A DNA stretch of 43,066 bases from Desulfotomaculum sp. (GTDB lineage Bacteria > Bacillota > Desulfotomaculia > Desulfotomaculales > Desulfohalotomaculaceae). A program made the position numbers and the translations under genes. Of the stretch, positions 1 to 43,066 are shown piece after piece (within the stretch, counting starts at the first letter, position 1; every line of letters starts with the position of its first letter). A model generated the notes under the pieces. It was not told the DNA's origin. It was given only the letters and a program-made list of their open reading frames with translations, and did not search any database. The DNA lies in NCBI GenBank assembly GCA_017656165.1, contig JACDOL010000011.1:1-43066 (forward strand), read 5' to 3'.

Positions 1-8
1 CAAATAAG

Positions 9-35
9 GGGCGTGATTTATCACGCCCATTTTTT
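9..35 (+). terminator. Rho-independent terminator
   Basis: An 8-bp perfect stem (GGGCGTGA/TCACGCCC) with a TTTA loop is followed by a run of T at 30-35. It would end a plus-strand gene lying left of the window. It also sits just past the stop codon of the convergent minus-strand gene ending at 41, but its T-tract favours the plus strand. Confidence 0.85.
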
Positions 36-40
36 AATAA

Positions 41-1351
41 TTACAGTTTATTTATAATTAGGCCTGCTGGCAGGCCGGGGTAAAAGTATGTACTTTTTGG
101 CGGCATTTTTTCCCCACCGATTGCTACTGCCGTTACTTCATCCAGTAGGGGAGGATTCATAAAGAAGGCTGTTTGGTATTCCCCGCTGTCTACCATCTTT
201 AATACTTCTTTTTTCTTCCTGGTGTAATGGATATCTGGTTTAATGGTTTGATCTTTTTCCACAGTAGTTAAAAGCCGGTCAATTATAGTAGTGTGCAGCA
301 CGGAAACATCTAATCCCTGCCAGGCCAGGGACTTTTCCCGGGGCATTAACCTGTCCAGTGCTGTTTCACTTTCCAATGTTATAACATAACCCTGTCCCTT
401 ACCGGCATACAGGCCGAAAGCACGGCGGTGATCAATTCCCAATCCCTGGTCAAACCCACCGCGGTTTGAAACCAGGTTAAGAAATTCTTCCAGGTTGCTG
501 CCGCCGGGGTCAACGGCAAAATCCTCCACCTTGAAATCTTCTTTCAATATGTTAAGCATTTTATCCAGGTTGAAATTTTTTACATTTTTAACCAGGCGGT
601 GGCAGGGGAGTATTACCAGGTTCGGGCTGTACAAGTTAACCAGGGTCATCATTACATAATCAAAAGGATTATCATCAGTTTCACTTGTTATGCCTTGCGC
701 TTCACGCCGGTAATTCCGGTAATTTAAAGCTGCTTCGTAAAGGTGATGGCCGCTGGCCAGGAAGATACGCATCCGCTTCATGCTTTCCTGGACCTGACTT
801 ATAATTTCACCATCTTTAATTACCCAGACCCGGTGAACAGTACCGCTTTCATCAGTGAAATCTATATCCGGGGTTTTTTCAGCAGCTTTTTCCATGATGC
901 TGTCCACTGTACTGCCAGCATCGTTATAGAGACCAAGAATAGGTGATATGGTGACCCGGGAGCTTTTTAACAGTTCCAGGCTGTCTTCTCGATATTTATC
1001 CAGGGTTTCTTCATGGGGCAGGATTATTCCTTTTTCATAAGGTTCAATTTTAACGGTGCAGATAATACCGCTGCGCACTTTTTTTTCGCCGTTAAACAGA
1101 AACTCCTGCTGGTAGCGGTAAAGGGCTGGTTTATCTTCCTCTTCCAAGATTTTTTGTTTCAGCCAGCTGTTTAGAGTCAGAGCAGCATTTTCCCGGTGTT
1201 CAAGGTATACAGTATTGTACTTGTGTTTGTTATAATATTCTTTCCGGTCATCACTGCCGGTTGGATCATAGGCTGGAGCAATTACTTCAGCCAGGTTATC
1301 TATCTTTTCCAGGTTATAACGCAATCCCCGGAAGGGCTTAATTACTGCCAT
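41..1351 (-). CDS. DUF1015 family protein
   Basis: A 436-residue soluble protein of the DUF1015 (COG4198) family, whose biochemical role is not established. Two features mark the family: the N-terminal stretch beginning MAVIKPFRGLRYN and the central segment ASGHHLYEAALNYR, which aligns with the usual ADGHHRYETA signature. The Asp and Arg of that signature are replaced by Ser and Leu here. An upstream in-frame ATG at 1429 exists, but the start at 1351 has a G-rich Shine-Dalgarno (AGGGGGGAT) at the right distance and matches the family N-terminus. The start overlaps the end of the MazG-like gene by 14 bases, so the two are probably translated from one mRNA. No signal peptide or membrane segment is visible. 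Family assignment is confident; function is unknown. Confidence 0.85.
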   Translation of the reverse strand: MAVIKPFRGLRYNLEKIDNLAEVIAPAYDPTGSDDRKEYYNKHKYNTVYLEHRENAALTLNSWLKQKILEEEDKPALYRYQQEFLFNGEKKVRSGIICTVKIEPYEKGIILPHEETLDKYREDSLELLKSSRVTISPILGLYNDAGSTVDSIMEKAAEKTPDIDFTDESGTVHRVWVIKDGEIISQVQESMKRMRIFLASGHHLYEAALNYRNYRREAQGITSETDDNPFDYVMMTLVNLYSPNLVILPCHRLVKNVKNFNLDKMLNILKEDFKVEDFAVDPGGSNLEEFLNLVSNRGGFDQGLGIDHRRAFGLYAGKGQGYVITLESETALDRLMPREKSLAWQGLDVSVLHTTIIDRLLTTVEKDQTIKPDIHYTRKKKEVLKMVDSGEYQTAFFMNPPLLDEVTAVAIGGEKMPPKSTYFYPGLPAGLIINKL

Positions 1352-1679
1352 GGCGATCCCCCCTATCTTTTTTGGTCCACCTGTTGATGTCCCTTTGATA
1401 ATACTTTTCCATGGTTCGTTTAAAGGCATCTTCCAGGTCTATGTCCAGGGAGTTGGCCATGCAGGCAACAATAAACATTATGTCGCCCAGTTCCAGGGCC
1501 AGGTTTCCCTCTTTTTCGGTGGGTTTTTTTGGCTTTTCACCAAACCGGTGGTTAATTTCCCTGGCCAGTTCGCCCACTTCTTCAGTCATACGGGCCAGCA
1601 TGGACAGGGGATGCCAGTATCCCTCCTCAAACTGGCTGATCCATTTATCCACATCTTCCTGCATATCTTTAATTTTCAC
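1338..1679 (-). CDS. MazG-like nucleotide pyrophosphohydrolase
   Basis: A 113-residue all-helical protein of the MazG/all-alpha NTP-PPase superfamily, which hydrolyses nucleoside triphosphates to monophosphates plus pyrophosphate, usually to remove non-canonical or surplus nucleotides. The metal-binding helices are visible as EEVGELAREINHRFG (about residues 33-47) followed by LELGDIMFIVACMANSLDIDL (about 62-82), the expected EExxE...ExxD arrangement. The length fits the short single-domain subfamily rather than the two-domain MazG of E. coli. The start is GTG at 1679, ten bases after AGGAGG. It is first in a two-gene minus-strand unit with the DUF1015 gene. The substrate cannot be told from sequence. 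Confidence 0.88.
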   Translation of the reverse strand: MKIKDMQEDVDKWISQFEEGYWHPLSMLARMTEEVGELAREINHRFGEKPKKPTEKEGNLALELGDIMFIVACMANSLDIDLEDAFKRTMEKYYQRDINRWTKKDRGDRHGSN

Positions 1680-1764
1680 TACTAAAGTTCCTCCTTAATT
1701 ACTTAATTAAATTTCATCTACGATTATCAAAGTATCAAAAAATGGTATTATTTGCAATGCTGTT

Positions 1765-2190
1765 CTATTTATTAATATCACCAAGAATTTTTTCGCACCA
1801 TCCCTGGAAATAACCTGTGTTTATTGTTTCCCGGCAGTGGTGACGGCACTTTTCCTTTGCCCCGGGAATTTTATCCATCTGCAGGTGATAGAGCTGGGTA
1901 AGGTTGCCGTGTATCCAGGCCTTGTCCTGGATAGAATCGGCCAGCTGCAGGGCTTTATGCAGCAGTCTTTCAGCCAGGGCATAGTGTTTCCGGGGGATGG
2001 CATTGGCTGCGCTGGTCCACAGGAGCTGGGCGGCATTTTCTATAAAAAATGAACTGCCCTTCTGGGAGGGAACCACAGTTAATGGAAGGCCGGCAGCATC
2101 TTTAAGCCACTGTTCTTTAAGTTCCACCGGAAGATTGATATAAAAGCTTCCCAGCCGGTATTTTTTAATTACTTTAATTAACTCCTCCAT
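1765..2190 (-). CDS. Small helical protein of unknown function
   Basis: I do not recognise this 141-residue protein. A good Shine-Dalgarno (GGAGG, about seven bases before ATG) and the absence of a competing frame support it as real. The N-terminal part (SFYINLPVELKEQWLKDAAGLPLTVV) looks like a small mixed domain. The rest is helical with spacing reminiscent of one or two TPR-like helix pairs (HYALAERLLHKALQLADSIQDKAWIHGNLTQLYHLQ). The C-terminal third holds Cys and His residues (KCRHHCRET, then WCEKIL) that could bind metal but form no standard motif. It is transcribed on the minus strand, divergently from the anchored protein at 2307. Confidence 0.7.
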   Translation of the reverse strand: MEELIKVIKKYRLGSFYINLPVELKEQWLKDAAGLPLTVVPSQKGSSFFIENAAQLLWTSAANAIPRKHYALAERLLHKALQLADSIQDKAWIHGNLTQLYHLQMDKIPGAKEKCRHHCRETINTGYFQGWCEKILGDINK

Positions 2191-2306
2191 GAGCTTTACC
2201 TCCAGATAGATAATATTAAAGCTAGTTTAACCTGAAGAAACTGTCATAAACAGCGATTCCCCCTAGTAATATTTAACTAAATTGTAAAAATAGGGGGAGT
2301 GACAGG

Positions 2307-3014
2307 TTGAAAATACCTCAGTTTAATTTAAACGGCCTTAGTGTTAGCAGGAAAATTATATGGCCGGTGCTGGTGCTGGCAGCCGTAGGCCTGGTAATAT
2401 GGATAGTTACCAGCAGGGGAAGTGCCACCAGGGTTGACCCACAGCAGCTGCTGAACACCAGCTTAACAAATACACTGGACAGCAAAAGCTACCGGTTTGA
2501 AATATCGTGCCAGCTTGGAAAAAAGAACGAGACCATCAGCAAGATAAAAGGGGAAAGGGTAGGAAACGACCAGGTGCATATTAAAGGGACGCTGATCAAT
2601 TCACCTGTGGAATTTATCCAGTATAAAGACAGCACATTTATGAAAGATCCCTTCTCCGGAAAGTGGCTGACGCTAAAGGGAAACCAGCTGGCCAAGGCAG
2701 AGTCCTTTATATTCGAATTTAATCCCATGGCAAACTTTAATTTTAAAGACGTTCCGGAATTAAAGTACCTGGGCAGTGAAAAAATAGATGGGAAAGAATA
2801 TGAAGTGCTGGAATTGATGCCTAATGTGGAAATGCCTTTTTTAGAAAACCAGTTCAACACCTTTAAATATAAGCTTTGGATTGATCCTTCCAGTCAAAGA
2901 ATCTGCAGGGCCACTATCACAGCCAGCCATACTGGAAACGAGCGGGCCTATATGGAGATTAACTTGAAGCTTTATGATTTCAACCGGGAAATCAAAATTA
3001 AACCTCCAGTTTAA
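2307..3014 (+). CDS. Membrane-anchored extracytoplasmic protein, unknown function
   Basis: A 235-residue protein with one N-terminal hydrophobic segment (about residues 17-35, IIWPVLVLAAVGLVIWIV) preceded by basic residues. It is most likely anchored in the membrane with its C-terminal 200 residues outside. There is no lipobox cysteine, so it is not a lipoprotein. The exported part is rich in alternating polar/hydrophobic beta strands (YRFEISCQLGKK, DQVHIKGTLINSPVEFIQYKD, YKLWIDPSSQRICRATIT), recalling the LolA/LppX-like lipid-binding fold; that resemblance is inference only. The start is TTG at 2307 after GGGGGAG. A strong terminator follows at 3022-3047, so it is probably monocistronic. Confidence 0.8.
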   Translation: MKIPQFNLNGLSVSRKIIWPVLVLAAVGLVIWIVTSRGSATRVDPQQLLNTSLTNTLDSKSYRFEISCQLGKKNETISKIKGERVGNDQVHIKGTLINSPVEFIQYKDSTFMKDPFSGKWLTLKGNQLAKAESFIFEFNPMANFNFKDVPELKYLGSEKIDGKEYEVLELMPNVEMPFLENQFNTFKYKLWIDPSSQRICRATITASHTGNERAYMEINLKLYDFNREIKIKPPV

Positions 3015-3021
3015 GAATCTC

Positions 3022-3047
3022 AGGGCTTTAACCAGCCCTATTTTTTT
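3022..3047 (+). terminator. Rho-independent terminator
   Basis: AGGGCT and AGCCCT arms (3022-3027 and 3034-3039) enclose a six-base loop and are followed by seven T (3041-3047). It separates the anchored-protein gene from hpt. Confidence 0.88.
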
Positions 3048-3081
3048 GTCCTCTTATATATGTACCGGCAGTGGAGAAATT

Positions 3082-3111
3082 TTGACAAAAAAGTTCGTTG
3101 CTTGTTATAAT
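3082..3111 (+). promoter_or_regulatory. Sigma-A type promoter for hpt-guaA
   Basis: TTGACA (3082-3087), an 18-base spacer and TATAAT (3106-3111) match the vegetative consensus at every position. It lies 67 bases before the hpt start. Confidence 0.88.
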
Positions 3112-3177
3112 AAACCGTATTTAATGTAGAAATTTACTGGAAGAAAAATTAAGAAAAAATTCCGGGAGGTTCGCGAA

Positions 3178-3717
3178 ATGCACCCAGATGTGCAGAAAAT
3201 ACTGTTATCCGAGGAGCAAATCAGAGAAAGGGTAAAAGAACTGGGACAGCAGATTTCTCAGGATTATCATGCCAGAGAAGTACTGGTGGTAGGTATTTTG
3301 AAAGGTGCAATGATTTTCCTGGCTGACCTGGTGCGAAATTTATCAGTATCCACTTATTTTGATTTTATGGCCGTTTCCAGTTATGGTTCGGGGACAAAAT
3401 CTTCGGGTGCGGTACGGATATTAAAGGACCTGGATAAAAGCATTGAAGGCAAACACGTGCTGATTGTAGAAGACATTGTAGATACCGGGCTGACCTTAAA
3501 ATACCTGGTGGAAAACCTTAAATCAAGAAACCCGGAAAGCTTAAAAATCTGCACGCTGCTGGACAAGCCCGACAGGAGGACTGTTGATGTACAGGTAGAC
3601 TATACTGGCTTTACTATTCCCAACGAATTTGTTGTTGGTTACGGGCTGGACTTTGATGAGCGCTACCGCAACCTGCCGTACATTGCTGTTTTGAAACCGG
3701 AAGTATACCAGGGATAA
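3178..3717 (+). CDS. hpt: Hypoxanthine phosphoribosyltransferase
   Basis: A 179-residue cytoplasmic type I phosphoribosyltransferase that converts hypoxanthine (and usually guanine) plus PRPP to IMP (GMP) in purine salvage. The PRPP loop is clear: VLIVEDIVDTGLTL at about 94-107, with the acidic pair Glu98/Asp99. The flexible loop containing the SSYGSGTKSSG stretch (67-77) and the C-terminal VGYGLDFDERYRNLPYIAVL purine-binding segment match bacterial Hpt proteins in order and length. The start is ATG at 3178, eight bases after GGGAGG. guaA follows 48 bases later under the same promoter, pairing salvage to IMP/GMP with GMP synthesis, and the de novo operon lies immediately beyond. Confidence 0.97.
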   Translation: MHPDVQKILLSEEQIRERVKELGQQISQDYHAREVLVVGILKGAMIFLADLVRNLSVSTYFDFMAVSSYGSGTKSSGAVRILKDLDKSIEGKHVLIVEDIVDTGLTLKYLVENLKSRNPESLKICTLLDKPDRRTVDVQVDYTGFTIPNEFVVGYGLDFDERYRNLPYIAVLKPEVYQG

Positions 3718-3765
3718 TTAAGGGCTGGCTTTTTATGCCCTTTAATGTTTGGAGGGATAAATGCC

Positions 3766-5304
3766 ATGTCAGTGGGACAAGAAATGGTAATTGTGCTGGA
3801 CTTTGGAGGCCAGTACACACAGCTGATTGCCCGCCGCATTAGAGAGTGCCAGGTATTTTGTGAGATTTTACCTTACAGCACTCCAATTGAAGAAATTAAA
3901 GAAAAGAATCCCAAGGGGATCGTCTTTTCTGGCGGCCCATCCAGTGTTTACTTGGAAGATGCGCCCTCTGTTGACCCGGCAATTTATGAGCTGGATGTAC
4001 CAATACTGGGAATCTGCTACGGCATGCAGATGATGGCGCACCAGCTGGGCGGCAGGGTAACCCGGGGAACACAGCGGGAGTACGGTAAAACCATGATTGA
4101 AATCCTGGAATGCTCGGGACTGCTGGAAGGATTAGAACCCCAGGAGCACTGCTGGATGAGCCACACTGACCGAGTAGAAGAAGCACCGGAAGGCTTCAAG
4201 GTAACGGCCCGCAGCGGGTATACCCCCGTAGTTACCATGCACTGCCCGGACCGCAAGCTCTATGCAGTCCAGTTTCACCCCGAGGTGGTGCACACTCCCA
4301 AGGGGAAGCAGGTGCTTCAGAACTTCCTGTACAACATCTGCGGCTGCAGCGCTTCATGGACCATGGGTTCATTTATGGAAGAAGCAGTGGCAGAAATTAA
4401 AGAGCGGGTAGGAGATAAGCAGGTACTGTGTGCTTTAAGCGGTGGTGTAGATTCCTCAGTGGCAGCAGTACTGGTGCATAAAGCGATAGGAAACAACCTG
4501 ACCTGCGTCTTTGTGGACCATGGGCTTTTACGCAAAGGTGAAGCAGAACAGGTTGTAAAAACTTTTAAGGAAAAGTTCCAGATGAACTTAATTCATGTCA
4601 ATGCCAGGGAAAGATTTCTCAAAAAACTGGCCGGGGTTACCGACCCTGAACAGAAGCGGAAGATAATAGGCAACGAATTCATCCGTGTGTTTGAAGAAGA
4701 AGCAGGCAGGCTGGGACAGATTGACTTCCTGGTGCAGGGAACCCTGTATCCGGACGTGGTGGAAAGCGGTACAGCTACTGCCGCTGTTATTAAATCACAC
4801 CACAATGTGGGTGGGCTCCCTGAAGACATGCAGTTTGAACTGATAGAGCCACTGCGCTGGCTTTTCAAGGATGAGGTGCGGGAGCTGGGAGAAGAACTGG
4901 GCCTGCCGGAAGAGGTAGTATGGAGACAACCTTTCCCCGGTCCCGGTTTAGCCGTACGGATTTTAGGTGAAGTAACGGAAGAAAAACTGTCAGTGCTGAG
5001 AGAGGCAGACGCCATCGTAAGGGAAGAAATCAAAAATGCTGGGCTGGAAAAGGAAATTTGGCAGTATTTTGCCGTACTGCCCAACTTTAAGACGGTGGGG
5101 GTTATGGGTGACGAACGCACCTATGCCTGGACCATAGGTATAAGAGCCATCCACAGCAACGATGGAATGACAGCAGACTGGGTACGTCTGCCCTATGAAG
5201 TGCTGGAAAAAATATCATCCCGTATCGTCAACGAACTGGAGCAGGTAAACAGGGTGGTGTACGACATCACATCAAAACCGCCATCTACCATTGAGTGGGA
5301 GTAA
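3766..5304 (+). CDS. guaA: GMP synthase (glutamine-hydrolysing)
   Basis: A 512-residue enzyme converting XMP, glutamine and ATP to GMP. The N-terminal class I glutamine amidotransferase domain has its nucleophile Cys84 in LGICYGMQ and the His171/Glu173 pair in QFHPEVVH. The ATP-pyrophosphatase domain carries the P-loop SGGVDSS (225-231). The C-terminal dimerisation domain ends in the typical [14 protein letters not shown]. An in-frame ATG at 3745 lies upstream of the Shine-Dalgarno GGAGGG (3751-3756), so the ATG at 3766, nine bases after it, is the likely start. No terminator is visible between guaA and the riboswitch leader, so read-through transcripts would meet the same attenuator. Confidence 0.98.
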
Positions 5305-5317
5305 AATGCAAAGTAGT

Positions 5318-5349
5318 CGTTGACAACCGTTGACAACCTTTGTTATTAT
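5318..5349 (+). promoter_or_regulatory. Promoter of the purine-operon leader, with duplicated -35 sequence
   Basis: TTGACA (5320-5325), an 18-base spacer and TATTAT (5344-5349) place a transcription start near 5356, just before the guanine aptamer. The ten bases CGTTGACAAC occur twice in tandem (5318-5327 and 5328-5337), so a second TTGACA sits in the spacer, too close to this -10 to act with it. Confidence 0.8.
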
Positions 5350-5371
5350 GTAGGTGAAAAAAGTTAATATG

Positions 5372-5443
5372 TTCACGTATATCCTTGGGAATATGGCCCA
5401 AGAGTCTCTACCGGGCAACCGTAAATTGCCCGACTACGTGGGA
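5372..5443 (+). promoter_or_regulatory. Guanine-type purine riboswitch aptamer (G-box)
   Basis: All three helices and both loops of the purine riboswitch can be read. P1 is CACGTA/TACGTG (5374-5379 with 5435-5440). P2 is CTTGGG/CCCAAG (5384-5389 with 5397-5402) closed by AATATGG. P3 is CGGGCAA/TTGCCCG (5412-5418 with 5426-5432) closed by CCGTAAA. The junction AGTCTCTACC is near-consensus. The base-pairing position equivalent to C74 of the xpt aptamer is C at 5434, which in this family means guanine/hypoxanthine and not adenine recognition. It is expected to lower expression when guanine is plentiful. Confidence 0.96.
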
Positions 5444-5550
5444 AAGTGTACCTAGGGTTCCACACCCGCTGCGGGTGGTTCGGTCCGAGCGGTACAGGCT
5501 GGTTATTTTTTAGTTAACCAGTTACACCGGCAGGGATAAAAGCCCAGGCG
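5444..5550 (+). promoter_or_regulatory. ykkC-class aptamer, probable PRPP riboswitch (subtype 2b)
   Basis: Conserved ykkC elements occur in order: CTAGGGTTCC (5452-5461), GGTCCGAG (5482-5489) and GGGATAAAAGCCC (5533-5545, the P3 hairpin). Pairings are P1a GTGTA/TACAC (5446-5450 with 5523-5527), CACCC/GGGTG (5463-5467 with 5473-5477) and CTGGTTA/TAACCAG (5499-5505 with 5515-5521). ykkC RNAs divide into guanidine, ppGpp, PRPP and nucleoside-diphosphate sensors. A position directly after a guanine aptamer and before purine genes is the published setting of the PRPP subtype, which switches genes on. Class membership is read from sequence; the ligand is inferred from context. Confidence 0.88.
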
Positions 5551-5601
5551 GTAGGTTTCGCACGCTCTAATGAAACCTACGCGCCTGGGCTTTCTTGCTT
5601 T
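5542..5601 (+). terminator. Riboswitch-controlled intrinsic terminator
   Basis: A long hairpin: GCCCAGGCG (5542-5550) pairs with CGCCTGGGC (5582-5590) and GTAGGTTTC (5551-5559) with GAAACCTAC (5572-5580), with one bulged G and a 12-base loop, followed by TTTCTTGCTTT. Its 5' strand includes the CCC (5543-5545) that closes P3 of the preceding aptamer. Ligand-stabilised P3 and the terminator are therefore mutually exclusive, as expected for a PRPP-activated switch. Confidence 0.92.
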
Positions 5602-5610
5602 GTGACTCAG

Positions 5611-5706
5611 CCAAGGCATTTACGGAAAAAACGATTTGATTGTGTTTTGTAGGGGATTTGATTTATCAAACCCAGCCCGGAGGCTGTACCTTGGCGGTGA
5701 TAGGAC
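5611..5706 (+). repeat. Terminator-associated palindromic repeat, copy A (interrupted)
   Basis: CCAAGGCATTTACGG (5611-5625) and GTACCTTGG (5686-5694) are the inverted ends of an element also found at 19330, 27731 and 29520, followed by the shared tail CGGTG. The interior carries an unrelated hairpin of a second repeat family (5652-5673). It fills most of the gap between the riboswitch terminator and the permease gene; 5707-5825 shows nothing further except the permease ribosome-binding site. Confidence 0.7.
5646..5680 (+). repeat. GTAGGGG-type hairpin repeat, copy 1
   Basis: TTTTGTAGGGG followed by TTTGAT/ATCAAA arms (5657-5662 and 5665-5670) and CCC. The same framework recurs at 15760-15795 and, in shorter form, at 9131-9152. 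There is no T-tract, so it is not a terminator. Confidence 0.6.
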
Positions 5707-5825
5707 TTTTTACATAAAAAACCTCAAACGGGAGGTGTTCGGGCCGGCCTAAAAAATTAAATAATATTTTGACTAAAGGCAGAAAAAATAAAGTTAACCT
5801 GCAGCGACAAGGAGGAATTATAATA

Positions 5826-7196
5826 ATGCTTGAAAAGCTGTTTCAGCTGAAGAAGTACAATACCGATGTCAGAACAGAAATTATAGCGGGTTTAACAACC
5901 TTTATGACCATGGCTTACATTCTTTTCTTAAACCCCACCATATTATCCACCACAGGAATGGAAAGAGACGCTATATTTTTCGCTACTGCAGCTGCTGCCG
6001 GTATTGTTACCATTGCCATGGGGTTAGTTGTTAACTTTCCTGTTGCCCTTGCACCGGGTATGGGATTAAACGCTTACTTTGCCGCAGTTGCCGCTGAAGG
6101 AATGGGTATGCCCTGGCAGGTGGCGCTGGGTGCAGTATTTATTTCCGGTATTATATTTATTATTTTAACAGTTACCCAGGTTCGCCAGCTGCTGGTTGAT
6201 GCAGTTCCTGATTCCATGAAGAGGGCCATTACTGTGGGTATCGGATTATTTATTACTATAATTGGTTTAAAGATGTCTGAAATAATGGTAGTACAGGCTG
6301 CGCCCATTCCGCCCACTATAGATAAACTGGCGGAAGAAGGAAGCACCACTTTGATGTTCTTTGAGTGGAACATACTGCTGGGCAGTTTCAGCAACCCGGC
6401 AACACTGCTGGCTTTAATTGGACTGGCAATTACCGGGATACTGATGGCCAGGGGAGTTAAAGGTTCTCTGCTGATAGGTATTTTGACCAGTACCATTATT
6501 GGTATTCCCCTGGGAGTAACCCAGGTTCCTGAAAATTTTTCTCTTTTCGCCCTACCGAACTTTAACAACCTGGCGGTAGGGGCCCTGGACATTAAGGGTG
6601 CGCTGGAAATGGGTATTTGGACCGTTGTATTTACCTTTACCTTTGTAGAGCTGTTTGATACATTCGGCACCCTGGTGGGTACAGCCAACAAGGCAGGACT
6701 GCTGGATAAGAGCGGTAAAAGTCCCCGCCTGGGTAAGGCTATGCTGGTAGATGCTTTTGGTGTTTCTTTCGGTGCTTTAATGGGTACCAGTACCGTTACT
6801 GCTTACGTTGAAAGCAGTGCCGGCGTCAGTGAAGGTGGGCGTACTGGTTTAACTGCTGTGACTGTCGGTATTCTGTTCCTGCTGGCACTGGTACTGGCAC
6901 CGGTGGCCGGCCTGATTCCCAGTGCTGCCACTGCACCGGCACTAATTATTGTAGGCGTTCTTATGGCTTCAGCAGTAAAAGAAATTAACTTTGATGACTT
7001 TACCGAAAGCCTGCCTGCTTTCCTGACCTTTTCACTGATGCCTTTTACCTACAGCATTGCTAACGGTATTGCCGCTGGTATTGTATCTTATGTGGTACTG
7101 AAGGCAGCGGCCGGCCGGGCTAGAGAAGTGCACTGGTTGATGTGGATTTTAGCCGTTCTGGTTGTAGTTCGCTATGCATTCCTGGGAGGAGAGTAA
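5826..7196 (+). CDS. pbuG: NCS2/AzgA-family purine (hypoxanthine/guanine) permease
   Basis: A 456-residue integral membrane transporter of the AzgA branch of the NCS2 family (PbuG/PbuO/AdeQ type), importing purine bases by proton symport. Family marks are the opening RTEIIAGLTTFMTMAYILFLNP, the APGMGLNAYFA segment in TM3, and FTFVELFDTFGTLVGTANKAG followed by DAFGVSFGALMGTSTVTAYVESSAGVSEGGRTG, which carry the substrate-binding residues. Twelve to fourteen hydrophobic segments are visible. The in-frame ATG at 5769 lacks a ribosome-binding site; ATG at 5826 follows AAGGAGG and matches the family start. It is first in the purine operon, so the guanine/PRPP leader controls import along with synthesis. 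The symbol pbuG is by family; adenine transport cannot be excluded. Confidence 0.93.
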   Translation: MLEKLFQLKKYNTDVRTEIIAGLTTFMTMAYILFLNPTILSTTGMERDAIFFATAAAAGIVTIAMGLVVNFPVALAPGMGLNAYFAAVAAEGMGMPWQVALGAVFISGIIFIILTVTQVRQLLVDAVPDSMKRAITVGIGLFITIIGLKMSEIMVVQAAPIPPTIDKLAEEGSTTLMFFEWNILLGSFSNPATLLALIGLAITGILMARGVKGSLLIGILTSTIIGIPLGVTQVPENFSLFALPNFNNLAVGALDIKGALEMGIWTVVFTFTFVELFDTFGTLVGTANKAGLLDKSGKSPRLGKAMLVDAFGVSFGALMGTSTVTAYVESSAGVSEGGRTGLTAVTVGILFLLALVLAPVAGLIPSAATAPALIIVGVLMASAVKEINFDDFTESLPAFLTFSLMPFTYSIANGIAAGIVSYVVLKAAAGRAREVHWLMWILAVLVVVRYAFLGGE

Positions 7197-7219
7197 ACAG
7201 TATATTACCATTAAAAAAG

Positions 7220-7250
7220 CAGCACCAGTTTTACAGCAGCACTGGTGCTG
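7220..7250 (+). other. Intra-operon hairpin between permease and purE
   Basis: Perfect 10-bp arms CAGCACCAGT (7220-7229) and ACTGGTGCTG (7241-7250) enclose an 11-base loop and are followed by TATTATTCT. The T-tract is broken, so this is a weak terminator or an mRNA-processing/stability structure that could lower purine-gene output relative to the permease. Confidence 0.6.
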
Positions 7251-7284
7251 TATTATTCTCAAATGATATAGGAGGTTATAGACG

Positions 7285-7794
7285 TTGGTTGGTATTGTTA
7301 TGGGTAGTGACTCTGATCTTACCGTTATGAAAGGTGCTGCCGATATTTTAGACAAGCTGGGGATTCCTTACGAGGTGGTCATATCATCAGCCCACCGGCT
7401 GCCGGAAAAAACTGCAGAATATGCCCGCACCGCCAAGGATAGGGGTATTCAAGTAATAATTGCCGGTGCAGGTATGGCTGCCCACTTACCCGGTGTTATT
7501 GCATCGTTAACAACACTTCCGGTGATTGGTGTACCTATTAAATCCGGTGCACTGGAAGGGGTAGATGCCCTATACGCCATTGTACAGATGCCCCCGGGGA
7601 TACCGGTGGCCACAGTGGGTATTAACGGCGCCAAAAATGCCGGTATTCTAGCTGCTCAAATAATCGGGCTGTCAAACGATGAAATACAGCAAAAACTGGC
7701 TGAGTATAAAAAGGAAATGGCACAAAGTGTGGAAAAGAAAGCAGAAAAATTAAAAAAGCTTGGCATTGAAGGATATTTGAACAGCAGGAACTAG
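7285..7794 (+). CDS. purE: N5-CAIR mutase / AIR carboxylase PurE
   Basis: A 169-residue cytoplasmic enzyme making 4-carboxy-aminoimidazole ribonucleotide. The PurE signature elements are present: GSDSDL near residue 8, SAHRLPEKT near 37, and GAGMAAHLPGVIASLTTLPVIGVPI near 66-90. The protein looks like class I by its SDSD and GAGxAAHLPG motifs. Class I enzymes normally use N5-CAIR made by PurK, but no purK gene lies in this operon, where Bacillus has purE-purK-purB. Either PurK is elsewhere or this PurE uses AIR and CO2 directly. The start is TTG at 7285, nine bases after AGGAGG; purB follows after 24 bases. Confidence 0.97.
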   Translation: MVGIVMGSDSDLTVMKGAADILDKLGIPYEVVISSAHRLPEKTAEYARTAKDRGIQVIIAGAGMAAHLPGVIASLTTLPVIGVPIKSGALEGVDALYAIVQMPPGIPVATVGINGAKNAGILAAQIIGLSNDEIQQKLAEYKKEMAQSVEKKAEKLKKLGIEGYLNSRN

Positions 7795-7818
7795 GTTCAC
7801 TTAAGGAGGTTAAAACGG

Positions 7819-9111
7819 ATGATTGAGCGCTACACCTTACCGGAAATGAAACGTATCTGGTCAGAAGAAAACAAGTTCCGCAAGTGGTTGGAAGTAGAAA
7901 TATATGCCTGCGAGGCCCTGGCAGAATTGGGGAAAATACCGGCAGAAGCTGTTGAAGTAATAAAAGAAAAAGCTGACTTTGATGTAGATCGCATTTTGGA
8001 AATAGAGTCGGTGGTTCACCATGATGTAATTGCCTTTACCACCTGCGTGGCAGAATATGTGGGAGAAGAAAGCAAGTATATACACATGGGTCTGACATCG
8101 TCGGATGTGGTTGATACGGCTCAAAGTGTCCGGATGAAAGAAGCGGCAGAACAAATACTTTCCCGCTTGGAGGGACTTCACAAGCTGCTTTTAGAAAAAG
8201 CCCAAGAATACCGCTATACAATTATGATTGGACGTACGCACGGTATTCATGCCGAGCCCATGACTTTTGGGTTAAAAATGCTGCTGTGGGCAGCAGAAAT
8301 GGAGCGCAACATTGAACGACTAAAAAAAGCCCTTGAGGTTATCAGCGTAGGAAAAATTTCCGGTGCCGTTGGAACCTATGCCAATATTGATCCCAGGGTA
8401 GAAGCTTATGTCTGTGAAAAGCTGGGATTAAAGCCGGCAAAGCTGTCAACCCAGGTGCTGCAGCGGGATCGCCATGCTGAATATATGAATACTTTGGCTG
8501 TTATTGGCTGTACTTTAGAAAAAATGGCCACTGAAATCAGGGCCCTGCAGCGTACAGATATTCGTGAGGCTGAAGAGTATTTTGCCAAGGGACAAAAAGG
8601 TTCATCTGCCATGCCCCACAAGCGCAACCCCATCATAACTGAGCGCATTACCGGCATGGCCCGACTGCTGCGGGGGTATGCCGTGACGGCCATGGAAAAT
8701 GTTGCCCTCTGGCATGAACGGGATATTTCCCATTCCTCGGTAGAACGTATTATCATTCCCGATGCCACTACCACATTAGACTACATGCTGAAAAAGATGA
8801 CGGACATAATAAAAAATCTACTGGTATACCCGGAAAAAATGAAGCACAACATGGAACGCACCAGGGGCCTGGTATTCTCGCAGCGGGTTCTCCTGGCCCT
8901 GGTAGATAAGGGCATTACAAGGGAAAGGGCATATGAACTGGTACAGAGAAATGCCATGGAATGCTGGAGAACCGGAACGGAATTTAAAGAGCTTTTGGCC
9001 GGGGACCAGGATGTAATGGAATTATTGAGTCCCGCGGAACTGGATGAACTGTTTGAATACAGTCATTACTTGAGGCATATTGATGAAATTTATTCCCGGT
9101 TTGGACTGTAA
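7819..9111 (+). CDS. purB: Adenylosuccinate lyase
   Basis: A 430-residue fumarase/aspartase-superfamily lyase that cleaves SAICAR to AICAR plus fumarate and adenylosuccinate to AMP plus fumarate. The superfamily signature loop SSAMPHKRNPI (about residues 263-273) carries the catalytic serine. The IGRTHGIHAEPMTFG segment (about 136-150) and the MGLTSSDVVDTAQ segment (about 90-102) complete the active site. Its length matches the short Bacillus/Thermotoga type. The ATG follows AAGGAGG. The 77-base gap to purC holds a hairpin at 9131-9152. Confidence 0.98.
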   Translation: MIERYTLPEMKRIWSEENKFRKWLEVEIYACEALAELGKIPAEAVEVIKEKADFDVDRILEIESVVHHDVIAFTTCVAEYVGEESKYIHMGLTSSDVVDTAQSVRMKEAAEQILSRLEGLHKLLLEKAQEYRYTIMIGRTHGIHAEPMTFGLKMLLWAAEMERNIERLKKALEVISVGKISGAVGTYANIDPRVEAYVCEKLGLKPAKLSTQVLQRDRHAEYMNTLAVIGCTLEKMATEIRALQRTDIREAEEYFAKGQKGSSAMPHKRNPIITERITGMARLLRGYAVTAMENVALWHERDISHSSVERIIIPDATTTLDYMLKKMTDIIKNLLVYPEKMKHNMERTRGLVFSQRVLLALVDKGITRERAYELVQRNAMECWRTGTEFKELLAGDQDVMELLSPAELDELFEYSHYLRHIDEIYSRFGL

Positions 9112-9130
9112 AGGTAAAACAGCAGGTTGA

Positions 9131-9152
9131 GGGGCTCAATAAAATGAGCCCC
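9131..9152 (+). repeat. GGGGCTCA hairpin in the purB-purC gap
   Basis: Eight-bp arms GGGGCTCA/TGAGCCCC around ATAAAA, followed by A-rich sequence with no T-tract on the plus strand. The arms are nearly identical to those of the hairpin between purM and purN (15768-15787), suggesting a dispersed repeat or a shared RNA-processing element. Confidence 0.65.
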
Positions 9153-9188
9153 CTAAAAAAATATCTTAAATGAGGAGAGGTGTCTTTC

Positions 9189-9908
9189 TTGCAGAAGAAA
9201 GAACTGCTGTACGAGGGCAAGGCCAAGAAAGTTTACAGAACTGACAACCCGGACCTTTTATGGGTGGAGTACAAGGACGATGCCACTGCCTTTAACGGGG
9301 CAAAAAAGGGAACTATTGTGGGTAAGGGAGTGCTGAATAACCTTATCAGTGCTCACTTTTTCCAGCTGTTGGCTGAAAAGGGTGTTCCCAATCATTTTGT
9401 TGAGCTGGTTAATGAACGGGAGCAGGTGGTAAAAAGCTTAGATATCATCCAGGTGGAAGTTATTGTCCGAAACCTGGCTGCCGGCAGTATGGCCAAGCGC
9501 CTGGGACTGGAAGAAGGAATGGACCTGGGCGGGCCGGTGGTAGATTACTGCTATAAAAGCGATGAACTGGGAGACCCGCTGATTAATGATGATCACATCC
9601 GGGCTTTAAAACTGGCAGCGCCGGAACAAGTTAAAACCATCAGGGAAATGGCATTAAAGGTTAATGATATTTTAACCAGTTACTTAGCTGATAAAAATAT
9701 TATCCTGGTAGATTACAAGCTGGAATTTGGTTTCCACAAGGGAGAAATACTTCTCGGGGATGAAATTTCACCTGATACCTGCCGGTTCTGGGACAGCAAA
9801 ACCAGGGAAAAACTGGACAAAGACCGCTTCCGCCGTGACCTTGGTAATGTGGAGGAAGCTTACAAGGAAATATACAGGAGGTTAACCGGCAGAGAAGTGC
9901 AGATATAA
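9189..9908 (+). CDS. purC: SAICAR synthetase
   Basis: A 239-residue cytoplasmic ligase joining CAIR and aspartate with ATP hydrolysis. The ATP-grasp-like N-terminus [12 protein letters not shown], the [22 protein letters not shown] core (about 91-112), and [30 protein letters not shown] (about 173-202) are the standard PurC blocks in order. GTG at 9180 is also in frame but lies almost on top of the Shine-Dalgarno sequence (GAGGAGAGG, 9172-9180). TTG at 9189 has usable spacing and gives the usual short N-terminus, so I chose it. It is the third de novo enzyme gene of the operon. Confidence 0.96.
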
Positions 9909-9999
9909 GGCAGCTTAAAAGATTAAATGTTAACTCTTTTTGAACTGTTCATTTTAAATTATGAATTCCAAATTTTATACAAAAACCGGAGGTTTAAAT

Positions 10000-10248
10000 A
10001 TGTACCAAGCAAAGATTTACATCACCCTGAAACAAAGCGTGCTCGACCCCCAGGGCAGTGCGGTTACTAAATCGCTGCATGCCATGGGTTATGAAAATGT
10101 AAAAGATGTCCGGGTTGGCCGCTACCTGGTGGTGGATGTTGACGCTCCCAGTAAAGAAGCAGCCGGGGAACAGGTACATGATATGTGCAGAAAGCTGCTG
10201 GCAAACCCGGTAATTGAAGACTACACCTTTGAGCTGGTGGAGGTATAA
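10000..10248 (+). CDS. purS: FGAM synthase subunit PurS
   Basis: An 82-residue protein that bridges PurL and PurQ in the three-subunit formylglycinamidine ribonucleotide synthase of Gram-positive bacteria and archaea. The family pattern is visible: [21 protein letters not shown], then [23 protein letters not shown], and the C-terminal [15 protein letters not shown]. An upstream in-frame ATG (9961) precedes the Shine-Dalgarno GGAGG (9988-9992); ATG at 10000 is correct for the family. Two bases separate its stop from purQ, consistent with equimolar translation of complex subunits. Confidence 0.95.
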
Positions 10249-10250
10249 AA

Positions 10251-10952
10251 ATGAAATTTGGAGTAATTGTATTCCCCGGTTCCAACTGCGATGCCGACTG
10301 CCTGCATGCTGTGAAAGCAGTTTTAGATCAACCGGTGGAATATATCTGGCACAAGTCCAACAGCGTTGACGGTTTTGACTGCATCATCCTGCCCGGTGGT
10401 TTTTCTTACGGTGATTACCTGCGGGCAGGAGCCATTGCCCGGTTCTCGCCGGTAATGGAAGCGGTAATAAATTACGCCCAAAAAGGCGGTTGGGTGCTGG
10501 GAATCTGCAATGGTTTTCAAGTGCTGCTGGAAGCGGGACTTCTGCCCGGGGCCATGCGGCGCAACAATAACCTTCAATTTATTTGCCAGGATACTTACCT
10601 GAAGGTGGAAAACTGCAGCACACCTTTTACAGCCCTCTGCCATCCCGGGGAGGTGCTGAAAATCCCGGTGGCCCATGGAGAGGGCAATTACTACTGTGAT
10701 GAGAAAACGCTGAAAGAATTGAAGCAGAACAATCAAATAGTATTCAGGTACTGCGATGAGATGGGAAAAGTAACGGGTGAAGCAAATCCCAACGGCTCGA
10801 TAAACAACATTGCCGGCATCTGCAACCGGCATGGCAATGTGCTGGGAATGATGCCGCACCCTGAGCGCTGTGCTGAAGAGATACTGGGAAGCAGTGACGG
10901 GGCGGTGCTCTTTAAATCCATCCTGGCCAGCTGGCAAAGGAGAGTGAAATAA
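10251..10952 (+). CDS. purQ: FGAM synthase glutaminase subunit PurQ
   Basis: A 233-residue class I glutamine amidotransferase that supplies ammonia to PurL. The nucleophile Cys lies in [20 protein letters not shown] (about residues 81-100), the oxyanion region is [17 protein letters not shown], and the catalytic His/Glu pair is in MMPHPERC near 200. The usual start [16 protein letters not shown] is intact. It begins two bases after purS, and purL begins on the base after its stop, so purSQL form a tightly coupled translation unit. Confidence 0.97.
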
Positions 10953-13202
10953 ATGGAACCGCGCAGCAGTGAAAAATTAAAGCCGGGCATTTGGCGGGAA
11001 ATGGGGCTTACCGACCAGGAGTTTGACAGGGTAAAGGAAATCCTGGGCCGGGAACCCAATTACGTGGAACTGGGCATTTTTGCAGTAATGTGGTCCGAGC
11101 ACTGCAGTTATAAAACATCACGGCCGGTGTTAAAATTTTTCCCCACCGAAGGGGAGCAGGTGCTGCAGGGTCCTGGTGAAAACGCCGGCATTGTTGACAT
11201 AGGGGACGGCCAGGCAGTGGCTTTTAAGATAGAAAGTCACAACCACCCCTCTGCCGTGGAACCGTACCAGGGTGCTGCCACCGGGGTGGGGGGCATCTTA
11301 AGGGATGTATTTACCATGGGAGCACGTCCCATTGCTGTACTGGATTCACTGCGTTTTGGCAGTCTTAAAAATTCCCGGACCCGCTATCTTTTCAGCGGGG
11401 TGGTGTCAGGGATATCCGGTTACGGAAACTGCGTCGGCGTCCCCACAGTTGGTGGTGAAGTATTCTTTGCTCCCACTTATGAAGAGAATCCCCTGGTTAA
11501 CGTGATGTGTGTGGGCTTAATTGATCACAAGGATATTAAAAAAGGAGTAGCTGCCGGCATAGGCAACCCCGTAATGGTGGTTGGAGCCAGAACAGGCCGG
11601 GACGGCATTCATGGTGCTACCTTTGCCTCCGAGGAACTGAGCGAGGAATCAGCTGAGAAACGTCCTGCCGTTCAGGTGGGCGACCCGTTCATGGAAAAAC
11701 TGCTGCTGGAAGCCTGCCTGGAAGTAATTAAGAGCGGTTATGTGGTGGGAATTCAAGATATGGGTGCTGCCGGGTTGACCAGTTCATCCTGTGAGATGGC
11801 CAGCCGTGCCGGTACCGGTATAGAGATGGATTTATCCCTGGTACCCCGCCGGGAAGAGGGTATGACGCCCTACGAGCTGATGCTGTCTGAATCCCAAGAA
11901 AGGATGCTGGTGGTTGTTAAAAAGGGAACGGAAGACAAGGTTAAGGAAATATTTAACAAGTGGGATTTAGAAGCAGTGGTGGTGGGCCGGGTAACAGGTG
12001 ACGGGATGCTGCGGCTCACCGAGGGGCAGCAGCTGGTGGCGGAAGTGCCCGCCAAGGCCCTTACTGATGAGGCCCCGGTTTACCAGCGGCCTTACAGTGA
12101 ACCGGAGTATTTAAAGGAAGCGCAGAATCTTTCCCCTGTTAAAATACCAATCCCGGATAATTATGAGCAGGTACTGCTGGATCTGCTGGCTTCGCCCAAC
12201 ATAGCCAGCAAAGAGTGGGTTTACCGCCAGTATGATCATATGGTAGGGACCAATACGGTGGTGCGTCCCGGTTCCGATGCGGCTGTACTGCGGGTTAAAG
12301 GCACCAAAAAGGGTATTGCCATGACCACTGACTGCAACCCCCGCTACTGTTACCTTGACCCCTACATGGGGGGGATGATTGCAGTGGCGGAGGCGGCCCG
12401 CAACCTGGTATGTTCAGGTGCCAAGCCGCTGGCTATAACTAACTGCCTGAACTTTGGAAATCCCGAAAAACCGGGTGTTATGTGGCAGTTCCGCCGGGCT
12501 GTTCAAGGGATGAGTGAGGCCTGCCGCAAATTAAATACCCCGGTCACCGGGGGCAATGTCAGTTTTTACAACGAGACTAAAGGAACTGCTGTTTACCCCA
12601 CTCCTACCGTGGGTATGGTTGGATTAATAGAAGACCTGGACTACTGCTGTACCCAAGATTTTAAAGATGAGGGAGACATAATAATTTTGGTAGGAGAAAC
12701 CAGAGTTGAACTGGGCGGATCGGAATACTTAAGTGTTGTTCACGGTTTAGAAGGCAGGGGAACTCCTCCCCAGCTTGATTTGGAATTGGAGAGAAAAGTT
12801 CAGCAGGCAGTGCTGGAAGCCATTAAAAAGGGACTGGTTAAATCTGCCCACGACTGTTCAGAAGGCGGCCTGGCTGTAGCCTTAGCCGAAAGCTGTATTT
12901 CCGGCGGTATTGGAGCTGAGATTTACAGTATAGAAAACATTCGCGGGGATGCTCTGCTGTTTGGGGAATCACAGTCTCGGATAATTATCAGTGCCAGCGA
13001 AAACAATGTGGCTGAGCTGATCCGCCACCTGACCTTAATGGAAGTACCTTTTACCCGCCTGGGAACAGTAGGGGGGGAAGAATTAAGAATAAACCTGATG
13101 GATTCCGGCTGTGCCGCCGGGCGGCCTCGCCCAGTAATAAACCTGCCGGTGGCAGAAATGGAAAGCAGATGGCGGGGGGCAGTAAAATGCTTAATGAAGT
13201 AA
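10953..13202 (+). CDS. purL: FGAM synthase large subunit PurL
   Basis: A 749-residue small-type PurL that uses ATP and PurQ-derived ammonia to convert FGAR to FGAM. The active-site histidine block is [12 protein letters not shown] near residues 48-59. ATP/Mg binding segments [25 protein letters not shown] and [15 protein letters not shown] follow, and the second AIR-synthetase-like repeat contains [16 protein letters not shown] and [16 protein letters not shown]. Its length is that of the PurS-dependent enzyme rather than the 1300-residue fused form. Its 3' end overlaps purF by 16 bases. Confidence 0.98.
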
Positions 13203-14614
13203 GAAATTCCCTTGCCTGGTGGCAGGGGGACAAGATGCAGGAGGAATGCGGTGTATTTGGCATTTACGCTCCCGGCATGGATGTGGCCCAGTTAACTTAC
13301 TTCGGCTTATACGCCCTTCAGCACCGGGGCCAGGAAAGTGCCGGAATAGCCACCACTGATGGGTACGGTATAAAATTTTATAAAAACATGGGCCTGGTGC
13401 CGGAGGTGTTTAATGACAGTGTAATGAGGCACTTAAACGGCCATGCTGCCATCGGCCATGTGCGTTATTCCACCACCGGTTCCAGTGAACTGACCAATGC
13501 CCAGCCGCTGGTTTTTCAGCACAGCAAAGGGATGCTGGGACTGGCCCATAATGGAAATCTCACCAATGCCAGTACTTTGAGGAAAATGCTTTTTAATAAT
13601 GGAGCAATATTCCAGTCCTCCACTGACAGTGAGGTTATCGTTAACTTAATAGCCCGCTACAGCCAGCAGAGCCTGGAGGGGGCCATAATGAAGGCAATGA
13701 TTGACATTGAAGGGGCCTATTCACTGGTAATTTTAACTGCCGAAGCACTTTATGCAGTACGGGATCCCTACGGCTTTCGCCCCCTGTGCCTGGGACGCAT
13801 CGGTGACGGATGGGTGGTGGCGTCTGAAAGCTGTGCTTTAAATACCATCGGGGCACAGATGGTGCGGGATGTCCAGCCGGGAGAAATTGTGCGCTTAGAT
13901 AAAAACGGTTTATCTTCTCTAAAAACACAGCCGGCCCCTAAACCTGCTCACTGTATTTTTGAATATATTTATTTTGCCCGTCCCGACAGCACTATAGATG
14001 GATTTCATGTTAACCGGGTGCGCCGGGAAATGGGCCGCCAGCTGGCCAGGGAGTACAAGGTGGAAGCAGATATTGTTATTCCGATTCCTGACAGCGGGAC
14101 TGCAGCGGCCAGGGGTTATGCCGAGGAAGCGGGAATTCCTTTTGAAGAAGGATTGATGAAAAACCGCTACATTGGACGTACTTTTATCCAGCCCAACCAG
14201 CAGATGCGGGACCTGGGAGTACGTCTAAAACTAAACCCCATGCGTGAAGTGCTGGCCGGGAAGCGGGTAATTATGGTGGATGATTCCCTGGTCCGGGGTA
14301 CAACCAGTAAAAAGATAGTTAAGATGCTGCGGGAAGTGGGAGTAGCAGAAGTACACCTGTGCTTAAGCTCACCGCCGGTGGTTACCGGGTGCCACTACGG
14401 CATTGATACCAGCGACCGGAAAGAGTTAATTGCTGCCACCAAGTCGGTTAAAGAAATAAGGCGGGAAGTAGGAGCCGACGGCTTATACTATCTCAGCCAG
14501 AAAGGTCTGCTGAAAGTGTTTGGTGACAAAGGACAGAATTTCTGCTGCGCCTGTTTTGACAGGAAATACCCGGTAAAAATACCTGAAGGGGCAGGAAAGT
14601 TCAGCCTGGAATAA
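13187..14614 (+). CDS. purF: Amidophosphoribosyltransferase
   Basis: A 475-residue enzyme for the committed step of purine synthesis: PRPP plus glutamine to phosphoribosylamine. The N-terminal Ntn-glutaminase has its nucleophile at Cys21 in [11 protein letters not shown], so a 20-residue propeptide must be removed, as in Bacillus PurF. The C-terminal phosphoribosyltransferase loop is [18 protein letters not shown]. Cysteines at [14 protein letters not shown], near LCLSSPP, and in NFCCACFD correspond to the [4Fe-4S] ligands of the oxygen-sensitive Bacillus-type enzyme. ATG at 13187 follows a G-rich site inside purL. ATG at 13235, after AGGGGGAC, is an alternative that would leave only a four-residue propeptide; in-frame ATG 13169 has no ribosome site. 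Confidence 0.96.
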
Positions 14615-14628
14615 AACAGGAGGTTTTT

Positions 14629-15675
14629 ATGAATAAGGAAAAAAAGCAGCCTTTAACTTATGCCGCGGCCGGGGTGGATATCAGTGCCGGCAGCAGGGCA
14701 GTGGAAATGATTAAACAGTCGGTGCACAGCACCTACCGCCCCGGTGTACTGAATGATATTGGCGGTTTTGGTGGTATGTTTGCCCTGGATACCAGCAGGT
14801 ACAGGGAACCGGTGCTGGTTTCCGGTACCGACGGGGTGGGCACCAAATTAAAAGTTGCCCATATGATGAATAAGCATAATACCATTGGTATTGACGCTGT
14901 TGCCATGTGTGTGAATGATATACTGGTGCAGGGTGCAGAACCGCTGTTTTTCCTGGATTACCTGGCGGTAGGCAGGCTGGAACCGGAGCAGGTGGCGGAA
15001 ATTGTGGAAGGTATTGCCGAGGGCTGCCGGCAGAGCGGCTGTGCCTTAATTGGCGGTGAGACGGCAGAAATGCCGGGTTTCTATGCTCCCGGCCAGTATG
15101 ACATTGCCGGATTTGCTGTTGGTGTAGCAGAAAAATCAAAGATTATAACAGGTAAAGATATCAGGCCGAAAGATGTATTAATTGGCCTGCCGTCATCAGG
15201 GCTGCATTCCAACGGGTATTCACTGGTTCGCAAGGCGCTGTTTGATACTGCCGGTTACAGTATTGATACAAGGCTGCCGGAGCTGGACTGTACCGTGGGG
15301 GAAGAACTTTTAAAACCAACCCGCATTTATGTGCGGTCCGTGCTGTCCTTACTGGACAGGTATTCCATAAAAGGAATGGCTCATATTACCGGCGGGGGTA
15401 TCACTGAAAATGTTCCCCGGGTGCTGCCCCACAACTGCCTGGCGGTAGTAAATAAAGCAGCCTGGGAAGTGCCGCCGGTGTTCCAGGTAATTAAACAAAT
15501 TGGCAGTGTACCCGATGAGGAGATGTACCGTACCTTTAATATGGGAATAGGTTTAGTTATGGTGGTGCCGCCGGAGGAGGCAGACGCAGTGCTGTCTGAA
15601 CTGAAGAAGCAGGGTGAAACGGCGTGTATTATAGGGGAAATTATCTCCGGGGAGAAAAAGGTAGAGTACATTTAA
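14629..15675 (+). CDS. purM: AIR synthetase
   Basis: A 348-residue ATP-dependent cyclase converting FGAM to aminoimidazole ribonucleotide. Diagnostic blocks are the N-terminal [21 protein letters not shown], then [50 protein letters not shown], then [29 protein letters not shown], and [19 protein letters not shown] follows AGGAGG. purN begins 163 bases later across a repeat-filled spacer, the largest gap inside the operon. Confidence 0.98.
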
Positions 15676-15702
15676 CTGATAATGGCAGCCGGTACAGTTA
15701 AA

Positions 15703-15773
15703 TTGTATAGGGGTTTAACCAGTAGGGGGTCTTTTGTAGGAACTCTTTTATAGGAATTCTTTTGTAGGGGCTC
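15703..15773 (+). repeat. Degenerate 14-base tandem repeat between purM and purN
   Basis: Three consecutive units follow the pattern TTTTRTAGGRRYTC (15732-15745, 15746-15759, 15760-15773). A weaker unit lies at 15718-15731 and a possible fifth at 15703-15716. The last unit runs into the hairpin at 15768-15787. The stretch has no open frame and no obvious promoter. Confidence 0.65.
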
Positions 15774-15795
15774 AATTTATTGAGCCCTGCCGGCC
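15760..15795 (+). repeat. GTAGGGG-type hairpin repeat, copy 2
   Basis: TTTTGTAGGGG leads into GGGCTCAA/TTGAGCCC arms (15768-15775 and 15780-15787) with loop TTTA, then TGCCGG. It shares layout with 5646-5680 and arm sequence with 9131-9152. There is no T-tract. Confidence 0.65.
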
Positions 15796-15838
15796 CCCTG
15801 GGATCCATTTATACTCCTCTTTTTAAGGATGTGGGATT

Positions 15839-16465
15839 GTGGCTTTATTAAAAGTGGGTGTACTGGCCTCCGGCCGGGGGTCAAACCTGCAGTCAATTAT
15901 AGATTCCTGCCAGCGGGGGGAAATTAACGCTGAGGTAAAAGTGGTAATCAGCGACAGCAGAGATGCCTATGCCTTACGGCGGGCTGAAAAATACGGCATC
16001 GATGCTTATTTTGTCAATGTAAAGGAATACCCGGATAAAGCAGCTTATGAAGCCAGGATAGTGGAAATTCTTAAGCAGTACCAGGTTGAGCTGGTATGCC
16101 TGGCCGGCTATATGCGGCTGGTTGGAAGTACTGTTCTTAAAGCTTTTCCCTGGCGGATTATGAATATTCACCCCTCGCTGCTGCCTGCTTTCCCAGGCCT
16201 GCACGCCCAGAGGCAGGCCCTGGATCACGGGGTAAAAATATCCGGGTGTACCGTGCACTTTGTTGATGAAGGAATGGACACCGGGCCAATTATACTGCAG
16301 GCGGCGGTACCGGTGTATGATGACGATACGGAAGAAAGCCTGGCAGAACGAATACTGGAACAGGAGCACAAAATATACCCGCAGGCAGTGGGTTTATTTG
16401 CCGACGGCAGACTTCAACTGGTCGGTAAAAAAGTAATTATAAATGGAGGGAAGAAAAATTATTAA
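15839..16465 (+). CDS. purN: GAR transformylase (10-formyl-THF dependent)
   Basis: A 208-residue cytoplasmic enzyme that transfers a formyl group from 10-formyltetrahydrofolate to GAR. Family blocks are [17 protein letters not shown] at the N-terminus, [68 protein letters not shown] in the centre (the catalytic Asn-His-Asp are in [11 protein letters not shown] and VDEGMDTG), and the [16 protein letters not shown] helix. The start is GTG at 15839, following AAGGATG. Its stop codon lies inside the first codons of purH. Confidence 0.97.
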
Positions 16466-17990
16466 GCGTGCTTTAATCAGTGTTTCCAACAAGGAAGGTT
16501 TGGTGGAATTCGGGCGCGGCCTGGCGGAGCTGGGGGTAGAAATAATTTCTACTGGGGGAACTGCCAGGGCCCTGAAAGAAGCTGGGGTGCCTGTAACATA
16601 TATATCAGATGTTACAGGTTTTCCCGAGATTTTAGACGGTAGGGTTAAAACGCTGCATCCCAGGATACACGGGGGTATCCTGGCTATGCGCACCGGGGAG
16701 CACTTAAAGCAGCTGGAGGAACTGGACATAACTCCCATTGACCTGGTGGTGGTTAACCTTTACCCGTTTAAGGAGACAGTGGCCAGGCCCGGCGTAACCC
16801 TGGACGAGGCTGTTGAAAACATCGACATTGGTGGTCCCACCATGGTCCGGGCAGCAGCTAAAAACCATCAACATGTATTAATTGTAGTTAATCCTAACCG
16901 TTACCAGGAAGTACTGGAAGCTGTAAAAAATGATGCCCTTACCAATGAACTGCGGCTGGACCTGGCCAGGGAAGCCTTTGCCCATACTGCTGCTTATGAT
17001 GCGGCCATTGCCAATTATCTTACCGGGGTGGCCGGGGAAACTTTTCCCCCGCAGCTGGGGGTGTCTGCGCAGCTTGGACAGGTGCTGCGTTATGGTGAAA
17101 ATCCTCACCAAAAAGCCGCTTTTTACCGGGATGAACTGGTTAAGGGTGCCTGTATAGCTAATGCAGAACAGCTTCACGGCAAAGAATTATCATACAACAA
17201 TATCCTGGATGCCAATGCTGCCCTGGAGCTGGTCAGGGAATTTACCGCTCCCACTGCTGCCATTATCAAGCACAATAATCCCTGCGGCTGTGCCAGTGAT
17301 GAGAATTTAACCAAAGCTTATGAAAAGGCGCTGGAGGGTGATCCGGTATCAGCTTTTGGTGGTATTGTAGCTTTGAACCGTCCAGTGGACAGGGCAGCTG
17401 CAGAAAAAATGAGTGAAATATTTTTAGAGGCTGTAATAGCGCCGGACTTTGCCCCGGAAGCATTGGAGGTGCTGTCCAAAAAACCCAATCTTAGGCTGTT
17501 AAAAACCGGAGACTTATCCAAACAAACTAACGATACCATGGAAATTCGCAAAGTGAATGGCGGTTACCTCCTGCAGGAAACTGACCGGGAAGTGGTAAAC
17601 CCGGAAAAGCTGCAGGTGGTTACAGAAAAGCAGCCCACCCAGGAAGAGTTAGACGAAATGATTTTTGCCATGACAATAGTTAAGCATGTCAAATCCAATG
17701 CCATTGTTGTTACGAAAAACAAGCAGCTGCTTGGAGTAGGTGCCGGTCAGATGAACCGGGTGGGTGCAGCAAACATTGCTTTTAAGCAGGCTGGGGAAAA
17801 GGCCAGGGGAGCGGTCCTTGCTTCTGATGCTTTCTTCCCCTTCCGGGATACAGTGGATGCAGCAGCCAAAGCGGGAATAACAGCAATTATTCAACCGGGT
17901 GGTTCCAAGCGGGATGATGAGTCCATAAAAGCCTGCAATGAGCATGGTATATCCATGGTGTTCACCGGCATGAGGCACTTTAAACATTAA
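16443..17990 (+). CDS. purH: Bifunctional AICAR transformylase / IMP cyclohydrolase
   Basis: A 515-residue enzyme catalysing the last two steps to IMP. The N-terminal MGS-like cyclohydrolase domain ([51 protein letters not shown]) is followed by the transformylase domain ([63 protein letters not shown]). The only in-frame ATG is at 16443, but the sole Shine-Dalgarno (GGAGGG, 16446-16451) lies just inside it. Initiation may depend on coupling to purN, or may use an ATT codon at 16458 or 16461. The exact start is therefore uncertain by about six residues. Confidence 0.97.
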
Positions 17991-18008
17991 TTTTAGGGAG
18001 GTAACATA

Positions 18009-19277
18009 ATGAAAGTTCTTGTTGTGGGCGGCGGGGGACGTGAACATGCCCTGGTTTGGAAAATTGCCCAAAGCCCCAGGGTAAGCAGAATTTACTGTGC
18101 GCCGGGAAACGCTGGGATCAGCCAGCTGGCTGAATGTGTGAACATTAAAGCCAATGATATTAGCAGCCTGAAAAAATTTGCCCTGGAAGAACGCATTGAC
18201 CTTACCGTGGTAGGACCTGAAGCGCCGTTAATAGAGGGCATAGTTGATGAATTCAGCCAGGCCGGCTTGAGGGTTTTCGGACCTAACAGGAATGCCGCCC
18301 AGCTGGAAGGCAGTAAAGCACTGGCCAAGCACTTTATGGCTAAATACAACATACCCACTGCCTCTTATGCTGCCTTTTCCAATGAAAAGGAAGCCATGGA
18401 TTATGTACGGGAAAAAGGTGGACCGCTGGTGGTAAAGGCTTCCGGGCTGGCGGCCGGAAAGGGAGTAATAGTCTGCCAGCACACCGCCGATGCCCTGGAT
18501 GCGGTAAGAAGAGTAATAGTAGATAAGGAATTTGGTGAGGCGGGCAGCCAGGTGGTTATTGAAGAATACCTGGAAGGTGAAGAGGTCAGCATCCTGGCAT
18601 TTACTGACGGTAAAACCATTGTTCCCATGATACCTGCCCAGGACCACAAGCGGGTGTTTGACAATGACAAGGGCCCCAATACCGGCGGCATGGGTGCCTA
18701 TGCTCCAGCCCCACTTTATACCCCGGAGCTGCACCAAGTTGTGGTAAAAGAAATACTGGAACCAACCGTTAAAGGAATGACTGAAATGGGGTGGCCTTTT
18801 AAAGGAGTTCTTTATGCCGGCTTAATGGTCACCAAGGACGGCCCCAGGGTACTGGAATACAACGTCCGCTTTGGTGACCCGGAGGCCCAGCCGCTGCTGT
18901 CGCTTTTAGATACCGACCTGGTGGATATAATGGAAGCAGTTATAGATGAACGCCTGGACCAGCTGGATGTCAAGTGGAAAGACGGTGCTTCAGTATGCGT
19001 TATTATGTCTGCACCGGGTTATCCCGGAAATTATCCCAAGGGCGACGTCATTACCGGGCTGGATAAGGTGCCGGAAGACATAACGGTATTTCATGCTGGA
19101 ACGGCCTTAGAGAACGGTAATTTTGTAACTAACGGCGGCCGGGTGCTGGGAGTTACGGCAGTGGCCGCAGATATCCCCGGTGCCATAGATAGGGCTTACC
19201 AGGGAGTTAAAAAAATAAACTTCAACGGTGCCCATTACCGGAGTGATATTGGGCAGAAAGCGTTAAAAGATAGGTAA
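18009..19277 (+). CDS. purD: GAR synthetase
   Basis: A 422-residue ATP-grasp ligase joining phosphoribosylamine and glycine. The N-terminal dinucleotide-like fold begins VLVVGGGGREHALVWKIAQSP. The ATP-grasp core includes PLVVKASGLAAGKGVIVC, VVIEEYLEGEEVSILAFTDG and QDHKRVFDNDKGPNTGGMGAYAP, and the metal-binding segment is GLMVTKDGPRVLEYNVRFGDPEAQPLL. The start follows GGGAGG. It is the last gene of the operon, with a strong terminator directly after its stop. Confidence 0.98.
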   Translation: MKVLVVGGGGREHALVWKIAQSPRVSRIYCAPGNAGISQLAECVNIKANDISSLKKFALEERIDLTVVGPEAPLIEGIVDEFSQAGLRVFGPNRNAAQLEGSKALAKHFMAKYNIPTASYAAFSNEKEAMDYVREKGGPLVVKASGLAAGKGVIVCQHTADALDAVRRVIVDKEFGEAGSQVVIEEYLEGEEVSILAFTDGKTIVPMIPAQDHKRVFDNDKGPNTGGMGAYAPAPLYTPELHQVVVKEILEPTVKGMTEMGWPFKGVLYAGLMVTKDGPRVLEYNVRFGDPEAQPLLSLLDTDLVDIMEAVIDERLDQLDVKWKDGASVCVIMSAPGYPGNYPKGDVITGLDKVPEDITVFHAGTALENGNFVTNGGRVLGVTAVAADIPGAIDRAYQGVKKINFNGAHYRSDIGQKALKDR

Positions 19278-19306
19278 CCGCTCAACTTTTGTTGAGCGGT
19301 TTTTTT
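19278..19306 (+). terminator. Rho-independent terminator of the purine operon
   Basis: Perfect 9-bp arms CCGCTCAAC/GTTGAGCGG around TTTT, followed by seven T (19300-19306). Confidence 0.93.
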
Positions 19307-19329
19307 CAGGTGCTGACTTAAAGATGTGC

Positions 19330-19386
19330 CGCAGGTATATGCCGGCGTATTTTCCGGAGTGTAAATACCTTGGCGGTGCTAAGACC
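19330..19386 (+). repeat. Terminator-associated palindromic repeat, copy B
   Basis: The core (GCCGGCGT, TTTTCCGGAGTGTAAAT, then CCTTGGCGGTGCTAAGAC) is closely related to copy C at 27731-27788. The left arm is eroded (GCAGGTAT). It lies 24 bases past the purD terminator. The rest of the gap to 19482 is AT-rich, with no confident promoter. Confidence 0.75.
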
Positions 19387-19482
19387 AAAGGTTTTACTTT
19401 CTTTTTTTAAAGTGTTAAAGGATTTGTAATTATAAGTGTCGAATTGCGGAAATAATATCTTCAAAATGGGAGGATGTTTAAG

Positions 19483-19821
19483 ATGGAAGAATATAGAGGC
19501 AAGTTAAAGGAACCGTTAAACGACCGGCTGTTTGAAGCCATTCTCACCCTAGAGACAATAGATGACTGCTACCGCTTTTTTGAAGACATTTGTACGGTTG
19601 CGGAACTGAGGGCCCTGGCCCAGCGGCTGGAAGTGGCAAAAATGCTGCAGGCCAACCGCACTTATGGAGATATAGCAGAAAAAACAGGGGCCAGCACTGC
19701 CACCATCAGCCGGGTAAAACGATGTTTAAATTACGGTGCTGATGGATATAAGATGGTGCTGGAACGCCTGGCCAATAAAAATAACGGTGCAGAAAAACCA
19801 CTGGATGAACAGGAGAGGTAG
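19483..19821 (+). CDS. yerC: TrpR-family regulator YerC-like (candidate histidine-operon regulator)
   Basis: A 112-residue all-helical DNA-binding protein of the YerC/YecD branch of the TrpR family. The dimerisation part (LFEAILTLETIDDCYRFFEDICTVAELRALAQRLEVAKMLQ) is followed by the helix-turn-helix RTYGDIAEKTGASTATISRVKRCLNYGADGY (about residues 62-92). ATG at 19474 overlaps the Shine-Dalgarno GGGAGG; ATG at 19483, nine bases after it, is preferred. It is two bases from hisZ and evidently co-transcribed. As I recall, comparative genomics has proposed YerC-like proteins as histidine regulators (HisR) in Firmicutes. Position and a candidate operator at 21073-21101 fit that role, but the ligand is not shown by the sequence. 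Confidence 0.9.
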   Translation: MEEYRGKLKEPLNDRLFEAILTLETIDDCYRFFEDICTVAELRALAQRLEVAKMLQANRTYGDIAEKTGASTATISRVKRCLNYGADGYKMVLERLANKNNGAEKPLDEQER

Positions 19822-19823
19822 AC

Positions 19824-21026
19824 ATGGCATCACAAAGATTGGGACGGCTGCCGGAAGGAGTGAGAGACCTGCTGCCGGCAGAAACAAGGCGCAAACGGCA
19901 GCTGGAGCGGGGGTTTGCCAAACTGGCGGAAAGCTGGGGGTACCACGAGGTAACTACTCCGACTTTTGAGTACTTTGAAAATTTATGCTCAGGAGAAAAA
20001 GATGATGACAAGCTGTACAAGTTTTTGGACCGCAAGGGACATATTATGGCCCTGCGGCCTGACCTTACCCGGCCCATTGCTAGGCTGGTGGCCACCAGGA
20101 TGCGCGGCGCTCCCCTGCCCATCCGCCTGTATTATTTAGCTCATGCTTTTAGTTATGAGGAACCCCTGGTAAGAAGGCAGAGGGAATTTTACCAGGCCGG
20201 TGTAGAAATACTTGGTGCCGGTGGTCCCGCAGCGGATGCCGAGGCAGTGGCCCTGGCCGTAGAATCACTGCACAATACCGGCTTAAAGGATTTCCGCCTC
20301 AGCCTGGGGCATGTGGGCATTTTTAACGGCTTAATGGCTGAACTGGAACTGCCGGAAGAACAGGTGAAAGCCATAAAAAAGGCAGTGGAAAATAAAGATT
20401 TTGTTCACCTCGGTGAACAGCTGGCTGCCAGGGACATAGCTCCCGAATGCCAGCGGAGGATTACCAGCCTGCTGTCACTGCGGGGCGGGGAAGAGGTTCT
20501 GGCCAGGGCTTCAGATATACTGGACAGTAAAGAGGCCCTGCAGGCCCTGGATAATTTAAAACAGGTATATACCGCACTTGCCGGCTATGGTGTTCAGCAG
20601 TATGTTACGCTGGACCTGGGCCTGCTTCTGGGACTGGACTATTACACGGGAGTAATTTTTGAAGGATATACCCTTTCTCTCGGTTTTCCGGTGTGCGGCG
20701 GCGGCAGGTATGACCGCCTGCTCGGCCACTTTGGCTATGATCTCCCGGCTACCGGTTTTGCCATGAATGTGGATCAGCTGCTGTCGGCCCTGGAAAAACA
20801 GCAGGGGCCTGCTGGAGAACCGCCGGTGGATGTACTGGTGGCCTGGGCAGAAGAAAGGCTTTTAGATGCGGTAAGAAAGGTAAAAGAGTTGAGAGATGGC
20901 GGGCTTACCGTTCAGCTGGAGCTGGCAGAGAGAGAAAAGCCGGACATTTTGCGGTATGCAGAAGAAAAAGGTATTTCTAGGGTTATATATATAGATCAAA
21001 ATGGCTGTATACAGGAATTAAAATAA
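19824..21026 (+). CDS. hisZ: ATP phosphoribosyltransferase regulatory subunit
   Basis: A 400-residue paralogue of histidyl-tRNA synthetase that lacks aminoacylation function and forms the hetero-octameric ATP phosphoribosyltransferase with short HisG, conferring histidine feedback control. Class II synthetase-like blocks are visible: GVRDLLPAETRRKRQLERGF, KFLDRKGHIMALRPDLTRPIARLVATRM, IRLYYLAHAFSYEEPLVRRQREFYQAGVEILG, and GLDYYTGVIFEGY with CGGGRYDRLLGHFG. Two points favour HisZ over HisS: the neighbouring hisG lacks its regulatory domain, and no full anticodon-binding domain is apparent. It is two bases after yerC and 123 bases before hisG. Confidence 0.94.
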   Translation: MASQRLGRLPEGVRDLLPAETRRKRQLERGFAKLAESWGYHEVTTPTFEYFENLCSGEKDDDKLYKFLDRKGHIMALRPDLTRPIARLVATRMRGAPLPIRLYYLAHAFSYEEPLVRRQREFYQAGVEILGAGGPAADAEAVALAVESLHNTGLKDFRLSLGHVGIFNGLMAELELPEEQVKAIKKAVENKDFVHLGEQLAARDIAPECQRRITSLLSLRGGEEVLARASDILDSKEALQALDNLKQVYTALAGYGVQQYVTLDLGLLLGLDYYTGVIFEGYTLSLGFPVCGGGRYDRLLGHFGYDLPATGFAMNVDQLLSALEKQQGPAGEPPVDVLVAWAEERLLDAVRKVKELRDGGLTVQLELAEREKPDILRYAEEKGISRVIYIDQNGCIQELK

Positions 21027-21072
21027 ACAATACCTTAAGCAGCAAGCCGCCTTATTTTTAAAACCTGTAATT

Positions 21073-21106
21073 AAACCTTGACAGCGAACCTGTTGAGGTT
21101 TATTAT
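21073..21106 (+). promoter_or_regulatory. Promoter of hisGDCBHAFIE with overlapping inverted repeat (candidate operator)
   Basis: TTGACA (21078-21083), a 17-base spacer and TATTAT (21101-21106) form a strong vegetative promoter. The same bases hold an imperfect inverted repeat with arms AAACCTTGACAG (21073-21084) and CTGTTGAGGTTT (21090-21101), matching at 10 of 12 positions around a 5-base centre. It covers the -35 box and the spacer, so a bound dimer would block polymerase. The TrpR-family product of the gene at 19483 is the obvious candidate binder; that link is inference. Confidence 0.75.
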
Positions 21107-21149
21107 TTTAACATATCATTATTTTAACTAACTAAAGGGAGGCGGCGTT

Positions 21150-21815
21150 TTGGTTGCAGCTGCTGATTTTATAACTTTTGCTGTGCCGAAAGGAACCTTG
21201 TTTAAATCCAGTGTAAAGCTTTTGGAAAGTGCAGGTTTGAACTGTGAAGCGCTGAAAAAAGAATCAAGGCAGCTGGTGTTTGCCGATGAAATTCAGGGTG
21301 TACGGTATATAATCTGTCGTCCCACAGATATTCCAACTTTTGTGGAATACGGGGCAGCAGACCTGGGGCTGGTAGGAAAAGACATTATAGTTGAACAGCA
21401 GAAAGATGTATACGAGCTGCTGGATTTAAAATACGGCGGGTGCCGTTTTATGGTTGCAGTTCCGGAAAGACTGCAGGACAAGAAGCTGGAAGAGTGGGGA
21501 CACGCCCGGGTGGCTACCAAGTTTCCGAGGGTTGCCGAGAACTTCTTTCAAAGCAGGGGCCTGCAGATGGAAATTATTAAACTGCACGGGAATATTGAAC
21601 TGGCACCTATTGTAGGATTAGCAGAAATGATAGTAGATATAGTTTCTACCGGGCGTACACTTAAGGAGAACAACCTGGTACCCATTGCCGATATAATGCG
21701 CTCTACTGCCCGGCTGATTGCCAACAGGGTAAGCCACCAGTATAAAGCTGACCGGGTCAACGAACTGGTGGAAAAATTTAGAAATGTCGTTGATGGGGGT
21801 TTGTTTGATGATTAA
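21150..21815 (+). CDS. hisG: ATP phosphoribosyltransferase catalytic subunit (short form)
   Basis: A 221-residue enzyme condensing ATP and PRPP to phosphoribosyl-ATP, the first step of histidine synthesis. The opening [21 protein letters not shown], the [16 protein letters not shown] segment, and the PRPP loop [17 protein letters not shown] (about 164-180) are characteristic. It ends where the long form would continue into the C-terminal histidine-binding domain, so it is the HisG-S type that needs HisZ. The start is TTG at 21150 after GGGAGG. Its last eight bases overlap hisD. Confidence 0.97.
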
Positions 21816-23097
21816 AGTATTGAGATCTGACGACCTTGCTTTAAGCGGGTATTTGTACCGCCGGGAAACTGACAAAAAAGAAATTGCTGCCAGCGTAGCT
21901 AAAATTATTGAAACAGTGGTGCGGGAAGGTGACAGTGCATTAATTAAGTTTACAGAGCAGTTTGACGGGGTGAAGCTGACTCCCGAACAGTTAAGAGTAT
22001 CCGAGGAGGAAATAGACAGGGCCTACGAACAGGTTGATCCCCAGGTGCTGGAGTCTTTAAAACTGGCCAGGGATCGTATCGAAGCTTTTCACTGCAGGCA
22101 GAGGGCAGACTCCTGGTTTGAAGCAGATGAAGAAGGAACAGTAATGGGGCAAATGGTGCGCCCGCTGTACCGGGTAGGCAGTTATGTGCCCGGGGGTACC
22201 GCATCTTACCCCTCTTCTGTTTTAATGAATATTGTGCCAGCGAAAGTAGCCGGGGTTAAAGAAGTGGTGATGGTAACACCGCCGGGTAAAGATGGCAGCA
22301 TCAACCCCTATACCCTGGTGGCGGCCCGGGAAGCGGGAGCTACTGAAATTTATAGAGTGGGAGGGGCCCAGGCGGTTGCGGCACTGGCCTATGGAACGCA
22401 AACTATCCGCCCGGTTCACAAAATAACCGGCCCGGGGAACATTTATGTAACACTGGCTAAACAGCAGGTATACGGCAGGGTGGATATTGATATGCTGGCA
22501 GGTCCCAGTGAAGTGCTGGTTATTGCTGACAGCAGTGCCGACCCAGCTTACGCAGCTGCTGACCTGCTTTCGCAGGCGGAGCATGACCCCTTGGCTGCAT
22601 CAGTGCTGCTGACGCCGGATGAGAAACTGGCCCAGCAGGTGCAGGAGGAGCTGCAGAAGCAGCTTAAGGTGCTTCCCCGGCAGGATGTGGTCAAGCGTTC
22701 GCTGGGTGACTACGGGACTATAGTAATTACCAAGGACCTGGATGAAGCTTTTGACATAGCCAACCGTTTTGCGCCCGAGCACCTGGAACTTTTAATAGAG
22801 GACCCCTTCAGCTGGGTCGGCAGGGTACAGAATGCCGGTTCCATATTCCTGGGACCATATTCCCCGGAACCGGTGGGGGATTACCTGGCAGGTCCGAACC
22901 ACATACTGCCCACCGGGGGTACAGCCAAGTTTTATTCCGGTTTAAATATTGATACTTTTATAAAAAAATCCACAGTAATATTTTTTTCCAGGAAAACACT
23001 GGACCGCCTTGGCCATCACGTGATACGCCTGGCAGGGGTAGAGGGGCTGGAAGCCCATGCCAATGCGGTTCGCTTAAGACTAGATAATAAAAAATAG
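21808..23097 (+). CDS. hisD: Histidinol dehydrogenase
   Basis: A 429-residue zinc enzyme oxidising histidinol to histidine with two NAD. Typical blocks are the [24 protein letters not shown] region, [56 protein letters not shown] with LLSQAEHDP, and the catalytic FAPEHLEL pair of Glu and His. ATG at 21808 overlaps the end of hisG by eight bases and follows a G-rich site in its coding sequence; an in-frame ATG at 21784 gives an N-terminus not seen in the family. Confidence 0.97.
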
Positions 23098-23131
23098 GAT
23101 ATTTTAAAAGTACTGCTGGGGAGGATTTAAA

Positions 23132-24208
23132 TTGTCAAAAAATTTTAACCCGGGGCAGTATGTCCGGGAAGATTTAAGAGACCTGCAGCCTTATAAGCCC
23201 CATGATTATCCCGGTGTCATAAAACTGGACGCCAATGAAAACCCCTATCCTTTTCCCCGGGAAGCCTTAGATAACATTGGCGCATTACTCAGTGAAATTA
23301 ACTTTCACCGCTACCCGGACCCTATGGCAGATAAGCTCCGGGAAGATATTGCCGGGTATGCCGGGGTGCGGCCGGGGCAGGTACTGGTGGGCAACGGGTC
23401 AGATGAAATAATTTTTTACCTGGCCCAGGCCTTTGGCAGTGGAAACAGGGTAGTTATAGCCAGCCCAACCTTTTCTATGTACCGCATTCACAGCCGGATA
23501 GCCGGGGCTGAACCGGTAGAAGTACCAAGGGAAGAGGATTTCAGTATTAATCCACGGCTTATAAAAACGGCGGTTAAAGCATCCGGCGCTGGGCTGGTAA
23601 TGCTCTGCAGTCCCAACAATCCCACCGGCAATGCCGAGCCGCTGGATGTGATAGAAGAAATATTGGCCGGGACCAACGCTGTGGTAGTGGTTGACCAGGC
23701 GTACCTGGAGTTTGGCGGTGACGACTGTGTGCCGCTTTTGTCCAGGTATCCAAACTTGGTCATCCTGCGTACTTTTTCCAAGGCCTTTGGATTGGCCGGG
23801 CTGCGGGTGGGCTACATGCTGGCCGGGGAAGCAATAATAAATGAACTCCTGCGCATTAAGCAGCCTTACAATTTAAATGCCTTTTCGCAGGCGGCGGCCA
23901 GCACAGCGCTTAAGTACCTGCCGGAATTTCAAAAGCAGTGGAAAATGATTCTCCGGCAGCGGGACTGCATTATGGAAGAAATGACCCAAATCCCGGGGGT
24001 AACAGTCTATCCCTCCGACGCCAACTATATTTTATTCCAAACAGCTGTGGATGCCGGGCTGGTGCACAGCAGGCTGCTGGAAAAAGGTGTACTGGTAAGA
24101 AAACTGGGCCAAGAGCTGCCCGGGCACTTGAGGGTCAGTGCGGGTACGGAAGATGAAAGCAGGGCTTTTATAAGCGCCATGCGGTCCATAATTAATGAGG
24201 TGAAATAA
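23132..24208 (+). CDS. hisC: Histidinol-phosphate aminotransferase
   Basis: A 358-residue fold-type I PLP enzyme transferring an amino group from glutamate to imidazole acetol phosphate. It shows KLDANENPYPFP at the N-terminus, the glycine-rich LVGNGSDEIIFYLAQAF, the cofactor-contact CSPNNPTGN, and the Schiff-base lysine in RTFSKAFGLAGLRVGY (about residue 217). The start is TTG at 23132 after GGGGAGG. hisB begins on the next base after its stop. Confidence 0.96.
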   Translation: MSKNFNPGQYVREDLRDLQPYKPHDYPGVIKLDANENPYPFPREALDNIGALLSEINFHRYPDPMADKLREDIAGYAGVRPGQVLVGNGSDEIIFYLAQAFGSGNRVVIASPTFSMYRIHSRIAGAEPVEVPREEDFSINPRLIKTAVKASGAGLVMLCSPNNPTGNAEPLDVIEEILAGTNAVVVVDQAYLEFGGDDCVPLLSRYPNLVILRTFSKAFGLAGLRVGYMLAGEAIINELLRIKQPYNLNAFSQAAASTALKYLPEFQKQWKMILRQRDCIMEEMTQIPGVTVYPSDANYILFQTAVDAGLVHSRLLEKGVLVRKLGQELPGHLRVSAGTEDESRAFISAMRSIINEVK

Positions 24209-24796
24209 ATGATCAGGGAAGCGCAAGTAAAACGGCAGACAGCAGAAACCAATATTGCAGTGCACCTGCATTTAGACGGGACCGGGAAGACAAAGGTCAG
24301 CACCGAGATTGGCTTTTTTGATCACATGTTAAACCTGTGGTGCAGGCATGGATGTTTTGATTTAGAACTGTATGCCCAGGGGGATTTATGTGTTGACTTC
24401 CATCACACGGTTGAGGATGCAGGTATCTGCCTGGGGAAAGCAGTAAAACAGGCGCTGGGAGATAAATCCGGTATTAATCGCTATGGTCATGCCATTGTTC
24501 CTATGGATGAAGCCCTGGCCATGGTAGCGGTAGATTTCAGCGGCCGGGGGTTTTTGCAGCTGGATGCCCGGTTCCCAGCTCAAAAGGTGGGAGAATTTGA
24601 TACTGAGCTGGTGGAAGAGTTCCTCCGGGCACTGGCCATAAATGGAGAGTTTACCCTCCATGTGAAGCTTTTCAGCGGCAGAAATACGCACCACATTATT
24701 GAAGCAATATTTAAAGCCCTGGGAAGAGCAATGCGCCAGGCGGCAGCGGTGGACGGTAAAATGACCGGTGTGCCGTCTACTAAAGGAATGCTTTAA
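24209..24796 (+). CDS. hisB: Imidazoleglycerol-phosphate dehydratase
   Basis: A 195-residue monofunctional, manganese-dependent dehydratase. The two metal-binding half-site repeats are evident: GFFDHMLNLWCRHG with DFHHTVEDAGICLG, and the later GRNTHHIIEAIFKALGRAMRQA. There is no fused histidinol-phosphatase domain, unlike the E. coli enzyme. The Shine-Dalgarno (GAGGTGA) lies within the 3' end of hisC. hisH follows after 13 bases. Confidence 0.97.
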   Translation: MIREAQVKRQTAETNIAVHLHLDGTGKTKVSTEIGFFDHMLNLWCRHGCFDLELYAQGDLCVDFHHTVEDAGICLGKAVKQALGDKSGINRYGHAIVPMDEALAMVAVDFSGRGFLQLDARFPAQKVGEFDTELVEEFLRALAINGEFTLHVKLFSGRNTHHIIEAIFKALGRAMRQAAAVDGKMTGVPSTKGML

Positions 24797-24809
24797 GGGG
24801 AGTTAATAA

Positions 24810-25436
24810 ATGATTGCAATCATAGACTACGGCATGGGAAACCTGCGCAGTGTACAAAAGGGTTTTGAAAAAGTGGGTTTTAAGGCAGAGATAGTTAACG
24901 ACCCGGGTAAAATAAAACTTTATCCTGGGGTGGTTCTGCCGGGAGTAGGTGCCTTTGCTGATGCCATGAACAACTTAAAAAAAATGGGTATGGCAGAGGC
25001 ACTGCAAAACTATGCTGCTTCAGGCAGACCGCTGTTAGGTATCTGTCTTGGCCTGCAGCTGCTGTTTGATTCCAGCACAGAATGGGGAAAAACTCCTGGG
25101 CTGGGTATTTTGCCCGGTGAGGTACGCCGGCTTCCCCAGGGTCTTAAAGTACCGCACATGGGATGGAATCAGATAGAAATAAAGAGGTACAGCCCTCTTT
25201 TTGAAGGGATACCTGATGGTTCGGCATATTATTTTGTTCACTCATACTATGTTGACCCGGCTGACAAAGAAGTGATTCTCACCACCACCGAGTACGGGCT
25301 GCACTTTGCATCAATTGTGGGAAGGGATAATGTGTTTGGCATCCAGTTTCACCCCGAAAAAAGCAGCAGGCTGGGTCTTAGGATTCTAAAAAATTTTGGA
25401 GAGTTGGTGAAATATGCTGGTAATTCCGGCCATTGA
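24810..25436 (+). CDS. hisH: Imidazole glycerol phosphate synthase glutaminase subunit
   Basis: A 208-residue class I glutamine amidotransferase that feeds ammonia to HisF. It begins IAIIDYGMGNLRSVQKGFEKVG, with the nucleophile cysteine in LLGICLGLQLLFDSS (about residue 79) and the catalytic His/Glu in VFGIQFHPEKSSRLG. It overlaps hisA by 23 bases, so the two are probably translationally coupled; its partner hisF comes after hisA. Confidence 0.97.
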   Translation: MIAIIDYGMGNLRSVQKGFEKVGFKAEIVNDPGKIKLYPGVVLPGVGAFADAMNNLKKMGMAEALQNYAASGRPLLGICLGLQLLFDSSTEWGKTPGLGILPGEVRRLPQGLKVPHMGWNQIEIKRYSPLFEGIPDGSAYYFVHSYYVDPADKEVILTTTEYGLHFASIVGRDNVFGIQFHPEKSSRLGLRILKNFGELVKYAGNSGH

Positions 25437-26136
25437 CTTAAGGGAAGGCAGGTGCGTCCGCCTGGTAGAAGGGCGGCTGGACCGGGAGACTATTTACAGT
25501 GAAAATCCGGCAGAAATTGCTGAAAACTGGCAGCGCTTGGGCGCCAGGTACCTGCATGTGGTGGACCTGGATGGGGCTTTTGCCGGGCAGCCTAAAAACA
25601 TGGATGTAATTAAAGGAATTGTAAGTTCTGTAGATATTCCGGTACAGGTGGGCGGTGGAATTAGAGATTTAAAAGCTGTTGAAACCCTTTTAAACCTGGG
25701 GGTACACAGAGTGATACTGGGGACTGCCGCCATAACCCAGCCGGAAATGGTGCGCCGGGCAGTGGAACAGTTTGGAGATAAAATTGTACTGGGTATAGAT
25801 GCCCGGGACGGCAGGGCAGCAGTACAGGGCTGGGCAGTGGAGTCCGCTGTTTCTGCTGTTGACCTGGCTCTGCAGATGAAAGAAATAGGTGTTCAAAGAG
25901 TGGTCTTTACTGATATTAGGCGGGACGGCACACTTAAAGGTCCCAACCTGGAAGCCACGGGAGAACTGGCCAGAGTTACCGGGCTTAAAGTAATTGCCTC
26001 CGGTGGGGTTTCTTCCCTGGATGACATTTGCAGGGTTAAGGAAATGGAAAAAGACGGGGTGGAAGGAGTTATAGTGGGCAAGGCCCTTTACTCTGGAAAG
26101 GTAGATTTAAAGGAGGCCCTGGCAGTGGCGGGATAA
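25414..26136 (+). CDS. hisA: ProFAR isomerase
   Basis: A 240-residue TIM barrel converting ProFAR to PRFAR. Half-barrel phosphate-binding motifs are clear ([30 protein letters not shown] and [19 protein letters not shown]), with catalytic Asp8 in [15 protein letters not shown] and the second Asp in [15 protein letters not shown]. It resembles HisF in fold but has the HisA-type N-terminus. Confidence 0.97.
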
Positions 26137-26183
26137 AGCAGTTCACTGCTGGATATCCAGGCATGGAAAGGTAAGGTGAAAGA

Positions 26184-26951
26184 ATGCTGTTAAAGCGCAT
26201 TATTCCCTGCTTAGATGTTACCGGCGGCAGGGTAGTCAAAGGCACCAACTTTGTAAATCTGCGGGATGCCGGGGACCCGGTGGAACTGGCCGCCATATAT
26301 GACCGGGAAGGTGCAGATGAACTGGTATTCCTGGATATTACAGCATCCAGCGATGAACGAAATATAATGCTGGATGTAGTGCGCCGTACTGCCGAGGAAG
26401 TGTTTATTCCTTTTACTGTTGGAGGCGGCATCAGGACTGTGGAGGATATGCGGGAAATGCTGAAAGCTGGTGCTGACAAGGTGGCTGTGAATACTGCTGC
26501 CATAAAAAACCCGCAGGTTATAAAAGAAGGGGCAGCAAAATTTGGCAGCCAATGCATTGTGGTGGCTGTAGATGCCCGTAAGGTGGGCGATAAAAAATGG
26601 GAAATTTACACCCATGGTGGACGCAGGCCTACCGGCATTGATGCAGTGGAATGGGCCAAGAAAGCAGAAGAACTGGGAGCGGGGGAAATACTGCTTACCA
26701 GCATGGACAGGGACGGCACAAAAGAAGGTTTTGACCTGGAACTGACCCGGGCGGTGGCAGAAGCGGTAAATATTCCCGTGATAGCTTCCGGGGGTGTGGG
26801 CAATATTCAGCATATTGCTGATGGTTTTATCAAGGGTAAAGCGGATGCAGCACTGGCGGCCTCAATATTTCATTTCCGGGAGTATTCAATGGCAGAAGTT
26901 AAATGGTACCTGCAGCAGCAGGGTATTCCCGTTAGAAATGTAGAAAATTAA
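26184..26951 (+). CDS. hisF: Imidazole glycerol phosphate synthase cyclase subunit
   Basis: A 255-residue TIM barrel that, with ammonia from HisH, converts PRFAR to imidazole glycerol phosphate and AICAR. It opens [34 protein letters not shown] with catalytic Asp11; the second catalytic Asp is in [15 protein letters not shown], and [16 protein letters not shown] binds phosphate. The AICAR product enters purine synthesis at PurH, encoded 9 kb upstream. Confidence 0.98.
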
Positions 26952-26975
26952 TCCCTTTATGGGAGGGTACTATAC

Positions 26976-27656
26976 ATGCAGTTTAATATAGAAAAATTAA
27001 AGTTTAACCCGGAGGGGTTAATTCCGGCAGTTGTACAGGATAGTGAGACCAGGGAAGTGCTGATGATGGCCTGGATGAACAGGGAGGCGGTAGAAAAAAC
27101 CCTGGACTCCGGTGAAACCTGGTTTTACAGCCGCAGCCGGAAAAAAATGTGGCATAAAGGTGAAACCAGCGGGCACGTACAAAAAGTACGTGCAGTTTAC
27201 CATGACTGTGATGCCGATACTCTTCTTATTTTAGTACGCCAGGAAGGGAAAGGGGCCTGCCATGAGGGGTACAAGAGCTGCTTTCACTACCGGGTAGAGG
27301 AAGGTAAAGTCAAAATAGAAGGAGAGCGGCAGTTTAACCCTGCTGAAGTGTACGGCGAATCTGATAAACCCGGTGTTATAGATGAGCTGTACGAGGTCAT
27401 AGTTCAGCGCAGGAAAGAACTGCCGGCAGGTTCTTATACTACTTACCTTTTTGAACATGGAGTAGATAAGATATGCAAGAAAATTGGCGAAGAAGCGGCA
27501 GAAGTGATTATTGCTGCCAAAAACAGCAGCAGGGATGAGGTAAGATATGAGTCTGCAGATTTAATATATCACCTGCTGGTGCTGCTGGCTGAGCAGGATA
27601 TTTCCCCCCGGGAGATATATGATGAGCTGGCAAAAAGGAGAAAAAAATCTAAGTGA
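26976..27656 (+). CDS. hisIE: Bifunctional PR-AMP cyclohydrolase / PR-ATP pyrophosphatase
   Basis: A 226-residue fusion catalysing steps 2 and 3 of histidine synthesis. The N-terminal HisI domain (about 1-115) has EVLMMAWMNREAVEKTL, WHKGETSGHVQKV, and the metal site YHDCDADTLLILV with ACHEGYKSCF. The C-terminal HisE domain (about 130-226) is a MazG-like helical bundle with VDKICKKIGEEAAEVIIAAKN and YESADLIYHLLVLL. The I-E order is that of most bacteria. It is the last gene of the operon. No histidinol-phosphatase gene lies in the cluster. Confidence 0.97.
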   Translation: MQFNIEKLKFNPEGLIPAVVQDSETREVLMMAWMNREAVEKTLDSGETWFYSRSRKKMWHKGETSGHVQKVRAVYHDCDADTLLILVRQEGKGACHEGYKSCFHYRVEEGKVKIEGERQFNPAEVYGESDKPGVIDELYEVIVQRRKELPAGSYTTYLFEHGVDKICKKIGEEAAEVIIAAKNSSRDEVRYESADLIYHLLVLLAEQDISPREIYDELAKRRKKSK

Positions 27657-27689
27657 AAAAGGGATCCGTTAAATAGGATTCCTTTTTTT
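27656..27689 (+). terminator. Rho-independent terminator of the histidine operon
   Basis: A 12-bp stem with G-T pairs, running from AAAAAGGGATCC through loop GTTAAATA to GGATTCC and a run of seven T (27683-27689). It begins at the hisIE stop codon. Confidence 0.88.
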
Positions 27690-27730
27690 CATTATTAGAA
27701 AGTATAAGCTTTGACGCAGTATTAGCGCAG

Positions 27731-27788
27731 CAGGGTATTTATGTGCCGGCGTGTTTTCGGAGTGTAAATGCCTTGACGGTGCTAAGAC
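27731..27788 (+). repeat. Terminator-associated palindromic repeat, copy C
   Basis: It contains GTGCCGGCGTGTTTTCGG (27743-27760), GTGTAAATGCCTTG (27762-27775) and the tail GTGCTAAGAC. The left arm CAGGGTATTTA is an imperfect complement of TAAATGCCTTG. It lies 42 bases past the his terminator. The gap 27657-28044 otherwise holds AT-rich sequence and the promoter at 27987. Confidence 0.78.
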
Positions 27789-27986
27789 AGGTTTTTGTTT
27801 CAGAATATGCTGATATTTTACGAAATTAAGACTTATTGTCAGCTAATTGACATTCTTAGCCTTGGCATGCGATAATTATCACAAGCTCTCAATTATTAAA
27901 TGGTTTAATGTTATAAAAAGTAATTGATGTTTTGTAAAATTATTTAATTTTAATATTTCGCTAAATTAGGAATACTTGTCAGGCGG

Positions 27987-28016
27987 TTGACTTATTGAAT
28001 AAAATGCTGGGATAAT
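27987..28016 (+). promoter_or_regulatory. Promoter of the [FeFe]-hydrogenase gene
   Basis: TTGACT (27987-27992), an 18-base spacer and GATAAT (28011-28016), preceded by about 100 bases of AT-rich DNA. No palindromic operator is evident beside it. Confidence 0.65.
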
Positions 28017-28044
28017 ATAAATATACACAAGGGGGGATAATTAT

Positions 28045-29457
28045 ATGAATCCTGCATCTGAGATTACCAGGCTGCGCCGGGAGGTTTTGTCCAAGGTTGC
28101 CCGCTGGGCTTACTCTAAACCCTTGGATTACCAACCTAATAACGATGACGCTGAAAAGCTGGCAAAAGAAATTATTCCCGATGGACCGGCCCGTTACCGC
28201 TGCTGTATTTACAAGGAAAGGGCCATTGCCGGTGAACGGGTAAAAATTGCCATGGGCAAAAAGACAGGGGATCATATTGTTACCGTTATTCCCGACGCAT
28301 GCAACGGCTGTTCTTTAAACAAATATGTGGTAACTGACGCCTGTCAAAACTGTGTTGCTCATCCATGCCGCAACAGCTGTCCGAAAAAGGCCATTTCTGT
28401 AATTCATAACCGGGCGTTTATTGACAACTCTTCCTGCGTAGAGTGCGGTATTTGTGCCAGAAGCTGTCCTTATCATGCTATTGTGGAGATAACCCGTCCC
28501 TGTGAGCGCTCATGTCCTGTGGGTGCTGTTACAGTGGATGAGAACCGCCGGGCGGTTATAGATATGGAAAAATGTATATCCTGCGGTATGTGTGTATCTG
28601 TTTGCCCCTTTGGTGCTATTACTGACACTTCACAGCTGTATGATGTTATTCGCTCTCTCCGGGCGAAAGAGCAGCCGATGGTAGCTGTTGTAGCACCGTC
28701 TGTTGCCGGCCAGTTTGGCCCCAAGGTTACACCTAGGCATATAAAGTCAGCATTGTTAACGCTTGGTTTTGACGAGGTAGTGGAAGCCGCATACGGGGCA
28801 GATATTGTTGCTAAGCAGGAGGCAGAGGAAATTGAGGAACATTATGATAAAAAGCTGATGACCAGCTCCTGCTGCCCTGCTTATGCCAGCGCGGTACAAA
28901 AAGAACTGCCCCAAATGGCGGACGTGCTTTCTAACAGCCTTTCCCCCATGCGGGTTGCAGGACAAGTAATTAAAGATAAATACGGTGAAAAAGTAACTAC
29001 TGTTTTCATTGGTCCCTGTATAGCTAAAAAGGCTGAAGCAGCATGGGGCGATGAAATTGACATGGTGCTTACTTTTGAGGAACTGGCAGCTGTATTTGAA
29101 GCTAGGGATATAAATCCTTCCGATTGTATCCCCGCAGAAATGGAAGGTGTTTCACCTTACGGCAGGCTGTTTGCCAGGGCCGGGGGAGTTAGTGATGCTG
29201 TTGCCTACCACCTGTCTGATGATTTAGAGATAAATATTATCCAAGTTCAAGGCTTAAAGAACTGTTTAAACACTCTTAAAAAATACTCTAAAAATACCGG
29301 TGGCAAATTTACCTTTATTGAGTGCATGGCCTGCGATGGTGGTTGTGTAGGAGGACCGAGTGCACTGGCCAAGGCTCCTGTGGCTGCCAGGGCAGTAGAA
29401 AAGTTTGCCGGTAAGGTGGACACTAAGAAAAAAGAAAAACAATCCAACAGCGCTTAA
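28045..29457 (+). CDS. Monomeric [FeFe]-hydrogenase-like protein with N-terminal ferredoxin domains
   Basis: A 470-residue cytoplasmic iron-sulfur protein. H-cluster loops are all present: L1 TSSCCPA (273-279; Cys276 corresponds to the proton-relay cysteine and Cys277 to a cluster ligand), L2 GPCIAKK (323-329, Cys325) and L3 ECMACDGGC (Cys430 and Cys434). The Met of the usual MPC motif in L2 is Gly. Upstream are cysteine sets 100/103/108/112, a full ferredoxin set 131/134/137/141, a pair 153/157 and a second full set 177/180/183/187, enough for three or four [4Fe-4S] clusters. These traits resemble the less-studied group B hydrogenases of Clostridia; ferredoxin is the likely partner. It is monocistronic, between a promoter and a terminator, with no maturases or NADH-binding subunits beside it. 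A sensory rather than catalytic role cannot be excluded. Confidence 0.9.
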   Translation: MNPASEITRLRREVLSKVARWAYSKPLDYQPNNDDAEKLAKEIIPDGPARYRCCIYKERAIAGERVKIAMGKKTGDHIVTVIPDACNGCSLNKYVVTDACQNCVAHPCRNSCPKKAISVIHNRAFIDNSSCVECGICARSCPYHAIVEITRPCERSCPVGAVTVDENRRAVIDMEKCISCGMCVSVCPFGAITDTSQLYDVIRSLRAKEQPMVAVVAPSVAGQFGPKVTPRHIKSALLTLGFDEVVEAAYGADIVAKQEAEEIEEHYDKKLMTSSCCPAYASAVQKELPQMADVLSNSLSPMRVAGQVIKDKYGEKVTTVFIGPCIAKKAEAAWGDEIDMVLTFEELAAVFEARDINPSDCIPAEMEGVSPYGRLFARAGGVSDAVAYHLSDDLEINIIQVQGLKNCLNTLKKYSKNTGGKFTFIECMACDGGCVGGPSALAKAPVAARAVEKFAGKVDTKKKEKQSNSA

Positions 29458-29484
29458 TGGTCTGACCATCAGGATAATGTACTA

Positions 29485-29509
29485 CCAGCCCTTTTGGGGC
29501 TGGTTTTTT
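29485..29509 (+). terminator. Rho-independent terminator after the hydrogenase gene
   Basis: CCAGCCC/GGGCTGG arms around TTTTG, followed by six T (29504-29509). Confidence 0.9.
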
Positions 29510-29519
29510 GTTGATGCAG

Positions 29520-29592
29520 CCAAGGTATTTACCGGGGAATTTTGTTCTAGTATAAGTGCCGGTGTGTTTTCGGAGGTAAATGCCTTGGCGGT
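29520..29592 (+). repeat. Terminator-associated palindromic repeat, copy D (most complete)
   Basis: Terminal inverted repeats of 14 bases, CCAAGGTATTTACC (29520-29533) and GGTAAATGCCTTGG (29575-29588), match at 13 positions. They enclose a core with GTGCCGGTGTGTTTTCGG (29557-29574) that is shared with copies B and C, and the tail is CGGT. It lies ten bases past the hydrogenase terminator and before the pcrA promoter. Confidence 0.82.
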
Positions 29593-29623
29593 AAACGATA
29601 GTATAAAACAATCTACTAAATTA

Positions 29624-29632
29624 TGTTATAAT
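29624..29632 (+). promoter_or_regulatory. Extended -10 promoter for pcrA
   Basis: TGTTATAAT gives a consensus -10 (29627-29632) with an upstream TG one base away. No good -35 is visible at 17 bases, as is usual for extended -10 promoters. It lies 33 bases before the pcrA start. Confidence 0.6.
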
Positions 29633-29664
29633 ACACGGGACGTTAGAATTGGTAGGTGGTAATT

Positions 29665-31824
29665 ATGCATAATATCCTGGAAAACTTAAACCCAGCCCAA
29701 AAGGAGGCTGTGCAGCATACGGAAGGTCCTTTACTTGTACTTGCCGGTGCCGGCAGCGGAAAAACCCGGGTACTGACACACCGCATTGCCTACCTGCTGG
29801 ATAAGGGAGTATCTCCCTGGAATATTTTAGCCATTACCTTTACTAATAAAGCAGCAAGGGAAATGCAGGAACGGGTAGCACGGATGGTGGCGGCACATGA
29901 TGCCCGGGATCTTTGGGTGAGCACCTTTCACTCGGCCTGCCTGCGCATTCTGCGCCGTGAGATTGAAAAACTTGGTTATGACCGGAACTTTGTCATTTAT
30001 GATACAGCTGACCAGCAGACACTGGTAAAGGAATGTCTAAAAGAACTTGACATTGACAGCAAGCGCTATAATCCAAAGAGCATCCTTGGCAGCATTTCAT
30101 CGGCTAAAAACCAGCTGGTGGGTGTAGATGATTACGATAATCAGGCTTATGATTTTTATTCCCAGCTGGCAGCAAAGGTATACAGGCTGTACCAGCAGAA
30201 ACTAATGCGGAATAATGCCCTGGACTTTGATGACCTGCTGGTTCTGGCTGTAAGGTTATTTCAGCAGTATGAGCATGTACTGGAATACTACCAGGATAAG
30301 TTTAAATACATTTTGGTTGATGAATACCAGGATACCAACCATGCCCAGTACGTACTGGTAAACATGCTGGCCAATAAACACAGGAACTTGTGCGTGGTGG
30401 GGGATCCTAACCAATCTATTTATGGCTGGCGCGGTGCGGATATATCAAATATTTTAAGCTTTGAAAGGGATTACCCGGAAGCAAAAGTGGTGAGATTGGA
30501 GCAAAATTACCGCAGCTCCCAAACCATTTTGGATGCTGCCAATGCAGTTATCAGGCACAACTGCAGTTCTAAGGAAATGAACTTGTGGACTGCTCTCGGC
30601 AAAGGTAAACCAATTACCTTGAAAAAATGTGAAGATGAACGAATGGAAGGTTTTTATATTGCTCAAATGGTACGGAAAGCGGTGGAGGAAGGTCATAATT
30701 ACAGGGATATTGCTGTACTTTACCGTACACATGCCCAATCGCGGGCCATTGAAGAAAGTTTTTTGAGTGCCAATATTCCCTACACCATTGTTGGCGGCTT
30801 GAGGTTTTATGACCGCAAAGAAATTAAAGATCTCCTTGCTTACCTGCGCTTGGTAGTTAATCCCCACGATGCGGTGAGTTTAAGGCGAATAATTAATGTT
30901 CCCAAGCGGGGGATTGGTCCAGCTTCTGTTGAAAAGATAACTGCTTGGGCTGACGAAAAGGAAATAAACCTGGTAGAAGCACTGGCCAGGTCTGGTGAAA
31001 TTAAAGGGCTTTCCAGTAAAATTTGCAGTGCCGCCGCTGCAGTGGCTGGTATGTTTAAAACCCTGGCTGAACAGCAGGAATATTTAAGTGTTACCGAACT
31101 GGTGGAAGAAGTTCTTCAGCAGAGCGGCTACTGGAATGCACTGGAGGCAGAAGGAACAATTGAAGCCCGCACCCGGATGGAAAACCTGCAGGAATTTATA
31201 ACTGTTACCAGGGAATATGACCGCAGCAATGAGGACGGCAGCTTAGAAGACTTTTTGGCAGGGATTTCCCTGGTTACCGATCAGGACAAATACGATGAGA
31301 ATTCCGATGTGGTTTCTTTAATGACACTGCATACCGCCAAGGGGTTAGAATTTCCTGTGGTGTTTTTATCCGGGATGGAAGAGGGAGTATTCCCTCACTC
31401 CCGCTCTTTGGATGAAGAAAAAGAAATGGAAGAAGAGCGCCGGCTCTGCTATGTAGGTATTACCAGGGCCAAGAAAGAACTGTACCTTACTTACTGCTGG
31501 ATGAGAACCCTGTTTGGACGCAGTGAACCCAGGATGCCTTCCCGGTTTATTGATGAAATACCAAGTAAGCTGGTTGAGGAAGATGCTCCTAAACCAAAAG
31601 CTGTTCCAGGTGCTTTTGGAGCAGGAAAAATGAATAAGGGAACTTCAAGCACAGGGGAAGCCTGCGCTTACCAGCTGGGTGACAAGGTAGTGCATAAAAA
31701 ATGGGGTGAAGGTGTCATATTAGCCGTGAAAGGTGAAGGGCCGGATGCAGAGCTGACGGTTGCCTTCCCGGAACAGGGAACGAAAAAATTAATTGCCCAG
31801 TATGCACCGCTGAATAAAATTTAA
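29665..31824 (+). CDS. pcrA: ATP-dependent DNA helicase PcrA
   Basis: A 719-residue superfamily 1A 3'-5' helicase involved in repair, replication restart and RecA displacement. Motifs in order are AGAGSGKT (27-34, Walker A), AITFTNKAAREMQER, STFHSACLRILRR, ILVDEYQDTN (Walker B), VVGDPNQSIYGWRGAD, LEQNYRSSQ, LMTLHTAKGLEFPVVFLSGMEEGVFPH and LCYVGITRAKKELYLTY. The C-terminal tail ending in YQLGDKVVHKKWGEGVILAVKGEG is the Tudor-like domain of Gram-positive PcrA, which contacts RNA polymerase. GTG at 29656 is in frame but lies within the Shine-Dalgarno sequence GGTAGGTGG; ATG at 29665 is preferred. ligA follows after 61 bases, the usual Firmicute pairing. Confidence 0.98.
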   Translation: MHNILENLNPAQKEAVQHTEGPLLVLAGAGSGKTRVLTHRIAYLLDKGVSPWNILAITFTNKAAREMQERVARMVAAHDARDLWVSTFHSACLRILRREIEKLGYDRNFVIYDTADQQTLVKECLKELDIDSKRYNPKSILGSISSAKNQLVGVDDYDNQAYDFYSQLAAKVYRLYQQKLMRNNALDFDDLLVLAVRLFQQYEHVLEYYQDKFKYILVDEYQDTNHAQYVLVNMLANKHRNLCVVGDPNQSIYGWRGADISNILSFERDYPEAKVVRLEQNYRSSQTILDAANAVIRHNCSSKEMNLWTALGKGKPITLKKCEDERMEGFYIAQMVRKAVEEGHNYRDIAVLYRTHAQSRAIEESFLSANIPYTIVGGLRFYDRKEIKDLLAYLRLVVNPHDAVSLRRIINVPKRGIGPASVEKITAWADEKEINLVEALARSGEIKGLSSKICSAAAAVAGMFKTLAEQQEYLSVTELVEEVLQQSGYWNALEAEGTIEARTRMENLQEFITVTREYDRSNEDGSLEDFLAGISLVTDQDKYDENSDVVSLMTLHTAKGLEFPVVFLSGMEEGVFPHSRSLDEEKEMEEERRLCYVGITRAKKELYLTYCWMRTLFGRSEPRMPSRFIDEIPSKLVEEDAPKPKAVPGAFGAGKMNKGTSSTGEACAYQLGDKVVHKKWGEGVILAVKGEGPDAELTVAFPEQGTKKLIAQYAPLNKI

Positions 31825-31861
31825 TGTCTTATGATTATGGTTATAATATATAATAGTGTAA

Positions 31862-33886
<2,025 letters not shown>

Positions 33887-33954
33887 ATTTCATTATGCCT
33901 GCCGGGTAATAATGTACTCTGGTAAAAACATAAATCACCAAAGGAGAGGTCGGA

Positions 33955-34299
33955 ATGAGTAAAAAAGTGTCTATTATGGTTTTTGGAGGAGATTTGCCTT
34001 TCTTCAGCGGCGGTTGAGGCCCAACTCCCGGAGCCGGCTGCGGTTCCAGCAAAAGTGCAAGGGAAGAATTTGAACAGTTCGCCTCTGAAATGGAGGCTAA
34101 GTACCAAGACTTGATATCCGTTAAATTTGTAGACTTAATCAACGACGACTTAGGTCCATACCCGGAAGTTAAAAAACTGGTGGGAAGGTTTAACCCCCCT
34201 CTGGTAGTCATTAATAATGAACCACGCTTCCACGGAGGACTTTCTGTGGATGTGATTTCCAAGGCGGTGGATGAAATAATTAACCAGCAGGAACATTAA
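33955..34299 (+). CDS. Thioredoxin-fold selenoprotein (in-frame UGA = selenocysteine)
   Basis: A 114-residue protein whose codon 21 is TGA (34015-34017). ATG at 33955 follows AAGGAGAGG, and the frame runs on for 93 codons after the TGA to a normal stop. The predicted layout is beta (KVSIMVFGG), a redox loop GGUGPTPGAGCGSS with Sec21 seven residues before Cys29, a helix (SAREEFEQFASEMEAKY), beta (ISVKFVDLI), a helix, a probable cis-Pro strand (NPPLVVINNEPRFHGG) and a C-terminal helix: a thioredoxin-like fold. A bSECIS-like hairpin follows the UGA. It sits between ligA and gatCAB with no redox gene beside it, so its partner is unknown. I cannot assign a named family; it recalls small disulfide reductases such as the YuzD type. 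Ordinary gene calling would find only the fragment from 34090. Confidence 0.87.
34030..34047 (+). promoter_or_regulatory. Bacterial SECIS-like hairpin
   Basis: GGAGCC (34030-34035) and GGTTCC (34042-34047) form a 6-bp stem with one G-U pair around the hexaloop GGCTGC. The loop begins 18 bases after the UGA codon and starts with G. This fits the known requirement for bacterial SECIS elements: a short stem-loop with an early loop guanine about 16-37 bases past UGA, inside the coding sequence. Confidence 0.72.
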
Positions 34300-34304
34300 T
34301 ATAT

Positions 34305-34325
34305 CCCCCTGGTTTGCCGGGGGGG
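34305..34325 (+). terminator. GC-rich hairpin after the selenoprotein gene
   Basis: CCCCCTGG pairs with CCGGGGGG around a short TTT-containing loop. Only two T follow directly, so it is a weak terminator. It lies before the gatCAB promoter. Confidence 0.5.
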
Positions 34326-34341
34326 TTGCCATTTCTATAAC

Positions 34342-34370
34342 TTGCATGTGCAGCAAAAAATTTGTATAAT
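34342..34370 (+). promoter_or_regulatory. Promoter of gatCAB
   Basis: TTGCAT (34342-34347), a 17-base spacer and TATAAT (34365-34370) lie 34 bases before the gatC start. Confidence 0.78.
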
Positions 34371-34404
34371 ATTGACAGTTTTTTTGACAAGGAAGGTGTT
34401 TATC

Positions 34405-34686
34405 TTGATCACTAAGAAGGACGTTGAACACGTTGCTCTGCTGGCAAGGTTAAAGTTAAATGAAGAAGAAAAAGAAATGTATACAAGGCAGTTAAATGAT
34501 ATATTAAAATATGCCCAAAAACTGCAGCAGCTTGATACTGACGCGGTGGAACCTACCGCTCACGTTCTCCCAATTAAAAATGTTTTCAGGGAAGATGAAG
34601 TGGGCGATCACCTGCCAAATGATAAAGCCCTTGCTAATGCCCCGGAGAAAGAAGGTAATTACATAAAAGTACCTAAAATTATGTAA
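34405..34686 (+). CDS. gatC: Glu/Asp-tRNA amidotransferase subunit C
   Basis: A 93-residue small subunit that wraps around and stabilises GatA in the GatCAB complex. The family pattern ITKKDVEHVALLARLKLNEEEKEMYTRQLNDILKYAQKLQQLDTDAVEPTAHV is clear, ending NYIKVPKIM. The likely start is TTG at 34405 after AAGGAAGG; the upstream in-frame ATG at 34342 falls inside the promoter and cannot be used by this transcript. Confidence 0.94.
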   Translation: MITKKDVEHVALLARLKLNEEEKEMYTRQLNDILKYAQKLQQLDTDAVEPTAHVLPIKNVFREDEVGDHLPNDKALANAPEKEGNYIKVPKIM

Positions 34687-34748
34687 TTTGTCGAGTGATA
34701 AGAAAAGTTATTCGCTTTAAGCGGCGTTTTAGGAGGGAATAAAACGAT

Positions 34749-36206
34749 ATGTCTCTTAACCAGATGACAGCCCATGAACTGCACGAATTGATGATGAAAA
34801 AAGAAGTAAGTGCCGAGGAAATAACCAAGGCGGTTTATGATCGTATTGACAAGGTTGAAGATAAGGTAAAATCTTATATTACCCTAACCAGGGAACAAGC
34901 CCTGGAGACTGCCCGTAAGGTGGACGAAAAAATTGCCGCTGGGGACAAGGTACCCCCGCTGGCTGGAATCCCTATTGCCATAAAAGATAATATTTGTACC
35001 AGCGGGGTTAAAACTACCTGTGCTTCAAAAATCTTATATAACTTTGTACCCCCATATAATGCCACGGTAATGGAGAAACTTAACTCCCAGCAGGCAGTTA
35101 TGGTTGGTAAGACCAACATGGACGAGTTTGCCATGGGTTCTTCCACTGAAAATTCAGGATTTCACGTTACCAGGAACCCCTGGGATACTGAACGGGTACC
35201 TGGTGGCTCCAGCGGTGGATCAGCAGCGGCAGTAGCTGCAGATGAATGTATAGCTGCTCTTGGTTCCGATACGGGCGGCTCAATTAGACAGCCGGCAGCC
35301 CTGTGCGGTGTTGTTGGAATGAAGCCCACTTATGGTGCGGTGTCGCGATACGGTTTAGTAGCATTTGCATCATCCCTGGATCAAATTGGCCCCTTTACCA
35401 AGGATGTTACCGATTGTGCCCTGGTACTTAACGCCATTTGCGGACATGATCCCATGGATTCAACTTCAGTAAAATATAGTGTTCCTGATTATACCCAGTA
35501 CCTGCAGAATGATGTACGGGGGCTTAAAATAGGTGTACCAAAAGAATTTATGGCTGAAGGGTTAAACCCTGAGGTGCGGAAAGTTGTAGAAGAAGCCATT
35601 GCGACTTTATCTAACCTTGGTGCAGTGGTGGAAGAAACCAGCCTGCCGCATACAGAGTATGCGCTGCCTGTTTATTACATTATTGCTCCGGCGGAGGCTA
35701 GTTCAAACCTGGCCCGTTATGACGGAGTTCGTTATGGTTACCGTAGTGTAGAAGCCGATGATGTGGTGGAAATGTTTATGAGAAGCCGCAGCGAGGGCTT
35801 TGGTGAGGAAGTTAAACGGCGGATAATGCTCGGGACATATGCACTATCGGCTGGTTACTATGATGCTTACTATAATAAGGCCTTGAAGGTTCGAACATTA
35901 ATTAAACAGGACTTTGACAAAGCCTTTGAAAAGTATGATTTACTGCTGTCACCAACAGCCCCAGGACCGGCCTTTAAGATTGGTGAAAATATAGATGACC
36001 CGGTACAAATGTACCTGCAGGATATATTTACTCTGTCCGTCAACCTGGCCGGTATTCCCGGCATTAGTATTCCTTGTGGATTTGTCAACGGCCTGCCGGT
36101 GGGATTACAGTTTATGGCTAAGCCATTCGGTGAAGGTACTTTGCTGAGGGCGGCATACACTTTTGAACAAAATACAGAATTTAACCGGCAGCGCCCGGCT
36201 CTTTAA
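34749..36206 (+). CDS. gatA: Glu/Asp-tRNA amidotransferase subunit A
   Basis: A 485-residue amidase-signature enzyme that releases ammonia from glutamine for transamidation of Glu-tRNA(Gln) and Asp-tRNA(Asn). The catalytic triad is Lys79 (PIAIKDN), cis-Ser154 and nucleophile Ser178 ([12 protein letters not shown]), within [15 protein letters not shown]. These positions coincide with the Staphylococcus enzyme. The start follows AGGAGGG. It ends 13 bases before gatB. Its presence implies that the organism makes at least one of Gln-tRNA or Asn-tRNA indirectly. Confidence 0.98.
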
Positions 36207-36219
36207 AGGAGGTAGTAAC

Positions 36220-37662
36220 GTGGCCCAGTGGGAAGCAGTTATTGGTTTAGAAGTGCACGTGGAGTTAAAAACTAATACAAAAATATTCTGCAATTCATCC
36301 ACTGAATTCGGTGCTGATCCTAATACCCATGTATGCCCTGTTTGCATGGGACTCCCCGGCGTACTGCCGGTACTGAATAAAAAAGTACTGGAGTATGCAG
36401 TTAAGGCCGGGCTGGCTCTTAACTGTAAGATCGCTCCATATTCGAAGTTTGACCGCAAAAACTACTATTACCCAGATCTGCCGAAAAATTATCAAATATC
36501 CCAGTATGATCTGCCTATTGCTGAGCATGGTTACCTTGATATTGAATTAGACGGCAAAACAAAGCGTATTGGTATTACCCGTCTCCATATGGAAGAGGAT
36601 GCCGGTAAGCTTGTTCACCAGGGTAATATAATGACAACTCCTTACTCGCTGGTAGATTATAACCGGACCGGGGTACCTTTAATTGAAATAGTATCAGAAC
36701 CGGATATGCGTTCCCCGGAAGAAGCAAAAGCTTACCTGGAAAAATTAAAAGCTATCATTCAATATACCGGGGTATCTGATTGCAAGATGCAGGAAGGTTC
36801 CCTGCGGTGTGATGCCAACATATCAGTAAGGCTGGTAGGCAGCGCCGAGTTTGGGACGAAAACAGAAATAAAAAATATGAATTCTTTTAAAGCACTGCAG
36901 AAAGCATTGGAATACGAGATGCAGCGGCAGATTGAAGTGTTGGAAAGCGGTGGGCGTATTGTTCAGGAAACCCGCACTTGGGATGAAGCTAAGGGTATTA
37001 CCGTTTCTATGCGCAGCAAGGAAGAAGCACACGATTATCGATACTTTCCAGACCCTGACCTGGTACCAATAGTTATAGATCCCCAGTGGGTGAAAGAAAT
37101 TGAGGAAAGCCTCCCGGAACTCCCGGATGCCCGCAAAAAACGGTATATTGAAGAATACGGGCTGCCGGAATATGATGCCGCTGTTCTTACCATGTCAAAG
37201 GAAATGTCTGATTACTTTGAAGAAGTACTGGATGAATATCCTCATCCTAAAACAGTAAGCAACTGGATGATGGGAGATTTTTCTAGAATCTTAAATGCTA
37301 ACCAGGTGGAAATACAGGACTGTAAGGTTGCTCCTTCGCAGCTGGCTGAACTGCTGAAATTAATTGACAAAGGGACCATAAGCGGAAAGATTGCCAAGAC
37401 AGTTTTAGAAGAAATGGTTGAAACCGGAAGTGACCCCGGTAAGATAGTGGAAGAAAAAGGTCTGGTGCAGATTTCAGATGAAGGAGAGCTTTCTCGTATT
37501 ATTGATGAGGTTATTGCCGGCAACCCCAAATCGGTAGAGGACTACCGGAACGGGAAGAAAAAAGCCATGGGCTTCCTTGTAGGACAAACAATGAAAGCCA
37601 CTAAGGGAAAAGCAAACCCGGCCCTGGTAAATAAACTTCTGGCCGAAAAACTGCAGCAGTAA
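36220..37662 (+). CDS. gatB: Glu/Asp-tRNA amidotransferase subunit B
   Basis: A 480-residue subunit that binds the misacylated tRNA, activates it with ATP and receives ammonia through the channel from GatA. Signature blocks are [37 protein letters not shown], the GatB motif [20 protein letters not shown], and [17 protein letters not shown]. The C-terminal helical YqeY-like tail binds tRNA. The start is GTG at 36220 after AAAGGAGG; the longer frame from 36163 would overlap gatA and has no ribosome site. Confidence 0.98.
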
Positions 37663-37689
37663 ACATAAGCATTAATAATATAAACATAA

Positions 37690-37725
37690 TGTTATAATCT
37701 AGTTTGGGCCTTTAAGGCCCAAACT
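37690..37725 (+). promoter_or_regulatory. Extended -10 promoter and leader hairpin of the 37743 gene
   Basis: TGTTATAAT (37690-37698) is a good extended -10 site without a clear -35. A perfect 10-bp inverted repeat, AGTTTGGGCC/GGCCCAAACT (37701-37710 and 37716-37725, loop TTTAA), lies at the expected transcription start. It could be a 5' stabilising hairpin, a repressor site, or a weak terminator of gatCAB. Confidence 0.5.
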
Positions 37726-37742
37726 ATTTATTGGAGGAAAGT

Positions 37743-38600
37743 ATGATTACAGCTTCCAGGGATATTTTGGTCAATGTGCTTACGGGAGAATGGAAAGGTT
37801 TAAATGTTAGAGTACTTCAGATTTCTAATGACGGCGGTGCTTATTCCAAGGTTTTTAAATTAGAAGATTTTTTATTTGATGAAATAGATGCCTGTGAGAA
37901 CTGCCGGGCACCATCTTCTTACTGCAATGATTGTGATGGAGTGGTAGAAATACTGGCCCTGGTAGGTACGGTTAAGGTTAATAAGCGCAGTGTAGAAGAT
38001 GGCCTGGTGGTGCCGCTCTTGGGTGACGTAATGTTTGACCTGAGAGAGGGCCACATAGCTATATTATGTGATACTGATGTTATTATTATCAGCAGGGCCG
38101 GTAATAAGACTGTACTGGATGATGATAAGGCTGAAATTGATAATCTAACCCCGGGGGATTATTTAAGCAATGTAAGGGGTAAAGATGAAAAGATTAAAAT
38201 GCGCTTATACCTGGTAAATGAAAATAAAATAAAGCGGATAGCAGTAAATGCGCTGCAGGATGGACGTCTGTTTAAAGACTTGGCTGGCAAGAAGGCTGTT
38301 GGATTGGAAATAATGTATGTACAGCAGGATAAAAAGCCGCTGTACATTCGATCCCTGCGCCTGTTTAATATATATTTTGACCTGGATGGGAATGTAAACC
38401 AAGAACTGACCTTCCCGAAAAAACAAGGAGAAAACCCCAAACAGTACAGTGGGAAAAAAGTGGTTGAAATAGGCAGGCGGGATAAGGAGCCAGAGCTAAC
38501 AAAAGATCAAAAAGAAGCAATAAGGAAAAAACTGTTAAAAGATTTTGGCCAGGAAGTCTGGGATAATACACCAATGGTAATTAAAGCGGTTTTAGAATAA
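37743..38600 (+). CDS. Unknown protein with a CxxC-x6-CxxC cluster
   Basis: I do not recognise this 285-residue soluble protein. ATG follows GGAGGAAAGT, and the frame is uncontested. Near residues 51-64 there is CENCRAPSSYCNDC, two CxxC pairs six residues apart, which would suit a zinc or iron-sulfur site. The middle (about 75-205) is strand-rich (DVMFDLREGHIAILCDTDVIIISRAG; MRLYLVNENKIKRIAVNAL; VGLEIMYVQQDKKPLYIRSL). The last 50 residues are charged and helical (KEPELTKDQKEAIRKKLLKDFGQEVWDN). There is no signal peptide or membrane span. It lies alone between gatB and the citrate-type operon. Confidence 0.75.
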   Translation: MITASRDILVNVLTGEWKGLNVRVLQISNDGGAYSKVFKLEDFLFDEIDACENCRAPSSYCNDCDGVVEILALVGTVKVNKRSVEDGLVVPLLGDVMFDLREGHIAILCDTDVIIISRAGNKTVLDDDKAEIDNLTPGDYLSNVRGKDEKIKMRLYLVNENKIKRIAVNALQDGRLFKDLAGKKAVGLEIMYVQQDKKPLYIRSLRLFNIYFDLDGNVNQELTFPKKQGENPKQYSGKKVVEIGRRDKEPELTKDQKEAIRKKLLKDFGQEVWDNTPMVIKAVLE

Positions 38601-38635
38601 CAAAAGAACATGATTTCTAAACGAACTTTTTCCAG

Positions 38636-38662
38636 GGAAGGCTGCCATGCGGCGGCCTTTCC
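38636..38662 (+). terminator. Hairpin, possible terminator of the 37743 gene
   Basis: GGAAGGCTGCC pairs with GGCGGCCTTTCC (one bulged T, one G-T pair) around ATGC. The following TTCCGTTTCAATATTTTTCC is T-rich but broken. The remainder of the gap to 39034 holds no convincing gene; it turns strongly AT-rich from about 38880, with repeats noted separately. Confidence 0.5.
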
Positions 38663-38826
38663 TTCCGTTTCAATATTTTTCCTATTCCCTGATCCTCTGC
38701 TACAGCCGTCCTAATGCCGTCTCCCATGTCTTAAGATTTTTACATATTTGCCATTAATAACTATGCTGCTCTGCTTATCCATTTCAATGTCAGCAGTCAG
38801 TAATTTGACACATATGTTGGCTAGAG

Positions 38827-38869
38827 AGTTGTACACTTAGACAAATGCGTAAATACAAAAAGTTGTACA
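38827..38869 (+). repeat. Direct repeats AGTTGTACA upstream of the citrate-type operon
   Basis: AGTTGTACA occurs at 38827-38835 and 38861-38869, 34 bases apart start to start (about three helical turns). Each contains the palindromic core TGTACA. Possible regulator sites; the promoter itself is not resolved. Confidence 0.4.
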
Positions 38870-38990
38870 ATAGTAAGCTTGTGCAGTGAAGAGAAAACAC
38901 TTGATAATTAATTAATAATTAAAATATTTGATAAAATATAAAACAAAATGCATGTATACAGTATAAAAATGCAAGTTTACTTTAATTAAT

Positions 38991-39006
38991 TTATCAATTG
39001 TGATAA
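38991..39006 (+). promoter_or_regulatory. Palindrome before the citrate-type operon
   Basis: TTATCA (38991-38996) and TGATAA (39001-39006) around ATTG, 29 bases before the start codon at 39035, in very AT-rich DNA. It could be an operator or lie across a -10 region. Confidence 0.4.
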
Positions 39007-39034
39007 GATACTGGTCAACAGGAGGTGCATATAA

Positions 39035-40192
39035 TTGGAAAAGCGTAAGATTTACATAGTAGATACCACTCTTAGAGACGGGGAGCAAACTGCTGGTGTG
39101 GTATTTGCCAACCGGGAAAAGGTGAGAATTGCAAAATTATTAGATGAGTTAGGTGTTGACCAAATTGAAGCGGGAATACCTGTAATGGAAGGTGACGAGC
39201 AGGAAGCCATTAAAGCCATATGTCAATCTGGGCTGAGAGCCAGCATAATGGGCTGGAACCGCCCGGTTATTCGCGATATTGAAGCTTCACTGGAATGTGG
39301 TGTGGATGCTGTAGCCATATCAATATCTACATCTGACATTCACATAAAATACAAGCTTGGCAAATCAAGGGACTGGGTACTTGAGAATATGTACCGGGCT
39401 GTAAAATTTGCCAAGGAAAATGGGCTTTACGTTTCTGCCAACGCCGAAGACGCTTCCAGGAGTGATATTGATTTCTTAATCCAGTATGCAAAGGCAGCTA
39501 AAGAAGCTGGAGCAGATCGGCTTCGTTACTGTGATACGGTGGGAATATTGGATCCGTTTACTACCTATGAGTATATTTCTAAAATTCATGAAGCAGTGGA
39601 TATAGAAATTGAAATGCATACTCATAATGATTTTGGTATGGCCACAGCCAATGCACTGGCCGGAGTTAAAGCCGGTGCCAATTATGTGGGAGTTACGGTG
39701 CTGGGCCTGGGTGAGCGGGCAGGGAATGCCGCTCTAGAAGAAGTGGTCATGGCCTTAAAGCATCTTTACAATATTGACCTGGGCTTTAAAACGGATATGT
39801 TCGTGGAACTGGCAGAATATGTTTCCAGGGCCTCAGGCCGGGAACTGCCGGCCTGGAAGGCAATAGTGGGAAGCAATATGTTTGCTCATGAATCAGGAAT
39901 TCACGCCGATGGTGCGTTAAAAAATCCAAAAACTTATGAAGCTTTTCAGCCTGAAGAAGTTGGGCTGGAACGGCAGATTGTTATAGGAAAACACTCGGGT
40001 ACGGCAGCTCTTAGGGCTAAGTTTGCTGAGTACGGGATAGTTCTCAGTCAGCACCAGGCCGAGGAACTGCTGCCAAAGGTACGTGCCGCAGCAGTTTCAT
40101 TAAAACGTGTGCTGTTTGATAAAGAATTAATGTATATTTACGAGGATTACTTTGGTCCTCATACCGGTCATCATTTTGGAAAGAGGGATTAA
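39035..40192 (+). CDS. NifV-like homocitrate synthase family enzyme (possible Re-citrate synthase)
   Basis: A 385-residue HMGL-like TIM-barrel enzyme that condenses acetyl-CoA with a 2-oxo acid. It opens IYIVDTTLRDGEQTAGVVF, has the metal-binding HTHNDFGMATANALAG and VLGLGERAGNAALEEV. It lacks the C-terminal regulatory domain of LeuA, so it is of the NifV/AksA type. The next three genes encode a two-subunit aconitase-type hydratase and a dehydrogenase with an isocitrate-type signature. The likeliest substrate is therefore oxaloacetate, making Re-face citrate, as known for NifV/LeuA-related enzymes in clostridia. Homocitrate synthesis (nitrogenase cofactor or lysine) is the alternative. The start is TTG at 39035 after AGGAGG. 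It is first in a four-gene operon. Confidence 0.85.
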   Translation: MEKRKIYIVDTTLRDGEQTAGVVFANREKVRIAKLLDELGVDQIEAGIPVMEGDEQEAIKAICQSGLRASIMGWNRPVIRDIEASLECGVDAVAISISTSDIHIKYKLGKSRDWVLENMYRAVKFAKENGLYVSANAEDASRSDIDFLIQYAKAAKEAGADRLRYCDTVGILDPFTTYEYISKIHEAVDIEIEMHTHNDFGMATANALAGVKAGANYVGVTVLGLGERAGNAALEEVVMALKHLYNIDLGFKTDMFVELAEYVSRASGRELPAWKAIVGSNMFAHESGIHADGALKNPKTYEAFQPEEVGLERQIVIGKHSGTAALRAKFAEYGIVLSQHQAEELLPKVRAAAVSLKRVLFDKELMYIYEDYFGPHTGHHFGKRD

Positions 40193-40193
40193 A

Positions 40194-41447
40194 TTGAGTG
40201 GTCAAACTATCATCGAAAAAATATTATCCAGTCACAGCGGGCAGACAGCCAGGGCCGGGGATATTGTAATAGCCAATGTAGACCTGGTGATGGGACAAGA
40301 TGGAACCTCGCCGCTGGCTATAAGAGCTTTTAACGATATGGGCGGCAGAGAGGTGTTTGACCCGGAAAAGGTAGCTATGGTTATTGATCACAGCGCTCCC
40401 AGTCCTAATGAAGGGGTTTCGGCCCTTCATAAGCTGATGAGAGAATTTGCCGAAGAAAAGAAAATAAAGTTATATGACATTGGAGAGGGAGTATGCCACC
40501 AGTTGATGCCTGAAAGCGGCAGGGTGGGTCCAGGTAAGCTGGTGGTGGGAGCGGATTCTCACACCTGTACTTATGGGGCGTTAAATGCTTTTTCTACCGG
40601 GGTGGGTTCTACCGACCTGGCGGGCGCTATGATATCCGGTAAAATGTGGTTTAAGGTGCCGGAGACGATAAAATTTGTTTGTGAAGGAAAACTGCCTGAA
40701 AGGGTATATGCTAAGGATTTAATACTTTACTTAATCGGGGATGTCACTGCTGACGGGGCAACTTACAAGGCAGCAGAGTATACCGGCCAGGCTGTAAAAG
40801 CACTGTCCATAGAAGGAAGGATGACCATGGCTAACATGGCCATTGAAATGGGTGCCAAGGCAGGTTTGATGGAAGCAGATGAAAAAACCTTCCGGTGGCT
40901 GAAGCAGTATAGTGATGAGAAATTTACTCCAGTTACAGCGGATGCCGATGCTGAATATGCTGAGATAAGGCGTTATGATGTCTCTTCTTTAGAGCCGCAG
41001 GTAGCCATGCCTCACCGGGTGGACAATGTAACAGGTGTCAGCCAGGTGGCCGGTACTCCTATTCAGCAGGCAGTTATTGGAACCTGTACCAACGGGAGGT
41101 TGGAGGATTTGCGGGCTGCTGCCTCTATCCTTGAGGGGAGAAAGATTCATCCCAAGGTCCGGCTGATAGTAGCCCCGGCATCAAAAAGAATTTACCTGGA
41201 AGCAATTAAAGAGGGTATTTTACAGGTGCTGGTAGAGGCGGGGGCAGCGGTGGTTACCCCAGGATGCGGACCGTGTGTTGGTACTCACAACGGGATTCCC
41301 TCAGACGGTGAAAATGTAATTTCCACTGCTAACAGGAATTTCAAAGGCCGGATGGGCAACAGCAGTGCCAATATTTTTCTAGCATCTCCCGCAACAGTGG
41401 CAGCTTCCGCCCTGGCCGGTGAAATTGCTGATCCCAGGGAATTTTAA
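40194..41447 (+). CDS. Aconitase-family hydratase, large subunit (LeuC/aconitase-like)
   Basis: A 417-residue [4Fe-4S] hydro-lyase subunit of the LeuC/homoaconitase type. Cluster cysteines are in VIGTCTNGRLEDL and in TPGCGPCVGTHNG (two). Other family blocks are IANVDLVMGQDGTSPLAI, MVIDHSAPSPNEGVSALHK, VVGADSHTCTYGALNAFSTGVGSTDLAGAM and GRMGNSSANIFLASPATVAASALAGEI. The likely start is TTG at 40194, one base after the upstream stop, with AAGAGGGA as ribosome site. In this operon it most simply isomerises citrate to isocitrate, with the small subunit encoded next; isopropylmalate or homocitrate are the alternatives. Confidence 0.9.
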   Translation: MSGQTIIEKILSSHSGQTARAGDIVIANVDLVMGQDGTSPLAIRAFNDMGGREVFDPEKVAMVIDHSAPSPNEGVSALHKLMREFAEEKKIKLYDIGEGVCHQLMPESGRVGPGKLVVGADSHTCTYGALNAFSTGVGSTDLAGAMISGKMWFKVPETIKFVCEGKLPERVYAKDLILYLIGDVTADGATYKAAEYTGQAVKALSIEGRMTMANMAIEMGAKAGLMEADEKTFRWLKQYSDEKFTPVTADADAEYAEIRRYDVSSLEPQVAMPHRVDNVTGVSQVAGTPIQQAVIGTCTNGRLEDLRAAASILEGRKIHPKVRLIVAPASKRIYLEAIKEGILQVLVEAGAAVVTPGCGPCVGTHNGIPSDGENVISTANRNFKGRMGNSSANIFLASPATVAASALAGEIADPREF

Positions 41448-41477
41448 ATAATTTGCAGGAAAGCGGGTGTAGTCCTG

Positions 41478-41981
41478 GTGAAACTTTCAGGAGAAGCTCA
41501 TAAATTTGACTTAAATGATATCAATACCGATTACATAATATCGGGTAAGTACAAATTTAAAACGCTGGATATGAAAGAGTTAGCCAAACACGTGATGGAA
41601 GACTTGGACCCGGATTTTTATTCTAAGATTAAAACCGGTGACTTTATAGTAGCAGGAAGTAATTTTGGCTGTGGTTCTTCCCGGGAACAGGCTCCGCTGG
41701 CCATTAAAAATGCCGGGATATCTGCAGTGCTGGCCAAGTCCTTTGCCCGGATATTTTACCGGAATGCTATCAATACAGGACTCCCGGTGGTGGAGTGTGA
41801 CACAGATAAAATAGAACACGGGGACCGGTTGGAAGTAGATTTAAGTGCCGGGGTAGTAAGAAATATTTCTAAAAACCTGGAAATTAAAGCCAGGCCCCTG
41901 CCGGAAGTAATGATAAAGATTTTAAATGACGGCGGCTTGGCTCCTCATTTTCGTAAATACGGCGGTTTTCAAATTTATTAA
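41478..41981 (+). CDS. Aconitase-family hydratase, small subunit (LeuD-like)
   Basis: A 167-residue swivelling-domain subunit. The pattern DLNDINTDYIISGKYKF is followed by VAGSNFGCGSSREQAPLAIKNAGISAVLAKSFARIFYRNAINTGLPVVECDTDKIEHGD, the strongly conserved core. The substrate-recognition loop, usually YLxx in isopropylmalate isomerase and homoaconitase, reads YKFKT and is one residue longer, hinting at a different acid. The start is GTG at 41478 with only a weak ribosome site, consistent with coupling to the large-subunit gene 30 bases upstream. Confidence 0.9.
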   Translation: MKLSGEAHKFDLNDINTDYIISGKYKFKTLDMKELAKHVMEDLDPDFYSKIKTGDFIVAGSNFGCGSSREQAPLAIKNAGISAVLAKSFARIFYRNAINTGLPVVECDTDKIEHGDRLEVDLSAGVVRNISKNLEIKARPLPEVMIKILNDGGLAPHFRKYGGFQIY

Positions 41982-42013
41982 TATAAGCTTTATATAAATT
42001 TGGAGGGAAAGTT

Positions 42014-43033
42014 TTGACTCATAATGTTACATTAATTCCCGGGGATGGAATTGGACCGGAGATAACGAGGGCAGTAAGAAAAATAATTGAGGCTTCTGGG
42101 GTTAATATTTGCTGGGAAGTGGTTGAAGCGGGAGCGGCAGTAATTCCAGAATACGGCACTCCACTTCCGGACCACGTTATAAATTCTATTAAGAAAAATA
42201 AAGTAGCATTTAAAGGACCGCTGACAACACCGGTGGGAAAAGGCTTTCGAAGTGTTAATGTGGCACTGCGTAAGGAATTGGATTTATATGCCAACCTGAG
42301 ACCGGCTAAGTCGCTGCCCGGGATTGCAGCACGCTATTCAAATATTGACCTGGTGGTGGTAAGAGAAAATACTGAGGATTTGTACGCCGGAGTGGAACAC
42401 ATGGTAGGCCGGGATGCTGCTGAGAGTATTAAAATTATAACCCGGGAAGCATCAAAACGAATTGTGAAGTTTGCCTTTGATTATGCCGTTAAAAATAACC
42501 GCAAAAAGGTAACGGCTGTACACAAGGCCAATATTATGAAATTAAGTGACGGGCTGTTTTTAGAATGTGCCAGGGAAGTGGCTGAAGAATACCAGAATAT
42601 AGAGTTTGAGGATGTTATTGTAGATGCCATGTGTATGAAGTTGGTACAGGATCCCGGTAATTATGACGTATTGGTAATGCCTAATTTATACGGCGACATT
42701 ATATCTGACTTGTGTGCAGGTTTAATAGGCGGTTTAGGCGTTGCTCCCGGGGCAAATATTGGCAGTGAGGTTGCTATTTTTGAACCGGTACACGGCAGTG
42801 CACCGGATCTGGCGGGAAAAAACAAGGCAAACCCGCTGGCGGCAGTTCTTTCAGCAGTACTGATGCTCAAATACTTGGAAGAGTTTCAGGCCGCAGAACT
42901 AATATATAATGCGGTGATAGAAGTGCTGAAAGAAGGGATACATTTAACAAACGATTTAGGCGGAATGTCTTCAACCATTGAGATGACTGAAGCGATTATT
43001 GAAAAAATTAATCAGCCTTCCCCCTTAACATAA
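42014..43033 (+). CDS. NAD-type isocitrate dehydrogenase (isocitrate/isopropylmalate dehydrogenase family)
   Basis: A 339-residue beta-decarboxylating dehydrogenase. N-terminal [17 protein letters not shown] and [16 protein letters not shown] are family blocks. The substrate helix is [23 protein letters not shown] (about residues 76-98), with the Ser-x-Asn-x-x-Leu-Arg pattern used for the gamma-carboxylate of isocitrate; isopropylmalate enzymes have a Glu/Leu-rich helix instead. Metal-binding aspartates are in [39 protein letters not shown], and [19 protein letters not shown] carries cofactor contacts. This length and type suggest NAD use. The start is TTG at 42014 after GGAGGG. It is the last gene of the operon and would yield 2-oxoglutarate. 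Confidence 0.88.
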
Positions 43034-43066
43034 ATAAGAAGCAGGTGCTCATGCCTGCTTCTTATT
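43033..43066 (+). terminator. Terminator hairpin at the window end
   Basis: Perfect 13-bp arms AATAAGAAGCAGG (43033-43045) and CCTGCTTCTTATT (43054-43066) around an 8-base loop. The window stops before any T-tract can be seen. Confidence 0.75.

Follow-up and report, generated by a model that had tools for sequence, protein, structure and literature searches.

In the window, the whole stretch of 43,066 bases that was analysed, a gene for an NCS2-family purine permease is followed by the de novo purine biosynthesis genes from purE to purD, and both lie downstream of a leader that holds two adjacent riboswitch aptamers and one terminator (Table 1). The placement of a riboswitch gate before a permease gene and the complete de novo operon, as described in an earlier note on this DNA, is confirmed by the protein family matches (PF00860 for the permease, which has no NCBIfam match, and NCBIfam for purE to purD). 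Two further purine genes, hpt and guaA, precede the promoter-like site and are therefore outside the gate. This candidate promoter, assigned by consensus only, carries 11 of the 12 consensus bases and a TG before the second hexamer; the promoter scan returned 3 sites where shuffled sequences give 1.6. Between the terminator and the ribosome site of the permease lie about 210 further leader bases (5602-5809) with no Rfam match. Beyond purD, positions 19474-23097 hold a YerC/TrpR-like gene and his genes (hisZ, hisD), so that pur and his, two PRPP-consuming pathways, are neighbours in the window.

Table 1. Features of the gate and the surrounding purine genes in the window; ligand names of the aptamers are predictions.
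Feature	Position	Strand	Details
hpt	3178-3717		upstream of gate
guaA	3745-5304		stop 5304; upstream of gate, directly before promoter-like site
Promoter-like site	5320..5349	+	TTGACA-18-TATTAT; between guaA and gate; consensus only
Guanine aptamer (predicted)	5372..5442	+	RF00167; P1 5372-5379/5435-5442; C74-equivalent 5434
Shared strand	5437..5445	+	5437-5442 = guanine P1 3' strand; 5437-5440 + 5442-5445 = extended P0 5' strand
PRPP-subtype ykkC aptamer (predicted)	5441..5564	+	RF00442; P1 5447-5452/5491-5496; P3 5533-5535/5543-5545
P0 of PRPP aptamer	5442-5445/5556-5559	+	GAAA/UUUC; extension 5437-5440/5561-5564; strand pairing
Shared intrinsic terminator	5539..5601	+	arms 5539-5559 and 5572-5593; U-rich tail to 5601
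NCS2-family purine permease	5826..7196	+	Pfam PF00860, 136.8 bits; ATG 5826; AGGAGG 5810-5815
purE, B, C, S, Q, L, F, M, N, H, D (this order)	7285..19277	+	NCBIfam equivalogs above cut-off

The earlier note had proposed covariance-model searches with Rfam. Scanning the window with 4227 families returned exactly two matches over the gathering score, both in the leader: RF00167 (Purine) at 5355-5456 with 93.1 bits (gathering 37, E 4.8e-16) and RF00442 (Guanidine-I/ykkC) at 5441-5552 with 70.8 bits (gathering 63, E 9.7e-11), the two sharing 16 bases. The first match bears out the purine aptamer that had been described at 5372-5443, with the ends of P1 falling at 5372 and 5442. In purine aptamers of this kind U22, U51 and C74 are guanine-contacting positions (PMC9295807), and the equivalents of all three are kept in the window (GACUAC with C at 5434, GUCUCUACC, and UAU in J1/2). 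The description as C74-type likewise holds, the base at 5434 being C and not U, and homologues predict that a C74-type aptamer of this sequence would bind guanine. The P2 base pair adjoining J1/2 is C.A in the window as against U-A in the consensus; a second copy in the same genome (contig C82, described below) and several relatives have the same C.A. Folded alone, the aptamer reaches -25.4 kcal/mol (z -2.7).

The ykkC class comprises several ligand subtypes, which can be told apart by a few residues. An A46/C49 site separates guanidine aptamers from the other subtypes, and a G89/G96 site separates PRPP from ppGpp aptamers (PMC6031431). The window has C at the first site (5490), lacking the A diagnostic of guanidine, and G at the second (5547), where the 96-equivalent was located by motif, as the second base past the CCC of P3, and not by superposition. 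Twelve singlet ykkC RNAs, taken from genomes within the window's order, served as controls. Guanidine-type singlets have A at the first site and stand before SMR exporters (2/2), NUDIX-type singlets have G there and stand before NUDIX genes (2/2), ppGpp-type singlets have C without the extra G and stand before class IV aminotransferase genes (2/2), and PRPP-type singlets have C plus G and stand before pur genes (6/6). The two sites agree with gene context in the 12 singlets with no exception, and the window groups with the pur-gene set. The subtype residues thus mark the second aptamer as PRPP subtype (ykkC 2b), with PRPP as the ligand expected from homologues, and the RF00442 match together with these residues upholds the proposal that a PRPP-type aptamer begins a few bases past the guanine P1. 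Folded alone, this aptamer misses its consensus fold (z -1.4).

A ppGpp sensor (subtype 2a) in the same position would let the stringent response switch the operon on directly. The two aptamers are nearly alike, a single G96A change turning one into the other (PMC6031431), but the G at the 96-equivalent is present in the window whereas the two ppGpp-type singlets of the order are without it and precede aminotransferase genes, and we regard this alternative as very improbable. No PRPP- or ppGpp-named Rfam family matched the window up to E=5. RF00442, named after guanidine as the ykkC ligand found first, is the sole ykkC-type match and exceeds its gathering score (70.8 against 63 bits), yet a guanidine sensor, making the pair a guanine-guanidine gate, is scarcely credible, since 5490 is C whereas both guanidine-type singlets of relatives have A and precede SMR exporters, RF00442 in those genomes also picks up singlets of ppGpp, NUDIX and PRPP type, and the gene context in the window is purine only. 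The earlier note had held that a guanidine-subtype score would speak against its reading; such a score appears in the name of RF00442 only, while residues and controls give PRPP.

As a statement of ligand identity, the Guanidine-I label is ruled out here by C at 5490, G at 5547 and the singlet controls. The same label falls on four singlets of relatives (L126, L134, L129, L132) that either have G at the 49 site before NUDIX genes or are without G at the 96 site before aminotransferases. T-box/ykkC pairs ahead of genes for branched-chain amino acids were taken for guanidine switches in a survey of contiguous riboswitches from 2025 (PMC12452182), probably because of the naming of RF00442.

The tandem was then compared with others of its kind. 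Scanning 84,980 species genomes with a sequence pattern gave at least 119 loci, which together with those of relatives made at least 136 tandem loci, a set biased in that the scan pattern requires GAAAG and CTAGGGTTCC. Removing L022, L076 and L102, which duplicate L139, L141 and L153 (contigs judged identical by length), left 133 distinct loci; the duplicates are excluded from counts based on 133, 123 and 101 and still included in those based on 136. Ten of the 136 tandems, with an unparsed tail, were left out of the strand analyses. Among the matches listed, 130 of the 136 tandems carry C or T at the A46/C49 site and 3 carry G (unparsed in 3), and the G89/G96 site is G in all 126 parsed tandems of the 136. 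In the guanine aptamer, GACTA occurs in 132 of the 133 distinct loci listed and AACTA in one. Adenine-PRPP tandems were also considered: the pattern allowed GATTA, yet 0/133 loci among the matches listed are adenine-type.

The terminator folds into a hairpin of 22 bp with -36.6 kcal/mol (z -7.0 relative to 200 shuffles), containing a perfect inverted repeat of 12 bp (5539-5550/5582-5593), and it is followed by an interrupted U tract (UUUCUUGCUUU). A simple terminator scan missed the 5539-5593 hairpin because its loops were restricted to 3-8. The 5' arm of the hairpin includes both the 3' strand of P3 (CCC, 5543-5545) and the 3' strand of P0 (UUUC, 5556-5559); repeat and fold thus agree with the single common terminator, overlapping P3 of the second aptamer, that had been recognised before. 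No terminator was found between the two aptamers.

A further overlap links the aptamers to each other. By computation, guanine P1 and PRPP P0 are mutually exclusive, covarying pairings: among the matches listed, the two helices have at least 3 bases in common in 106 of 123 tandems and no base in common in 4 of 123. The 4-bp core of P0 (GAAA/UUUC) pairs in 101/101 distinct strand triples among the matches listed, and in 84 of these 101 the pairing extends at least 3 bp beyond the core, where shuffled tails give a mean of 13.5 and a maximum of 23 (500 rounds). Sliding the tails by 1, 2 and 3 bases leaves 21, 10 and 6 extended pairings. In the window's clade the shared strand is CGUG, with CACG or a near variant as partners, as against CGAG with CUCG-like partners in most tandems among the matches listed; when tails are exchanged between the clade and the rest, 18/910 and 0/910 pairings remain. 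One locus (L020, GAAU/AUUC) is a second compensatory case, another (L117) is of CGUG type without any P0 extension, and two with CGG opposite CCG (L023, L122) can pair only when the internal loop is shifted, which gives them a low score in the count. Because the window's clade has one common ancestor, the covariation amounts to few independent events.

That guanine P1 and PRPP P0 exclude each other was proposed in 2018 (PMC6031431), and by their sequences the 101 distinct tandems support this strand-competition model. Earlier publications already cover this type of gate, its logic and the competition model, and the three-strand covariation is a mild new point, which supplies natural test sequences for the proposed strand exchange.

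Folding energies were computed for the window transcript cut at 5566, before the second arm of the terminator exists. The extended-P0 ensemble (-75.05 kcal/mol) lies below that with guanine P1 (-72.71 kcal/mol), so in this model P0 is a mild default of the window RNA when no ligand is bound. By 5600 the terminator states are ahead by about 20 kcal/mol, and the choice must therefore be made during transcription. Across 123 tandems among the matches listed, P0 is favoured in 63 with a median difference of -0.13 kcal/mol; with 63/123 favouring P0 among those matches, the use of P1 versus P0 energy to predict the default state in general is unsupported. Modelled energies this nearly balanced fit a switch, but alone they leave the 'on without ligands' state unexplained in general. 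Guanine P1 and the PRPP aptamer fold are both absent from the free-energy minimum of the full leader; such pseudoknot-free energies, blind to tertiary and ligand terms, are a poor guide here.

We read the leader as a tandem guanine-PRPP riboswitch with a single shared expression platform, of the published IMPLY type, at a probability of about 0.93. To our knowledge, this tandem is the only IMPLY-type RNA gate in print. RNA polymerase would leave the promoter near 5350, and the guanine aptamer would fold first. The 3' strand of its P1 (5435-5442) overlaps the 5' strand of P0, so guanine holding P1 shut would preclude P0 and leave the PRPP aptamer incomplete, and the 5539-5593 hairpin would stop transcription. 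With guanine absent, or with P0 and P3 stabilised by PRPP, the 5' arm of the terminator would be occupied and read-through would reach the permease and the purine operon. The genes would then be off only when guanine is high and PRPP is low. The ligands, the direction of each switch and the truth table are carried over from homologues, and the IMPLY logic would follow by analogy from the homologue work described in PMC5912903.

In an alternative reading the two aptamers do not interact: the first would be an OFF switch and the second an ON switch, each working on its own (NOT A AND B). Neither aptamer needs the other to be complete, and the order has singlet PRPP switches before the same permease-pur operons (L128, L131, L135), but there is no terminator between the aptamers, the common strand cannot serve both helices, and PRPP override was observed in the published homologue (PMC5912903). 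We consider independent action highly unlikely.

The tandem guanine-PRPP gate occurs twice in this genome: the assembly has just two matches to each of RF00167 and RF00442, and they form two tandems. The second (G000:C82:7044-7235, L127) is 97.2% identical to the window's over the aptamers but stands before importer genes, not biosynthesis genes: a PnrA-like (BMP) substrate-binding lipoprotein, an ABC ATPase, two permeases and a weak phosphoribosyltransferase-domain protein. Its spacer is far shorter than the roughly 210 bases of the window. Nucleoside uptake and de novo synthesis in this genome would answer to the same two signals. At 97.2% the two gates are closer to each other than to their orthologues in the nearest relative (93.4 and 93.9%); this closeness is a hint of concerted evolution by gene conversion, or of recent copying, in a tree without a well supported fork.

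In the wider order, 10 of 60 genomes (the window's own included) have purine-aptamer matches, 25 in all, and a ykkC match counted by hand lies directly behind 19 of the 25; the window's clade has two to three tandem gates per genome. In none of the 60 genomes of the order does PurR (TIGR01743) exceed its cut-off, whether a tandem is present or not. The control genomes with a match include Bacillus subtilis; weaker hits in the order are frames of about 170-270 aa covering the phosphoribosyltransferase half. PRPP sensing by PurR is probably absent in the order, and with no PurR over the cut-off in 60 genomes the RNA is therefore the likely PRPP sensor there. An inverse link between PRPP riboswitches and PurR was also considered and set aside, PurR being 0/60 regardless of the tandem and leaving nothing to correlate.

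First genes downstream of the tandems were identified by tblastn with 21 queries, genes outside this query set being missed. Among the matches listed (n=133), importers and salvage genes comprise NCS2 permeases (73; 61 of the window's type and 12 of PbuX type), Xpt (13), BMP (8), PNP (3) and adenine deaminase (Ade, 3), and de novo genes comprise PurE (18), PFAS (5) and PurK (1). An importer or salvage gene thus comes first in 100 of these 133 loci versus a de novo gene in 24; 9 of the 133, mostly truncated loci, have no recognised first gene. Xpt-first loci are typical of Brevibacillus-like records among the matches listed, and tblastn placed neither GuaA nor Hpt downstream of the tandem at any of the 133 loci listed. 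De novo genes follow the permease, within the stretch examined, in 47 of the 61 window-type NCS2 loci listed. That the combination of permease and operon, pointed out in the earlier note, makes this example special is a view the tallies do not sustain: permease-first is the commonest arrangement (73/133 among the matches listed), and the setting of the window is therefore ordinary.

The published rationale for the gate is ATP synthesis without GTP synthesis in the stringent response (PMC5912903; PMC5912904). Uptake and salvage targets, including the GMP branch via Xpt, are suggested by the tallies to be at least as common (among the matches listed), and several of these targets route bases to GMP (Xpt). 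The dominance of uptake and salvage is a mild new point, absent from the main text presenting the published rationale. The main text of PMC5912903 mentions neither permease nor xpt, and that of PMC9481103 mentions no permease; the supplements of both papers, which for PMC5912903 perhaps hold a gene list, lay outside the search. Our literature search found no paper linking a PRPP/ykkC riboswitch with a permease. That the gate is mainly a controller of purine uptake and salvage, with the stringent-response rationale covering only part of its targets, is a tentative idea that we rather doubt. If true, PRPP would be read as the salvage co-substrate, with import and salvage kept on for as long as PRPP is available for using the base. 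The tallies suggest that a physiological account of the gate should include uptake and salvage.

The window thus provides a clear, sequence-complete example of a known gate in its commonest setting, and two described tandems resemble it closely. In the codA tandem of Bacillus megaterium, for which IMPLY behaviour was shown and the structural mechanism left open (Sherlock 2018, PMC5912903), a guanine aptamer is likewise followed directly by a ykkC 2b aptamer with few bases between the P1 stems, and one terminator overlaps the PRPP aptamer before purine-related genes. The B. megaterium tandem controls codA and was assayed, whereas the window's, known from sequence, stands before an NCS2 permease gene and the complete de novo operon. 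The tandem of Thermoanaerobacter mathranii, from which the PRPP-aptamer crystal structure was obtained (Knappenberger 2018, PMC6031431), shares with the window the predicted mutual exclusion of P0 and P1 and the C49 and G96 site residues. The competing strands are CACG / CGUG / CACG in the window's clade versus CUCG / CGAG / CUCG in T. mathranii, compensatory on all three, and the 95-105 linker of the window's clade is one base shorter than in Thermoanaerobacter tandems.

Follow-up and report, generated by a model that had tools for sequence, protein, structure and literature searches.

Between ligA and gatC in a Desulfotomaculum sp. genome (assembly GCA_017656165.1) lies a small reading frame with a TGA at its 21st codon, and this raises two questions: is this TGA a stop or a selenocysteine (Sec) codon and, if it encodes Sec, what may the protein do? 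We analysed the 43,066-nucleotide stretch of DNA that carries this gene (contig JACDOL010000011.1; hereafter the window), together with relatives of the gene. A preliminary description, made from the sequence alone, had proposed a selenoprotein gene with a ribosome-binding site, an ATG, the in-frame TGA and 93 further sense codons, located between ligA and gatC. All these elements held: translation from the ATG at 33955 continues past the TGA through 93 sense codons to a TAA that ends at 34299, and the ORF list and the loci of the same GTDB family both support the proposed location, since the order ligA-gene-gatC is kept in 6 of the 7 own-family loci (Table 1). The gatC start at 34342 is the call of the tool, and the true start likely lies further inside.

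Table 1. Coordinates of the putative selenoprotein gene, its elements and its neighbours in the window.
Feature	Coordinates	Strand	Basis or remark
Shine-Dalgarno sequence aggagagg	33942..33949	+	5 nt 5' of the ATG; read directly from the sequence
CDS of the putative 114-residue thioredoxin-fold selenoprotein (TGA = Sec, TAA stop)	33955..34299	+	Translation, same-frame homologues through the TGA, dN/dS
Putative Sec21 codon TGA	34015..34017	+	TGA in 7/7 GTDB-family genomes; at least 15 Sec/Cys exchanges on the tree of 94 relatives
SECIS-like hairpin GGAGCC-GGCTGC-GGTTCC	34030..34047	+	Energy against synonymous null, pairing, missing in Cys-only relatives
Cys29 codon, proposed partner of Sec21	34039..34041	+	Cys in 87/94 relatives
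Pro82 codon, thioredoxin cis-proline position	34198..34200	+	Pro in 94/94 relatives; role inferred from the fold
ligA, upstream neighbour	31886..33886	+	ORF list; neighbour conserved in own family
gatC frame, downstream neighbour	34342..34686	+	ORF list; neighbour conserved in own family

One alternative would be that the TGA is a true stop, followed by an ORF remnant or by a second gene, or that it is a sequencing error. What speaks for it is that an ATG at 34090, downstream of the TGA, opens a 69-amino-acid frame without any stop (ORF list). Against it, a TGA was found at this very codon in all seven genomes of the same GTDB family, on separate contigs; none of the six own-family genes checked has any other in-frame stop, and the seventh gene (L015) has a TGA at the same codon. 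Amino acids are conserved in the own family both just before and just after the TGA, and the dN/dS ratio downstream of it ranged from 0.06 to 0.18 among six genes wherever dS was computable. Synonymous sites are near saturation, and dS was often saturated. The presence of a hairpin and the exchange of Sec for Cys among relatives, both detailed below, also speak against a true stop or an error, which we consider all but excluded.

Among 94 relatives, the position of the TGA is occupied by a single Sec (U) in 63, by two adjacent Sec (UU) in 4 and by Cys in 27. On a tree of these relatives constructed without the loop columns, at least 15 Sec/Cys changes were counted, a number that is approximate because many forks of the tree are unresolved. 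The family is a natural experiment in which Sec and Cys were repeatedly exchanged at one site, with a SECIS hairpin gained or lost to match.

According to published rules (PMC13188914), a bacterial SECIS element has a stem of 4-16 bp and a loop of 3-9 nt with a G in its first two positions, lies 16-37 nt past the TGA and has an energy of -7.5 or lower. The hairpin of the window gene meets these rules, with 6-7 bp and a loop GGCTGC (or GCTG) that starts with G, 18-19 nt past the TGA; the 6-bp hairpin with a loop beginning with G 18 nt past the TGA that had been described earlier was thus found exactly as claimed. Its energy was -11.1 kcal/mol, compared to a mean of -3.15 (sd 2.6) for synonymous redraws of the codons that follow the TGA (P=0.005). 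The hairpins of the own family gave a mean z of -2.8 against the same null, and a control region located 30-50 codons downstream showed no hairpin excess over it. When the helix was followed across the seven own-family genes, its seven pairs were formed in 49/49 cells, and two pairs had changed on both sides. Two such pairs would not stand out by themselves, since 105 of 500 shuffles gave as many, but the paired percentage and the covariation score do, being reached in only 9 of 500. Covariation was counted in these seven genes only: we abandoned a joint comparison of clades, since the helix of a second clade is offset in register (UCCGC-CGGGU-GCGGA, judged by eye). In the wider family, the 67 TGA members had hairpins stronger than the codon null (z -1.67, p 6.5e-10), whereas the 27 Cys-only members showed no hairpin excess over it (z 0.19), and the two groups differed with p 2.6e-9, these p-values treating related sequences as if they were independent.

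The genome has a complete Sec machinery: a tRNA-Sec gene is found on contig C4, SelB and SelA are encoded side by side on contig C30, and SelD is encoded on contig C78 by a gene that carries its own TGA. Since 109 of the 113 genomes of the class have SelB, its presence within the class is uninformative, and the contrast between carriers and non-carriers of the family was thus made outside the class, where SelB was found in 45/45 carriers (44 above the cut-off) versus 29/45 non-carriers (p 6e-6).

The preliminary description had named three results that would refute the selenoprotein reading, and each of them was looked for. The absence of selABCD is contradicted by selA, selB, selD and tRNA-Sec, all present in the genome; homologues lacking both Sec and Cys at position 21 are contradicted by relatives that have one or the other there; and a codon that would not be TGA is countered by its recovery in independent genomes and contigs. 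The selenoprotein reading is therefore supported, and we consider it very likely (probability of about 0.97) that the window gene encodes a genuine small cytosolic selenoprotein, an inference made from sequence data and not from experiments. Annotation that takes TGA as a stop would truncate or miss genes of this family, which is present in 40 of the 113 genomes of the class and adds to the known selenoprotein families.

What kind of protein is it? The structure predicted by AlphaFold is thioredoxin-like, with a mean pLDDT of 80.4, so that the thioredoxin-like domain proposed earlier held as a predicted fold of good confidence except in the loop. The TGA had been placed in the loop after the first strand, and Sec21 indeed sits in the predicted beta1-alpha1 loop; residues 17-30, including Sec21 and Cys29, are modelled at a pLDDT below 50, so the model does not establish that residues 21 and 29 are near each other. 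Cys29 is kept in 87 of the 94 relatives and Pro82 in all of them. The U-x7-C spacing between Sec21 and Cys29 held for the window protein, which thus does not meet the classical CxxC/UxxC criterion of two residues between the redox pair, and is just one spacing among many in the wider family.

No Pfam family matched the window protein at E 5 and no NCBIfam family matched it above its cut-off, SaoT being sub-threshold only; single weak matches in these libraries, such as cytidine deaminase or chorion proteins, were rejected as chance. No relative was found in viral contigs. A catalogue published in 2026 (PMC13188914), which covers 119 families of prokaryotic selenoproteins, contains neither a U-x7-C thioredoxin nor a DUF1462 form; according to this catalogue, the selenoprotein-neighbourhood families reported in 2025 (PMC12013261) mostly have NCBIfam accessions, and NCBIfam was scanned here. 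The closest solved structure is 1xg8, the DUF1462/YuzD (PF07315) protein of S. aureus (listed as SA0789 or as SA0798, depending on the library), which ranked first with Z 10.1, rmsd 2.7 and 100 aligned residues, although ordinary thioredoxins came within 1 Z unit. The family profile also matched 1xg8 weakly (E 0.022), and distant relatives approach or pass the Pfam cut-off of DUF1462 (27 versus 25 bits for L099, several others being near) and bear Sec. The window protein itself differs from DUF1462 in that it fails the Pfam gathering score, and in its family the distance between Sec and Cys varies and is mostly wide, while YuzD has Cys-x2-Cys in the corresponding loop. Considering these fold and profile matches and the relatives at the cut-off, we regard the window family as a distant Sec-bearing relation of DUF1462, which the curated cut-off leaves outside that family; the literature searched yielded no report of a DUF1462 protein with Sec.

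Two other groups of small thioredoxin-like selenoproteins are comparable. SaoT (NF040730) also has Sec forms and matches residues 37-110 at E 0.16, but the window protein scores only 11.8 bits against a cut-off of 65 and SaoT is catalogued with UxxC (PMC13188914). The Sec.1 and Sec.2 proteins of Brachyspira (PF13192, PMC5330540) are likewise small selenoproteins of the thioredoxin fold, and a SECIS hairpin follows their TGA; they differ in that their Sec lies in an extension before the thioredoxin domain (PMC5330540), that they are catalogued as CxU and UxC (PMC13188914) and that PF13192 does not match the window protein at E 5. Thioredoxin-fold selenoproteins as such are known, but this one belongs to a new family as far as the libraries searched show; Sec-annotated copies in the full NCBI protein database cannot be excluded because that database lay outside the search. 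The suggestion that it may be an undescribed type thus held as far as Pfam, NCBIfam and the 2026 catalogue reach, with the refinement that distant members match the DUF1462 Pfam family, so that it is no orphan.

How might such a protein work? As inferred from the sequence, SelB and tRNA-Sec would read UGA21 as Sec owing to the hairpin. In the predicted fold, Sec21 and Cys29 sit in a flexible loop near the invariant Pro82, and we infer that Sec21 would be the reactive residue and Cys29 its partner: the Sec21 selenolate would attack an oxidised or electrophilic substrate, whose identity remains unspecified, Cys29 would resolve the adduct as a selenenylsulfide and a thioredoxin-type reductant would then open it. 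This whole reading, a selenoprotein with a Sec21-Cys29 redox role, is the likeliest one, although we give it a probability of only about 0.5, its biochemical part being inferred. Redox is favoured for the window clade because its loop has one Sec, one Cys and no extra ligands and because the genome lacks ACR3. Several observations go against it: the wide variation in Sec-Cys spacing, which is not expected of a dithiol redox pair, the low confidence with which the loop is modelled, and the location of sister clades in arsenic operons.

The clades of the family indeed have three contexts: ligA-gatC for the window clade, selD-yedF, and arsenic operons. In the latter, the genes are found with ACR3 and ArsR, near ArsE-like thioredoxins, ArsC or ArsM. 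This brings in a serious rival, in which the protein is the same selenoprotein but Sec21 and Cys29 are ligands of soft metal(loid)s, as in the arsenic metallochaperone ArsD, which binds metal through cysteines of this loop, after strand 1. In its favour, ACR3 and/or ArsR accompany the family gene in 18 of 94 tree rows, compared to none of 20 control loci from the genome of the window; the loops of ars-linked relatives often gain residues, giving Cys-Sec...Cys-Cys (CU..CC), and some Sec-less loops are rich in Cys and His; ArsD (3mwh) is among the fold matches (Z 8.6, rmsd 3.0, 84 aligned); and the ars-linked Cys-Sec clade weakly matches the ArsD-related VcpD (NF047871; 9.1e-6). The spacing variation and the Sec-less forms rich in Cys and His suggest ligands more than a redox pair, which is why this rival must be taken seriously. 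Against it, the window clade sits between ligA and gatC and its protein offers two chalcogen ligands only; the Z score of ArsD is tied with those of ordinary thioredoxins, and when the ars-linked clade itself was modelled, ArsD did not rank among the first 50 matches. VcpD has no match with the window protein, and the best relative reaches 25.6 bits against a cut-off of 90. Moreover, an arsenic role for the window clade was sought through co-occurrence with ACR3 and failed: at E 1e-60, ACR3 is absent from the genome (G000), of which 99.9% is covered, ArsB and ArsA being outside this search. We rank metal(loid) binding behind the redox reading and consider it less likely than not.

The selD-yedF context suggests another rival, in which the protein would be a selenium carrier that hands selenide or perselenide to SelD, the Sec-Cys pair being the carrying site. 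It is supported by a 14-member sister clade that lies divergently beside selD and the gene of the selenium protein YedF, ahead of yqfC-yqfD, a placement that we take as a conserved link to selenium metabolism, and by the presence of SelB in all carriers tested outside the class. Against it, the selD gene of the genome lies on another contig, most SelB genomes of the class lack the family, the conserved gene order may be plain neighbourhood inheritance, and the scheme would be circular, a selenoprotein being needed for selenoprotein synthesis unless SelD works without a carrier. We consider this rival unlikely. The 14 tree rows of this clade include L005-L009 and L016-L021, with the genes upstream of yqfC-yqfD-phoH.

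The redox reading remains the one that we prefer for the window clade, and the sister clades by selD-yedF and in arsenic operons make it testable whether Sec serves redox or soft metal(loid) handling. A bolder reading is possible, although less likely than not: the family may be part of an uncatalogued selenium-using superfamily that spans DUF1462/YuzD and ArsD-like proteins. Its members would share one thioredoxin fold, the active-site loop being freely rebuilt with a single Sec, an adjacent pair of Sec or many Cys, and would deal with soft metal(loid)s (arsenic, selenium, mercury) and not with disulfides. If so, the window clade would be a housekeeping branch, and the Sec-Sec forms would bind metalloids through a vicinal diselenol.

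Several side observations concern individual relatives. The relatives whose arsenic operons contain ACR3 and, in most cases, ArsR (L024, L025, L028, L039, L043, L044, L094, L095, L124, L144 and L156), are Sec or Cys forms, and some genomes have three to six paralogues. Adjacent in-frame TGATGA codons occur in four relatives (L115, on the minus strand, and L116, both in genome G097; L118 and L119, both in genome G098); their loop reads CSUUGP..AAGC and coding continues in frame, so that the active-site loop would hold a Sec-Sec pair. Three Sec-less relatives (L097, L098 and L134) have a Cys/His-rich loop, such as EHEGCGCGCGHAH, that resembles a metal site. The genome of the window also has a paralogue without Sec and without Cys (L002, also L038; C43:3234-3458), adjoining a gene that we take, by eye, to be tex; such a paralogue is also found in two genomes of the same genus (L045 and L050), making it a redox-dead copy kept in three genomes. 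C-terminal fragments of paralogues were seen in L043 (9156-9323), L047 (2062-2310), L081 (588-755) and L115 (1485-1697); they are likely decaying duplicates, and arsenic operons are close by in L043 and L047.

Elsewhere in the window, positions 5355-5552 of the forward strand match the purine riboswitch and guanidine-I (ykkC) families, the two matches overlapping by 16 nt, and a purine permease-like gene (5769-7196) lies downstream. This arrangement agrees with a tandem guanine-PRPP riboswitch described in the literature (PMC5912903), in which case the half of ykkC type is likely a PRPP aptamer.
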